Shown one piece after another: positions 1-49,705 of a stretch of DNA of 49,705 nt. The notes under the pieces are model-generated. The model saw only the letters and a list, made by a program, of their open reading frames with translations. It was not told the DNA's origin and did not search any database. The translations under genes and the position numbers were made by a program. The DNA lies in IMG/VR virus record IMGVR_UViG_3300036791_001655, positions 1 through 49,705 of that record. One strand, 5' to 3'. This DNA is from a virus. Each line of letters begins with the position of its first letter. The first letter of the stretch is position 1.

Positions 1-308
1 TCGCCGGGATCCAATACGGGATCCACTGCGCCGGAACCGGAACCCCGGGCACTTGTAACGCTCTTTTGTGGGGGACATTGGCCGCAGCAACTGCTGATAA
101 ACAGACAATCAATGCAATCGATACTCCCGGCACAGCTCTCTTGACCGGCCCTGGATCAGGCCCGGATATGACCGGCACGGTCGAGATCAACGGCTGGGTC
201 ACAACCCCTGGAAGCGGTACGGTTACCATTTCATTGCAGCATCTGAAAGTGGTGAGCGGGACAAGCAAGGTCAAAATCGGTTCCATTTTGCGTTACCGGA
301 AAGCATAA
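1..308 (+). CDS. Tail fibre-like protein, C-terminal part (gene runs across the window joint)
   Basis: The frame is already open at base 1 (first full codon at base 3) and ends with TAA at 306-308, so this is the 3' end of a gene. The open gene at 49039-49705 leaves one unpaired base that completes the first codon here, giving one protein of about 325 residues if the ends are joined. The residues are rich in G, T, S and V and read as short beta strands, for example GTVEINGWVTTPGSGTVTIS, as in tail fibre or receptor-binding modules. The next fibre gene starts 8 bases later. A TTG at 66 could serve as a start but has no convincing ribosome site. Function beyond tail structure is inference. Confidence 0.7.
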   Translation, partial: AGIQYGIHCAGTGTPGTCNALLWGTLAAATADKQTINAIDTPGTALLTGPGSGPDMTGTVEINGWVTTPGSGTVTISLQHLKVVSGTSKVKIGSILRYRKA

Positions 309-316
309 AACAGCTC

Positions 317-2464
317 ATGGGCGAATTAGTCGTTACCACAGAAGGCGATAGTCCAGCCCAATTCCTCGATACAACGACAAGTGTTGAAAGCGGCGATCAA
401 TACCTCGATTTTATTATTCCCCCGGGGACGATCCAAGACGCGATCGTTGAGCAGGTCGCTCATGGGCTTTCCGTTGAAAATGTAGTTCGTTTTAACGGCA
501 CCATCTTTGTCTTGGCCAAGGCCGATACACCTGAGCACGCCGAAGTCGCCGGGATCGTTATCGCTGTCCCAAGCCCCGATATTTTCTATCTTCATTGCAT
601 CGGCCCAATGGAGTTTGGTTCCCTCATCCCGGGGAGCGTTTATTTCCTGAGTAACACGACAGCGGGTCTTTTGACGGCTGATGAACCCTCTGATGTCGGG
701 GACATTTCCAAGCCGCTCTTGATTGCCTGCGGGCCGACTACCGGTTACTTCTTTAACTTTCGCGGGATGGTTAACGAAGGGGCGGTGGACTTGTCCACCA
801 TCCCCGGGCAAATCGATCCTTCAACTCAGCTTCCTCCGCTCGGGGCTAATCCAGCGGTCAACGTCACTCTGAGCGTTCAGAACGGAAGTCCGACTACCAT
901 AACTTACATCCGAAGCGATGCCGCCCCTGCGCTCAGTCAGGCAATCGTTCCGTCTTGGACGGGATTCCATACCTTCAAAGGAGGGATCGGACTTGGCGCA
1001 AACAGTACCCCGCCACCTTTGACCGGCGACCTTAACGATTATGCCTTGGCTTCGGGAGCTATCACTATCCTGCGACTGGATGCGGGCGGGGCGGATCGCA
1101 ACTTTACCGGGATCGCCGGAGGCGGGGTCAACGGGCGCATTCTCTGGATCACCAATATCGGTGCGACCAACAACATCACATTGCGTACCTTGAATTCCGG
1201 TTCGTTGGCCGCTAATCAGTTTGATCTTCCTAACGATGTTGTTCTGACGCCCCACGGCGGGATCGTGCTCCTTTACGACGCTCAACCGGGCGCACTGAAA
1301 TGGAAAGCATTTGGACGAGCGGTGGCAAACACTGGGGTCACTCCAGGCACCTATGATCCGGCAGCAATCACGGTCGGATCGGATGGGCGGATCATTTCAG
1401 CTTCCTCTTCCGCCGGATCGGGAGTTCCGACAAGTCGCACCCTGACGATCAATGGCACCGCGTTTGATTTAAGTGCTAATCGATTGTGGATCGTGGGTGA
1501 TGCCCTCGTTGCCAATCCGCTGTCCCAATTTGCTCCCACCACTTCAGCGCAACTGGCTGGGATAATTTCGGATAAGACCGGCTCTGGGCCAGCTGTGTTT
1601 GGGACTTCTCCCAATATTATTACTCCTACCGGAATCGTACGGGGAGATGTCGGGTTAGGAAATGTCACCAATGATGCACAAATCAAGGCCAGTAACTTTC
1701 CGGCTTCTTCGGTTGATTCAGAAGTTGCCTTGTTCAATGGGACTGCTGGTAATTCACTCAAGAGATCGGCTTTGACCGGAATTGTGAAACTAACCAGCGG
1801 TGTTCAAGGTGCTGCCCTCCCCGGGGATTTCCCGATACTCAACCAGAATACAACCGGCAGTGCCGGCAGCGCAGCAACCCTAACTACCCCGCGCAACATC
1901 AATCAGGTCGCCTTCGACGGCAGCGCCAATATTGTCACGCCAGCAATAGGGGCGGCAGGAACAGAACTGCGCTCTGATGGCACGAACTGGAACGCCTCAC
2001 CCTTTACTTTAGCACTGCCCGGATCGGCGATGAACCGATTATTTTCTGATGGCACGAACTGGGTTGCCCTCAGGAATTATGCGCCCATTGCTCTACCTTC
2101 CGCGACAGTCAGTATCCTCACTGCTGGAACACCCGCTGATGTTACCACAATCACGATTCCACCTTGGATTACGCGCTGGACATTCGTAAATTCCGCAGGA
2201 AACCTTTGTATTTTTGCCAACACGGCTGCGGGAACGATGGCTGCGGGAGTGGTGCAGTTCAGAACTGCTGCTACGGGTGGAGGAGTAGCCCTTAATTCCA
2301 CCGCGCTGGCTCCTCCGGTAACTGCTAACTCATTCACTAATAGCGGAGGGACGGCCACAACATCCACATTCACGGTTTCCACAATATTTGTGAATCAAAC
2401 CGTTAATAGCGCCAACGCTGGAACAGTCACATTTTATGTGGCGATCATCCCAATAGGATTTTAA
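317..2464 (+). CDS. Large tail fibre protein
   Basis: This 715-residue protein has low-complexity, beta-rich composition and several elements typical of phage tail fibres. The motif DVGLGNVTNDAQ near the middle belongs to the GLGNV repeat seen in many fibre shafts, and the downstream stretch GSAATLTTPRNINQVAFDG resembles fibre segments that precede trimerising ends. DGRIISASS is another typical fibre motif. The N-terminal 150 residues are less repetitive and probably attach the fibre to the virion. It lies between the joint-spanning tail gene and a tailspike, with 4 bases to the next start, so the three are likely co-translated. Exact receptor and trimer structure are not visible. Confidence 0.8.
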   Translation: MGELVVTTEGDSPAQFLDTTTSVESGDQYLDFIIPPGTIQDAIVEQVAHGLSVENVVRFNGTIFVLAKADTPEHAEVAGIVIAVPSPDIFYLHCIGPMEFGSLIPGSVYFLSNTTAGLLTADEPSDVGDISKPLLIACGPTTGYFFNFRGMVNEGAVDLSTIPGQIDPSTQLPPLGANPAVNVTLSVQNGSPTTITYIRSDAAPALSQAIVPSWTGFHTFKGGIGLGANSTPPPLTGDLNDYALASGAITILRLDAGGADRNFTGIAGGGVNGRILWITNIGATNNITLRTLNSGSLAANQFDLPNDVVLTPHGGIVLLYDAQPGALKWKAFGRAVANTGVTPGTYDPAAITVGSDGRIISASSSAGSGVPTSRTLTINGTAFDLSANRLWIVGDALVANPLSQFAPTTSAQLAGIISDKTGSGPAVFGTSPNIITPTGIVRGDVGLGNVTNDAQIKASNFPASSVDSEVALFNGTAGNSLKRSALTGIVKLTSGVQGAALPGDFPILNQNTTGSAGSAATLTTPRNINQVAFDGSANIVTPAIGAAGTELRSDGTNWNASPFTLALPGSAMNRLFSDGTNWVALRNYAPIALPSATVSILTAGTPADVTTITIPPWITRWTFVNSAGNLCIFANTAAGTMAAGVVQFRTAATGGGVALNSTALAPPVTANSFTNSGGTATTSTFTVSTIFVNQTVNSANAGTVTFYVAIIPIGF

Positions 2465-2468
2465 GCTT

Positions 2469-4787
2469 ATGGGATTTTCCACATTTAATCCAGGCGGAGG
2501 AAGCGGCGGCGGTGGTGCTCAGACTGTTCTTAATATGGTTAACCCGATGGACTACGGCGCGTTTGCCGATGGAACTAATCACGCCATAACCGCCCAGGAC
2601 ATTGCCGCTCATACCGGTGGCGGCGAAAAACTCTGGGTTGGAACAATCGTCCGGCAAGTGACCGATGGCGTGACAACGAGCGGCTCACGCACGATCACTT
2701 CCGCGACAGCCAATTTTACCAGTGCCGATGTCGGGCAACGGATCGAGGGAGCGGGACTTCCGGCAGGCTCGCGGATTTCAGCGGTTTTTCCTGCAGACCC
2801 TACCATGGCCACGGTTAACGTGTTTGGATTTGAAGCGACCGCGACCGCTACCGGGGTGACGTTCTCTATTGGCGATTATATAGCTGGCGATCAGTGGGAT
2901 TACGTGGCGCTGCAAGAAGCCATCTTTGCCGCGTTCCAGAACAGTACAAGCATTCCAAATAAGAACAACCGCTGGCTTAATAAGCAGCTTTACATTCCCG
3001 CTGGCCGCTACCGGGTCAATAAGCCGCCGACCATGTATGAGGTTGAAGGCGGCGTTGTCTTTGGTGACGGTCGGCTGACGACTCAAATCGCCACGATCCG
3101 GGCGCAGTATGCGGCTTGGGAATGTAACGGTCTTTGGTTCACCCAGTTCACCGGCATCCAATGGTTTGCCGGTAACGGGGACAAAACAGATCGGCTGCCC
3201 CTCTTTGACGTAGACGGTCACTGGGACGGTTTGCACCTGCTGGGGATTCAAGGCAACACATGGAAGGATTGTCACTGGGACGCTTCTTTTACCATGAGTC
3301 CGCTATTTTCGATGTGCCGTCACGGCACCAATAGCCAAGGCAGCGAAAACCTATGGCTTGACTGCCACTTTAATAACCCCGGTGCTTATGATCCCATAGC
3401 TAACCGAAAGTCGGGAACCGCGTTCATTAACTCCACTTTTAATGCGCTTCAAAATACTTTCATTGGCGGCAATTTTACCCAGCACATTGAAGGAGTGCTG
3501 GTCGCTGCGGGTTCGATAAACATGCTTTCGGTCGGGTTTCAGGCAATCAAACCCGATCAAATAGATTACAACGGTTTCGACGTTCATCAGAACAATAGCG
3601 CCAATGGACACGTTTCGATGGCGCATTGTCGAAGCGAGTCCTTGAAAATGCTTTCGTGCTTTAACGGATCGGTTACGACGCTAGATAGCATGGCTTTTGA
3701 CTCTGCCGCGCCTAATGGAGTCTGGGTACATGGTCATCCTTATACCCTTGGACAGATCACTCAAGGAATCACGGGCGGGAACGGCAACGGACATCTCCAC
3801 ATTTGCTGGCAGGCTGGCACAAGCGGCGCAGCCGAGCCTGTCTGGAATGACAGTTTTGGAGCTTCCGGGACAAACGGTTTCACAAGAGAAATGCAGGACG
3901 CTGTTATGAGCGTAGGTTCTACCAACGTCAATTCGCCCGGGGGCGGATTCGGTGGGGAAGGCAGTTTTGCCGTGGGGAAAGCGGTCATGGTGGTCGCCGC
4001 AGGGCCGTCCAAGGCCAACCTTTACGCAACCTGCACCGCATTTATCGATGGCAACAACATCACCATTGACACCGCCGCTTCGACCGCAGTCGGGGCTGCT
4101 CGCTGCATTATCGGCCCAAAAACGATCGATGGAACCGCGATCTGGATGCATGACGAGTATTGTGAGGCGGACTTAAATTCTCCAACATTTGTTCGGAACT
4201 GCTCTTTTCGGTGGGGATACATCCGTGCCAACGGAGGCGGTCTGTCGGCGACAGGTGACGCTTATTGGCCCGTTAAATTCGACGGCTGCAACTTCGCAAG
4301 GGCCGATGCGCTTAACGCTTCCGGGATGATTAACTCGCCAATCAGCGGTGTGTTTACCTTTCCGGTCGTTACAACCCAGGACGGGAAACAATACACAAAC
4401 AATCATCTTACCCTCAATGGGGGCTATAACGATGGACAGCTCATGGGACGAATCGCGCCTCCTTCACGCGCGATCGCCCTCACCACAACCTCCGGCACGA
4501 TCAATATGACCACAATGAGCCGGGCTGTTTATACCCTGACCCCGACCGGTGATTGCACGATCAATTCGACCAGCGCAGCAGCCAACGCCAGCGCGGGCGG
4601 GGAAGCGGCTACCTTTATTATCACGACCAGTGGCACTATTTCGCGCAACATCACTTTTGGCACCAATTTTATCTCCGCCGGGGTGCTTGCCACCGGAACT
4701 GTCTCAGGCAAAAGATGGACGGTCAGTTTCAAGCTTTTTACCGACCAGATTACCTGGGTTGAAATCTGCCGAAACGGGCCAATGTGA
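2469..4787 (+). CDS. Tailspike with pectate-lyase-like beta-helix
   Basis: This is a 772-residue protein. After a glycine-rich leader (GGGSGGGG, residues 9-18) comes MDYGAFADGTN, the usual opening of pectate-lyase-3 right-handed beta-helix domains in phage tailspikes, followed by QLYIPAGRYRV, the next conserved block of that family. The body continues with short repeating strands as expected of a parallel beta-helix. The last 100 residues are T, S and I rich and may be a separate trimer tip. Such proteins bind and often cleave host polysaccharide. Active-site residues cannot be assigned without a structure, so depolymerase activity is inferred from family and position. Confidence 0.8.
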   Translation: MGFSTFNPGGGSGGGGAQTVLNMVNPMDYGAFADGTNHAITAQDIAAHTGGGEKLWVGTIVRQVTDGVTTSGSRTITSATANFTSADVGQRIEGAGLPAGSRISAVFPADPTMATVNVFGFEATATATGVTFSIGDYIAGDQWDYVALQEAIFAAFQNSTSIPNKNNRWLNKQLYIPAGRYRVNKPPTMYEVEGGVVFGDGRLTTQIATIRAQYAAWECNGLWFTQFTGIQWFAGNGDKTDRLPLFDVDGHWDGLHLLGIQGNTWKDCHWDASFTMSPLFSMCRHGTNSQGSENLWLDCHFNNPGAYDPIANRKSGTAFINSTFNALQNTFIGGNFTQHIEGVLVAAGSINMLSVGFQAIKPDQIDYNGFDVHQNNSANGHVSMAHCRSESLKMLSCFNGSVTTLDSMAFDSAAPNGVWVHGHPYTLGQITQGITGGNGNGHLHICWQAGTSGAAEPVWNDSFGASGTNGFTREMQDAVMSVGSTNVNSPGGGFGGEGSFAVGKAVMVVAAGPSKANLYATCTAFIDGNNITIDTAASTAVGAARCIIGPKTIDGTAIWMHDEYCEADLNSPTFVRNCSFRWGYIRANGGGLSATGDAYWPVKFDGCNFARADALNASGMINSPISGVFTFPVVTTQDGKQYTNNHLTLNGGYNDGQLMGRIAPPSRAIALTTTSGTINMTTMSRAVYTLTPTGDCTINSTSAAANASAGGEAATFIITTSGTISRNITFGTNFISAGVLATGTVSGKRWTVSFKLFTDQITWVEICRNGPM

Positions 4788-4799
4788 AATGAAGCTCTT

Positions 4800-5093
4800 A
4801 TGATCCGTGAACCTATCTGGAGAACAGTGCTTAATTGGACTGCTGTTATCACTTTTTTTGCGCTGCCCGTAATTCTTTTCGTAACCCAGGTCTGGGTTTA
4901 CCCTAATCTTGAACAGGAAAAAGCGCACCTGGATTATCTACGCGAATTTATGCGGAACGTCACCTTTTTGGTCTTTGGGTTAGCAGGATTAAAAACGTGG
5001 GAAGTCATAAGGGCAAACGGCAAAGAAGGAAAACAAGAGCCATCGCAGCAACCTCAAGGGCAACCTGCACCGCGCGCACCACGCACCGTATGA
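4800..5093 (+). CDS. Small membrane protein, holin candidate
   Basis: This 97-residue protein has a hydrophobic segment at about residues 12-33 and a second at about 51-66 (FLVFGLAGL), with a charged, Q and P rich tail. Size, two membrane segments and a hydrophilic C-terminus fit a class II holin. It sits directly before a GH75 cell-wall enzyme candidate and overlaps it by four bases (ATGA at 5090-5093), the usual holin-lysin arrangement. The start is the ATG 12 bases after the tailspike stop. The holin call rests on topology and neighbourhood, not on a recognised family motif. Confidence 0.6.
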   Translation: MIREPIWRTVLNWTAVITFFALPVILFVTQVWVYPNLEQEKAHLDYLREFMRNVTFLVFGLAGLKTWEVIRANGKEGKQEPSQQPQGQPAPRAPRTV

Positions 5094-5593
5094 ACGAAAA
5101 ACCAGTTAAGTTACCCAGTCTCAAGCTGCTCCTCGGCATCGACGGTGTGGTTATTATGACCAATGAAGACAACACTTATCTGCAATACATTTCCGATCTG
5201 GATATTTGCAACGATGGCAGCGGCCCCGCACACGGTGACCAGCATCATCAAAGTCAGACCGCCTATTACAACGGCGGTAAATATCTCAACGCTGACAAGG
5301 ACAAATACATCGTCATCCCGCCGCAAATTCGCAGCATGATTGTCCCAGTTGTCATGGGTTGTCAGGGCAAAGTCACGAATCTAAGAACGAACGTGGAAAG
5401 CGCCGGGGTGGTCGGCGACATCGGCCCGGACGACAAAACCGGTGAGGCTGCTTATTGCCTCGCTAAAGCAATCAATCCAGCCGTTAAGCATAACAGCGGC
5501 GATTTAACCCGTGGTTATCTCTACGAAATTTTTCCCGGCACTCCGGCAGTTGTTGACGGGAAGCACTATAGACTTGAACCAGCTTCAACATGA
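5090..5593 (+). CDS. GH75 chitosanase-like glycoside hydrolase, likely endolysin
   Basis: Using the ATG at 5090, which overlaps the holin stop as ATGA, the protein is 167 residues. It carries the blocks of the fungal-type chitosanase family GH75: an acidic DLD at residues 36-38, YIVIPPQI at 73-80, and VVGDIGPDDKTGEAA at 107-121 with D110 and E119. GH75 enzymes cleave beta-1,4 linked glucosamine polymers. In a phage, next to a holin candidate, the natural substrate would be the host wall. No signal peptide is visible, consistent with holin-dependent release. A longer reading from 4997 would only overlap the holin gene. Family assignment is fairly sure; the lysis role is inference. Confidence 0.72.
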   Translation: MNEKPVKLPSLKLLLGIDGVVIMTNEDNTYLQYISDLDICNDGSGPAHGDQHHQSQTAYYNGGKYLNADKDKYIVIPPQIRSMIVPVVMGCQGKVTNLRTNVESAGVVGDIGPDDKTGEAAYCLAKAINPAVKHNSGDLTRGYLYEIFPGTPAVVDGKHYRLEPAST

Positions 5594-6102
5594 AGAAGAA
5601 AAAACAACCCAAACCCAAACAACAAACAGCAATAGAAAGAAAAGAAGAAATGAAATCAATGTTAGCAATTATCACTGAAGTAGCCGGAGGAGCCGGTCTC
5701 AAACCGAGTCATCCGATTGTCATTCCGCCAGGCAGCACAGTGCCCCCCGGTATCTGGGGCGGAGCGGGTGAACCCTTCCCGACAAATCCAATCGTCATTC
5801 CGCCAGACGGGCCGCCAATCATCATTTGGGGCGGGCCGCCTTCCTATGTCGATATTGGCGGGCCAGCGCCACAGCCCAAACCGGAACACCCGATCGTGAT
5901 TCCACCGGGCATCCCAACCGAGCCAGTCCCACCGGGATTTTGGGGCGGTACGGCGGAGCCGTTTCCCACACCGCCGATCGTGATTCCGCCCGGCTCAGAT
6001 CTGCCGAAGAAATTCACGGTGATCGTGAAGACAGATGAAGGTTGGGTCAAAATGGATTTCGTGCCGGGCGGCAAACCGCCCACGACATCCGGCCCAAAAT
6101 AA
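5590..6102 (+). CDS. Proline-rich repeat protein
   Basis: This 170-residue protein starts with a very lysine-rich segment, then carries four imperfect repeats built on PIVIPP(G/D) followed, after a spacer, by a WGG unit (WGGAGEPFPT, WGGTAEPFPT). It ends in a short non-repetitive segment (KFTVIVKTDEGWVKMDF). The start overlaps the GH75 stop as ATGA, and an internal ATG at 5650 is an alternative start just before the repeats. Similar proline-rich proteins occur near lysis genes in other podophages as far as I recall, but I know of no function. It could be a structural or a lysis accessory protein. Confidence 0.65.
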   Translation: MKKKKQPKPKQQTAIERKEEMKSMLAIITEVAGGAGLKPSHPIVIPPGSTVPPGIWGGAGEPFPTNPIVIPPDGPPIIIWGGPPSYVDIGGPAPQPKPEHPIVIPPGIPTEPVPPGFWGGTAEPFPTPPIVIPPGSDLPKKFTVIVKTDEGWVKMDFVPGGKPPTTSGPK

Positions 6103-6103
6103 C

Positions 6104-6331
6104 ATGCACATATTACCAATAGCAATAGCAGTCGGCGGTCATGGGCTGGTGGGAATCCTCATCACTTTCCTTGCGATGATCGTCGTCCTTGCCGTGATAG
6201 CGGGGCTAATCTGGGCCATCGAAACCTGGATTATCAAAGCCCCACTTCCGGCAATGATCCGGCTGGTGATCGGGTTGATCCTGATTCTCCTGGTCGTCAT
6301 CTGGGCGCTACAGCAATTCGGAGGAGGGTAA
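6104..6331 (+). CDS. Small two-segment membrane protein
   Basis: Starting at the ATG at 6104, two bases after the previous stop, the protein is 75 residues. Two long hydrophobic stretches (about residues 8-43 and 52-71) are split by a short polar turn containing KAPLPAM. The protein is almost entirely membrane. It may be a second holin, an antiholin or a small virion membrane protein. Its stop overlaps the next start (TAATG at 6329-6333), and an AGGAGGG just before the stop is a strong ribosome site for the next gene. No family recognised. Confidence 0.6.
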   Translation: MHILPIAIAVGGHGLVGILITFLAMIVVLAVIAGLIWAIETWIIKAPLPAMIRLVIGLILILLVVIWALQQFGGG

Positions 6332-6666
6332 TGAATGGGATAGACATCTTTAACCCTGATCCATCGCAGTATCGTCTGCCGCCTCCACCGGCAACGACCT
6401 CGGTAGATCTATTCAATCCTGATCCGTCGCAGTATAGTCTGGGTGATTCCCCGGCGATGACTGCGGCGGATCGCCAGATTAGCCAGATGAACCAGCAGCT
6501 CTGGCATCCTCAGAACGAGGATGATTATCATTTAATTCCTGCCGGAGCCTATTTTGTTGATCCGCAAGACTATCAGATCTACCAGAAAGAGCCGGAGGAG
6601 TCACCGCAGCAGCAGCAACGACAACCACAGCAACAACAGCAGCAACAGAGAGGAATTTTAGTCTAA
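6331..6666 (+). CDS. Hypothetical protein with duplicated N-terminal motif and polyglutamine tail
   Basis: This is a 111-residue protein. Two copies of a short motif, (I/L)FNPDPSQY, lie in the first 35 residues, and the C-terminus has runs of glutamine (QQQQQQQR). The composition suggests a disordered protein. It is coupled to both neighbours by overlapping stop and start codons (6331 and 6666) and precedes another proline and glycine rich protein, so it probably belongs to the virion assembly set. Function unknown. Confidence 0.6.
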   Translation: MNGIDIFNPDPSQYRLPPPPATTSVDLFNPDPSQYSLGDSPAMTAADRQISQMNQQLWHPQNEDDYHLIPAGAYFVDPQDYQIYQKEPEESPQQQQRQPQQQQQQQRGILV

Positions 6667-8048
6667 TGCCTTCACCCTGGAACCAGGAATTTTGGCGGAG
6701 ACAGGGTAGTAGTCCGGCTGCCCGAAGGGCACTTCCGCCTAACGTGCCAACGAGAAGGGCGCTTCCTGCTCCTCCTACGCCATCGAGAAGGGCACTTCCG
6801 ACTACTGGACAGGATCTTCGGCGTATCCAGCAAACAGCCGCTGCACAGACTGCTGTGGCACAGTCGGGGCAGCCGCTTAATGTTAGAACGACCGGTTACA
6901 GTGGCGTCCCGGGTGTTGACCCGCTCACCGGCGGCGGGCCGACAGACCGGCTGGGTAATCCGCTTCAAGTTTTTGGCGATCCTAATGCTCCTTTTGCGAC
7001 TGTGGCCGGAAATCCCAATCTCTATCCTTATGGCACGCCTTTAATTAGCCCTCAGTTTCCAAACCAACAATTCAGTTTCCGCGACACAGGAACAGCCCGC
7101 GGGATCCGGGCCGGAACAACAATCGATATTGCCACCGGATCTGGGGAGCAGATGTTTTCGCCGCAGGTTAATCAGCCTAATGTCCAGTTTTCCCCGGGGT
7201 ATGTAACTGGCCCGGCTACGCCCGGGGTTGTGAACCAACCGCTTTACCCAGCCGGAACCGTTGCCACTCCCCAGACACCGCTTGTGACCGGAGATATTAA
7301 CACTCTTTTGTATGGACAATATGGAAATCCGTTTGCTCAGCCTACCCAGCTCAATCTTGGATTTGATCCCTCGACCGCTCCACAGGGACTGGGCTTTGAT
7401 ACTTCCTTTGGTTACGATCTTCCTCCTCCGCCTGATACCGGAGCGCCGGGAGGATTTACCCCGGGTATTGAGCAGCCGCCTCTGACAATGGCGACACCTG
7501 ATCTGTCTAATCTGCCGCCGAGCGCGCTCCAGGCGTCCAATGTTCCTGGTGGCGCGCTTTCAATGACTGATCCAGGGCAGATTCCTTCCGTCGAGGTTGG
7601 TGGTGGTGGGCCTATTGGTTCAGCTCCCAGTGGAGCTTCCAATTACAATTATTCTCCTGGCCCAGGCGGAAGCACCTACGTTTACGACGCCAACTGGAAC
7701 TATGTTGACACGATCCCTGGAACTCAAACTCCGACTCCAGAAACGACTCCTCCAACTCCTTCGACAACGGATATTCCTTCTGCTCCAGCTCTGCCGGTTT
7801 CCGATGTGACCAGTGGCTCACCTTATAGCGGTCAAACCCCTTTGACCTCCTTCGCTCCCGTCCAACCGGCAACCATAGGAACCGGATCTTTTTATGGTGG
7901 CGGGACAAATTTCGGGAGTGCTTCGGGAGGACTCTATGGCGGGCTGGAAGGTGGACTTTCAACGGGGTCAGTTGGTGGTTTTAGTGGTGCAATGAGCATA
8001 GGATGGGGCGGGGGCGGAGGGAGTGCTCCTACTGTCAGGTATTTGTAA
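6666..8048 (+). CDS. Proline- and glycine-rich probable virion protein
   Basis: This is a 460-residue protein of strongly biased composition. The first 45 residues hold three RRALP repeats. The middle is P, G, T and Q rich, and the last 80 residues are G and S rich (GGGTNFGSASGGLYGGLEGG). No catalytic motif is visible. It overlaps the previous gene by one base and the next by one base, so it is part of the late structural operon. A disordered structural or internal virion protein is the likeliest reading. Function unknown. Confidence 0.65.
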   Translation: MPSPWNQEFWRRQGSSPAARRALPPNVPTRRALPAPPTPSRRALPTTGQDLRRIQQTAAAQTAVAQSGQPLNVRTTGYSGVPGVDPLTGGGPTDRLGNPLQVFGDPNAPFATVAGNPNLYPYGTPLISPQFPNQQFSFRDTGTARGIRAGTTIDIATGSGEQMFSPQVNQPNVQFSPGYVTGPATPGVVNQPLYPAGTVATPQTPLVTGDINTLLYGQYGNPFAQPTQLNLGFDPSTAPQGLGFDTSFGYDLPPPPDTGAPGGFTPGIEQPPLTMATPDLSNLPPSALQASNVPGGALSMTDPGQIPSVEVGGGGPIGSAPSGASNYNYSPGPGGSTYVYDANWNYVDTIPGTQTPTPETTPPTPSTTDIPSAPALPVSDVTSGSPYSGQTPLTSFAPVQPATIGTGSFYGGGTNFGSASGGLYGGLEGGLSTGSVGGFSGAMSIGWGGGGGSAPTVRYL

Positions 8049-9820
8049 TGATTGAGGATAAAAATCGTATCTATGACGGGTTCCAGACCCTGGAAAGCGG
8101 GGTGGACGCCGGTCGCGCGCCTAACCTGATCGATGTCAACCAGGTCGCTTCAGCTGAAAACATGGTCTTTCGCGGCGGCCGGGCCAAGACCCGACCCGGG
8201 ATACGCAATTACCCTCTGACTGTCTCAAACGGATCCAACACGGTTGGCGGCCAAACCGCCACTGATGCTTTTTTTAACGGCATGCTCCAGTCAGCCTGTT
8301 ATTACGCACCGCCCAACGGAACAGAGTGCTTCATGGTAATGAGCGCCGGTCGGCTTTTTCAGGTTACCCCGCGCGAGAACACAGTGACTGTGGCTGAAAT
8401 AGTCATGTCACCTATCAACAACCCAACTTATACCAATTACATAATTCAGGCTGATAAGTTCCTGATCGTCCAGGATGGCCAGTCACCGCCGATAATTTTT
8501 GACGGCGCAATGGCGCGAAGAAGCAACATTTTGAGCCAGGAAGTTCCCGTTGGAACCCTCATGGCCTACGGGATGGGACGCTTGGTCGTGGTGCGTCCCG
8601 ACTTTAGTAGCATTGTTTTTGGCGATCTTTACGGTTCCCACCCCGAGAAACCTGATCCCGGGGATTCGATAATTCAGTTTACTGAGACAACTTATCTGGC
8701 GGAAGGTTTTGATGCCCGGATCCCCTTTGATTTGGGAAAAGCAACTGCTGCGACCTTCTTTCCCCAGCTTGATACTTCTACCGGCAACGGGCAGCTGATG
8801 GTCTTTTGCGAGCGGGGAGCGGCTTCTTTCTTCCTTTCGTTGGACAGGAGCCAGTGGAAGACTGCCGCGTTTCAACAGCTGGCTCTTTTGACCACGGGGT
8901 TGCGCGGCTGGCGTTCCATTTCCGCAGTCAACGAAGATCTCTGGTTTCGGAGTGAGGACGGATGGCGCAGCTATCGTCAGGCCCGGAGCGAACCGCTTGG
9001 CTGGGCGCATATCCCTCTTTCTACCAATGTTCATCAATACTTGGACAACGACACCCCATCGCTCCTGTATCTGATTAACTCGATCTATTTTGATAACCGG
9101 ATCATTGCTACCTGCAACCCTTACTGGAACAATGGTCGGCCTTATCATACCGGGATGGTTGTAGTGGATTTTGATATCCTGTCCTCTTTCGGAACCAAGT
9201 TTCGCCCAGCCTGGAACGGGCGTTGGACGGGGATAAATGTAACTCAGTTGGTCGTCGGTATTTTTGGCGGTGTCCGGCGCGCCTTTGCTTTTGGAATAGA
9301 TGATAACGCCCAAAACGCTCTCTACGAGATCAGCCTGAGCGACAAAGACGATTTCGGGGACACCGAGATAGAGTGGGAACTGGTCACCCGGGCTTTTGAT
9401 TTTGGCAAGCTTTACCAAAGTAGTAGTCCCTTTAATGAGAACGAACTATACGATGCCGATGTCTGGTTCAGCGATGTGGTAGATACCCAGACACAGATGG
9501 ACTTTTTTTACAAACCGGACAATTATCCTCAGTGGATCCGATGGCAGCTCTTTTCCAACCGCGCTAAACTGGTTGGGACACCTTCCACAATCACAAGTGG
9601 GGGAGTCCCGGTTGCGACCGCTGGATTTGCTCCGCGCCTTTCCCTGGGTAAACCGCCAGATGATTATGACCCGGCCAATACCAGCCGCCTCTTGCGGCGC
9701 GGATACGAGTTTCAGCTTAAACTCAACGGGAGAGGCCATCTCCAGATCGATCGACTCCGGGTTCATGCCCAGCGCACCGTGGAACGAAGTCGGGGACTTG
9801 AACTCCAGAAAGGAATTTAA
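8048..9820 (+). CDS. Neck or tail structural protein, probably beta-propeller
   Basis: I place the start at the ATG at 8048, which overlaps the previous stop as TAATG. The protein is then 590 residues. The N-terminus (FRGGRAKTRPGIRNYP at about residues 38-53) is typical of a podophage family that lines the tail or stabilises packaged DNA, comparable in role to P22 gp10. The remainder shows repeated aromatic and acidic strand pairs (WFRSEDGWRSYRQ, WNGRWTGINVTQL), as in propeller folds. It lies between a disordered virion protein and a collar-type fibre protein. The propeller assignment is inference from strand pattern. Confidence 0.6.
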   Translation: MIEDKNRIYDGFQTLESGVDAGRAPNLIDVNQVASAENMVFRGGRAKTRPGIRNYPLTVSNGSNTVGGQTATDAFFNGMLQSACYYAPPNGTECFMVMSAGRLFQVTPRENTVTVAEIVMSPINNPTYTNYIIQADKFLIVQDGQSPPIIFDGAMARRSNILSQEVPVGTLMAYGMGRLVVVRPDFSSIVFGDLYGSHPEKPDPGDSIIQFTETTYLAEGFDARIPFDLGKATAATFFPQLDTSTGNGQLMVFCERGAASFFLSLDRSQWKTAAFQQLALLTTGLRGWRSISAVNEDLWFRSEDGWRSYRQARSEPLGWAHIPLSTNVHQYLDNDTPSLLYLINSIYFDNRIIATCNPYWNNGRPYHTGMVVVDFDILSSFGTKFRPAWNGRWTGINVTQLVVGIFGGVRRAFAFGIDDNAQNALYEISLSDKDDFGDTEIEWELVTRAFDFGKLYQSSSPFNENELYDADVWFSDVVDTQTQMDFFYKPDNYPQWIRWQLFSNRAKLVGTPSTITSGGVPVATAGFAPRLSLGKPPDDYDPANTSRLLRRGYEFQLKLNGRGHLQIDRLRVHAQRTVERSRGLELQKGI

Positions 9821-10569
9821 TGCCATCACCTACTTTTACTCCCCAGCTCGGGTTACCCGATCCTACCGCAACACCTCTCAACGTGACCGAGTTAGTCACG
9901 CTGCTTAATTCTCTCTTCCTTCCCGTTTCGGTCGGAAATTACAATGCCCAGATAGTCACCGGGAGCAATACTCCGGCAGTAGCCGATCAGGATAAGTTGT
10001 GGTTTAAGACAAATGTTTCAGGAGCGCCTATTGGGTTTTATATATTCAATTCCGGTGTCTGGCGACCTGTTTACAACGGTAAAATAGGTGAAATAACATC
10101 TTTCACTGGTGATCCTACCGTGTATTTTGATGGAACCGGAAAAGGAATAGTAGGAGGACAATGGGACGGGTGGGCGGCCTGCAACGGCAACAATGGCACA
10201 CCTGATATGAGAGACAGGTTCCTGGTTTGTAACAGTACCTTTGTAGCAACTAATCAACCTGCTACTGTTATTACCGGGACAGCGGCTGCTACCGGAGGCA
10301 GTGTTCCTTCAGCTTACACTATTAAGGAAAGTGATCTTCCTACCTATAATCCAATCTTTGCGGGAGCGAATTACAGCGCCGGAGCAGGAACGCCAACCTA
10401 TCATATTCTTGTTGATAACAACTGGATCAATTATTTCCAACATTCTTCAGTTCAGGATCCAAACACCGGTAACACAAATTATGGAGCGCCTCCCGGTACT
10501 CCTCAAACTGTTGTTCCGATTGTTCCACCCTTTTACTGTGTCATGTTTGCCATGTTCATAGGATTCTAA
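9820..10569 (+). CDS. Tail collar-type fibre protein
   Basis: This 249-residue protein has the signature of phage tail collar domains, CNGNNGTPDMRDRF at about residues 127-140, in which the DMRDRF block is diagnostic. The following segment, rich in small and polar residues and ending in PPFYCVMFAMFIGF, is the usual closing strand of that fold. It follows the propeller-like protein with a one-base overlap and precedes a 586-residue structural protein. It probably forms part of a short tail fibre. No enzymatic motif is seen. Confidence 0.75.
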   Translation: MPSPTFTPQLGLPDPTATPLNVTELVTLLNSLFLPVSVGNYNAQIVTGSNTPAVADQDKLWFKTNVSGAPIGFYIFNSGVWRPVYNGKIGEITSFTGDPTVYFDGTGKGIVGGQWDGWAACNGNNGTPDMRDRFLVCNSTFVATNQPATVITGTAAATGGSVPSAYTIKESDLPTYNPIFAGANYSAGAGTPTYHILVDNNWINYFQHSSVQDPNTGNTNYGAPPGTPQTVVPIVPPFYCVMFAMFIGF

Positions 10570-10570
10570 T

Positions 10571-12331
10571 ATGGCATCAGGAGGACTTACCTTTGGTTTG
10601 GCAGCTCCGTTCCTGGCCCGGGTCGTGGACAACGGCATTTCCTATGATGATCCACGGGTCATCGAGCGCACCAATGCCGCCACTAAATTGATCCTCGACC
10701 ACATGATCCCGGTCGGGGGGATGGCGACTTACAATGTGCTCGGTGGCGGCACGGATGGGAGAACATTCCTGTTGCCAAAAGAGCTTGAGAACGCAATAGC
10801 GATTGAGACCGTCGATAGCTCGACTGTCAACTCGGCTTTTTCTCCGCAGGGCTGGATCGAACTGGTCAATAACTTTGCCTATATCGATCCAAATGCGCAG
10901 CATGATAACCCGTTAATCGACCAGTTTTTGCAGCCTGACCCGGCTGACCCAACCATTTTACGAAGACAATATTATTATCCGGGCATTACTACCCCGGCCA
11001 CTGTCTCTATCACCGGGGCAAAACGCTATCTGCCCATTACCGGCAACAATGATTATCTGATTGTCCAGAACATTGAAGCCCTAAAACGGGTGATTCTTTC
11101 CATCGAACGAACCGAGAACAACGCCCCGGATGAAGCGGACAAATATCTCAAACAGGCTCTGGAGATTTTACAGGCCGAGGTCAAAAAACATTTGCTCGAT
11201 CCGATTAACTCCCTCAGGCGCAAAGCCGCTTATCAGCAAGATGCTATACCAGCAAACGGGTTTGCGATTGGTTCCCTGGCCAATGTCCGTGCGCGCCTGG
11301 CCTTGGAAGTGCCCGGGTATCTGGCCAAGGGCAAAATCGAGCTGAATGACGCCATTAACCATGCCCTGGGAACAATCGTGACTGAGGAGAACACACTTCG
11401 ATTTGCCGGTCGGCTCGGAGTTCACGAAAGCATTACCGAACTAACCTTTGCTTATGCGCTCAATGATTCGCAGCTCTTGAGTGACCTGATCCCGGGGTCG
11501 GTTGGGGTCAAGGATTTTGATATTATCCGTCGCTTGTGCGCTTCCTATTTTGCGACTGATCCAGCGCAAGCACAGCCCTTGGAAGACAAAGCGATTGAGT
11601 TACTCGGCAAGCGCCTGAGCGAGCGAATGGAGTTTCTGCGTCACAACGATTACACAAATACCCTTAATAGCGCGACAGTTGGAACCGTTGCTTGGACGGT
11701 TGCCCGGTTGGCCTTGGAAGTCCCAGGCGGCTTGAGCCTGACTACGGTTGAAATGCAGCGCGCCTTTGAAATGGCTGAGAAGCGGCTAATCGACCTGGGC
11801 AAATACAAAGACACGATTGAGCTGTTCACAGCGGATGTGGTGGCCGGGGAAGTCTTTTTCCCGCCCCAGATCGAGTCAGTCCTGGCGATTGATCTGGATG
11901 GGATCCCGATCCCGGTGCGGGGCGCGCTCTTTGAATATCTCCAGAACGGCCCGGGGATAGACATCATTATTGGCCAGCGCCTGGTTGACATGGGAGAGGT
12001 CTATTTTCCCGAAAACGGCCTGACCCGGCGCAAATATCTGCTGCGCACAACCGACACCATAAGTCACACCATATCTATTGTCGGCAAGATCCGCTGGTAT
12101 CCCAAAGCGCAGGATGAACCTACTACAATCAAGAATTTTGAGGCGCTCCGGCTAATGACCCAGGCGATTATCCTCGAAATGGGCGAGAAATGGCAGGAAG
12201 CAGCCGCGGCATCGGCCAACGCCAAAGGAGTGCTGGACAAGGAACTGGCTGAGTTTTTGGCCGGGATCGAGCACACCATTCATATCCAGACCTACGGATT
12301 CGGACTCGGAGATGTGGGCCAGATATTATGA
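10571..12331 (+). CDS. Probable virion structural protein, family not recognised
   Basis: This 586-residue protein is not low-complexity. It contains two copies of a related segment beginning (A)RLALEVPG at about residues 238 and 378, each within a helical stretch (ARLALEVPGYLAKGKIELND and ARLALEVPGGLSLTTVEMQ), suggesting an internal duplication. A central region holds another helical block, LAASYF-like. It ends with TGA at 12329. It lies between tail fibre and internal virion proteins in the late operon, so a tail or neck role is likely. I cannot name the family. Confidence 0.6.
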   Translation: MASGGLTFGLAAPFLARVVDNGISYDDPRVIERTNAATKLILDHMIPVGGMATYNVLGGGTDGRTFLLPKELENAIAIETVDSSTVNSAFSPQGWIELVNNFAYIDPNAQHDNPLIDQFLQPDPADPTILRRQYYYPGITTPATVSITGAKRYLPITGNNDYLIVQNIEALKRVILSIERTENNAPDEADKYLKQALEILQAEVKKHLLDPINSLRRKAAYQQDAIPANGFAIGSLANVRARLALEVPGYLAKGKIELNDAINHALGTIVTEENTLRFAGRLGVHESITELTFAYALNDSQLLSDLIPGSVGVKDFDIIRRLCASYFATDPAQAQPLEDKAIELLGKRLSERMEFLRHNDYTNTLNSATVGTVAWTVARLALEVPGGLSLTTVEMQRAFEMAEKRLIDLGKYKDTIELFTADVVAGEVFFPPQIESVLAIDLDGIPIPVRGALFEYLQNGPGIDIIIGQRLVDMGEVYFPENGLTRRKYLLRTTDTISHTISIVGKIRWYPKAQDEPTTIKNFEALRLMTQAIILEMGEKWQEAAAASANAKGVLDKELAEFLAGIEHTIHIQTYGFGLGDVGQIL

Positions 12332-12355
12332 CGACTAGCTTGAGGAGATAAGAAC

Positions 12356-13348
12356 ATGGCAAACGGAGTGACAGGATATCAAACTGAGGATATCCCGATT
12401 CTTTCTGATGTGTTTGGGGCCAAACCAGCAGTTGCTCCATACACCCCGACAATCTTTTCCGAGGAACAGTTAAAATCGCTGACCGAAAACCTGGCTGCGA
12501 TGCCCAAGATTTCGGAGCTGGGCACTCAGTATTACGATTACATGTCCGGGGCGATGGAGCGCGCCATCCCCGGTTTTGCCGATATCTTAAAAGAAGGCGG
12601 CACACTGACTGCAAAAATGGAAAGCACGGCAGGCCAAGAGCTGGCCGGTCAGATTCCGCAGGATGTGGTTGACCAGGTACAGCGCAGCTCAGCTTATCAA
12701 TCGCTCCTTTCTGGGACGGGAGGCAGCCCAATGGCAAGCGCCAATCTGGCCCGTAACCTCGGGCTAACTTCACTCGATTTAATTGGTGCAGGTGCGAATT
12801 TGCAGGGCCAGGCCGGGAACGCAGCACAACAGTGGAGCGGGTTGGCTGCCCGCAACATTATGAACCCGGCTGCCTTTTTCATTAGCCCGCAGGAACAGGC
12901 CGCGCAGACTATGCAGAACAATCTTTACACGCAAGCGACCCAGCAGCTGGCTAATAACCTGGCCGCTGCGCCCAGCCCGGTGGCCAAGGGAGTAAGCGAC
13001 ACCATTATTAATTTGCTTGGAGCATATCTGGGTGCCGGGAAAGGCGGAGGTGCCGGAGGAACAGCTCCCAGTTACAGTCCAAGCCAGTATGCCGGTCAAC
13101 AAGCTTTCGCACCAGCTTCTGGCTGGCAGCCTGCTCAATCTGGCACAGCGGCAATAGGAGCTTCACTTGCTGGCCCGCAAGCTTATCCTCAGACAGCTGA
13201 TCCTTTTAATGTAGGGGTTCCCGGCGGTTATGGCGCGCCTTCAGGCTATGGAACCACTACTCCAATCCCTTACACTCCGGTGGATTACACAGGGACAACG
13301 GCTTTTACCGGGACTAATACGGATCCTTTCAACATAGGAGGATATTAA
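12356..13348 (+). CDS. Internal virion (ejection) protein candidate
   Basis: This is a 330-residue protein with a good ribosome site (GAGGAG about 10 bases before ATG). The first 200 residues are helical and alanine, glutamine and asparagine rich. The last third is G, P, T and Y rich and probably disordered (GYGAPSGYGTTTPIPY). It is the first of three consecutive genes, followed by a coiled-coil protein and a 2192-residue protein. That arrangement of one small, one medium and one giant protein resembles ejection-protein sets of podoviruses. No enzymatic motif seen. The ejection role is inferred from composition and order. Confidence 0.55.
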   Translation: MANGVTGYQTEDIPILSDVFGAKPAVAPYTPTIFSEEQLKSLTENLAAMPKISELGTQYYDYMSGAMERAIPGFADILKEGGTLTAKMESTAGQELAGQIPQDVVDQVQRSSAYQSLLSGTGGSPMASANLARNLGLTSLDLIGAGANLQGQAGNAAQQWSGLAARNIMNPAAFFISPQEQAAQTMQNNLYTQATQQLANNLAAAPSPVAKGVSDTIINLLGAYLGAGKGGGAGGTAPSYSPSQYAGQQAFAPASGWQPAQSGTAAIGASLAGPQAYPQTADPFNVGVPGGYGAPSGYGTTTPIPYTPVDYTGTTAFTGTNTDPFNIGGY

Positions 13349-13349
13349 A

Positions 13350-14396
13350 GTGGCAAACGGTGGCGGAGGCGCATTAGAAGCTCAACAGCGGATCGCAGCC
13401 GATATTCCTTACAAGAATATTGCCCTGGAAAATCCAGCTGACAGGTTCCTGAACGCCTGGAGTATGGCGACCCAGCTCAAACTGAAAAAGAGTGAGATTG
13501 AAGGCAAAATGCAGGCGTTGGCCGAGCGCAACCGGCAACTGGAAATGACGGGAGATCTGCGGGAGAGAGAATTTTCCCTGCGCGCAATGATGGATCAATC
13601 AAAAATGCAGCACATGGGCGACATGTATGACCTGGCCACGCAACGGCTTGAGTTGGACAGCACCCGGGCCACCAACACCGCAGAAAACCAGCGGCAGAGA
13701 AATGAGATTGCGATGGATGCTTTTGATCTGCGCAAGAATCAGGATGAAAGAAGGATAAATGCCCAGGGCGGGATGGCAAGCCTGGAAGCTCAACTCTCCT
13801 CGGAAGGTCTAACCCCGGGGACGCGGGAATACCAGAAAGCTTTGGTTGAACGGGCCACTCCTTACCTGCGCGATTTGCCCACCAGTGAAAGTAACGCTTG
13901 GTTACGGCAACTTTACAATAACAGCAACACCGCTTCGGAGCGGGAAACCCGCCAACTGCAAATGAAGCAGGAGATGATGCGCCGTGATATTGGTTCAACT
14001 CTTTTTGGCAACCCGGCAGTTCAGGATTTGTCACCGCTTCTCCACCCGGAAGATCTTCCCGATGAAAAGGTAGCCACGCCAGGTATTCCATGGCATTTCT
14101 GGGAGACAACTCCACCAAAAACTACCGGTCGGAAACTGCTCATTTCAGTCGATGCTGCCGGTCGGCCAATTCAAAAGGCCGTCAGCATGGCTGATCTTAC
14201 CCGGGCCAGAAAACAGTATGAAGATGTGATGAAAGAGCAGGGCGAGATCGCTCCAAAGATCAATGATCCAGATCTGGGTGTGTATGCCAAACCAGCAAGC
14301 ACGCTGCGGGATCGGGCGCTCAGGGTGCGGGAAAATCCAGGTGCCAGCGCAGAAGCCAAGGCGGCAGCTGAACAATACCTGAACAACAACCCTTGA
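13350..14396 (+). CDS. Coiled-coil internal virion protein candidate
   Basis: The start is GTG at 13350, preceded by AGGAGG 7 bases upstream, and the previous stop is one base away. The 348-residue protein is dominated by charged helices. Residues about 35-140 read as a long coiled coil (KKSEIEGKMQALAERNRQLE), and the C-terminus ends in further A and E rich helix. It is the middle member of the internal-virion gene trio. Function beyond that is unknown. Confidence 0.6.
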   Translation: MANGGGGALEAQQRIAADIPYKNIALENPADRFLNAWSMATQLKLKKSEIEGKMQALAERNRQLEMTGDLREREFSLRAMMDQSKMQHMGDMYDLATQRLELDSTRATNTAENQRQRNEIAMDAFDLRKNQDERRINAQGGMASLEAQLSSEGLTPGTREYQKALVERATPYLRDLPTSESNAWLRQLYNNSNTASERETRQLQMKQEMMRRDIGSTLFGNPAVQDLSPLLHPEDLPDEKVATPGIPWHFWETTPPKTTGRKLLISVDAAGRPIQKAVSMADLTRARKQYEDVMKEQGEIAPKINDPDLGVYAKPASTLRDRALRVRENPGASAEAKAAAEQYLNNNP

Positions 14397-14397
14397 A

Positions 14398-17300
14398 ATG
14401 CCCGATCCAGACCAGGATTTTATTGATGCGGTCAATAGCCAGTCCAGGCCGTCATCATCCCCGGGCATAACAGGAACTGCTGACCCGGATCAGGATTTTA
14501 TCAATGCTGTAAGAGGATCCCGTGGTGGATCTGCACCAAATTCCCTCACTCCGCAGACCGATCGGGCGATGCAGAACGCTGCCGCCCAGATTACCGCTGC
14601 TAACAAAACGAGTGCCCTGGAGGCTGGTGCCGGTGCTTTTGTCAGGAATGTCGCCCCGACCGCAGCATTTGTAGGTGCTTTGCCTTTAGGTGCAGCAGCT
14701 TTTGGAGCACTTGGCGAAGCACTCGCGGGGCCGCCGGGCGCTCTTGTCGGCGGTGTATTTGGCGGTTTAGGTACGGGATATATTGCTGCTGATGAAACTG
14801 CCAAAGCGCAACGCGCCCTTGCCCAGCGAATATCGCCTCACGGGGTTTTTTCCCCCGAAGTCGAAGAGATGCAGGCAAGGGAACATCCTATTGCGACATT
14901 GGTGGGAGGCTCACTTGCTTTAGGCAGACCCAATCCCATGAATATTCTTCGGGCTGCCCGCACACTTGCCACCGAAGATGGGCAACAAGCCTTGGGCACA
15001 CTGATCCGAACAAGGAGTGTCGCTGGACTAACCCCGGAGAAACGGGCAGAGGTATTTAATCTACTCAATGTCGGGCAGATGGGATTCTTCAATGCGGCCT
15101 TTAACATCAAAACGCAGTTGCAGAGAGGTAATTTTAGCTGGGAAGAACTCGCTGCGGCTGCCGGGACTGGGGCGCTCTTTAATAAGCCGTGGGTATTTTA
15201 TCCAAATCCAGAAGCAGCTGCCTTACGCGAATCTATCAAGCCCAAGCCCGGTGCTGCGCCGCCAGGAGCTGCGCCCCCGGGGACAATGCCTCCGGGCGGC
15301 GGGCCGCCAGGTGTGCCACCTCCAGGTGGAGCGCCAGGCGGAGTTACAGGCGCGCCAGCAGGGGCGGCAGCTCCATCGCCGAGAAATTATGAAGAGTGGA
15401 TCAGGAGCAGGCACGCCGGGACAGGGATCCCCGCGCCGCCCCTCGCAGCACCAGTTTCAATCGAAGCACCAATCGGAACAGCAAAAGAAATACCAGGAAC
15501 ACCACCATATGCCGTCAAGTCAAGTACTGCACAAATTCAAGGAAGGGAAACTCCACTCGGGGTCGAAGCACGGCCCGAAAGTCAAATCCCGCGCCCAGGC
15601 GATAGCGATTATGCTCTCGGAGAAGCGCAAAGAGGAGCACCAGGGAGGGAAGTACCACCGGAACCCGTTTCCGCCGCCCCATCCGTGGCTGGAGCGCCAT
15701 CGGAGCGAGCATATGAACCGCCGGTAGAAGAACGCCCGCCAAGTCCGTATTTCATTCAAGGTAACCCTAGAAGTGGGTATGGCGTTTTCGATCGGCGCAC
15801 CAAAAGTCCTCAACCACTTGTTACCAGCGGAAGTCTGGCCAGCGCCGTGCAATCCAAAAATAATCTGGATTCAGCCTTTTTTAAGGAGCTGGCCGGTAAA
15901 GCGGTAGAGACAGTTCAAGAGAAAACCGCTGAAGAACTAAGGACGCCAGATTTTGCATCCGAACTTGAAAGAGCGCGCGCAGAGGCCGCTGCATATCACG
16001 ATCGAGGTCAGCTGGCACCGGTCGCTCTTAACCGGCGGATCCGGCAGCTGGAAGAAGAAGCATCCCCGGAACGCGCCGAGGAAGCACGACTCAGAGCCGA
16101 GCATGAAGCGGAATTGACCGCTGGAGCGCAGGAATACCAGGAACGCGGCGGACAAGAGCTGCTTCCTGCCATTAAAGAGCTTGGCGGAATCAATCCCAAC
16201 TCACCCCATTTTAAGGATCTAGGGGAAGCGTTCCAAAAATCCTCCAAGTTCACGCAAGGCAAGTTTGCCAAAGCGGTCAGCGGCGAGAAACTCAACTATG
16301 GTGATCTCTTTAATAAAGATGCTCCTGATGACGATAGAATTGTTCTGGGACTGCGGGCAAAAGGTTTTGATGTAGATACCCCGGGGCAACTGGCTGACAT
16401 GCTCGATACCCGGCTGCGGTCACCTGAAAGAAAATTCTGGGGAATGGAGGAGCGTGGCCGGGCAGCAGAAGAACCCATGTATCTCACGCCTGAAGGAGCA
16501 CCAAAACCTCCCTCAGAAGCCGAGCAAGCTCCAAGCCCTATATTGGGTTTCGGGCGGCGCAAGGAAGCCAAGGAGGCAGCCGCGCCTTATACCCCGGGGA
16601 CAGAGAAACCACCCGAGGTGCTTGACCGGGAACTTCAGAACATGTCCGGGCAAGGCACTAAAACAGTATCCTCTACAATCGGCGCAGACGGAGTTGGTGA
16701 GAAAAAAATTAGGTTAACGGCCAATATGGAACAAATGCTGGCTCTCCATAGCGACCAAATGTATAAGAACCCACTCCAGCAAGTAGTCATAAAAGAGCTG
16801 GTTCAAAATTCTCTTGATGCTGTCCGGGCCGCTGGAGCAACCGATGAACATCCTTCAATCATTGACATTACCAATAACCCGGACACACGGGAAATCACAG
16901 TCAAGGATAATGGGACAGGTATGGATCCTGAAGTCATTGAAAACGCCTTTTTCCAGATAGGTGGAACTTACAAGCCGACTGAGAATCAGAACACTTCCGG
17001 CGGCAATGGGTTAGCGAAAACTACTTTTATGATTCCCTCGGACAAAGTGCGCCTAGAAAGCAATAAGAACGGAATTAAATCCGTTGTCGAGGAAACGGGC
17101 AAAAATATCGCAAAAGGAGAGATTACGATAAAAAGCACTCGGACTTCCGATCCTGACGGAACCACAATGACAGTCAAAATTCCCGAGAGCTACATTGATG
17201 CCAATGGCGAGGAGCAGAAGATCAACTTTATCCGTAATCCTAATTATATCCCGTTTTTTTCTAACGATAAGTATGATAGGCGTCCCACGCTTGGCCCGGT

Positions 17301-20300
17301 TAGAATCCGTGTAAACGGAGAGTTCATGGATCATCTGGGTGTAACACAGAAAGACTGGCATAAGGACAACAGCTTTCATTTTTCTTGGGGCGATGCTGAT
17401 GTGTATGTCGATCCATCACACAGTGATTATCCAAAAGCCCACGTTCTGTCTGCCGGGATTCAACAATTCACAATCGGTTCGGGTGAGCTATATGGTGGTT
17501 ATGGCAAACCCACGTTTCCCCATGATGTTATTATCGATGTCCGTTCCAAAGTAAAACCTGCGCACCCTGATTATCCATTCAACCTTCAGAGAGAGGATTT
17601 CAGGGGAAGGCGAGATGCTGACAAAGCGGCGATGATACAGTTCATGCGCCGAAAAGCGACCGAGCAACAACTTTTGCAGGCACAGGATACCTTCAAAAAT
17701 CTCCAGCAACTTCCTTCAGTGGATCCGACCAAGGATCTTTCTCCTGAAGATCTGGCCAAAGTCCGAGAATCCACCTCTGGCAAACAGGAAGTTAAGCCTT
17801 ATACGCCTGAAAAAGTAATCAGCACTGACGTTGGGGTCAGGGATGTGGTTCTGCATTATGAGAGCGGAAGGACTGAGGTAATTCCCAGGGAGAAGTATGT
17901 CAAGCCAGAGGAATCAACTTTCCAAGCGGAAAAGGAAGTAGATTACGAAAAAACCAAGCTTGATGTGACCCAGATGGATCCGACCAAGCCTTGGCTGCAT
18001 AATAATACCAATGTTAAATACACTGACATTAAAGGTGCGCCGGAGTTACTGGCTAAACTCGGCAATGCCCTGACCGGGTTCATGCGGGAATTTGGAAAGG
18101 TTGACGGCTATGAAGATTATAGCCGGACTGATCCGGGTGGATGGTTTGGCGGGATTTCTTTCGACAAGGAGTATCGCGGTCTTAACATGGTGAACCCGTT
18201 CAAGGCTGTCTGGTTTAACCCGGGACTCATGTCCAGTGCTGCGATGAAAAGTCCCCGAGCTGCTGCAATAGAGACTTTACAGATCTTCATCCATGAGTTA
18301 ACTCATATGAATGCGCGCGAAGAAGGGCCGGGATTTACTTCAGAGCAGGTCACTAATTTTGCCCGGATGTTTAACGCTGGCGTTCCTCTTGAGTTATATG
18401 AAAAAGCCCTAAACAACATCTATGAAAAACACTGGGACGCCATCAACCAAATCGGTGACCGACTCAAAGACTACAATACAAAAAATGCTGCCACTAGTTT
18501 CAAGGGTGGTGCAGCCCTTGGCCCGGAACCCGAAAGAGCACAAAGAACTGGTGAAGGTGTACCTGGAGTCGATGTACCGGGGGATGAACGACTTTCGGAA
18601 CAAAGACCAACCGGCCCTGGACGAGCTGAAACGCCAGATCGCAATGCTGGGGCGATCGGGGACATCCTCGCCGGTAAAATCGCTACCGAGAAAAGAGGCG
18701 CGCCCCAAACAGCCCCGGGGGCAGCAGAGCGACCTCCAACAGTCGCAGAATCTCCAGGAAGAGCCGCTCCCGAACCCACCGCTCCAGAACGCGCCGAACC
18801 TTCCCCCGGAGTAACCAGACCGCCAGCACAACCAGGTGCTGCTCCAGCAGCGACTTCGCTCTTTCCCCTTTCGCAGCAACGCCGCCAACCAACCGGCCCG
18901 CAACCCGCTCCGGTTCCAACCGGCCCGGTCGCTCCGCTGCCACCGGAGAAGGCAGCCGAACTAGGGCGCACCAATACCCTGATTGAAACACAAAAAGACA
19001 AACCCCGGCCTTTAACCAGTGAAGAACATGTTCTCTTAAACAAGCGGGAAGCCGAACTTCAGTCGCAACAGAGCAGGATTGCTGCCGATCAGATGGATGC
19101 TTTCCAGCGCGGGGATCAGGCCAGAATTGCTGAAAACGATGTCAAGTATTCTGAGACCCTGGACAAGTTGCAGGATATCCGCAAAGCCCGGGAAGTTGGC
19201 CAGAAAGGACAGCAGGCCAAGCAGGCTGCTCGCGTTGATTCCCCGACTCGGTTTACTCTTGAAAAGATGCTCGACGAGAGGCAGGCGATCGAGAAAGGCC
19301 GTCCTTTAACGAAATTTGAACATGAGAATGTGGTACGGGAATACGACAAAATTAAGGAAAAACAGGACGCGCTTCAAGCTTACCTGCACAGTCCCAAAGC
19401 GACACAATTCTGGGAAAACCTGCGCAAACAGGCGGAAGCCTACCGAAGCGGTAAAGGCAAACTGGAAACGCTTATGCCCCTTAGCAAGGAACACTTGGCC
19501 AAAGCAGCTGAAGCGAAAAAGGCAGAACAGGACTGGATCAATAAACTTGCCCAAGCTCGACGGGACAAACTTTCCTGGTGGCAAAAAAGTCCGGACTTTA
19601 TCATCAAATGGCACCGGGCATGGGTCATTTCCGGCATTCATTCGCTGGAAAAACTGGGTGTTGCTTCGGTTATGGGGACAGTCATACTGCCTGCCCGGGA
19701 AATGGTTGGAACTGCTCTCAAACATCTCCCTGTTGTTGGCGACGTTATTAGTAGAGTAGCCGCACGCGCGCCCCGGGAAGGTTACGGGTTCAACACGCGT
19801 GCCGAAGCAGCGGCTTTTGGGGAGACGTGGAAAAATCTCCTCTCCGATTGGGGTAAGAATATCAGAGGAGAGAAACCGGATTTTGAAAGTGTTTTTGGTA
19901 GAATGCAGGATCTGCCGCCGGAACTGCAAAATTATGTTGGTTTTTTGCATACCGCGATCAAATCGCCATTGGCTCGCAATGAATGGACACGCTCGTTGAT
20001 TCATCGCGCCGAGTTTGATGCCCGGCACGGAGTTGATATTACCGATCCACTGGTTCAAATGGACAGGGGACGACTGGCTTACGAAAATTCAGTTTTCTGG
20101 CGGTTCCAAAACAGAGGGCTGGTCACCACTCTCTATCGCAATCTTTTGGCCTCATTGGCCCGCGCGGGAGGTGGCGCAAAGTTAGCTTCTTACGCTATTC
20201 AAGCCGAATTGCCTGTGGTTCAGGTTCCGAGCAATATCCTGGCCCGCATTTTTGAAGGAGTTTTTGGCACTTTCACAGGTGGCGGAAAAATAGTGGGAAC

Positions 20301-20976
20301 GATCTTGGGCAAAGGGATTGAAAATTTGAAACCCGCTGAAGCCGATTTAATCATGCGCAACTTAAAAACCGGAGGACTCGGAGGTGCTCTTACCCTGCTG
20401 GGTATTTTGGCTCCACAATATTTTGGCGGGTTTTACCGGGAAGGACAAAAAAAACAGCCCGGTGAACTTGGCTTTGGGCAGGTAAAAGTACCGGAAGGCG
20501 TCCCCGTCCTTGGCGGCAAAGTTATCCCGGCCTACATTCTGGATAACCCTTTCCTTATCCTGCCCCAGTTTGGAGCAACTATTCGGCAGGTTGGAGATGC
20601 TATGCTGCGTAAGCGGGATACGGAAACTGCCGGTTACTGGCTCGGCACGATGGAAGCTGTTTACGCTGCCTTGACCGAGTCACCCTTTGTCCGTGAATCG
20701 ATCGAGATCAATAGATTGCATGATCCCCGGGTAGTGGGCGATGTTGTGGGTGAACATCTTCGTTCGTATGTGATTCCGATGCTTGTCCAACAGGTGGCTG
20801 CGATGACTGACCCGGCAGAAAAGCGTTACCCAACCGGTTTCACAGAACGGATGAAGATGGGTCTCCCCGGACTCCGCGAACAGGTTCCTGATGTTCTACC
20901 CCGGCCACAGCAACTGGGAGTCAGGCGCAGAGGGCTGGTGCCATCGGTTCATCTCAGAGCGAGTGGCCGCCGCTAA
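14398..20976 (+). CDS. Giant polyvalent internal virion protein with GHKL ATPase domain and zincin motif
   Basis: This 2192-residue protein has several parts. It opens with a DPDQDFI(D/N)AV repeat (residues 3-12 and 29-38), then a glycine-rich hydrophobic stretch at 84-131, then a long P, E and A rich region with linkers. Residues about 777-1080 are a GHKL (HSP90/histidine kinase) ATPase domain: N-box ELVQNSLDA at 800-808, G1 box DNGTGMD at 837-843, and a glycine lid GGNG at 868-871. A zinc peptidase motif HELTH follows at 1299-1303. After another disordered linker come coiled coils and, from about 1735, hydrophobic helices (ISGIHSLEKLGVASVMGTV). Such mixtures are known as polyvalent proteins in phages and conjugative elements, injected with the DNA. 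Its virion role is inferred; the two catalytic motifs are plainly visible. Confidence 0.85.
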   Translation: MPDPDQDFIDAVNSQSRPSSSPGITGTADPDQDFINAVRGSRGGSAPNSLTPQTDRAMQNAAAQITAANKTSALEAGAGAFVRNVAPTAAFVGALPLGAAAFGALGEALAGPPGALVGGVFGGLGTGYIAADETAKAQRALAQRISPHGVFSPEVEEMQAREHPIATLVGGSLALGRPNPMNILRAARTLATEDGQQALGTLIRTRSVAGLTPEKRAEVFNLLNVGQMGFFNAAFNIKTQLQRGNFSWEELAAAAGTGALFNKPWVFYPNPEAAALRESIKPKPGAAPPGAAPPGTMPPGGGPPGVPPPGGAPGGVTGAPAGAAAPSPRNYEEWIRSRHAGTGIPAPPLAAPVSIEAPIGTAKEIPGTPPYAVKSSTAQIQGRETPLGVEARPESQIPRPGDSDYALGEAQRGAPGREVPPEPVSAAPSVAGAPSERAYEPPVEERPPSPYFIQGNPRSGYGVFDRRTKSPQPLVTSGSLASAVQSKNNLDSAFFKELAGKAVETVQEKTAEELRTPDFASELERARAEAAAYHDRGQLAPVALNRRIRQLEEEASPERAEEARLRAEHEAELTAGAQEYQERGGQELLPAIKELGGINPNSPHFKDLGEAFQKSSKFTQGKFAKAVSGEKLNYGDLFNKDAPDDDRIVLGLRAKGFDVDTPGQLADMLDTRLRSPERKFWGMEERGRAAEEPMYLTPEGAPKPPSEAEQAPSPILGFGRRKEAKEAAAPYTPGTEKPPEVLDRELQNMSGQGTKTVSSTIGADGVGEKKIRLTANMEQMLALHSDQMYKNPLQQVVIKELVQNSLDAVRAAGATDEHPSIIDITNNPDTREITVKDNGTGMDPEVIENAFFQIGGTYKPTENQNTSGGNGLAKTTFMIPSDKVRLESNKNGIKSVVEETGKNIAKGEITIKSTRTSDPDGTTMTVKIPESYIDANGEEQKINFIRNPNYIPFFSNDKYDRRPTLGPVRIRVNGEFMDHLGVTQKDWHKDNSFHFSWGDADVYVDPSHSDYPKAHVLSAGIQQFTIGSGELYGGYGKPTFPHDVIIDVRSKVKPAHPDYPFNLQREDFRGRRDADKAAMIQFMRRKATEQQLLQAQDTFKNLQQLPSVDPTKDLSPEDLAKVRESTSGKQEVKPYTPEKVISTDVGVRDVVLHYESGRTEVIPREKYVKPEESTFQAEKEVDYEKTKLDVTQMDPTKPWLHNNTNVKYTDIKGAPELLAKLGNALTGFMREFGKVDGYEDYSRTDPGGWFGGISFDKEYRGLNMVNPFKAVWFNPGLMSSAAMKSPRAAAIETLQIFIHELTHMNAREEGPGFTSEQVTNFARMFNAGVPLELYEKALNNIYEKHWDAINQIGDRLKDYNTKNAATSFKGGAALGPEPERAQRTGEGVPGVDVPGDERLSEQRPTGPGRAETPDRNAGAIGDILAGKIATEKRGAPQTAPGAAERPPTVAESPGRAAPEPTAPERAEPSPGVTRPPAQPGAAPAATSLFPLSQQRRQPTGPQPAPVPTGPVAPLPPEKAAELGRTNTLIETQKDKPRPLTSEEHVLLNKREAELQSQQSRIAADQMDAFQRGDQARIAENDVKYSETLDKLQDIRKAREVGQKGQQAKQAARVDSPTRFTLEKMLDERQAIEKGRPLTKFEHENVVREYDKIKEKQDALQAYLHSPKATQFWENLRKQAEAYRSGKGKLETLMPLSKEHLAKAAEAKKAEQDWINKLAQARRDKLSWWQKSPDFIIKWHRAWVISGIHSLEKLGVASVMGTVILPAREMVGTALKHLPVVGDVISRVAARAPREGYGFNTRAEAAAFGETWKNLLSDWGKNIRGEKPDFESVFGRMQDLPPELQNYVGFLHTAIKSPLARNEWTRSLIHRAEFDARHGVDITDPLVQMDRGRLAYENSVFWRFQNRGLVTTLYRNLLASLARAGGGAKLASYAIQAELPVVQVPSNILARIFEGVFGTFTGGGKIVGTILGKGIENLKPAEADLIMRNLKTGGLGGALTLLGILAPQYFGGFYREGQKKQPGELGFGQVKVPEGVPVLGGKVIPAYILDNPFLILPQFGATIRQVGDAMLRKRDTETAGYWLGTMEAVYAALTESPFVRESIEINRLHDPRVVGDVVGEHLRSYVIPMLVQQVAAMTDPAEKRYPTGFTERMKMGLPGLREQVPDVLPRPQQLGVRRRGLVPSVHLRASGRR

Positions 20977-20977
20977 A

Positions 20978-22291
20978 ATGGATCTGAAAGATAAAACGAT
21001 CCTGGTCAGGGATTATGGATTATTTGCTTCATGGGCATCCAAGCTAACGGCTTACTTCGGGAGGGTTCTTTATTACGCTCCTTTCAAATCCGCCTTTCCC
21101 CGGAGTCAACAATACGCCATTGGAACAGGTCTTGAAGGAGTGGAGCGGGTAACAGATTTCTGGGATCATGTCGATGAAGTGGACATTTTCTTTTTCCCGG
21201 ATGTTTATGACGGGGATTTACAGGAGACCTTACGGGAAATGGGTAAACCGGTCTGGGGCAGCGCCAAGGGCGAGGAACTTGAGCTGATGCGCTGGCAAAC
21301 CAAGCTGTTCCTCAAAAAAGATCTTCATCTGCCCGTCCAACCGGTAGAACGCATCATCGGTCTTTCCGAGCTGCGCGAGTATCTGGGGGAACCGGAAAAC
21401 GAAAACAAATATGTCAAAATCTCGCTGCTCCGGGGTGATGTTGAAACTTTTCATCATCAGAACTTCCTTCTTTCCGAGCCGATCCTGGATGACATCGAGC
21501 AGAAACTTGGCCCTTACAAGGAGAGCAAAGAATTTATCGTGGAAGACGCGATCGATCAAGCGATCGAGATAGGCTATGACGGGTTTACCATTGACGGGCA
21601 GTATCCCGACCCGGGAATGTTTGGGTACGAGATCAAGGATGTGGCTTATGTCGGCGTTGTCCGGCCTTACGAGGAGTTGCCGGAGCCGGTCAAGGAGGTG
21701 AACGCAAAACTGGCTCCGGTCTTTGCTGACTACAATTATCGAGGATTTTGGAGTAGTGAAATAAGACTTCAAAAAGATGGTAAGCCGTATCTGACGGATC
21801 CCTGCTGTAGAGCAGGATCTCCTCCATCAGAACTTTATCAGGAAATGTTCTCAAACTGGGGAGATATAATCTGGTTCGGAGCACATGGCGAGCTAGTAGC
21901 GCCCCAACCAACTGGGAAGTTTGGAGTAGAGATACTAATCCATAGTGCGTGGGCCGACCAGCATTGGCAGGCTGTTTATGCTGAACCCGAGATTCGCCAA
22001 TGGGTGAAACTGCGCAATCTTTGCCAGGTGGATGATACGCTATACGTCGCCCCGCAGGTGGTCGGGTTGCCCGAGATAGGTGCGATCGTGGCGGTGGATG
22101 ATTCACTTTTGGGCGCGATAAAAAAGCTGAAACAATACTGCCAGAAGATAAACGGTTACTCTCTGAGCCTGAACCTGGAACGAGTGGCTGAAGCTATCGA
22201 CACGATTAAGACCGGGGTAGAAAATGGCATACCTTTCAGCGACGAGACCCTTCCAACTCAGGCACAGGTCGCCAAAGTGCTTGGTAGTTAG
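20978..22291 (+). CDS. ATP-grasp family ligase-like protein
   Basis: Using the ATG at 20978, one base after the giant gene stop, the protein is 437 residues. It has the general pattern of an ATP-grasp enzyme: a nucleotide-contact strand YVKISL with K147, a central FIVED at 186-190, and a C-terminal metal/catalytic part with SSEIR (E261), YLTDPCCRAG (D274, R278) and SPPSELYQEM. ATP-grasp enzymes join a carboxylate to an amine or thiol using ATP. A family of this length is, as far as I recall, found in other phages with no assigned substrate. It is the last late gene and meets the leftward block tail to tail, stops overlapping at 22288-22291. Confidence 0.65.
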   Translation: MDLKDKTILVRDYGLFASWASKLTAYFGRVLYYAPFKSAFPRSQQYAIGTGLEGVERVTDFWDHVDEVDIFFFPDVYDGDLQETLREMGKPVWGSAKGEELELMRWQTKLFLKKDLHLPVQPVERIIGLSELREYLGEPENENKYVKISLLRGDVETFHHQNFLLSEPILDDIEQKLGPYKESKEFIVEDAIDQAIEIGYDGFTIDGQYPDPGMFGYEIKDVAYVGVVRPYEELPEPVKEVNAKLAPVFADYNYRGFWSSEIRLQKDGKPYLTDPCCRAGSPPSELYQEMFSNWGDIIWFGAHGELVAPQPTGKFGVEILIHSAWADQHWQAVYAEPEIRQWVKLRNLCQVDDTLYVAPQVVGLPEIGAIVAVDDSLLGAIKKLKQYCQKINGYSLSLNLERVAEAIDTIKTGVENGIPFSDETLPTQAQVAKVLGS

Positions 22292-22479
22292 CCCCATTTC
22301 TTAATTATTCGTAGCAGTCGCAGGGTATTGCGCCGGACATTGGAGAAATAGATCCCGGTGTCGGTTGCGTTCATCAGAATCCACCATCGTAACCTAACAA
22401 AAAACCGCTTGTCATGGGCATCTTCCCAATGGACTGACCACGGGAACCACATGTTCCTAATGTGGTATTTGATCTTCAT
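22288..22479 (-). CDS. Small basic hypothetical protein
   Basis: With the start at 22479 the protein is 63 residues, rich in R, K, W and F (FVRLRWWILMN). It overlaps the preceding 54-residue gene by 23 bases in another frame, and its stop overlaps that of the convergent ATP-grasp gene. A longer reading to 22605 would run through the better-coupled 54-residue gene and is less likely. It is the last gene of the leftward block B. Function unknown. Confidence 0.5.
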   Translation of the reverse strand: MKIKYHIRNMWFPWSVHWEDAHDKRFFVRLRWWILMNATDTGIYFSNVRRNTLRLLRIIKKWG

Positions 22480-22621
22480 TTTGTTTCTTTTTACTTTTTG
22501 CGAGATACCAATCATCGCGCAGGATGGAATCCAGTGTGGAAACCGGTGGCACGATTTTGAGTTGGCATGAGCGGGTTTTTTCCCTGAGCCATTTGATGAA
22601 TGCAAAGAGTGGCACTCTCAT
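22457..22621 (-). CDS. Small hypothetical protein coupled to the glycosyltransferase gene
   Basis: This gene of 54 residues begins MRVPLFAFIKWLREKTR and is lysine rich near the end (KSKKK). Its ATG overlaps the stop of the upstream three-domain gene as ATGA (22618-22621), the coupling used throughout this strand, which is the main reason to call it. It ends in TAG at 22457-22459. No family or function recognised. Confidence 0.5.
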   Translation of the reverse strand: MRVPLFAFIKWLREKTRSCQLKIVPPVSTLDSILRDDWYLAKSKKKQNEDQIPH

Positions 22622-24957
22622 TTCTTTATTCTTTTCTTTCTCCTTCTCTCTTTAAGCCCGGCATAAACCAGGGCTTGCATGACGTTACATTTGTTAGCCA
22701 AGCTGGAAGCGGAAAATTCTCCGATGCGTCTGACGTAATGGCGCATCTGTTCCTGGGTTAGAAGATCGTTCGTATCCGGGACTGTCTCATCCGGGACGGG
22801 TGCTTTGACTGGGACGCACAGGATATCATACATCGGGCTGGTGCTGCCGCAGTTTTCCTGGATGATTGAGTAGGAATAATCATGCGCTTCCAGCCAGTGG
22901 AAAATATCCCCGGGGACATTTCCCTGACGGCGAAGCGCGCCAAAATTTACTTCGATCACCATGACGGGCCGGTTTGCAGTAATTGTCGCTTCTGCGCCTC
23001 GCAGCACGTTTGGCTCGTAACCTTCCACATCGATCTTGATGAAGTTGGGTTTGATCTTGAAATCGTCCAATCGGCGCATCTCCACATCGGCTACCTTCAT
23101 GTGGGTTCCGATGTAGCCTCCCCCGGGCTGACCGTTATTGCCCGAGAGGGGAACTTTTCCGGTTTTATCGCCCAGAGCTACCTCATACAAAAAAACACGG
23201 TCTTTATGGGCGGCAAGATTATGGGACAGACACTCAAATGAGAGTGGGTTTGGTTCAAAGGCATAGACTAACCCGGCTTTGCGGGCGTAAGCGATTGCGT
23301 GATCGCCTATGTGGGCACCAATATCAATTACCCTGTCGCCTTTATTGATGTGCCGCAGGACAAAGGGCAGGAAGTTTTGGTCGTGGTCGAGGCGGTTTTC
23401 TGATTCTACCCAGCCACTTATCTGGTCGCCTTCCAGCGCCCAAATATCCCCGGGCAAGATCTTGATACGGATTGTCTTGCCGGTGAAATTTGCAGAGGGA
23501 GTTTGCCCTTCCGAGTTCTCTGCAATCCGCCCCGCGTGATCGCCGCCGCTCAAAATCTTTTCCCTGCGACCCTTGATTTCCTCGGTCAACCCGCCGTGGC
23601 TCCAGAGTTGATCCACGGTTAGTTCCGGCCAGGGATCTTTGCTGGTGTCAATCCAGTGAAATTTATCCCGGAAAAACTTGTAGGCAAACGCGCCCATGCA
23701 GTTGAACTCGCTAAAGGCGCGAAAGGGACGGTTTTTGATGTAGGTCTCGGCATCAACGCCGTGCTGCGTCAGGATGAATTGCCTGAACGCGGCGTAGAAC
23801 CAGCGGGGAAAGATGAACGGAAACCGCCGCATGAACTCAAACTCGGCGTTCTCGCCCATAAACTCCCGCATGACCGAAAACCAGGGCAGACTTTTCTCGA
23901 TTTCGCTGTTTGGAGTAATCATCCAGCGGGGTTTGTCGCCGATCAGATAGATCTCCGGGGTAACCGGTCGAGTGAACATGGTGTCACTGTCGATGTGCAA
24001 AATCCAATCGGCGTCAGTGAAGGTGTCGGCGTAAACCTTGTAGATTTGCTGGGAAAGATAACCATCCTCGCAATACTCCTTTTTATCGTCGATCACGATT
24101 ACCTTGCGAAACCCGATCGCAAAGCGCGCGATCGAGCGTTGGCAATAAGAGAGCCATTCCGCGTCCTTGGCGTAAGTCTTTATAAAAATGTCGCAGATAG
24201 GCGACGCGGCTGCGGGTTGAACGGTCGCCGCGTCATTACTTTTCACGGTTTGGATCACCGGCAAACCACATGTGGCATCACCTTCTTTCTTTTTTCTGAG
24301 CAGGTCGATCAAGCTGCCGTCTTTTGAAGCGTGAAAGAGAACTGCTTCCTTCCGAATCTGGGTTTCCAGTTCGTGGGGATCACTGTAAGGGGGATGTCGC
24401 CAAGCGTGCTCGATCAGTTTGGTAAAATGTGCCCGGGGAACGATCTGCTCGCGTCCAGCCATGTCCCACGCGGTCTCATGCGCGCGATAGGCTTCTCCCG
24501 CGTAAGCGTGGAGCGGATTGGGGTAAAATCCCACGCCTGACATATGGAGTGGAATGTTCTCCACTTCCACCCGGTCGCCCATGAAAGGCTTTCCCGCGCG
24601 CTTAAATTCGGCCTCCAGCGTGTCGAGCCAGCCCTTTTGGAGCGGAATAGCGTCCGGCTCCATCCAGAAGAAATAACGCCATTGGGGACGGCCCTGAAGC
24701 GTTCCCGAGGCGAGTCGGAAAAAGTAATTGGCTCCGGCGGGCCAGCCGTCTATTTCCGCCCCGGCTGCCAGCGTTTCGACGTTATCGAAGGCTTTGAAAG
24801 CTTCCTGCCGGATCGAGCTAACCAAGTCCGGGGTGCATCGTCTGTCGTGCATCAGGAGGCACTGGTGACCTTTGCATCCGCCCAGTTCGTTTATCCACTG
24901 GAGGTTTTGCAGGGCCAGATCCTGGTCAGGGATGCTGAAGGGGAAGACAACAATCAT
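22618..24957 (-). CDS. Fusion of two glycosyltransferase-like domains and a FkbM-type methyltransferase
   Basis: This is a 779-residue protein in three parts. Residues 1-230 look like a GT-A glycosyltransferase, with an acidic WMEPDA at 98-103 in the metal-binding position. Residues about 252-450 form a second glycosyltransferase-like domain with HIDSDTMF at 321-328 (DSD 323-325). Residues about 530-720 are a SAM-dependent methyltransferase of the FkbM type: VIDIGAHIGDH at 543-553 and KIDVEGYEPNVLRGAE at 641-656. FkbM enzymes O-methylate sugars and related products, so one chain may both build and cap a glycan. The target (virion, host surface or modified DNA) is not visible. It lies downstream of the replication gene, coupled to small genes on both sides. 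Confidence 0.78.
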   Translation of the reverse strand: MIVVFPFSIPDQDLALQNLQWINELGGCKGHQCLLMHDRRCTPDLVSSIRQEAFKAFDNVETLAAGAEIDGWPAGANYFFRLASGTLQGRPQWRYFFWMEPDAIPLQKGWLDTLEAEFKRAGKPFMGDRVEVENIPLHMSGVGFYPNPLHAYAGEAYRAHETAWDMAGREQIVPRAHFTKLIEHAWRHPPYSDPHELETQIRKEAVLFHASKDGSLIDLLRKKKEGDATCGLPVIQTVKSNDAATVQPAAASPICDIFIKTYAKDAEWLSYCQRSIARFAIGFRKVIVIDDKKEYCEDGYLSQQIYKVYADTFTDADWILHIDSDTMFTRPVTPEIYLIGDKPRWMITPNSEIEKSLPWFSVMREFMGENAEFEFMRRFPFIFPRWFYAAFRQFILTQHGVDAETYIKNRPFRAFSEFNCMGAFAYKFFRDKFHWIDTSKDPWPELTVDQLWSHGGLTEEIKGRREKILSGGDHAGRIAENSEGQTPSANFTGKTIRIKILPGDIWALEGDQISGWVESENRLDHDQNFLPFVLRHINKGDRVIDIGAHIGDHAIAYARKAGLVYAFEPNPLSFECLSHNLAAHKDRVFLYEVALGDKTGKVPLSGNNGQPGGGYIGTHMKVADVEMRRLDDFKIKPNFIKIDVEGYEPNVLRGAEATITANRPVMVIEVNFGALRRQGNVPGDIFHWLEAHDYSYSIIQENCGSTSPMYDILCVPVKAPVPDETVPDTNDLLTQEQMRHYVRRIGEFSASSLANKCNVMQALVYAGLKERRRKKRIKK

Positions 24958-25109
24958 TCTAATGGATCCTCTCTTTCATAAAGCTTGTTTTCGCCGGGTT
25001 GAAGCCTGAAATGGGGATCAAGCCCAGAAACAAAATCGGGTGACATAACATCATTCATGGGGATGGCAATCGTGGTTTCAAGTGGTTTTTCTGGTTCTTC
25101 ATCGTTCAT
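24954..25109 (-). CDS. Small acidic hypothetical protein before the glycosyltransferase gene
   Basis: A 51-residue reading frame starts at ATG 25107-25109 and ends with TGA at 24954-24956, overlapping the start of the next gene as ATGA. It is acidic, beginning MNDEEPEKPLETTIA. Coupling and clean frame support it. It is the first gene after the TGCAAG repeat region, so the repeats could lie in its leader. Function unknown. Confidence 0.5.
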   Translation of the reverse strand: MNDEEPEKPLETTIAIPMNDVMSPDFVSGLDPHFRLQPGENKLYEREDPLE

Positions 25110-25334
25110 TTATATGACCTGCAAGAAAACCTGCAAGAGTGTGCAAGGCATTGCAAGAAGATAGGAGCGTAAAAAGTATGCAAAAAAAAAGCGTCTTGCA
25201 GGTGTCAATTTCTATAAATACCTGTTTTTCTTGAAGTTGTAAAAAACTCTTGCACCTTGCAGTGGGTATAGACCCTGCAAAGTGCAAGAAACGTAAAAAG
25301 TGCTGCAAGAAAAGCTGCAAGAGGCTGCAAGAAC
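25110..25334. repeat. TGCAAG repeat cluster, candidate replication origin
   Basis: The hexamer TGCAAG or its complement CTTGCA occurs eleven times in about 212 bases. Direct copies start at 25120, 25132, 25142, 25152, 25283, 25304, 25316 and 25326; inverted copies start at 25195, 25249 and 25256. Two TGCAAA variants lie at 25179 and 25276. Neighbouring direct copies are often 10-12 bases apart, one helical turn, which suits a protein bound cooperatively on one face. The middle (25205-25245) is AT-rich. The cluster lies right after the primase-helicase stop. This is the pattern of iterons at plasmid and phage origins. A regulatory operator is the alternative. No gene is supported in it. Confidence 0.6.
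25215..25243 (-). promoter_or_regulatory. Weak promoter candidate inside the repeat cluster
   Basis: On the minus strand a TTTACA (25238-25243, five of six to consensus) is followed after 17 bases by TATTTA (25215-25220). It would drive the small gene at 25109 and the glycosyltransferase fusion. The -10 box matches only three of six bases, so this is a weak call. Confidence 0.3.
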
Positions 25335-27236
25335 TTATTCATCTTTATCCGTAAGTTTGTATTCTCCACGGCTGGAGCGTTCAAGCCATCCAGCGTCAAA
25401 AGCTTTCTTGGCAAGCCTTGAGATCTGGTAATCGGGAATGTTCATTACCCGTGCAATCTCGCTCGGTTTGGTTACCCCGGACTCGATCACGGCGCGGAAG
25501 ACATCGATCGTGTGTCCCTGAACACAGCTAACGCTGACCAGATCTTCCGATTCGGTCACCAGATGCCAATCGTAAACCGGGATCTTGTTTTGGGTATTTC
25601 GACTATCCTTGGTGAATCGGGACACGAAGCGAACCCCCCGGACGGTCTCAGCATCCTTTTTGGAATCGTCCAGAACGATGATCCAGAAAACATTGTCTTC
25701 CCGCCGGGAAGTGCCCCGCATCTCCCCGCTTCGTCCGGCGTGGTGAACGATGATAACGGCAATCTTTTTGCGCCGAAGGTTCAGAAGCCAGTAATTGACC
25801 TTTTCCCATGAATCGGCATCGTTCTCCTTCATTCCAACCCCCAGCGTGGAGAGGTTGTCCAGAATCATCACTTTGATGCCAAGACTCAGGCATAGTTCAG
25901 TGATGGCGTCCTGAACGTGCGGCAGCGTGATGTTGAGGGTTTTGGTCGCGCGATCGAACAGAATTTGGTGGTTGAGAAGGAACAGGTTGTTGTTGACGGC
26001 CTGCAATCCCTCGATCCGGCTCCGCATCATGTCCGGGGGCATTTCTCCGTCAACGTAAAGAACTTTTGATTCGTTCTCTGCTTTCCATTCCCCGAACTGA
26101 CCGGCTGTGGTGAGCGCCTGGGTGATCCCAAGGACGAACCACGTTTTGGCGCTGCCCCGGGGGCCAAAGATCATCCCCAGGTCGGCTTCACAGAACCATT
26201 CATCCAGAAGTTTAGCCCGGGGTTCCAGGAAAAGACCGCGTAGCTCGTTGGTTGTGACGACCGACCGGCGCAGGACACTGACCCACGGTTCCTCTTCTTC
26301 TTCCGGCGGTGGAGCTGCCAGTTTCTCGCCATTGAAAACGACGCCCCGGACATATTCCGATTTGCCGATTTCACTGCGCAATACCCGGTTAAAGGATTCA
26401 ACCACATGGGCACAGGACTGGTGTTGGCAGAACAGGGTGGGCACGGTTTCCAGGTAAAGGATGGTGTGTTTTTCCGCGCTTTTAGCCGTGTGAAAGCTTT
26501 CCCCGGGGCAATTACAGAAGTAACCACCCTTCTCCGGCGCTGGTCGCAGTTCTCCCAGGAGCCTGACTGCTATCAGTTCGCGCCTTGTTGCATCTGCATG
26601 CAGTTTTTCATCGACTGCAAATGTTTTACTCCGTGGTAGAGGATCGGCTGGCGGAAGCACTTCGTTGCCATCCTCTCGGATCCATAGATCCGGGTCGTAG
26701 GTAAAGAAGCAGATCCGGGCCAGATCCTTGCATTTCTGATCGATCTCGATTTCCAAGGATTCCCTCACGTTTTGCTGAATTGAGCGGAACGAATCTTCAT
26801 GGCGCGCTGGATCGGGGAGCACGTTAAAGAAAACCTTCAGGCCATCCCCGGACGGTGAAAGCGCCACTGCGTGGACAAAGGGCAGCGTTTTAAGTATCTG
26901 CCTGATCTCCGCTAACCGACTCCCGAGAGTATCCATGTCGGCGCAAAGAAGGCCGGAGTATTCCACTAGCGCGCCATTCTCGCGCTTTGAAAATGTCCCG
27001 GTGGGCAGGAAGCCCGGCAGTTGCAATTTCAGTTTGGCAATGGATTTCTTGGCCTTGTCCGGGCTACCGGTAATGTCTTTCTCGGCTTCGTAGCGGTTGC
27101 GGATCAGGTTGATCTTTTCCTTTAACCCGTGTTCCCCGGAACGGGTTACCCGCCAGATTTCCTCAAAAGAGATTGGATGAGTTTCAGTCTGATCGCAGCG
27201 TTGCACCATCGAAACAGTCACTCCCATAGGCATCAC
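25335..27236 (-). CDS. Primase-helicase: BT4734/VirE_N-like N-terminus fused to a RecA-fold ATPase
   Basis: This is a 633-residue protein. The N-terminal half resembles the BT4734-like/VirE_N primase fold: LLCADMD at 96-102 (D100, D102) and LSPSGDGLKVFF at 126-137. A cysteine-rich patch (CNC at 241-243, then C270 and C275) may bind zinc. The second half is a RepA/DnaB-like ATPase of the AAA_25 type, with Walker A GPRGSAKT at 358-365, VMILDN at 456-461 as Walker B, and VHH at 497-499. The last 60 residues look like a winged helix (EIARVMNIPDYQISRLAKKA). It likely unwinds and primes at the neighbouring repeat cluster. Its start overlaps the upstream stop as ATGA. No phage polymerase is visible, so host polymerase would be recruited. 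Confidence 0.8.
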   Translation of the reverse strand: MMPMGVTVSMVQRCDQTETHPISFEEIWRVTRSGEHGLKEKINLIRNRYEAEKDITGSPDKAKKSIAKLKLQLPGFLPTGTFSKRENGALVEYSGLLCADMDTLGSRLAEIRQILKTLPFVHAVALSPSGDGLKVFFNVLPDPARHEDSFRSIQQNVRESLEIEIDQKCKDLARICFFTYDPDLWIREDGNEVLPPADPLPRSKTFAVDEKLHADATRRELIAVRLLGELRPAPEKGGYFCNCPGESFHTAKSAEKHTILYLETVPTLFCQHQSCAHVVESFNRVLRSEIGKSEYVRGVVFNGEKLAAPPPEEEEEPWVSVLRRSVVTTNELRGLFLEPRAKLLDEWFCEADLGMIFGPRGSAKTWFVLGITQALTTAGQFGEWKAENESKVLYVDGEMPPDMMRSRIEGLQAVNNNLFLLNHQILFDRATKTLNITLPHVQDAITELCLSLGIKVMILDNLSTLGVGMKENDADSWEKVNYWLLNLRRKKIAVIIVHHAGRSGEMRGTSRREDNVFWIIVLDDSKKDAETVRGVRFVSRFTKDSRNTQNKIPVYDWHLVTESEDLVSVSCVQGHTIDVFRAVIESGVTKPSEIARVMNIPDYQISRLAKKAFDAGWLERSSRGEYKLTDKDE

Positions 27237-27550
27237 CCTTCCTTCTTCAAGTGTCGATCCCGTATATCACGCAAGCACCGATCCTGTTTGGGGCTTAAAT
27301 GTCTGTGGTTAGCTGCGTCACGGATAAATTGCCGTTCCCATTCCGAGAGCTGCTCGACCTTGGCCAGCTCGGAGAGGGTATGGTCGATCTTCTGGCGTCG
27401 CGCGATCGTTTCGGGTTTGGCTACCCAGCCCAGGAAGCGTTTGCAGTCAACGCAAAGCTGTTTGGCAAAATGTGGCCCGCGTTTTTCCGGGACAATGACC
27501 CGGTGCGGGTGTGAGCATTCGCCAAACAGTGTTCCTTGCTCGGCGGTCAT
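27233..27550 (-). CDS. Small zinc-ribbon-like protein
   Basis: This 105-residue protein has a cysteine-histidine pattern CSHPHRV at 12-18 and CVDCKRFLGW at 33-42, the form of a zinc-binding site. The rest is charged helix ending in DIRDRHLKKEG. It overlaps the primase-helicase start as ATGA, and the promoter at 27674-27701 lies just upstream, so it is the first gene of leftward block B. It could assist replication or transcription; the function is unknown. Confidence 0.65.
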   Translation of the reverse strand: MTAEQGTLFGECSHPHRVIVPEKRGPHFAKQLCVDCKRFLGWVAKPETIARRQKIDHTLSELAKVEQLSEWERQFIRDAANHRHLSPKQDRCLRDIRDRHLKKEG

Positions 27551-27673
27551 GCGTCCAATACTCCAGAGGATGCTCCGTGCTTTGCGAGCGGATCAGATGC
27601 CGTAGCACCTAAAGAGCACACGAAGCACCCGCTGGAATATTGGATGCCATGATCCTCTCGCATGAGAAAAAAG

Positions 27674-27701
27674 ATAATGCGGAAGAGATTTTTCTTGTCA
27701 A
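27674..27701 (-). promoter_or_regulatory. Sigma70-like promoter for leftward block B
   Basis: On the minus strand TTGACA (27696-27701) is followed after 16 bases by CATTAT (27674-27679). The -35 box matches fully and the -10 box four of six. It points into the zinc protein and primase-helicase genes about 120 bases downstream. It does not carry the CCAAGCAGCTTGG-like spacer site found in block A promoters. The gene-free stretch from 27551 to 27919 holds this promoter and two hairpins; I see no gene in it. Confidence 0.6.
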
Positions 27702-27798
27702 GCCGGAATCTTTAATTAATTTTTCGTTTTGGTTCTTACCATCAGGTTGAAACGTGAAGAGAGGATAGTACGACAAAAGTTGGATCCATAAGGGGTGT

Positions 27799-27836
27799 GG
27801 GGGTTGGTGATTCTCCTCTGCACCCCCTTCTTTTTT
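27799..27836 (+). terminator. Hairpin with U-tract on the plus strand
   Basis: GGGGGT at 27799-27804 pairs with ACCCCC at 27822-27827 across a 17-base loop and is followed by TTCTTTTTT. This has the shape of an intrinsic terminator for rightward transcripts, although no rightward gene precedes it. It may stop antisense reading into block A. Confidence 0.4.
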
Positions 27837-27852
27837 ATATGGCAAAGAAAAA

Positions 27853-27883
27853 AATGAAAAAAAAGGGTGGCAAAAAGCCACCC
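27853..27883 (-). terminator. Intrinsic terminator ending leftward block A
   Basis: GGGTGGC at 27865-27871 and GCCACCC at 27877-27883 form a perfect 7-bp stem with a 5-base loop. Read on the minus strand the stem is followed by eight or more U residues (27856-27864). It lies just after the last gene of block A (27920) and before the block B promoter, so it separates the two leftward transcripts. Confidence 0.8.
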
Positions 27884-27919
27884 ATGCCTTACTGAAATTC
27901 TCCCGCTTTTTTTCGCTCC

Positions 27920-28105
27920 CTAGCGTGGTTTCGGGGACTTGGCCAGTTTACGCTTGTGGCTGGCCGCGATTGACCCGCTCAAGTAGTGGAAGGGGTTTTT
28001 TGTTCGGACATTTTTGCCCCGGCCAATGGCCGCTGCCCGATCCATCATCTTTTGGTTGCGCGGGATCGAAGCAATGTTAGGGAGATGCAATCGAGCAGCG
28101 TTCAT
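27920..28105 (-). CDS. Small basic hypothetical protein
   Basis: This 61-residue protein is rich in K, R and A and ends KRKLAKSPKPR. Its start overlaps the previous stop as ATGA, which supports expression. It is the last gene of block A. The charge suggests nucleic acid or membrane binding, but no family is recognised. Confidence 0.5.
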   Translation of the reverse strand: MNAARLHLPNIASIPRNQKMMDRAAAIGRGKNVRTKNPFHYLSGSIAASHKRKLAKSPKPR

Positions 28106-28302
28106 CGCTTTGCGCCGATTACTTTGGCTGGACGGGTTTTATAGCCGGTTTTGGGACTGCCCGGGGTAATGATTCCGGGGCCGGGTTTGACCGTGACATG
28201 GGCCATAGCCGGTTCAGCGGTCGTTAGCGAAGCGGCTCCGCCGGTGTGCCGGTTGATCCCGTAACCGCCCCCGAAACTTGGTTTTTGGAAACTGGTCTTC
28301 AT
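28102..28302 (-). CDS. Small glycine-rich hypothetical protein
   Basis: I start this at ATG 28300-28302, giving 66 residues. The upstream TTG at 28338 lies in the same frame but coincides with a TTGACA. The protein is rich in G, P, T and K, for example SFGGGYGINRHTGGAASL. It overlaps the next gene as ATGA. A TTGACA at 28333-28338 with a poor -10 could give a near-leaderless transcript, but I do not rely on it. Function unknown. Confidence 0.5.
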   Translation of the reverse strand: MKTSFQKPSFGGGYGINRHTGGAASLTTAEPAMAHVTVKPGPGIITPGSPKTGYKTRPAKVIGAKR

Positions 28303-28344
28303 GTTCCCAAGATTGGCAACCCTCCCCGGGGTTGTCAAGGGATT

Positions 28345-28496
28345 TTATTCCTCGTCGAAGTCGCGCAGCTCGTTCCGTCGCGCCATATCGTTAAGTTTTC
28401 GGTCGCGGCTGACATCAATGAAAAAGAGGATAGTAAGGACGAAAAAAGCACAACAGAGGCGATAAAAAAGATGACCAAGGCAGTCATGGCGGTCAT
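28345..28496 (-). pseudogene. Small membrane protein, apparently frameshifted at a T6 run
   Basis: The ATG at 28494-28496 overlaps the upstream stop (ATGA) and starts MTAMTALVIFFIASVVLF, a membrane segment. Shortly after, at a run of six T (minus strand, plus 28442-28447), the good reading moves to another frame, VLTILFFIDVSRDRKLNDMA and on to RDFDEE with a TAA at 28345-28347. Adding one T would restore a single-pass membrane protein of about 50 residues. In the unshifted frame it would end at 28335 with a much poorer tail. Either a homopolymer error or real slippage or decay explains it. Confidence 0.5.
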
Positions 28497-28705
28497 CGTT
28501 GGATTCCCAAAATCTTAGCTATGTCGCGCCTGAGAACGTATCGAGCGTTACCGCGCCCGGAGTGTTGATCTGCGTAACGGAGCGCACGGAGCAGCGCGGC
28601 GACAGTATTCATTAAGTCGGTTCCAGCCCAAGCTGGCATGTCTCTGCTCATTCTGCGGCCTTCAATCTCATCCAGCTTGGCGTTGATCTTGTCCGAGTCG
28701 CTCAT
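28493..28705 (-). CDS. Small protein, member of a tandem pair (copy 2)
   Basis: This 70-residue protein begins MSDSDKINAKLDEIEGRR and shares SRDMPAWAGTDLM and RDIAKILGI with the gene directly upstream (28702-28905). The two are tandem duplicates. It overlaps its neighbours as ATGA on both sides. The DNA of the two copies is also alike: 28611-28660 matches 28811-28860 with only a few differences. Function unknown. Confidence 0.6.
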   Translation of the reverse strand: MSDSDKINAKLDEIEGRRMSRDMPAWAGTDLMNTVAALLRALRYADQHSGRGNARYVLRRDIAKILGIQR

Positions 28706-28905
28706 TTGCCCTCCAGAATCTTCGCGATGTCGCGCAATGGTTTCCGATCTGCCTCAAACACTTCGGGACAGAACTGTTCCAGCGCCCTTCGCAGCGCGGC
28801 ATTTGATTTCATTAAATCAGTTCCAGCCCAAGCTGGTATGTCTCTGCTCTTCCTACGCCCTTCACATCCCTTAAGCCATTGCGTGATCTTGTCGTGGTCG
28901 CTCAT
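28702..28905 (-). CDS. Small protein, member of a tandem pair (copy 1)
   Basis: This 67-residue protein starts MSDHDKITQWLKGCEGRR and carries SRDIPAWAGTDLM and LRDIAKILEGK, matching its downstream neighbour at about half of positions. The repeat offset in the DNA is exactly 200 bases. A related end, RADVAKILGL, occurs inside the larger protein at 29811-30350, so the motif may be a mobile short helix. Function unknown. Confidence 0.6.
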   Translation of the reverse strand: MSDHDKITQWLKGCEGRRKSRDIPAWAGTDLMKSNAALRRALEQFCPEVFEADRKPLRDIAKILEGK

Positions 28906-29099
28906 TTCTTTTCCTCCTTCGGTGGCGGCAAGGCAAGATGCGATAACGAATGTAGTTTCATCGCGATTGCTTCTGAGTCGTAAACAAGAATGTCACCAAC
29001 GTAGATTTTAAGCGGCGCAGCGTAGGTATTCGAAAATAGTCGCGGGTCATGCCCACTTTCTATAGTCACATGCTTGATTCTATCTTTGTCAGTTTTCAT
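28902..29099 (-). CDS. Small hypothetical protein
   Basis: Starting at ATG 29097-29099, coupled to the upstream stop as ATGA, the protein is 65 residues. It begins MKTDKDRIKHVTIESGHDP and holds a hydrophobic strand, IYVGDILVYDSEAIAMKL, then a proline-rich charged end. No known domain is recognised. Confidence 0.55.
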   Translation of the reverse strand: MKTDKDRIKHVTIESGHDPRLFSNTYAAPLKIYVGDILVYDSEAIAMKLHSLSHLALPPPKEEKK

Positions 29100-29329
29100 T
29101 CGCCCTCCATCAGCATTCTCGCCTCGCACCTTTGCAGGGCGGTGGCGTAAATTGCGCCAAATTTCCGCAGGTCATTGTGGCACATTTCCATAAGTATCGA
29201 CCCGTGATCTCTCTTTTGTTCTGACGTTAGCTTTTCTTCCCACTCATGGCAGGCGTTGAGGTCGAAAATATCGTAGTTCAGATCGCCAGTCATCCGAACC
29301 ATGCCTTCCTTAATTTCTTTCTGCGTCAT
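29096..29329 (-). CDS. Small hypothetical protein
   Basis: This 77-residue protein has a helical appearance, starts MTQKEIKEGMVRMTGDLNYD, and has two cysteine-histidine pairs (NACHEWEE and EMCHND). Its start overlaps the previous stop as ATGA and its stop overlaps the next start the same way, so it is in the middle of a coupled run. No function recognised. Confidence 0.55.
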   Translation of the reverse strand: MTQKEIKEGMVRMTGDLNYDIFDLNACHEWEEKLTSEQKRDHGSILMEMCHNDLRKFGAIYATALQRCEARMLMEGE

Positions 29330-29814
29330 ATTTTGTTGATCGAGGCGTGTTCTCCGAAATAAAACGTGGCGGCGACGTTGTAAGCTATGGCAGCTTCTTT
29401 TTCGCTATCGAATTTGCCGACATATTTAGAAACCCCACGAACCATGATGAATACCTGCCAAGGTTTTCCTTTCCCGATGTTCCTGCTCACTCCTCGGAAT
29501 CTAGAAGTCTTGCCTTGTTTTCGCCGGCGAGACGCTCCGTTTTCGTGATGATTTCCGAAGCGTAGATTTTCCTTACGGCAATCCAGTCCGTCTCCGTTTC
29601 GGTGCATCACCATTTGCCTTGGTGCTGCATCCATCACAAACCGATGAAGCAAAATCCGTTGAGATAGACCATTTCCAACCCAATGCTCATGAGCGGCGTA
29701 TTTCTGACCGCGTAATTTTTCAACGTGCCAACTGCCGTGCGCTCGAACTCGCTCATCGTCGTCGGAATCAATCAAAGCTGACAAACTATTTCCAAGGTAA
29801 ATTGCAACGCTCAT
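29326..29814 (-). CDS. HNH endonuclease with AP2 DNA-binding domain, homing-type
   Basis: This 162-residue protein is in two parts. The HNH core runs from about residue 54 to 92: LHRFVMD at 56-62, then H71-R-N73-G-D-G, then RKENLRFGNHHEN. The AP2 domain (about 104-160) has SRFRGVSRN, the GKPWQVFI strand, GKFDSEKEAAIAYNVAA and a final NKI. HNH-AP2 proteins are free-standing homing endonucleases that cut near their own site and copy the gene into DNA lacking it. It is inserted among tightly coupled early genes with overlaps kept (29326-29329 and 29811-29814), so insertion did not break the operon. Active-site histidines look intact. Confidence 0.85.
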   Translation of the reverse strand: MSVAIYLGNSLSALIDSDDDERVRAHGSWHVEKLRGQKYAAHEHWVGNGLSQRILLHRFVMDAAPRQMVMHRNGDGLDCRKENLRFGNHHENGASRRRKQGKTSRFRGVSRNIGKGKPWQVFIMVRGVSKYVGKFDSEKEAAIAYNVAATFYFGEHASINKI

Positions 29815-30350
29815 GGTGTAAGAATTAGCGCCTCTGCTTCTTGGAGAGCCGTCGCCGTTGCCGCATTAGAAACATCATCTATCGGAACGATGTCACGACA
29901 TAAAATTAACCACCATCGCTGAAATTTTTCCTTTGGTAGTTTAATCAGGACTTCACGCATGGCGTTTTTATCATTCGGGTAGTCGGGAACAAGTTCGTGT
30001 CCTAATACCGACATTCCCCACATTTCGTCTGTCGTTTCGTCAACTTCGCAATGTCGAAATCCTTCCAGCTCCGCAATCTTCATCCGCACGGCTTCCTTGT
30101 ATCGGTCGAGGGAAACAGTGGGTCTATTGCCACAGTAACGTGAATCTAAATCGTTGTGCGGCAATCCGAGAATCTTAGCTACATCAGCACGTGGTTGTGG
30201 GTCGCTCATTTTGTTTTCCGTAGAAAGTATCGAGCTAATCTTATCCACGGTTCTCTTTCTACCGAATCCATATCTCTCCATGTAGGACGAAGAATTCTCT
30301 TCCCCATGAAAGATAAATCTTAAACGACGAGAAAGTTCTTCTATCGTCAT
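29811..30350 (-). CDS. Hypothetical protein of 179 residues
   Basis: With the ATG at 30350 the protein is 179 residues. The first half is charged and helical (MTIEELSRRLRFIFHGEE). A MSDPQPRADVAKILGL segment near residue 50 recalls the tandem small proteins at 28493-28905. The second half is mixed, with an aromatic patch at EKFQRWWLILCRD. A start at 30208 is possible and would leave that segment N-terminal. It is coupled to the HNH-AP2 gene by a 4-base overlap. Function unknown. Confidence 0.5.
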   Translation of the reverse strand: MTIEELSRRLRFIFHGEENSSSYMERYGFGRKRTVDKISSILSTENKMSDPQPRADVAKILGLPHNDLDSRYCGNRPTVSLDRYKEAVRMKIAELEGFRHCEVDETTDEMWGMSVLGHELVPDYPNDKNAMREVLIKLPKEKFQRWWLILCRDIVPIDDVSNAATATALQEAEALILTP

Positions 30351-30357
30351 CGGGCGC

Positions 30358-30489
30358 TCATTTCTTTTCCTCCTGCCGTTGCCTTCGGCGCGGCTGTTCT
30401 CCGGGTTTTTTTCCTCCCAGCCACGCGCCCAAGAGAAGCGCGATAAAGGGGGCAAGCCCGATCCAAGTTAGTACGAGAATTGCCCACAT
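30358..30489 (-). CDS. Tiny single-pass membrane protein
   Basis: This 43-residue protein begins MWAILVLTWIGLAPFIALLL, one membrane helix, and ends in a strongly charged tail (RRRQRQEEKK). It starts right after the stop of the upstream gene and ends seven bases before the next start. A tight junction on both sides and clear topology support it. Function unknown. Confidence 0.55.
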   Translation of the reverse strand: MWAILVLTWIGLAPFIALLLGAWLGGKKPGEQPRRRQRQEEKK

Positions 30490-30804
30490 TTACTTTTCCT
30501 TGGACGGCGTTTGATGGATGATTTTTCCGTGTTTCATAACGACACCGCTCGAATACGCGATGGTTTCCTCTTGCGGCGGCGTGAAGATACAGTTACCGTG
30601 ACATTCAGTCAGTGGGCGACCGCAATTCGGACACTTCTCCTGCGGCGGCGTGATCTTGTGCCAGTAATCGAATTGAGGGTATCTTTGTCCTAGAAAGTTA
30701 GACGAGTGAATAACCAGATAGCTTTTTTCCCCGGACTTGATTAACACTGGCAAGTCATCCGGCATCGGTTCGCGTTCGGTGCGCGCTATCCATTCGTCGC
30801 TCAT
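30490..30804 (-). CDS. DUF551-like protein with a zinc-binding patch
   Basis: This 104-residue protein has a DUF551-like layout in its first half: WIARTEREPMPDDLPVLIKS, then a WHK block near residue 49. It then has a CPNCGRPLTECHGNC patch at about residues 58-72, which could bind zinc. It sits tightly between a coiled-coil protein and a tiny membrane protein in the early operon. DUF551 is common in phages with no settled function. Confidence 0.55.
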   Translation of the reverse strand: MSDEWIARTEREPMPDDLPVLIKSGEKSYLVIHSSNFLGQRYPQFDYWHKITPPQEKCPNCGRPLTECHGNCIFTPPQEETIAYSSGVVMKHGKIIHQTPSKEK

Positions 30805-30811
30805 GTCATTG

Positions 30812-31234
30812 TTAATAGGTTGAGCTATCCAGAGTTTTCATTACTTCGCGCGACATGGCCAGCATCGAGCGACATGCCTCAAACCGGGCAAAGACCGCTT
30901 CCCATTCAGCAATAGTGGCAGCGGCATCGGCATACTGAGTTTCTAGACCTTTGAAGCGTTGCAGGTAAACCGGGCTAGACCGGGCAAGGTTCTCTGCGGC
31001 AGCCACCGATTCCCCGCGCTGGATAAAGCGCACCTGCTCGTTCGCAAGCGCGTTTTTGCGCTGATCATTAGAAAATTCCTTGACCTGTCGGGCGCTTCCC
31101 ACCATCGGAGCAAGGCTACGCATCCGAGTGATGCACTCCTGCATCTTCTGTTGAATGTCCCTGATTTCCTTGTCGTCTACGATGGGATTATCTCCTTTCG
31201 ATCCGCTGACCAGTGATGTGAACGGCACAACCAT
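30812..31234 (-). CDS. Helical early protein of unknown function
   Basis: This is a 140-residue protein with mostly helical composition from residue 20 on (DKEIRDIQQKMQECITRMR, AAATIAEWEAVFARFEACRS). The long ATG at 31234 has no strong ribosome site and partly overlaps a 28-residue cysteine-rich frame (31188-31274), so the true start could differ, but no better ATG is close. Function unknown. Confidence 0.5.
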   Translation of the reverse strand: MVVPFTSLVSGSKGDNPIVDDKEIRDIQQKMQECITRMRSLAPMVGSARQVKEFSNDQRKNALANEQVRFIQRGESVAAAENLARSSPVYLQRFKGLETQYADAAATIAEWEAVFARFEACRSMLAMSREVMKTLDSSTY

Positions 31235-31274
31235 CTAACATTAAGCCACACACGCAACATTGGTGATCGTTCAT
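31188..31274 (-). CDS. Very small cysteine-rich ORF, uncertain
   Basis: This frame of 28 residues starts MNDHQCCVCGLMLDGC and overlaps the nuclease stop as ATGA (31271-31274). The CCVC pattern could bind a metal. It overlaps the following gene by 47 bases in another frame, so only one of the two starts may be right. It is kept because of the coupling. Confidence 0.35.
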   Translation of the reverse strand: MNDHQCCVCGLMLDGCAVHITGQRIERR

Positions 31275-32188
31275 TTGGTTTCCTTGTGTTTTTCTAGCCA
31301 CTTTTTCTCAACATCGAGACCGAAGTCGCAAAACGTCTGCACCGGACAAAAATCCAAGCAACGGACAGGCTCGGCCTGCCGCGCCTCGATGAAAAACTTT
31401 TTACTGTCTCCCGGGGGAGCCGCTCTCATGGCTTGAAGCATGGCTGCTTCGGCCTGATCGCGGTTACTGAAAATGCGCACCGCGCGCTTGCGATCGGAGC
31501 GCATGACAGCAAACCCCGCGTCCCGCTGCCAGCGTTCTTCCTTGGTGCAGACTGGTGGACTGGTCGCCTCGGCACGGTGTTTCTCGACCCGCGTATTGAT
31601 ATAGTCCTGCGCTCCCCCGACCGACCAAGCTGGGAGTGGCATGACATGGACTGCGCACTTGGGATAGTCCGCATCCTTGCTGTAGCGCGCCTGACGCGCT
31701 TTCCAGTCTTTTAAGATGGCAATGTTGACGATCCGGTTGACCACGAAATCGTTCGTCCGCATCAGGTAAAGATTGATGTTGGCTTGTTGCTCCCACTCCT
31801 TGGTATCGCCCAGCATGAATTTCCAGACACTGGTCTCTTTCCAGTCGTAGAGGGTTCCATCGGAACGATCGAACAGGTCAATCTGACCGCTCACCTTGGC
31901 CCCGGTCACGGGCATGACGGTCTCAAAGCGTTGTTCGACCAGATAACGCTCAGGATTGGTCTTGGCGATGCGTTCCAGGACAATGTGCTTGGTCTGTCCC
32001 TGAAAGGCCCAAACCCGGTCGGAGACATCTTCAACCAGATCGGCTTCATGCTTGCGCGCGTAGGAGAGAATCCGGCTGGGCCGGATTAGCTCGGTCGCGG
32101 TAAACTCGGCATCACCCCGGACATACTCATCGGCGCTGACAGCCGCCACGAAAGGTTCGGGCAGATCAAATTTGTTGAGTAGCTTCAC
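31271..32188 (-). CDS. PD-(D/E)XK nuclease, RecB/Cas4-like
   Basis: This 305-residue protein has a RecB/Cas4-type nuclease core: SGQIDLF at 100-106 with D104, LYDWKE at 113-118 with D115 and K117, and a QANINLYLMR block at 135-144 in the place of the Q..Y motif. The C-terminus has CLDFCPVQTFCDF (three cysteines), like the iron-sulfur or zinc patch seen in such enzymes, although a four-cysteine cluster is not complete in that stretch. Such phage enzymes process DNA ends in recombination or host DNA breakdown. It lies in the early leftward operon, overlapping the 32166-32408 gene by 23 bases. Confidence 0.75.
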   Translation of the reverse strand: MKLLNKFDLPEPFVAAVSADEYVRGDAEFTATELIRPSRILSYARKHEADLVEDVSDRVWAFQGQTKHIVLERIAKTNPERYLVEQRFETVMPVTGAKVSGQIDLFDRSDGTLYDWKETSVWKFMLGDTKEWEQQANINLYLMRTNDFVVNRIVNIAILKDWKARQARYSKDADYPKCAVHVMPLPAWSVGGAQDYINTRVEKHRAEATSPPVCTKEERWQRDAGFAVMRSDRKRAVRIFSNRDQAEAAMLQAMRAAPPGDSKKFFIEARQAEPVRCLDFCPVQTFCDFGLDVEKKWLEKHKETK

Positions 32189-32408
32189 GGCTTATTTTTT
32201 CCATCTCGGTTTTCAGTTTTGCAGTGGCTTTCTCCATATCGTCAAAAAAGACAATCATGGCGTCCATCAGTTGCATACTTCGATCAAACATCTGCTCATT
32301 GGTTTCCCAATGAGCCTTCTGTTCGGAGATGGGCGGAAAGTCATGCTGCTTCAGATCGTTAGTGATTTTATCCATAAATTTATTGATATCTCCTACGGTT
32401 ATACTCAT
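32166..32408 (-). CDS. Small helical hypothetical protein
   Basis: This 80-residue protein begins MSITVGDINKFMDKI and reads as a helical, possibly coiled-coil protein (EKATAKLKTEMEKISREATQ). It overlaps its upstream neighbour as ATGA and the nuclease gene by 23 bases, so it may cooperate with the nuclease, but no domain is recognised. Confidence 0.55.
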   Translation of the reverse strand: MSITVGDINKFMDKITNDLKQHDFPPISEQKAHWETNEQMFDRSMQLMDAMIVFFDDMEKATAKLKTEMEKISREATQQI

Positions 32409-32752
32409 GTTTTAATGTTGACGAGCGCAGGATTAAGCACTCCCTTACCTTCGTTTGCTTTTTCTCCCTCGTCGTGGATTTGGTTACTGATATTCCATTT
32501 GCGGCGAAACTCCTCGCCGCGCGAATGACAGTGCGAGACCATTTGCGCAACGCACCCTGCCATGAACCCGGTGATTCCACCGGCTTTGATGTTTTGGTCA
32601 GCTTCATTGATGATTGCGTCTGGATCAAAGTCACCCGGACGTTCATCGAGAAGTCGCATGACTTCCCGTGCTACCTCGACACAGGCGGCTCCGTATCCAT
32701 CGGTGTTGATAGTTACCCATTCGTTCCAGTCTTCCTCTTTTATTATTGGCAT
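32405..32752 (-). CDS. Hypothetical early protein
   Basis: I use ATG 32752, which gives 115 residues; the upstream extension to 32935 is low-complexity and overlaps the neighbouring gene. The protein starts MPIIKEEDWNEWVTINTDGY and has a short glycine-rich turn (AGGITGFMAGCVAQMVSHC) that could be a membrane or dimer helix. It is coupled to the downstream gene as ATGA. Function unknown. Confidence 0.55.
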   Translation of the reverse strand: MPIIKEEDWNEWVTINTDGYGAACVEVAREVMRLLDERPGDFDPDAIINEADQNIKAGGITGFMAGCVAQMVSHCHSRGEEFRRKWNISNQIHDEGEKANEGKGVLNPALVNIKT

Positions 32753-32768
32753 GTTTGTTGGTTCTTTC

Positions 32769-33026
32769 TCACCAAGGGTCTGATTTCCCTTCCCCGGGGT
32801 TCTTTGTTTCCCCGTCTGTTTTTGCCTTGTCCTTTGGCTTAAAGTATTTTCCGTTCCCAAGGATCGGCATCTTCTCGCCCTTGTCTCCCCTTTGCTTGAC
32901 CATCCATTCTCCATAATCGGAGTCCGGGGTTTCAAAGAGGACTAGGTCAAGGTAGCGACCTTTTTTTCCTTCAAAGAGTCTCTTTTTGTCAATCTTATCG
33001 ACGTTCACGTTGCAGCTTATCGGCAT
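32769..33026 (-). CDS. Small hypothetical early protein
   Basis: This 85-residue protein has a strong beta-like first half (MPISCNVNVDKIDKKRLFEG then RYLDLVLFETP) and a charged K, D and E rich end. Short proteins of this layout are common in phage early regions, as I recall, with no function assigned. The ribosome site AAAGGAA lies about 10 bases before the ATG. Confidence 0.6.
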   Translation of the reverse strand: MPISCNVNVDKIDKKRLFEGKKGRYLDLVLFETPDSDYGEWMVKQRGDKGEKMPILGNGKYFKPKDKAKTDGETKNPGEGKSDPW

Positions 33027-33042
33027 GGTGTAGTTTCCTTTT

Positions 33043-33264
33043 CTATTCTGTGGTTGTTGTTTTGGTTTCTGTCGGGGGATGGTGTATCGCGCGCTCGCTT
33101 AGGCGTTCCCGGCGCTGGGCCAGTAGCCCGGCTTCAATCAGGATATACTCCAGTTGCGCGAAAGCGGTGCATTCCGGCCCGTTGGGGAACGGATTAAAGT
33201 TTTGGTGTCTAGTGAGCAGGTTCCACCTTTCGGTGATCTTGCGTTTTAGTTCTTTGTCGTTCAT
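33043..33264 (-). CDS. Small helical hypothetical protein
   Basis: This 73-residue protein starts MNDKELKRKITERWNLL and ends in a T-rich tail. It is the first gene after the spacer-operator promoter at 33277-33305, whose start point would fall about 10 bases upstream of the ATG, so it has a very short leader. Function unknown. Confidence 0.55.
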   Translation of the reverse strand: MNDKELKRKITERWNLLTRHQNFNPFPNGPECTAFAQLEYILIEAGLLAQRRERLSERAIHHPPTETKTTTTE

Positions 33265-33276
33265 TGGTTAATAAGT

Positions 33277-33305
33277 ATGCTAAGCTGGTTGGTATTTGTT
33301 GTCAA
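33277..33305 (-). promoter_or_regulatory. Leftward promoter with shared spacer operator
   Basis: On the minus strand TTGACA (33300-33305) and TAGCAT (33277-33282) are 17 bases apart. The spacer holds ATACCAACCAGCTT, a variant of the CCAAGCAGCTTGG-like site also seen in the promoters at 36121-36149 and 36712-36739. It drives 33264 and probably downstream genes. The -35 box overlaps the stop of the upstream gene. Confidence 0.6.
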
Positions 33306-33430
33306 GGGGTAAAATAATATCTGGCCAGATCAATCAGATTGGCTAGAAGATAGGCCAAGCAAATCATTCCAAATGCAGCCAAGAGATATATCCAAGACCT
33401 GATTAGGCGTTTTTGGTTTTTTATCTTCAT
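33302..33430 (-). CDS. Tiny single-pass membrane protein
   Basis: With the start at 33430 the protein is 42 residues: a basic N-terminus (MKIKNQKRLIRSW), one membrane helix (IYLLAAFGMICLAYLLANLI) and a short tail. It ends in the -35 box of the following promoter. The longer frame to 33508 would overlap the 34-residue membrane gene and is unlikely. Function unknown. Confidence 0.5.
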   Translation of the reverse strand: MKIKNQKRLIRSWIYLLAAFGMICLAYLLANLIDLARYYFTP

Positions 33431-33432
33431 TT

Positions 33433-33537
33433 TTAGTGGTTGGCCAGCCATTGGATCACTGCAAGGGTGACGAGCCAGAAAGCCACTCCGAGTGCTATAG
33501 CTAGGCAAAAGGCGATTGCTGTGTCCAAGGCTTTCAT
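33433..33537 (-). CDS. Tiny membrane protein
   Basis: This is a 34-residue protein, MKALDTAIAFCLAIALG and on, a single hydrophobic helix. Its ATG overlaps the previous stop as ATGA (33534-33537), and its stop is 2 bases from the next start. The coupling is its main support. Function unknown. Confidence 0.5.
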   Translation of the reverse strand: MKALDTAIAFCLAIALGVAFWLVTLAVIQWLANH

Positions 33538-33689
33538 GCTGTTCGTTTGATATGACACTCTTTGCCTTGCCGCGAAACTTGATAGCTCCGGTCGCCGTAT
33601 GCGTCTTTCAATCGATCCGCTGAAGATTTAGCGTTGAAATATTCTCCGCGTGGCAGGGTGACGGTCTCTTTTGGTTTCATCTCGTCCAT
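33534..33689 (-). CDS. Small hypothetical protein
   Basis: This is a 51-residue protein starting MDEMKPKETVTLPRGEYFNA. It has a short beta-type core ending in SYQVSRQGKECHIKRTA. ATGA coupling to the tiny membrane gene downstream supports it. Function unknown. Confidence 0.55.
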   Translation of the reverse strand: MDEMKPKETVTLPRGEYFNAKSSADRLKDAYGDRSYQVSRQGKECHIKRTA

Positions 33690-33743
33690 GCAAGTGTCGT
33701 GTCTTTGACCAGCGCGATCGCTGGAACCTATCTATCATTGTTT

Positions 33744-34229
33744 TCATGCGCTCCCCGGGGTTGAGGTCATAAGACTGGTGCGGACGTTGCGGGTGAAATG
33801 TCTGAAGCGTGGTTTGCGGCCTGATCCGTCTTTGGCATGTCGGACAGAATCATAGGCGCGCTTGGTTCCGAGCGCGGCGCTTGGTGAGCATGGACTAAGA
33901 ATGTATTTGCCTTCGTCGTAGCCCGCTCCCCGGTCAAAGGAGGTAATTTCCCGGCTGACCGTGCCCGCGTTCTTGTAACGGATGGCCACTGTTTTAAGGA
34001 TGATGAAGGAAGTGGTGAGACCGATAATGACTCCATCAGCGTGGAAGCAGCGTTTGGCTGCTATGGCCAGCGCGCAGGTGCGATGGCTGCGTTTGACAGC
34101 CAGCGCGTTATCCTGCCGGGTTACTTCAACAATGGCAGGTTTGCGCGCGTCAATTACCGCGTTTACCTGCGGGAAATAACGCCGCACCAGAGCGAGTGAT
34201 GATGATATGTGTGTTTTGTGTTGTGTCAT
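33744..34229 (-). CDS. Basic hypothetical early protein
   Basis: I begin this at the ATG at 34229, where it overlaps the preceding gene as ATGA. The protein is then 161 residues. It has a beta-rich first part (KPAIVEVTRQDNALAVKRS), a hydrophobic segment near the middle (VIIGLTTSFIILKTVAIRY) and a basic C-terminus (RKPRFRHFTRNVRTS). The longer frame to 34430 would run through the zinc-finger gene. Function unknown. Confidence 0.5.
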   Translation of the reverse strand: MTQHKTHISSSLALVRRYFPQVNAVIDARKPAIVEVTRQDNALAVKRSHRTCALAIAAKRCFHADGVIIGLTTSFIILKTVAIRYKNAGTVSREITSFDRGAGYDEGKYILSPCSPSAALGTKRAYDSVRHAKDGSGRKPRFRHFTRNVRTSLMTSTPGSA

Positions 34230-34633
34230 TGTGATTCTTTCTTCCACTGGCTCAACGCTTCGCCGCAGTTGGGGCAAAAGTTGAACGTTGCTTGGGTTTG
34301 CTGTTGGGTTGGATCGGGGAAGACGATTGGTGTGAAGCGGCGGCGGTAAGGATTGGGCTGGCGTTGGCTGGGTGCCGAGTTTGACTTCCGAGCATTTGGC
34401 TTTGGAGTATAACCTTTCTTTTCTCTCCATTTCCGGGCGTAGTCGCGTCTTTTGGCCAGCTTTTCCTCGCGCGAGAGGCGACCATGTTTCCTTACCCCGG
34501 GGATAATTGATCTGGTATGGGTGCGGCCTATGTGCATAAGCAGAGCGGCTTTATTTCCAAAGATCCGTGGACAGCGCGGGCATTTGACCCCGGAGAGCAG
34601 GTTGTCGATTAGTTTGATTTGGTTTTTTTTCAT
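34226..34633 (-). CDS. C2H2 zinc-finger protein with C-terminal zinc ribbon
   Basis: With the start at ATG 34633 the protein is 135 residues. It has a C2H2 finger, CPRC at 18-21 with H34 and H39 (MHIGRTH), followed by a strongly basic region, and a second C-terminal zinc patch, FCPNCGEAL. Two zinc elements on a basic body suggest a nucleic-acid-binding regulator. It is a candidate, with no direct evidence, for binding the spacer operators. It is coupled to the next gene as ATGA. Confidence 0.65.
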   Translation of the reverse strand: MKKNQIKLIDNLLSGVKCPRCPRIFGNKAALLMHIGRTHTRSIIPGVRKHGRLSREEKLAKRRDYARKWREKKGYTPKPNARKSNSAPSQRQPNPYRRRFTPIVFPDPTQQQTQATFNFCPNCGEALSQWKKESQ

Positions 34634-34653
34634 AGGTTGTATTGGTGGTTTTG

Positions 34654-34935
34654 TTACTTTTTGTGCTCCTGTTCCCATTTGGCGTAGCCATCTACCCGTG
34701 GCAGGAAGCAGACTTCGTTGTTGGCCAGACCTTTCAGGTCATGGGCCAGTGTGGAGAGGATCAGGCTTTCCCGGTCACCGCGTCCGAAGGCGAATCGGAG
34801 GTAGGCTGCGCTGTCTTTGATGTAACGGGTTAGCTTTTCGTTTTCTTTTTTGAGTTGGGTATTTTCCTTGCGTAACTCCTGCTCAAAAAGAGCAGCATCT
34901 TCATCGTGAGAGAGTTTTGTTTTGGTGATTTTCAT
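34654..34935 (-). CDS. Coiled-coil early protein
   Basis: This 93-residue protein is largely helical, with a probable coiled coil at about residues 10-45 (EQELRKENTQLKKENEKL). It overlaps the preceding coiled-coil gene by 35 bases. The two may act as a pair. Function unknown. Confidence 0.55.
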   Translation of the reverse strand: MKITKTKLSHDEDAALFEQELRKENTQLKKENEKLTRYIKDSAAYLRFAFGRGDRESLILSTLAHDLKGLANNEVCFLPRVDGYAKWEQEHKK

Positions 34936-35224
34936 GGTTGTTAGTGTTGGATTGCGCTTGCAGTGTTTTAAGTTTCTCTTCCGCCGCTTCCGCGCGAGTT
35001 AAAGCTTGGTTGCGTTGGCGCAGCCATTTCTCGGCGCGCGCGCCGACGTTTTTCAGATCCGCCTTGAGAGTTTGGATTTGCATACCCAGCAACATCTCGC
35101 ATCCCGACAGAGCGGCCTTTGCTGCGTTGCGTTCTATCCGCAGCTGGTCGATCACCCGGCCTTGCTTGAACAGAGCGTCCTCAAGTCGATGGACATGTGC
35201 TTTCTGTTTACTTAGCCGGATCAT
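34901..35224 (-). CDS. Coiled-coil early protein
   Basis: This 107-residue, strongly helical protein starts MIRLSKQKAHVHRLEDALF and carries heptad-like repeats over about 70 residues (RIERNAAKAALSGCEML, AEAAEEKLKTLQAQ). Its start overlaps the upstream stop as ATGA. Function unknown. Confidence 0.55.
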   Translation of the reverse strand: MIRLSKQKAHVHRLEDALFKQGRVIDQLRIERNAAKAALSGCEMLLGMQIQTLKADLKNVGARAEKWLRQRNQALTRAEAAEEKLKTLQAQSNTNNHENHQNKTLSR

Positions 35225-35904
35225 TTTGTTAGTTCCTGTTGCAAGAGCCAGTCAACTAGTTGCGGAATGATGGCTTTAGGAAATTCGATCATGCAGTTGC
35301 CTACCCCTCGTTTGCCGACTGGTTGGAGTATGATTTTGTCCGGGTTCATCGGGGCACAGGCGATTGCATAGCCGTGGAATGTGCCGTTGCGTCCTGTCCA
35401 AAGGGGCGGAAACTCCGTTTCTCCAAAACAGATGGTGGTAGCGAGCCTTGAACCTGCCGCCCCGTCCGAGTGAATAGACGGAGCGGCTTTTGGTTCACTC
35501 TCTGCCATCGGAGTTACTATTGCCCCACTAGGTGGCTTTTCACTCTCTGGCGAGATTGGTTTGGAAAGGGTTTGCCCGCCGCGAGAGTCCGCAACCGTGC
35601 GCGGAGGACTTCCGGCAACGACTTCGTTGGTTGTCCGCGTTTGCAGTGTGCTCTCTCGCGCTTCGCCGCCAGCCCTCGCTTCAGACAACTCTGCTTTCGC
35701 AGCCCTGATTGGAGACAACTCTTTTGGCTCGGCCAGCACAGGCGCGGGCAAATCTTTTCCTGCTTCAGAAGGGCGTCTTATTTCCTTGTATTTGACGAAT
35801 TGGACTTGCAGACCCAAATCAGTCGCGGGAACAGGCACCCAGCCTGTCCCGTTAAAGAACTGATCGCCCTTCTCTAAAATTCGGTTCTTGGTGAGGGTCG
35901 TCAT
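35221..35904 (-). CDS. Hypothetical early protein, central linker
   Basis: Starting at ATG 35904 the protein is 227 residues, with a compact N-terminus (MTTLTKNRILEKGDQFFNG), a long P, E and A rich linker at about 55-145, and a folded C-terminus that includes FPPLWTGRNGTFHGYAIA and a tail of helix (IIPQLVDWLLQQEL). The open frame continues upstream into the frameshifted gene, but that part belongs to a different protein. Function unknown. Confidence 0.5.
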   Translation of the reverse strand: MTTLTKNRILEKGDQFFNGTGWVPVPATDLGLQVQFVKYKEIRRPSEAGKDLPAPVLAEPKELSPIRAAKAELSEARAGGEARESTLQTRTTNEVVAGSPPRTVADSRGGQTLSKPISPESEKPPSGAIVTPMAESEPKAAPSIHSDGAAGSRLATTICFGETEFPPLWTGRNGTFHGYAIACAPMNPDKIILQPVGKRGVGNCMIEFPKAIIPQLVDWLLQQELTK

Positions 35905-36097
35905 TTCACTTTTCCTCCGTTTGGGCCGCACTGGCCGTTGACGATAGCTGAGCCACCGTCCCCGCAGAAAAGCGGCGTTGTTGCTTTCGCAAAACGCGGA
36001 CAGGGTTCGCAGTTGTTCCAGTATGAATGGTTCCGCAGCTGGTCGAGTTGTGTCGCCTGATCCAGTCGGCCAAGCTGATGAAATGTTTTTTCGTCAT
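35901..36097 (-). pseudogene. Small conserved phage protein split by two apparent frameshifts
   Basis: The ATG at 36095-36097 starts MTKKHFISLADWIRRHN, a common start of a small phage protein. The middle, AEPFILEQLRTLSAFC then NNAAFLRGRWLSY, lies in the next frame. The end, VNGQCGPNGGKVK, lies in the third frame and its TGA overlaps the following ATG. Put together these make a plausible protein of about 65 residues. Two +1 shifts are needed. Both could be sequencing errors, but neither spot is a long homopolymer, so decay is a real option. The promoter at 36121-36149 lies just upstream. Confidence 0.6.
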
Positions 36098-36120
36098 GTG
36101 GTGATTTTTTCTTGTTAGGT

Positions 36121-36149
36121 AAATTACCAAGCTGCTTGGTATTCGTCAA
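36121..36149 (-). promoter_or_regulatory. Leftward promoter with palindromic spacer operator
   Basis: On the minus strand TTGACG (36144-36149) is followed 17 bases later by TAATTT (36121-36126). The spacer holds ACCAAGCAGCTTGGT (36126-36140), a 15-base palindrome with one unpaired centre. The same kind of site is in the promoters at 33277 and 36712. A bound protein there would block polymerase. Confidence 0.6.
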
Positions 36150-36171
36150 GGAATATTTTCATTTTATTTTT

Positions 36172-36333
36172 CTAAACTTTTTTGATGGGTGGGATTGCTC
36201 GCCGCCAGCGTTTGATGGCGGCTTCGCGGTTCATCTCGCTGCGCTTTGGGTGCTGGCCGCTTTTTTGTCCGCCTTTGCGTCCGATCTCGGTCAGGAACTT
36301 TCGGATTGTTTCATCGTTTCGTTGTGTTGGCAT
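36172..36333 (-). CDS. Small basic DNA-binding-like protein
   Basis: A 53-residue frame from ATG 36333 to TAG 36172-36174 begins MPTQRNDETIRKFLTEIGRK. It is very basic, with a short helical centre and KRWRRAIPPIKKV at the end. GGGAG lies about 13 bases upstream. Small basic proteins like this recur in phages, but no family is certain. It may be the regulator acting near these promoters, which is inference. Confidence 0.5.
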   Translation of the reverse strand: MPTQRNDETIRKFLTEIGRKGGQKSGQHPKRSEMNREAAIKRWRRAIPPIKKV

Positions 36334-36341
36334 AAAGGCGT

Positions 36342-36683
36342 TTATCTCCCGTTGTCTCGGTGTAGCGTTTGATTGGGCTTGCCCGTTCCTTTTTCCTTTC
36401 CCCCGGTTTTGGAGTTACGGCTGGATTGGGCTTGCCCGTGCCGCTGCCCCTGCCCCCGGTGCGCGCTGGGCGGCGGGGCTGGGTGCTGAAGAATGTCCGG
36501 GGGTTCCAGGCGACGACGGGCGGCGCGGGCTGCCACGCTTGCGCGGGCTGCTTCGATCCGCTGAAAGTGTCCGGCGCGGGTGAGCGTCTTTGGCCGTCCA
36601 GAGTTGCGGCGGCCAAGCTCTGCCATAACAGCGGAAATTTGCTTTGCTGTGGGTCGAGTCGATTTGTCGCTGCGTGTTGTCAT
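36342..36683 (-). CDS. Hypothetical early protein, first gene of block A
   Basis: This is a 113-residue protein. The first 60 residues are helical (TAKQISAVMAELGRRNSG, then AARASVAARAARRR). The rest is P, Q, R and G rich and probably disordered. It lies directly downstream of the promoter at 36712-36739 and the inverted repeats at 36687-36703. Another frame (36311-36616) overlaps it, but this one has the better N-terminus and leads cleanly into the 53-residue gene. Confidence 0.5.
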   Translation of the reverse strand: MTTRSDKSTRPTAKQISAVMAELGRRNSGRPKTLTRAGHFQRIEAARASVAARAARRRLEPPDILQHPAPPPSAHRGQGQRHGQAQSSRNSKTGGKEKGTGKPNQTLHRDNGR

Positions 36684-36686
36684 AAC

Positions 36687-36703
36687 GTCACACTGTGACA
36701 GTG
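36687..36703. promoter_or_regulatory. Overlapping inverted repeats between promoter and first early gene
   Basis: GTCAC-ACT-GTGAC (36687-36699) and CACTG-TGA-CAGTG (36691-36703) are overlapping perfect inverted repeats. They lie between the promoter at 36712-36739 and the start at 36683. They could be an operator or a small hairpin that covers the leader. Confidence 0.45.
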
Positions 36704-36711
36704 GAGCAGTA

Positions 36712-36739
36712 ACTATGCCAAGCAGCTACGGAATGTCCA
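36712..36739 (-). promoter_or_regulatory. Leftward promoter of block A with shared spacer site
   Basis: On the minus strand TGGACA (36734-36739) and CATAGT (36712-36717) are 16 bases apart. Within the spacer, CCGTAGCTGCTTGG (36718-36731) matches the complement of the palindrome in the 36121-36149 promoter at most positions. It starts the leftward early block. Confidence 0.55.
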
Positions 36740-36817
36740 ATTTTATTTTTGTTTATTTTCACTATAAGAGAGGCTCTCCTATTGACACGGAAACCGTTCC
36801 CGTTTAAGCTCCCGGCA

Positions 36818-37552
36818 ATGGATACAACACTGAAAATGAGTCAATGGGCTGAGGTCTTAGCGATGCTCAGCAAACTGCCCAACCCGCCACGCCGGATACT
36901 CCTATTCGGCCCGCCGGGGACAGGCAAAACTACCTACGCGCTTTCACTCTCCGAGCAGAGTGAGCGCATCACATTAACCCAAGGCCAGTTCCCTGACGCT
37001 CTGATGGGCAAGTTCCTGCTTAAAGACGGTTCCACCTACTGGTCATCGGCTGCGGCTACCCGCGCGGCGGTCAAGGGCTGTCCCCTTGTTCTGGACGAGA
37101 TTCACGAAGCGGGTGCCGAACTGGACTCGACGTTGCAAGCGATTCTGGACGACGAAACGGTTTGTCGTCTTAATCTGGATAACGGTGAAACGGTCACACC
37201 GGCGGAAGGTTTCCGCGTCATCGCAACCATGAACGGTTCGCCCGACCAACTCAAGGAAGCGGTGCGCGACCGCTTCGACATAGTGCTAAAGTGCAAGACG
37301 CCCCACCCCGGCATCCTGCGACGTTTGTCACCCGAAAGCGCCGCTTACATCCTCAATAAGATGCTCAACGAACCGGATAACGACCAATGGGTACCGACGC
37401 AGAGTCCCCGGCGCTTTCTGGCGTTTGAGGGGCTGCGGGGTCAAGGTGTGGCTGACGAACTGGCCGCTGAACTGGTCTTTGGCGAGGGGCAAGGCAAGAC
37501 GCTTCTCATGGCCTTAATCGACGCGGCTCGCAACAACCTGAGGGCGAGCTAA
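36818..37552 (+). CDS. MoxR/CobS-type AAA+ ATPase
   Basis: I choose the ATG at 36818, which gives 244 residues; the upstream in-frame start at 36749 is less likely. It is a compact AAA+ ATPase: Walker A GPPGTGKT at 31-38, Walker B LVLDE at 90-94, sensor ATMN at 136-139, and AVRDRFD with an arginine finger at 148-154. The order is that of MoxR and CobS proteins, which act as chaperone-like partners of VWA-domain proteins. The VWA protein follows one base later, so the two form a unit. A TTGACA at 36782 lies 30 bases upstream with a poor -10. A TATAAG at 36763-36768 could be another -10. Its substrate is unknown. Confidence 0.85.
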   Translation: MDTTLKMSQWAEVLAMLSKLPNPPRRILLFGPPGTGKTTYALSLSEQSERITLTQGQFPDALMGKFLLKDGSTYWSSAAATRAAVKGCPLVLDEIHEAGAELDSTLQAILDDETVCRLNLDNGETVTPAEGFRVIATMNGSPDQLKEAVRDRFDIVLKCKTPHPGILRRLSPESAAYILNKMLNEPDNDQWVPTQSPRRFLAFEGLRGQGVADELAAELVFGEGQGKTLLMALIDAARNNLRAS

Positions 37553-37553
37553 G

Positions 37554-38897
37554 ATGAAAGCACCTAATAAGCGCACGGTGCGGGGAGCCATTCGGGGTAG
37601 CGTCCCGGGTGGCAAGCTGCGCCAAGCGCAAATCAAGCTCGCCAAAGTCGAGCAGAATAAGCTGCCGATTGGCGGCTACACGCAATACGCTCCTAAGGGT
37701 GGCGCGGTTATTGAGATAGGAGCGCCTGTCATGGACGACGCTTTCGGGGTCGCGGTGCGCGGCCATGAAACGCGCCATGCCACGCGCCATAAACCGGCGC
37801 GCAAAAAGCCGATGACTGCCAATGAGGCGATCGCTTCGCAGATAGTCGATGACGTTAATGTCGAGACTTCACCTCTCCCGCGCGGCCTGCGTGGGCTGCG
37901 CGCCTATAAACGCGCGCATTGCGCGGTCGCCATGCGCGATATGCGGGTCGTGGCGCAAAAAGCGCGCGCGGTAAAAGCTGGCAAAGCGCCCGATTCAATC
38001 GAAACCCGTAACGCCAATTTGCTTTCCGTCTTGCGTTCCAGCGCAATGTTGGGCCATTACGATACTGAGGGTGGCAAGAGCGATTGGCAAGGTCGCGCAG
38101 TAGCAAGCAAGGCAATCGGGGATAAGATGTTGGAAGCTTTGCACAAGGTGATTGCTCTTGCCAAGTCGCGCCGGCACCGAGCGCGCGCGATCTCGATGCT
38201 CTGTGCGCTTATGGAAGAGCCGGAGCCGGACGATCGGGACGGGGAAGAGGGCGAAAGGGACGGGGAAGAGCCGACTTTGCACCGGCCTGAAGAAGGCAGC
38301 GCGCTGGAGGGGCACATGCAAATTGTCGATCTCCGGCCAAAGAGCGTCTTTTGCTGCCGGGAAAAGTCCATCACTCGCCGCTACGCTCCCAATGGCGTAA
38401 TCATTAACGCCACGCGCTACGTTAACGCGATCCTAAACGGCGTCTCTGACGGTCTCTTCGCCCGCCGGGTGCGCCTCAAACCGGGCGGTACCGTCTTAAT
38501 CGATGCATCGGGAAGCATGGGCGTAACCGCTGAGCGATTGCTCCAGCTGTGCGAAACTATCCCCACCGCTACAGTGGCCTATTATTGCGGCCACGACGGC
38601 ACCGGCAAAGGCAAGCTCTGCGTTTACGCGCTAAAAGGGAAACGTTTCGCAGATCAACTCCCCGTTTCCACCATGATGGGCGGCAATGCCGTTGACCTTC
38701 CAGCAGTGCGTTGGATGTTTAATCAGCCGCGCCCGTGGACGCTCGTCAGTGATCTCGCCTTCTGCGGCGGAACTCTCGGCTCGGAGGAAATTGCCCACGC
38801 GCTGGTCGAACGCGCCACTCGTCGCGGCGAGCTAACCGTAATCCGTTCCCTCGACGCCGCATACGAAACCTTCAGCGGCTCCAAGCAAATGAAGTAA
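37554..38897 (+). CDS. Zincin-VWA protein, partner of the AAA+ ATPase (CobT/DUF2201-like)
   Basis: This is a 447-residue protein. Near the N-terminus is HETRH at 71-75, an intact HExxH metal motif, and IVDDVNVE follows after about 25 residues, in the position of a further acidic ligand. The C-terminal half is a von Willebrand A domain with the MIDAS sequence DASGS at 317-321 and later DL in VSDLAFCGG. An acidic linker (PDDRDGEEGERDGEE) sits before it. The pairing with a MoxR ATPase is that seen in CobS/CobT-like systems and in MoxR-VWA modules with a DUF2201-like metallopeptidase. It could clip or remodel a host or phage protein. Cobalt insertion is unlikely here. It is closed by a strong terminator. 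Confidence 0.8.
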   Translation: MKAPNKRTVRGAIRGSVPGGKLRQAQIKLAKVEQNKLPIGGYTQYAPKGGAVIEIGAPVMDDAFGVAVRGHETRHATRHKPARKKPMTANEAIASQIVDDVNVETSPLPRGLRGLRAYKRAHCAVAMRDMRVVAQKARAVKAGKAPDSIETRNANLLSVLRSSAMLGHYDTEGGKSDWQGRAVASKAIGDKMLEALHKVIALAKSRRHRARAISMLCALMEEPEPDDRDGEEGERDGEEPTLHRPEEGSALEGHMQIVDLRPKSVFCCREKSITRRYAPNGVIINATRYVNAILNGVSDGLFARRVRLKPGGTVLIDASGSMGVTAERLLQLCETIPTATVAYYCGHDGTGKGKLCVYALKGKRFADQLPVSTMMGGNAVDLPAVRWMFNQPRPWTLVSDLAFCGGTLGSEEIAHALVERATRRGELTVIRSLDAAYETFSGSKQMK

Positions 38898-38933
38898 AAC
38901 ACCCGCTAACATACAGCAGGAATCAGGAAACAA

Positions 38934-38958
38934 GCCCAGCTTTGCACGCTGGGCTTTT
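38934..38958 (+). terminator. Intrinsic terminator after the AAA+/VWA pair
   Basis: GCCCAGC at 38934-38940 pairs perfectly with GCTGGGC at 38948-38954 across a 7-base loop, then TTTT follows. It lies 37 bases after the VWA stop and separates this unit from the late genes. Confidence 0.85.
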
Positions 38959-39359
38959 CCTTTCCCTCAAGTATCCACTCAGCATACGTTCCCTTTTTAT
39001 TCCCCTCACCCGTATCTTTTCCTAAATCTCTCCGAGATATGGCATGAAAGATGAATTCTCAATTTCCATGCCAATCTCCTCTGCGCCTCTTGTCTGAGTT
39101 GCAGCTTTTAATGGCTGTCCTGACATGATCGCTCAGCGACAAGCATGCTGGCAAGGCGATTAGCATGCTTTAATGCCATCTCCAGAGGGTGGCAGCACCA
39201 ACCCCGGCACCAAGGAATGCTTTTTTCTCGCGTTGGGGGGGTAGGGGGGGCAAGTTACACAGAGAGTTATGATTAGGCCGAAAAAGGGTAGGTTTTTTTA
39301 GGAAAAGTTTTGCATAAAGAAAGGAGAGAGAGTAAGAGGGAGAGAGAGAAAGGAACTTT
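38959..39359. other. Gene-free region before terS, possible packaging or control site
   Basis: This 400-base region has no supported gene. It holds an inverted repeat TGGCATG/CATGCCA (39040-39046 and 39067-39073), a pair of palindromic AAGCATGCT/AGCATGCTT units (39141-39149 and 39162-39170), and a G-rich tract (two runs of seven G around 39235-39250). Such elements just before the small terminase are candidates for a pac or cos site or for the late promoter. I cannot name a promoter with confidence. The last part is purine-rich and ends in a ribosome site AAAGGA before the terS ATG. Confidence 0.4.
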
Positions 39360-39866
39360 ATGGGGATAGAGGAGAAAGGGAAGAAGCGAGGGCGAGCTGG
39401 GAGGATGGCGGACAAGAGTGCTATAAAGGCGTTAGTGACGGTGTATGGGATACGGGAGGCGACGCGGATGAGTGGGTTACCATTTGGGACGGTGAGTGGG
39501 TGGGCGTTCAAGTATCAGTGGAAGCGGGCGAAGGTAGGGATTAAAGCTGGGGGAGAACCTAAAGGACTTGATGCTGGGGACATGTTAAAGGAGGCGTTAG
39601 AGAAGAGCAAGGAAGCCTCCACATTGAACCTGGCAAAGTTTACGGAGAAAGCTAGTCTGAAGGCGGCGGAGCACAGGAGGCCGCTGGAGATAGCCCGCAA
39701 GGTAAAGGATGTGGCGAGTGTTTACAGTACTTTATGGCCGGTGGAAGAGCAGAATGGGTTAATAGAGGGAGGGATCCTGATAGGGACGCAGGAGGTGAGG
39801 CTAGATAGCAAAGAGATAGAAGAGGCCAAGGTAGTAGAAGGCAGGGTTATAGAAGAAGGGGAATGA
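39360..39866 (+). CDS. terS: Small terminase subunit candidate
   Basis: This 168-residue protein has a basic N-terminus and a helix-turn-helix-like region at about residues 20-55 (IKALVTVYGIREATRMSG, then TVSGWAFKYQWKR), which suits DNA recognition at a packaging site. The middle is helical and the end acidic. It begins the block that contains the large terminase. The neighbour overlaps it as ATGA at 39863. The name rests on the HTH and the gene order, not on a clear family signature. Confidence 0.65.
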   Translation: MGIEEKGKKRGRAGRMADKSAIKALVTVYGIREATRMSGLPFGTVSGWAFKYQWKRAKVGIKAGGEPKGLDAGDMLKEALEKSKEASTLNLAKFTEKASLKAAEHRRPLEIARKVKDVASVYSTLWPVEEQNGLIEGGILIGTQEVRLDSKEIEEAKVVEGRVIEEGE

Positions 39867-40273
39867 TACCTCGGACAATAGCTAGGATTGAGCGGTGGGA
39901 CAAGGCTAAGGTGCGCAACGATCAGGTTGGGGACTGGGTCTTGGCTGGGGATTCGATAACTGTGTTAGTGGTGGACGGGTTGCCTCCCGAGAGCGAGTTA
40001 ATGGTAGGCGTGCATGAGTTAATGGAAGCGTTTCTTTGTCGGCGCAATGGGATAAGTGATTCTGCGGTTAACGCTTTTGACGCGCTTTTTGAAGAGGAAC
40101 GCAGGGCTGGGAAACATTCTCTGGAGGCTGAAGCTGGGGATGATCCGCGTGCGCCCTATTTCAAGGAGCATCAGATGGCGACTTTTGTTGAGCGGGCGGC
40201 CTGTCACGCTTTGGACTTCACCTGGGTTAGGCATGAGCAGGCGGTCTCTCACGCGTTGGGCATTACCAAATAG
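39863..40273 (+). CDS. Hypothetical protein with HELME motif, between terminase genes
   Basis: This is a 136-residue protein. It has VHELMEAFLCRR at about residues 51-62 and EHQMATFVERAACHALD at about 109-125. The HExxE form could bind a metal, but it is not the classic HExxH. I recall similar proteins next to terminase genes in other phages, with no known role. It is coupled to terS by ATGA. Confidence 0.6.
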   Translation: MIPRTIARIERWDKAKVRNDQVGDWVLAGDSITVLVVDGLPPESELMVGVHELMEAFLCRRNGISDSAVNAFDALFEEERRAGKHSLEAEAGDDPRAPYFKEHQMATFVERAACHALDFTWVRHEQAVSHALGITK

Positions 40274-40292
40274 TTGCGCATAACAACACGCT

Positions 40293-41963
40293 ATGTATGG
40301 ACTAAAGTTTCCTACAGCTGATCGGCAGGCGATTGAGCTGTATTGTTTTAGTCAGGGTGCGCCTTTAAGTCCGGGGCGTTTTACTCATTTGCGCAACGCG
40401 ATTGACTTAATCTGGAACCGGCTTTACCCGGACTCTTTTATCTGGAACGATTGGAGCGAGCTGCTCATGCGCTCTTTTTCGGAGCACAAATGGGTGACCG
40501 TGACTGGCCCTGCCGCTTCCTGGAAGACAACCAGTGCCGCTCTTTACGCGCTTGTGAGTTTTTATGCTGATCCGCGCAACACGGTGGTGATCTGCACCAG
40601 TACGACCTTGGACGGGCTGCGTCGCCGGATCTGGAAAGAGATTACTCGCTATCACAGGCTTCGGCCTCTTTACGGGCACATGGTGCAAAGTCGCAACGCC
40701 ATTCAATATAGTAAGGGGCATGATAATGCGGGTGTGTTTGGGTTAGCCACTGATAAAGGCGAGATAGATAAAGCGATTGGGAAAATCATCGGCTTCCACG
40801 CCAAAAAGATGCTGGTTTTTGTTGACGAGATGCCTTACACCCCTGAAGCGATCGTGGAAGCCTGCGTCAACTTGGAAAGCGGTTCTTCCCGGTTTGAGTT
40901 TAAGGGTCTGGGTAACGCCGATGACCACCTGGATCCTCACGGGCGGATGTGTGAGCCAAAGGCAGGCTGGGAATCAATCGATGTGGAAAGCGAGCAGTGG
41001 GAGACTCGCCGCGGGATCTGCGTTCACTTGGATGGACTCAAAAGTCCCAATGTCACTGATAAAACCAAGTCTTACCCGGGCCTGCTTACCCAGGAAAACA
41101 TCGATACCGCAACTGCCGTTTACACGGTTGATTCCCCACAGTTCTGGCAGATGCGCCGGGGGTTCTGGGCACCCGAAGGACTCCTTAAAACCGTTCTTTC
41201 CATGCCCATGATTACCCGCTCAGAGGCTTTTTCGGGTTGCTCATTTGACCAGCAGTCAACTCCGCTGGCCGGTCTGGATCCGGCCTTTGAAGGAGATGAC
41301 CGCTGCGTCCTGCGCTTCGCTCGCTGTGGCGAGGTCGAGGGCAAAAACACTCTCCTCCTGGGCGAAAAACTCTTTATCCGCACCAAAGTCACCCCCGACG
41401 ATCCGCTCCATTACCAGATTGTGCGCCAGGTCAAGGCCGAATGCGCTCGGCGTGAGGTCGCTCCCTACTATTTCGCGCTTGACTCAACCGGCGAAGGCGG
41501 CGGCCTTGCTTCCATTTTCCAAACCGAATGGAGCCGGGAAATCTTGTGCGTCGAGTTTGGCGGCACCGCGAGCAAAAATCCCGTTTCTTCAACTAATTCC
41601 AAACCCGCTAACCAGGAATACGACCGCGCTGTGACCGAGCTGTGGTTCTTCTTTCGCCTCCTCCTCCTCAACGGCCAGATCAAAGGACTGGATCAGGAAA
41701 GCGCAACCGAGTTCTGTCGCCGCTGGTGGTCGATGCGCGGCAGTTTAATCGCCCTGGAAACCAAAGCTAAAATGAAAGATCGCACCCGGCGCAGCCCAGA
41801 CCTGGCTGATGCGGTTGTTGTAACTGCCCGCTGCGCCGCCGCTCGCTGCGGGCTGTCTCCGCGCGCTCGCTCCCATACCCAGAAAGAGATCGATTCACCC
41901 TGGAAACGCTTCCTTGCCAAACGTTCTTTGGACGTTGAGTATGCCAACCCTTTGTCTCTCTAA
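40293..41963 (+). CDS. terL: Large terminase subunit
   Basis: This 556-residue protein has both terminase parts. The ATPase has the P-loop GPAASWKT at 72-79 and Walker B MLVFVDEM at 173-180 (D178, E179). The nuclease part has AGLDPAFEGDD with D329, FALDSTGEGG with D397, and SPDLADAVVV with D503 and D506, the acidic set of the RNase H-like terminase nuclease. It powers DNA packaging at the portal and cuts the genome. The adenine-contact region lies in the first 60 residues. Length and motif order are normal for the family. Confidence 0.9.
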   Translation: MYGLKFPTADRQAIELYCFSQGAPLSPGRFTHLRNAIDLIWNRLYPDSFIWNDWSELLMRSFSEHKWVTVTGPAASWKTTSAALYALVSFYADPRNTVVICTSTTLDGLRRRIWKEITRYHRLRPLYGHMVQSRNAIQYSKGHDNAGVFGLATDKGEIDKAIGKIIGFHAKKMLVFVDEMPYTPEAIVEACVNLESGSSRFEFKGLGNADDHLDPHGRMCEPKAGWESIDVESEQWETRRGICVHLDGLKSPNVTDKTKSYPGLLTQENIDTATAVYTVDSPQFWQMRRGFWAPEGLLKTVLSMPMITRSEAFSGCSFDQQSTPLAGLDPAFEGDDRCVLRFARCGEVEGKNTLLLGEKLFIRTKVTPDDPLHYQIVRQVKAECARREVAPYYFALDSTGEGGGLASIFQTEWSREILCVEFGGTASKNPVSSTNSKPANQEYDRAVTELWFFFRLLLLNGQIKGLDQESATEFCRRWWSMRGSLIALETKAKMKDRTRRSPDLADAVVVTARCAAARCGLSPRARSHTQKEIDSPWKRFLAKRSLDVEYANPLSL

Positions 41964-42555
41964 CACCTGGGGGCCATGCCCGCCGGATGGGTTTCGCTAC
42001 GTCTTTCCTTCGGATGGTTACGTCGTTCATGCTTGGACATATGTCGATTGGGTGCAGGCAGCCAAAAATCATCTCCAGGCAAATCAACTTGAGATCCCCA
42101 TTAACCTGGAAGCCCAGATGCAACATCAGCTCTGTCTCACTCTGCCCCCGGGCTGGTGCATGTATGATGACCCGAACCGGCCCCGGCCTAATGTCTCTCT
42201 CTCTTTTAATGATGTCGCTGCGGGTATCGAAACTTTTTCAAACTGGATCGCCCAGGGCAGAGAAGAAGTCCCTCAAACCGAAGCAGAGCGCCGTGCGCTT
42301 GTCTGTTCTCGCTGCTATCTCAATGTCAACGTAACCGGTTGCTCGGGTTGCCAGCCGATGCTAACTACCATCCTCGGCCTGCGCAAAACCAAATATGACG
42401 CAGCCCTGCGTTCCTGCGCGGTCTGCCGTTGTTTCCTGCGCGCCAAAGTCCATTTCCCAATTAAGTCTCTCCTTGACAACGCTAACCCCGGGGTGCAAGA
42501 AATGTATCCGGGGTTCTGCTGGTTAAAGCAAGGCGGAGAAAATTACCGTGGCTAA
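41941..42555 (+). CDS. Cysteine-rich, zinc-binding-like hypothetical protein
   Basis: I choose the ATG at 41941, which overlaps the end of terL, giving 204 residues. A cysteine cluster in the middle (CSRCYLNVNVTGCSGC) and a second one after 40 residues (CAVCRC) could bind two zinc ions. The first 90 residues are W and P rich. It lies between terL and the portal, so it may help head assembly. Function unknown. Confidence 0.6.
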   Translation: MPTLCLSNTWGPCPPDGFRYVFPSDGYVVHAWTYVDWVQAAKNHLQANQLEIPINLEAQMQHQLCLTLPPGWCMYDDPNRPRPNVSLSFNDVAAGIETFSNWIAQGREEVPQTEAERRALVCSRCYLNVNVTGCSGCQPMLTTILGLRKTKYDAALRSCAVCRCFLRAKVHFPIKSLLDNANPGVQEMYPGFCWLKQGGENYRG

Positions 42556-42778
42556 AGTTACTGTCATGTTCCGCGCCGAGATCGGGTTCGATCCGCAACG
42601 TGGTTACGCAGCGGTGCTGACCGATATCCAGGGCGGTCGGATGAAAGGGATTAAAGGCAATTCCATTCGCAATCTCATGCGCAATGTCAGCGCGCAAATC
42701 TGCGAGCTGGAAGCTCACATGCGCCGCTTTCCCCTGGAACATGAAGCTCCAGTCATCATTACTCCAAACGGATTTTAA
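42548..42778 (+). CDS. Small hypothetical protein
   Basis: This 76-residue protein starts at GTG 42548, 8 bases before the previous stop, with GGAG 10 bases upstream. It begins with a beta-rich MAKVTVMFRAEIGFDP and has a helical C-terminal part. Function unknown. Confidence 0.6.
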   Translation: MAKVTVMFRAEIGFDPQRGYAAVLTDIQGGRMKGIKGNSIRNLMRNVSAQICELEAHMRRFPLEHEAPVIITPNGF

Positions 42779-42787
42779 CTTACGACA

Positions 42788-43000
42788 ATGGATTGGGATA
42801 TTTCACAGATCAACCATTCGCCCGATTGCCCCTCCCATGAATTTCAACTTTGGCAACGCTTTAAGGATGGGAAACGACAATACCGAGTCAAATGTTGTAT
42901 TTGTAGGAAGGCCAGCCCGATCCTGGAGTTAGCTCCTTCCAACTGGAACGGATTAGAAGGCACTCAAAAAATCACGATCCCACAAATCAACGGGGTTTAA
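42788..43000 (+). CDS. Small zinc-ribbon-like hypothetical protein
   Basis: This 70-residue protein begins MDWDISQINHSPDCPSHEFQ and has CCICRKASP at residues 36-44, with C and H residues that could form a small zinc site. It is one of three short genes between terL and portal. Function unknown. Confidence 0.55.
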   Translation: MDWDISQINHSPDCPSHEFQLWQRFKDGKRQYRVKCCICRKASPILELAPSNWNGLEGTQKITIPQINGV

Positions 43001-43003
43001 GCT

Positions 43004-43093
43004 ATGCGCAAAAACGGTCATCGTAACGTCCGGGGCGGCGATAGGCGTCTCTCCGATCGCGGCTTTGGCGTCAATCGCGGAGGTGATCGTTAG
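43004..43093 (+). CDS. Tiny arginine- and glycine-rich protein
   Basis: A 29-residue frame from ATG 43004 to TAG 43091-43093 is very basic and glycine-rich, starting MRKNGHRNVRGGDRRLS. It fits exactly between two genes, three bases after the previous stop. Coding is plausible but not proven. Confidence 0.4.
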   Translation: MRKNGHRNVRGGDRRLSDRGFGVNRGGDR

Positions 43094-43108
43094 GAAAGGC
43101 TAACAGAA

Positions 43109-45457
43109 ATGGCCTCTGACGTTTATGGTGTGCGCTTGGCCAGTCTCGATCCCGAGACCAGGGAACGGCCTTCTTCCCGGATCGGCAACGCTTCCAATGC
43201 CCGAACCCTTGTCGAGCGGCTCAAATACGAGGACGATACCAGGATGTGGCGCTATACCAAGATCCAGGGGCTGATGGACGGTAACCCGCCCTGGAACGGC
43301 CAGAAATTGACCGATCTTGGCCAGGGTCATCGCGCTAATTTTAACTTGCGGGAAAGCGAAGGCATCGTTGAAGCGGCTAAAACCCCCTATTACGATCTCT
43401 TTTTTGAAGTCCCACGCTTTGCTTCCATCTTCTTTGACGTTGATGGGGTCGAACCCCATATCGTGGAGGCGTGGAACGATGCCGCTTCCGAAGAGTATTC
43501 CGAGACCCTGGCTGACTGGGGTAACTTGGACACCCAAGTCCAGCTTCACCAGTGGCAGATGATCGTTAACGGAGTCGGGCCGCTTTTCTGGCCCCACTAT
43601 ATAGGATGGCATTCTGAAGCGTGCAAGGCGCGCAAAGTCCTCGTCCCCCAGGAAACAAAGGCCAACGTGGACGAGCTGGAGCTGTGCGTCATCCTCCATT
43701 CCTATCGCGCCGATGAACTAGAAGGCTTTATTTCTCGCTTGGGTTACGACGAGAAAGGGCAAGGCTGGAACCGCGAGCTGTGCGAACAAGCCATTATCGA
43801 TGTCTCGGTGCGCGAGATGCGCCAGACTTATGGCACCGAAAACTATGACATGTATCAGCGCGCTATTCGCACAGGGGATCTCTTTTACGGGATCCATTCT
43901 TCCGATCGGATCTATGTCGCCTCCATTTTTGTCAAGGAATTTGGCGGCAAAATAAGTCATTACATCATTACCGATCAACTTCTCGGCCACCAGGCGGAAG
44001 CCGTGAGCGATTTAGAAGAGGAAGCGGGTTATCTTTTCCGGCGGCGGAACAAGTTTGATTCTTTCTCGGAAGTGCTTTGTCCGTTCTTTTTTGATTCCGG
44101 CCCGGACGGCACCTGGCACGCAGTCAAAGGACTGGGGCCAAAGATCTATGATTTCTGCGATATTAGCAACCGCACTTTTTGCCAGATGCTGGACGGATCG
44201 GTGATTGGCTCCGGGGTTATCCTGGAAACCGCTGATGCTAATGCGCTCAGTGAAACCCAGATCGCCCTTGTCGGGGGCGCATCGGTTGTTGCGCCCGGTT
44301 ACAAAGTCGTCCAGACCCGGATCGCGGAAAGCTTGGATGGGGCGATGGTCATGCGCCGGGAACTGCAAAATGTTCTCTCTAGCAACACCGGAAGCTATCG
44401 CCAGCCAACCGGCGAAGCCGTCCGACCCGAACCCACCTATGGCCAGGCCCAGCTCCTTTCCCAGCAACAGACCCTTCTTTCTAAAGGCGCGACAAATCGT
44501 TATTACAATAACCTGGACAAATGGCACCGGGAAACGTTGCGGCGCATCCTTGACCCGGCCCAGAGCGAGTCTATTCCCGGAGGAAAAGAAGCCTTGGCTT
44601 TTCGTGCCCGGTGCATGATGCGCGAGATCCCGGCGGAAGTCTTGCTCGCGCGCAATATCCGTAAAGTAATTGCCACCCGCTCCCTGGGCTATGGTTCCCC
44701 GACCCTGCGCGATATCACGACCCGGGAGCTAGTCACCATGATTCCTTACATGGACGAAGTGAGCCGTAACCACGCCCTGCGCGCGAGGGTCTCTTCCTTG
44801 CCCGGGGTCGGGATGCACAGTGTCGATTCTTACTTTCCGCCAATCGAAAAGAAAGGCGTGCCCAACGCCCATACCGCGATGGCGGTCTTGGAAAATAACG
44901 CGCTGCGCCAGCCCGGCGGGAAAGCCTTAGTCGAACCCATGCAGAATCATTCCATCCATTTTGATACTCACATGAAAGACGCGGCGGCTCATATCCAGGA
45001 ACAGGGCGCACCTCCCATGATGCAAATGATCCATTTGAACCAGGCCGGGCCGCATATGGATCAGCATCTCCAGATGCTCCAAGGGGATCCAACCCGCAAA
45101 AACGAAGTCAAAGGCAAACGCAAAGCCCTCGATCAGCTTGGGCGCTATACCGACCAACTGCGCCAGCAACTGACCGAAAGCATGGGCGCGCAGCAAAGAG
45201 GCAATGGCGCTGCCCAGGGCGCGCCCGCTCAAGGACAGCAACCACCGCCTGATCCTTCCCTGATCCCCAAAATGGCCAAAGTCCAGGGCGATCTGCGCCT
45301 CAAAGCACAAAAAATGCAGGGCGATATGGCCTTGAAAGAACGCAAACAAGCCCATTCCGAGCAGCTCTCGGACAAAAAGGTCGCTTCCTCAATCCAGCGC
45401 GACAGCGCCCGGGCCGCCACCGATATCGCAATCAAAAGAAGGGGACAACAACAATAA
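43109..45457 (+). CDS. Portal protein
   Basis: This 782-residue protein lies after terminase and before scaffold and capsid. The N-terminal 120 residues hold a motif run typical of large podovirus-like portals (PWNGQKLTDLGQGHRANFN). The C-terminal 150 residues are Q, K and A rich helix and disordered tail. The length matches large podovirus portals (P22 725, N4 about 764). It forms the ring through which DNA enters and leaves. I did not identify individual conserved residues. Confidence 0.75.
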   Translation: MASDVYGVRLASLDPETRERPSSRIGNASNARTLVERLKYEDDTRMWRYTKIQGLMDGNPPWNGQKLTDLGQGHRANFNLRESEGIVEAAKTPYYDLFFEVPRFASIFFDVDGVEPHIVEAWNDAASEEYSETLADWGNLDTQVQLHQWQMIVNGVGPLFWPHYIGWHSEACKARKVLVPQETKANVDELELCVILHSYRADELEGFISRLGYDEKGQGWNRELCEQAIIDVSVREMRQTYGTENYDMYQRAIRTGDLFYGIHSSDRIYVASIFVKEFGGKISHYIITDQLLGHQAEAVSDLEEEAGYLFRRRNKFDSFSEVLCPFFFDSGPDGTWHAVKGLGPKIYDFCDISNRTFCQMLDGSVIGSGVILETADANALSETQIALVGGASVVAPGYKVVQTRIAESLDGAMVMRRELQNVLSSNTGSYRQPTGEAVRPEPTYGQAQLLSQQQTLLSKGATNRYYNNLDKWHRETLRRILDPAQSESIPGGKEALAFRARCMMREIPAEVLLARNIRKVIATRSLGYGSPTLRDITTRELVTMIPYMDEVSRNHALRARVSSLPGVGMHSVDSYFPPIEKKGVPNAHTAMAVLENNALRQPGGKALVEPMQNHSIHFDTHMKDAAAHIQEQGAPPMMQMIHLNQAGPHMDQHLQMLQGDPTRKNEVKGKRKALDQLGRYTDQLRQQLTESMGAQQRGNGAAQGAPAQGQQPPPDPSLIPKMAKVQGDLRLKAQKMQGDMALKERKQAHSEQLSDKKVASSIQRDSARAATDIAIKRRGQQQ

Positions 45458-45462
45458 GCTCT

Positions 45463-45756
45463 GTGACGATCGAACAATTTCGGCAACATAAGTTTTTACC
45501 CGCCCAATGGGCCAGGGAACTGGCCACCAACGGAATACTGCAAAGTGTCATGCGCTTAATGGAAGAAAATCATCCGGCCCGTTACGCCCTGCGCGCCGAT
45601 CGAGATGACGACATTTCACCAACTCGCGCTTCGATCGAACTGGGGTTAACCCGGGGTTATAGTAAATATGCTGATACCCTGCGTATCCTGGCTGTGCCAA
45701 TCCCCGGAGGAGCTGAAGCCATCGGGCCGCCTACCTATGAACAACCGCCAAAATAA
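45463..45756 (+). CDS. Small hypothetical head-region protein
   Basis: This 97-residue protein starts at GTG 45463, five bases after the portal stop. It begins MTIEQFRQHKFLPAQWAREL and is mostly helical. It precedes the scaffold gene. A head assembly role is possible, but no family is recognised. Confidence 0.55.
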   Translation: MTIEQFRQHKFLPAQWARELATNGILQSVMRLMEENHPARYALRADRDDDISPTRASIELGLTRGYSKYADTLRILAVPIPGGAEAIGPPTYEQPPK

Positions 45757-45782
45757 GTAAGTTAGAAGTAAACAATTTAATT

Positions 45783-47039
45783 ATGCCAGATCCTGTTATC
45801 GTTCCACCTACTCCGACCATCACTCAGCCAAGTAGCCCCGGAGATACTTCCCCGGGCATGGATCAAGTCCAGAAAGCTTTTGACCGGGTCTTACCCGCCA
45901 TTAAACCGCTTCCTTCAACGCCGAAGGAGAAAGAGCAGGCCCAGAGCGTTCCGCCCAAGCCGGTAGAAAAAACCCAGGAAAGCGTAACTCCACCGCCTAA
46001 AACGGCCCAAGAACATGAGATCCCTTCCTTTTTAGAAGAAGCACTAAAACTAGAGCCAAGTCAAACCCCAACTGTTACTCCGCCTCCCCCGGAAATCGAA
46101 GTCGAGTGGAGCGAGGAATTGCCCCAGGAAGAACGAAAAAGCCGGATCAAAGGGTTGCGGGACGCTTACAAGGCCGCCAAAGCCGAACTGGCTCATCTGC
46201 GGGAACGTCCGGTGCGCGATCCAGGCGATGCCCAGCGCCTCGCGCAGCTCGAAACCCAGAACCGCAACATGCAGGCAATTCTTACCCGGGCCGGGGTGGA
46301 AAATTCCCCCGATTTCCAGCAAAACATTATGAACCCGCTCTATGCTTCCTGGAACGAAGCCGCCCGGATCGTCCGGGACGCTGGCGCTGATCCCCAGGAA
46401 CTGGCCAAAGCAATGAGCTTAAACGGCAGGGCGCAGTTTGAAGCCCTGGACAGTCTCTTTAGCGAAATGCCCGAGAGCGCCAAAATGGAGGCCCATGACG
46501 CGCTGCGTTCCTATCGCCGCTTTGAAGACGCCCGGCGCAACGCCGTCGCTAACGCGCCCCGCACCTTGGAAGCCATCCGGGCGCGCGAAACCGAAGCCCA
46601 ATACGCCCAGATCAATCGGCAGCGGGAGGAAATGAAAGGGATGTTTGAGCGCGCGCTAACCCGGTTGCGCGATGAAGCCAAAGTCGAAGTCTTCCAGAAA
46701 ACAACTGATCAGAATGGCGACTGGTGGAACAAACAAGGTGAACGCCTCGTTGAAGCCGGACGCAATCTGTTCCTCGAAAACACCGATCTTGACCGGGTCG
46801 CTTACGCCTGTCTCCTCGCCCCGGCGGCGGACGCTTATCGCTCCCTCTTTATTAAGAGTCAGAAAAAAGTCGGTGAACTGCAAAAGTTTATCAAAGACCG
46901 CATCGGAAGCGAACCAACGCTATCGGAAAGCGGCGGCAACGTCGCTTCCGGCAGCCCGGAAATGAAAGATGATCTCAAAAAACCTTTTGTCGATGTGTTC
47001 CTCCGCGAGTTTCATCGCTCGCAACAGAAGAACCGGTAA
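45783..47039 (+). CDS. Scaffolding protein candidate
   Basis: This 418-residue protein sits between portal and capsid. The first 110 residues are P, T and E rich and disordered, and from about 115 to 340 it is charged helix suggesting coiled coil (LRDAYKAAKAELAHLRERP, and QINRQREEMKGMFERALTRL). The C-terminal end is basic and short (EFHRSQQKNR). This layout is typical of scaffolding proteins. A protease domain is not seen. The call is by position and composition. Confidence 0.65.
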   Translation: MPDPVIVPPTPTITQPSSPGDTSPGMDQVQKAFDRVLPAIKPLPSTPKEKEQAQSVPPKPVEKTQESVTPPPKTAQEHEIPSFLEEALKLEPSQTPTVTPPPPEIEVEWSEELPQEERKSRIKGLRDAYKAAKAELAHLRERPVRDPGDAQRLAQLETQNRNMQAILTRAGVENSPDFQQNIMNPLYASWNEAARIVRDAGADPQELAKAMSLNGRAQFEALDSLFSEMPESAKMEAHDALRSYRRFEDARRNAVANAPRTLEAIRARETEAQYAQINRQREEMKGMFERALTRLRDEAKVEVFQKTTDQNGDWWNKQGERLVEAGRNLFLENTDLDRVAYACLLAPAADAYRSLFIKSQKKVGELQKFIKDRIGSEPTLSESGGNVASGSPEMKDDLKKPFVDVFLREFHRSQQKNR

Positions 47040-47072
47040 GAACGTCAAACTGTCGATGCTGAGTGGCATCGC

Positions 47073-47118
47073 CCGCGCCGCTTCGCCTTTAGTGGTAAGG
47101 TTTGAGCGGGCGGCGCGG
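47073..47118 (+). terminator. GC-rich hairpin between scaffold and capsid genes
   Basis: CCGCGCCGC at 47073-47081 pairs perfectly with GCGGCGCGG at 47110-47118, nine GC pairs around a 28-base loop. Only a short T run (CTTTTC) follows, so it may slow or partly end transcription between scaffold and capsid. It lies just before the capsid promoter. Confidence 0.45.
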
Positions 47119-47130
47119 TAAACTTTTCAC

Positions 47131-47160
47131 TTGACAATTACCCCGCGCTTCGTGTAAAAC
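47131..47160 (+). promoter_or_regulatory. Promoter for the major capsid gene
   Basis: TTGACA (47131-47136) and TAAAAC (47155-47160) are 18 bases apart. The -35 box is perfect and the -10 box has four of six matches. It would start an RNA with about 200 bases of leader before the capsid gene, giving extra capsid transcript over scaffold. Confidence 0.5.
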
Positions 47161-47228
47161 TTTTTCGGATGTAAAAAAAGCGCGTTCATCCAGCGTCAGG
47201 GCGTTATTAAAAGAGAAGATAGTCCCGC

Positions 47229-47341
47229 TTCTCAAACATTGGTGGCTGTTTAGACCCGGAGGTCAGCCAGCCGGGAAAAGGCGTGATGCCTCCTGTCTGC
47301 ATTGGAGGAGGAACCCTCATCTCTGCCACACTGTTTGAGAA
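47229..47341 (+). ncRNA. Structured leader RNA before the capsid gene
   Basis: TTCTCAAACA (47229-47238) pairs perfectly with TGTTTGAGAA (47332-47341), and GTGGC (47242-47246) with GCCAC (47325-47329) extends this closing stem. Inside lie CCCGG/CCGGG (47255-47259 and 47271-47275), GGC/GCC (47280-47282 and 47288-47290) and CCTCCT/AGGAGG (47289-47294 and 47306-47311), so the region can fold as a multibranched RNA of about 113 bases. Inner helices compete and may switch. No known riboswitch consensus fits that I could recognise. It precedes the most strongly expressed late gene. Confidence 0.5.
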
Positions 47342-47366
47342 AAAAAAGAAAGGATTAACCTTCTAA
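47286..47366 (+). CDS. Leader mini-ORF coupled to the capsid gene
   Basis: ATG 47286 opens a frame of 26 residues (MPPVCIGGGTLISATLFEKK and on) that ends with TAA at 47364-47366, one base before the capsid ATG. AAAAGG lies about 4 bases upstream. Its reading frame runs through the closing stem of the leader RNA, so its translation would open that stem. It may be a leader peptide or a chance frame. Confidence 0.35.
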   Translation: MPPVCIGGGTLISATLFEKKKKGLTF

Positions 47367-47367
47367 G

Positions 47368-48561
47368 ATGGCCTGCGAAAACATCAAGAACGCTTTCTAC
47401 GCTCTTACAGGACAAGTCTCTCCGCGTCTGTATAACCGGATCAGCATCAACGATCCCTGGGTTGCTTATGTCGAAAAAGGCGAATGGCCTACCGGCATGG
47501 GTTTCACCATCAATTCAATGCTGCTGGAACGCACTTTAACCGACTCGGAAACTGGGACAGAATGGGTCGCCGCCACACCTTCGGGCAGCGGCGATATCGC
47601 AACGGCTAACAACAACTGCTTGCCCACTCCTGAAGTCCTCAAGTTTGGTCAAACGCTCACCCCGTTTACCATGGCTCGCAGAAATATCCAGACGGAAAAT
47701 TTCTGCATCAACGATCTGCAAAACGATTTTATGATCGCCCAGGTCTTGAGCAACGTCATGGATCAGCTTGAGACAACCACGGAATGGGTCTGGAGTAACC
47801 GGTTTCAAAACGAGTATTACAATCTTTGCGATCATAAGATCACCGAGAAACAGACTGGTTTTGATATCACCGGGACAGCCCACGATTTTGTCGGTAACCC
47901 GCCGACAAGCCGTCTGCTCCAGGGGACACTGGAACAAATCTATTCTCAACTGGTCTTAGACGGAGCCGTCGCCACCGCTGGCGCGATCGGCAAAGGCGCA
48001 AACGATCAACCGATCTTTGCTCTCTTTACCGATGATGTGACCAGCCGCGACCTGATTCGTCAGGATCCAGATCTGCGCATGGATTTCCGGTATGCTGACC
48101 CGGATAAACTCATCAACACACTGGGCACCCCTTATAGCTACAACGGCTATAAACATGTCTGGTTAAAGTTCCCGCCGCGTTACGATGCGACCGGGGCGAG
48201 GATTTATCCCTATTCAGCGCCGACCCAGACGACCAAAGGATGGAAACGGATCATTAATAGCGCATACATTTATGCGCCGTATCAGGTCAGTTTCATCTTT
48301 ATCCCGACTGTCTTTACTTGTCTCTACGAGAGGCCCAGCACAGCTCCAGGGGGTTCGGTCAAGTTCGATTACGCTAGTCACATGGGCGAGTTTCAGTTTC
48401 TTGTCATCCCCGACAAGGCTTGCAACCCGCGCGGTGAACTCGGCTTTTTTGATGCGCTCTACGCATCAGCAAGCCAGCCGGGTCACACCTACCTGGGCTA
48501 CGCAATCGCGCATGTCCACTGCCCGGCACTGCGCACGCCTCATCCTAGCTGCTATAGCTAA
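47368..48561 (+). CDS. Major capsid protein (probable)
   Basis: This 397-residue protein follows scaffold and its own promoter and leader RNA, which is the usual arrangement for the major capsid gene. It has a balanced composition, few low-complexity parts, and a C-terminal half with strand-rich segments (YAPYQVSFIFIPTVFTCLYE). An HK97 fold is probable but no single motif proves it. The length suits an HK97-type capsid protein. Confidence 0.7.
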   Translation: MACENIKNAFYALTGQVSPRLYNRISINDPWVAYVEKGEWPTGMGFTINSMLLERTLTDSETGTEWVAATPSGSGDIATANNNCLPTPEVLKFGQTLTPFTMARRNIQTENFCINDLQNDFMIAQVLSNVMDQLETTTEWVWSNRFQNEYYNLCDHKITEKQTGFDITGTAHDFVGNPPTSRLLQGTLEQIYSQLVLDGAVATAGAIGKGANDQPIFALFTDDVTSRDLIRQDPDLRMDFRYADPDKLINTLGTPYSYNGYKHVWLKFPPRYDATGARIYPYSAPTQTTKGWKRIINSAYIYAPYQVSFIFIPTVFTCLYERPSTAPGGSVKFDYASHMGEFQFLVIPDKACNPRGELGFFDALYASASQPGHTYLGYAIAHVHCPALRTPHPSCYS

Positions 48562-48662
48562 AGCGTGAAATTCGGCGACCTCTGCCAGCTCAACTTTCCC
48601 GAAAAGGAGTAAGGGTTGGCGGAGGAATCGAGTTTCAAACTTTGTTTCCAAAGGCGTAAGCT

Positions 48663-49031
48663 ATGGCAATCCAATCAATCCAGATCTCTGGTTTCCAGGA
48701 TTTTGTCCAACCGGTTGATTTGCCCACTATCTACCGGGGACTGCCCTTTGGCCCGCTCCAGATCTCCCTGGCCGACAGCAGCGGAAACCCGATCGATATC
48801 ACCGGGGCGGTAATCCGATGCGGAAACCAGTTTATTAATTTCCTGGTTACCATTATCAGCCTGACCGGTGGTTCCTTTACTATTTCCCAGAGCGAAAACA
48901 CCACCGCTTCTTATCCGTTGGGCAGATATCCTTATGACCTGACTGCGTTTCCGATTCAGCAAAAACCGCTCTTTGGCGGTTTTGTCTCTGTCAAGCAACC
49001 CCAGTCAATCCAGCAATCTTCCGTGCTTTGA
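48663..49031 (+). CDS. Small beta-rich virion protein, Ig-like
   Basis: This is a 122-residue beta-rich protein. PLQISLADSSGNPIDITGAV at residues 29-48 is the pattern of the Ig-like or BppU-type domains found in phage tail and head-tail proteins. It lies between capsid and the joint-spanning tail gene, which starts 7 bases after its stop. About 100 bases before it hold a 15-residue GTG frame (48565-48612), for which I see no strong support. Confidence 0.55.
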   Translation: MAIQSIQISGFQDFVQPVDLPTIYRGLPFGPLQISLADSSGNPIDITGAVIRCGNQFINFLVTIISLTGGSFTISQSENTTASYPLGRYPYDLTAFPIQQKPLFGGFVSVKQPQSIQQSSVL

Positions 49032-49038
49032 AGCAATT

Positions 49039-49705
49039 ATGGCTGATGATATCAGAGTCATAATCTCTCCCCCGGTCACCCAGATTAACTCGATCCCGGA
49101 TGGAACCGTTAAAAGCGGCTCCGTCATTTCAACTAATGTGGCTGATCCTGTCTCGCCTGCGACCGGTTCGGTCGCAACTTACAGTTCCACGTCCGACAAA
49201 CGTTTCCACGACAAAAACGAGGCCGGAGTTGTGGGGACAACCATTGTCGCCCGGGTTGGAACAGCCAATAATTTTGTGAGCGGTATTTCTCCTGCCGGAG
49301 TTCTCTCTTTTGCTGTTCCGTCAGCACTTGCCAATATCATTACCCCAGGAACAATCGGTTCACCGACACTTACCCCGGTCATAACATATAACGCCCAAGG
49401 ACTCATTACCGGGGTTGTAAGCGCAAGCACCACTCCGTCCCTTCCTAATATCATCACTGCTGGGAACGCCGGTTCAGCTCTCCTCATACCTGTAATAACA
49501 TATAATGCTCAGGGACTCATTAGCGCAATTTCAACTGCGCCAAACACCGGGGACTGGTCGGTTGCCAAGGTCAGCGGTGCCGATGTGACTACGACCGGAC
49601 AAGTCCTGGTAGATATTACCGGTCTGGTTAGCGTTCCACTTCTTCCGAGCACTCTTTACCAGATCTGGGCCACTCTACTTTCTACCACGACCTCCGATGT
49701 CGCCG
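49039..49705 (+). CDS. Tail fibre-like protein, N-terminal part (gene continues at base 1)
   Basis: Starting at ATG 49039, the frame stays open to the last base: 222 codons plus one base. The protein is T, S, V and G rich. It holds two copies of a repeated unit, PVITYNAQGLI, each about 35 residues apart and preceded by (P/A)NIIT(P/A)G, as in fibre shafts. Joined to 1-308 in the same frame it gives about 325 residues. The next fibre gene begins 8 bases after that stop. Binding function is inferred from composition and position. Confidence 0.7.
   Translation, partial: MADDIRVIISPPVTQINSIPDGTVKSGSVISTNVADPVSPATGSVATYSSTSDKRFHDKNEAGVVGTTIVARVGTANNFVSGISPAGVLSFAVPSALANIITPGTIGSPTLTPVITYNAQGLITGVVSASTTPSLPNIITAGNAGSALLIPVITYNAQGLISAISTAPNTGDWSVAKVSGADVTTTGQVLVDITGLVSVPLLPSTLYQIWATLLSTTTSDVA

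Follow-up and report, generated by a model that had tools for sequence, protein, structure and literature searches.

Very large multidomain phage proteins of the "polyvalent" kind, in which a zincin-like peptidase serves as a hub, are thought to enter the host together with the DNA (Iyer et al. 2017, PMC5512222), and the main text of that founding paper names no GHKL/HSP90/gyrase-type ATPase. Ejected giants are also represented by T7 gp16 and N4 gp50, the largest internal virion proteins of their phages, with smaller ejection proteins beside them; the N4 vRNAP, for instance, comprises ~3,500 residues and is encoded in one operon with two small ejection proteins (PMC12633501). GHKL ATPases occur in phages as RIIA-like proteins of the T4 rIIA family, which have been discussed as counter-defence factors (PMC7824862). 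A literature search for GHKL or HATPase domains together with polyvalent or ejection proteins found nothing relevant. A first-pass annotation of the viral DNA analysed here (the window, 49,705 nucleotides) had considered it unusual for an ejected protein to carry a GHKL domain, which holds for the literature and for cultured phages but overlooks a GHKL-zincin cassette that we found conserved in dozens of phages.

The window encodes this cassette within a giant multidomain protein of 2192 amino acids, whose reading frame is intact with zero internal stops, as annotated (14398-20976; this and all other coordinate ranges below lie on the plus strand). A relative, a 2264-residue protein of locus L001, is 75 % identical, and comparison of the two genes indicated purifying selection (dN/dS 0.27 overall, 0.22 for the GHKL and 0.29 for the zincin domain); the genome contigs collection contained zero relatives of the window protein. 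As a very large multidomain phage protein with a zincin, it resembles polyvalent proteins, with which it also shares disordered linkers: three Pro/Gly/Ala-rich stretches (residues 280-450, 690-745, and 1370-1520) contain 20-23 % Pro, in agreement with the earlier annotation. The hydrophobic stretches that had been proposed for both ends were reduced to one, as residues 85-110 alone reach a mean Kyte-Doolittle value of 1.4. The N-terminal part (residues 1-740; 14398-16617) lacks a known domain, has homologues only in L001 and L053, and begins with two DxDQDFI[DN]AV repeats; it includes Pro/Gly/Ala-rich linkers and a conserved segment at residues 561-690. Residues 1400-2192 (18595-20973) form a Pro-rich linker, a helical region, and a C-terminal region with no established domain and zero Pfam matches. 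Within this C-terminus, a motif-like similarity to LPD38 (L.P.EADLIMRN) was noted, yet the hhalign probability of 2-4 % was not significant, and neither Pfam nor hhalign (the latter for LPD38) detected polyvalent marker domains in the window protein. In its relatives, ART-PolyVal, LPD38, and LPD22, all known from polyvalent proteins, reside in the same polypeptide as the cassette (L015, L021, L106, L111), LPD38 being detected in 21 loci, and DNA methylase domains are co-resident in relatives' giants as well.

The GHKL (Bergerat) domain spans residues ~768-930 (16699-17187) and matches the Pfam profiles HATPase_c_3 (1.3e-11) and HATPase_c (2.7e-9), both above their curated cut-offs, as well as the NCBIfam HSP90 family (2e-11, ~43 bits); PHROG matches of the giant were to RIIA and the topoisomerase II large subunit. 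The sequence motifs are exactly where the first-pass annotation had placed them: the N-box ELVQNSLDA (16795-16821) with E800 as putative general base, N804 as Mg ligand, and D807, conserved in 69/69 giants; the G1 box DNGTGMD (residues 837-843; 16906-16926), of which D837 and G841 are found in all 69; and the G2 box or lid GGNG (residues 868-871; 16999-17010), whose G868 and G871 are equally invariant. It is followed by an Hsp90/RIIA-like middle (transducer) domain (residues ~941-1112; 17218-17733), in which the loop YPFNLQRE (17572-17595) carries R1065 as the equivalent of the Hsp90 catalytic arginine, present in 67 of 69 giants with a gap in the other two; R1065-E1066 is invariant in the RIIA rows of the alignment, too. 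In Foldseek searches with the AlphaFold model, the ATPase part gave 604 PDB matches at E<=0.001 with TRAP1/Hsp90 and GyrB at the top, and the ATPase and middle domains together matched TRAP1, HtpG, and GRP94. Profile match and predicted Bergerat fold hence uphold the annotated HSP90-like GHKL identity, and the hallmarks of the superfamily (N-box ExxxN, DxGxG, GxG lid) are all found, along with the catalytic Glu and transducer Arg/Lys of the GHL type (E800 in 69/69, R1065 in 67/69 within YPFN.QRE). The retention of E800 in every giant is shared with hydrolysing GHL enzymes, unlike histidine kinases, and we are highly confident that the ATPase is active. Full-length Hsp90 proteins are a different matter: the scores of ~43 bits for Hsp90 and 22.8 for HtpG lie far below the respective cut-offs of 455 and 371, and Hsp90, HtpG, and TRAP1 possess a C-terminal dimerisation domain where the giant, a phage fusion, has its zincin.

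This zincin-like metallopeptidase domain (residues 1180-1385; 17935-18552) was modelled by AlphaFold with a pLDDT of 94.2 and a pTM of 0.88, and contains the annotated HELTH active site at residues 1299-1303 (18292-18306). HExxH occurs downstream of the GHKL domain in 69/69 giants, although its chance expectation in a 2192-residue protein is 0.04. The candidate third zinc ligand, at position 11 of HExxHx5[H/E/D], is E1309 in the window (18322-18324); in the alignment of giants it is His in 56/67 and Glu in 10/67, the exceptions being Asp in L127 and L128, which retain HExxH as HEITH, and His at position 12 in L061. Zincins of 49 family members gave weak Pfam matches to WLM (14/49, best 4.5e-6), YgjP (10/49), and SprT (4/49), as well as weak Zincin_1 scores, and most relatives share HExxHx5H with the WLM/YgjP/SprT zincins (Wss1, SprT), from which the window differs by its Glu as third-ligand candidate and by the conserved N-terminal HNN and NP motifs. 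MPTase-PolyVal (PF18818) was matched by 2/49 zincins with a best E of 0.08, placing the family outside it; in the polyvalent MPTases the third ligand is a Glu from the second helix (PMC5512222), as opposed to the candidate H/E/D at position 11 here. The window sequence itself had zero matches to Pfam zincin families, and its model had zero PDB matches in Foldseek at E<=0.001, with Wss1 among the weak ones. Among viral structures, a single one, UniProt A0A516L4L2, clearly matched the zincin model. A phmmer search of the zincin against the PDB returned just non-significant matches (E>=0.56), none to a protease domain, which we regard as chance. Motif conservation together with the weak profile and fold similarities speaks for the annotated zincin, and the domain is most likely a zinc protease. 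Given that HExxH is short and that the window lacks a Pfam zincin match, one might suspect that the motifs arose by chance in an unrelated structural protein; this is refuted by the 69/69 conservation, the GHKL E-value of 1.3e-11, and the Hsp90-type fold, leaving it a negligible probability.

The conserved unit covers residues 745-1398 (16630-18591) and is alignable through relatives of 25-72 % identity across 69 giant ORFs that remained from uncultured viruses after dereplication, window included, of which the complete ones measure 1,560-5,211 amino acids. The family was recovered by a scan with an alignment containing RIIA rows; two-sequence alignments as queries retrieved the same contig only, because their patterns derived from fast-evolving ends. 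Since the first scan query was the GHKL region only, the zincin in 10/10 new giants was not preselected. The final counts leave out L026, an RIIA protein present in the first 70-row alignment. Neither 50,697 phage records nor 72,556 plasmid records yielded the module, and in 399 genomes of one bacterial order it was seen only on an already known MAG contig. Judged by these alignments, the pairing of GHKL and zincin is one conserved two-enzyme cassette and not a coincidence. A model of all 654 residues (mean pLDDT 73, pTM 0.62) left the mutual placement of both domains uncertain.

RIIA proteins, the nearest matches in cultured phages, share with the giants a GHKL and middle domain with an SRE/QRE loop, but they measure 640-885 amino acids, carry the GHKL domain N-terminally, and lack a zincin, whereas the window GHKL is internal (~residue 770 of 2192). 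In the tree, giants and 29 free RIIA-type GHKL proteins without zincin formed separate clades (support 100/99, one change). RIIB adjoins RIIA in several annotated phages; of the window genes scanned with PHROGs, none matched RIIB. An RIIA-like role on the host side is nonetheless conceivable, in which an ejected giant would capture a defence or regulatory complex with its clamp and destroy it with the zincin. The kinship to RIIA, its closest phage GHKL relatives, and the effector-like ART-PolyVal and DNA methylase domains of related giants are consistent with such a counter-defence effector; furthermore, the cassette is conserved while the flanking regions vary, suggesting a target beyond the giant polypeptide. 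As RIIA forms a clade of its own, without zincin and beside RIIB, we consider this unlikely, albeit a serious alternative. PADLOC defence models gave no relevant match.

The earlier annotation had also proposed an internal, ejected protein following two smaller internal-virion candidates. Relatives support this part indirectly: in L106 a major head protein (8.5e-78) and tail proteins (phrog_394, phrog_376) lie upstream, internal virion proteins phrog_308 and phrog_418 precede the giant, and a tail fibre follows it, so that the giant occupies a T7 gp16-type place, by position only and with no homology to gp16 claimed. L020 and L111 encode the same tail protein upstream, and a DNA-ejection family (seeded by L109; phrog_4287, 1.1e-16) lies within three genes of the giant in 36/51 relatives having at least two upstream genes. 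In the window, the late structural position follows from synteny with L001 and L054 only: genes of 330 (12356-13348) and 348 amino acids (13350-14396, immediately upstream) are candidate ejection proteins by position, but homology to the DNA-ejection or another known family was not detected for either, nor homology to podoviral tail proteins for the genes at 8003 and 10571, and the giant's own flanking regions match no known ejection family. A 466-residue gene overlapping its 3' end (20891-22291), conserved in L001 only, appears ATP-grasp-like by reading only and had zero Pfam matches. The giant has no RNA polymerase or transglycosylase Pfam match, unlike T7 gp16 and N4 gp50, whose activities the cassette would replace or supplement. 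A tail tape-measure protein incidentally bearing enzymatic domains would also be a large late-gene product with one hydrophobic segment, and such proteins can carry enzymes, as described for the P23-45 tape measure fused to an RNA polymerase (PMC10770324). Several relatives are T7-type short-tailed by gene content with the cassette at the gp16 position, Pro-rich linkers are atypical of a helical tape measure, and the window lacks tail-tip genes downstream, which renders this reading very improbable. We conclude that the giant is probably a virion protein that is ejected.

On balance, we lean towards reading the giant as a polyvalent-type ejection protein whose metalloprotease cassette is gated by ATP. 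Made late and packed into the head, it would enter the host together with the DNA, its core being a GHL-type ATPase (Hsp90/RIIA-like Bergerat and middle domain) permanently coupled to a zincin metalloprotease. By analogy with the N4 vRNAP, the chain might be stored and extruded like beads on a string; once it reaches the ATP-rich cytoplasm, its GHKL part would bind ATP and close like Hsp90, and clamp closure would unmask or feed the adjoining protease. A single protease action could then free the domains by cutting the giant's own linkers or, alternatively, cleave a clamp-held host or defence protein; self-processing is slightly favoured. Alternatively, the cassette could act in the producing cell, before or during packaging, as chaperone and maturation protease for the giant or head proteins. 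This cell supplies ATP, the gene lies among structural genes, and P1 DdrB with its C-terminal MPTase is cleaved before packaging, whereas the MPTase-bearing N4 vRNAP enters the virion uncut (PMC5512222). A chaperone for assembly, moreover, need not be fused into an effector-bearing giant. To our knowledge, prohead proteases work without requiring an ATPase, and we deem an assembly-time function improbable. For the favoured ejected, polyvalent-type giant, the ATP gating itself is a tentative proposal, the coupling being suggested by fusion and co-conservation. More doubtful still is the wider notion of an undescribed ATP-gated protease built on a GHKL (Hsp90-type) clamp and not an AAA+ ring, packed inert into heads, activated by host ATP, and widespread in uncultured phages.

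Taken as a whole, the cassette looks like a new, widespread phage tool, maybe delivered at entry. It extends the tools that phages apparently inject by an Hsp90-like machine driven by ATP, in the form of a fixed ATPase-protease pair as opposed to a one-off fusion. None of the cultured-phage, plasmid, and Pfam collections searched contained it, so a strategy common among environmental phages may have escaped notice. The cassette also offers a possible answer to how an injected giant senses its arrival in the cytoplasm, namely through ATP, and then releases its parts; if true, a GHKL-coupled protease would constitute a new form of energy-dependent proteolysis.

In the window, an IMG/VR record of 49,705 bases, the ORF at 14398-20976 (+) is intact and encodes a giant protein of 2192 residues in which the N-box, DNGTGMD, GGNG and HELTH motifs lie exactly where the first-pass annotation had placed them. 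Its assignment as a GHKL ATPase was borne out by profile search, as Pfam HATPase_c_3 (1.3e-11) and HATPase_c (2.7e-9) both scored above their curated cut-offs; the PHROGs matches were to RIIA and the topoisomerase II large subunit, and NCBIfam gave a distant match to HSP90. A related locus of 48,920 bases (L001) encodes a 2264-residue protein with the same motifs and 75% identity to the window giant. Between these two, dN/dS is 0.27 overall, with a minimum of 0.10 in residues 561-690; the GHKL domain and the middle domain both stand at ~0.22.

Searched by tblastn against 50,697 phage records, the whole giant had no matches other than RIIA-type GHKL domains, which align to residues ~745-1012 at 25-35% identity and belong to proteins of mostly 640-825 residues with an N-terminal GHKL domain and, in several cases, an adjoining RIIB. 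An IMG/VR scan with A4, an alignment of the window GHKL domain with RIIA domains, returned 41 loci of two kinds: 30 are free RIIA-like proteins lacking a zincin partner, and in each of the remainder a giant ORF holds a GHKL domain in its interior and an HExxH motif ~450-560 residues downstream. Since the query spanned the GHKL region only, the zincin of these giants was not preselected. By BLASTP, similarity to the window protein was unbroken across residues ~741-1400 in most giants (27-45% identity, E down to 1e-177) and confined to the GHKL part in the most distant one, L022; the flanks outside this GHKL-middle-zincin cassette were unrelated.

A second scan with the cassette as query (A5) gave 78 loci, the five weakest of 85 being left out, and dereplication yielded 69 giants, whose complete ORFs range from 1,560 to 5,211 residues. 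E800, N804 and D807 of the N-box, D837 and G841 of DNGTGMD, and G868 and G871 of GGNG are kept in all 69, and R1065, in the putative catalytic-arginine loop, in 67 (two have a gap). HExxH lines up in 67 giants, and the two others contain it out of register; the candidate third zinc ligand, at position 11 counted from the first His of the motif, is His in 56, Glu in 10 and Asp in two, with a His one residue later in one. In the IQ-TREE phylogeny, one branch with support of 100/99 parts giants from RIIA, several branches being long and the inner order uncertain. A different architecture for the same cassette occurs in L087, L091 and L103, where a 2.5-kaa protein, encoded directly after another of 3.2 kaa, has the cassette starting near residues 50-90. 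The L128 GHKL-zincin protein has at least 6,100 residues and, like that of L127, carries HEITH together with an Asp as candidate third ligand. On a Neisseriaceae MAG contig (L130), the cassette is split over two consecutive ORFs (model residues 20-361 and 372-650), as though a break had separated the ATPase from the zincin.

The 654-residue cassette was modelled by AlphaFold2 from an 11-row alignment (pLDDT 73, pTM 0.62). Foldseek found 604 PDB matches at E<=0.001, led by the N-terminal and middle domains of TRAP1/Hsp90 and by GyrB, confirming the Bergerat fold expected of the GHKL part; the uncertain placement of the domains keeps TM-scores low. The conserved YPFNxQRE loop of the giants is the counterpart of the Hsp90 PLNxSRE loop bearing the ATP-contacting arginine, and R1065-E1066 is invariant between the window domain and the RIIA rows of A4. 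Modelled separately from a 49-row alignment (A7), the zincin reached pLDDT 94 and pTM 0.88. This model had no PDB match below 0.001, the best weak ones being zinc peptidases, including a fungal enzyme (1g12, 0.044) and Wss1; one viral predicted structure, A0A516L4L2, matched it at 1.5e-8. Pfam matches among the 49 members were to WLM (14, best 4.5e-6), YgjP-like (10), Zincin_1 (six) and SprT-like (four), and just two matched MPTase-PolyVal, the peptidase of polyvalent proteins (best 0.08).

Relatives place the giant among virion genes. In L106, a major head protein, two tail proteins and two internal virion proteins are followed by a 607-residue protein with an endolysin-family N-terminus, the 3013-residue giant and a tail fibre, an arrangement matching that of genes 10 to 17 in T7; the L106 tail protein also occurs upstream of the giants of L020 and L111. 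Furthermore, 51 relatives have two or more + strand genes upstream of the giant, and in 36 of them the three nearest upstream genes include a member of a DNA-ejection family seeded by L109 (phrog_4287, 1.1e-16). Domains of polyvalent proteins are found within the giants of several relatives: ART-PolyVal and a C5 methylase (L021), LPD38 and a weak ART (L015), ART-PolyVal, LPD38 and a weak YgjP (L111), LPD22 (L106) and RadC (L020); iterative search found LPD38 in 21 loci.

For the window lineage, a virion role is suggested only by position in the gene order; profile comparison gave no link between the genes at 12356 and 13350 and the L109-seeded family. The giant gene comes directly after two genes encoding 330 and 348 residues and is second-last in a long + strand run that also holds a tail-fibre-like gene (317-2464), a pectin-lyase-like gene (2469-4787) and unassigned late genes. 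A terminase-like protein is encoded at 40293-41963 (E 1e-6 to annotated terminases). Most structural genes match neither a PHROG nor a cultured phage, so the collection searched contains no close cultured relative of this phage. Elsewhere in the window, 36818-38897 (+) encodes a CobS/MoxR-type AAA ATPase (phrog_249, 9e-23) and then a 447-residue HETRH protein weakly similar to an uncharacterised phage family, which looks like a MoxR/CobS and VWA-metallopeptidase pair. A 136-residue HELME protein (39863-40273, +) lies directly upstream of the terminase. The giant's 3' end overlaps by 86 bases a 466-residue protein (20891-22291, +) that is ATP-grasp-like by reading only and has no Pfam match. 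A 779-residue fusion (22618-24957, -) joins an N-terminal part that reads as glycosyltransferase-like to a C-terminal methyltransferase (phrog_8156, 5e-34), and a related gene also lies behind the giant of L013.

Giant injected multidomain proteins are already known. The N4 vRNAP (~3,500 residues) is released from the head together with two small ejection proteins, and a beads-on-a-string movement has been proposed (PMC12633501). MPTases have been proposed either to be effectors or to process polyvalent giants at one of three stages: ahead of packaging, inside the head, or once in the host (PMC5512222). Compared with known polyvalent proteins, what is new here is the permanent joining of a predicted ATP-hydrolysing clamp to a protease. 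The data establish the fusion, how widely it is conserved, the class of fold and the place of the gene in relatives. From these we infer that the giant is injected and, in the simplest reading, that ATP would gate its protease, assuming that the cell offers abundant ATP and the particle little; the target might be the giant itself or the host. The main text of the founding polyvalent-protein paper (PMC5512222) does not mention GHKL, and a full-text literature search, with subscription papers and preprints outside its coverage, found none in injected giants. In the 50,697 phage records the zincin consensus matched nothing, even with the threshold relaxed to E=10; the cassette had no match in 72,556 plasmid records, and its two bacterial genome matches are short MAG contigs, likely viral. 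On these grounds we rate GHKL-zincin as a new, widespread enzymatic pairing within the known class of giant injected proteins.
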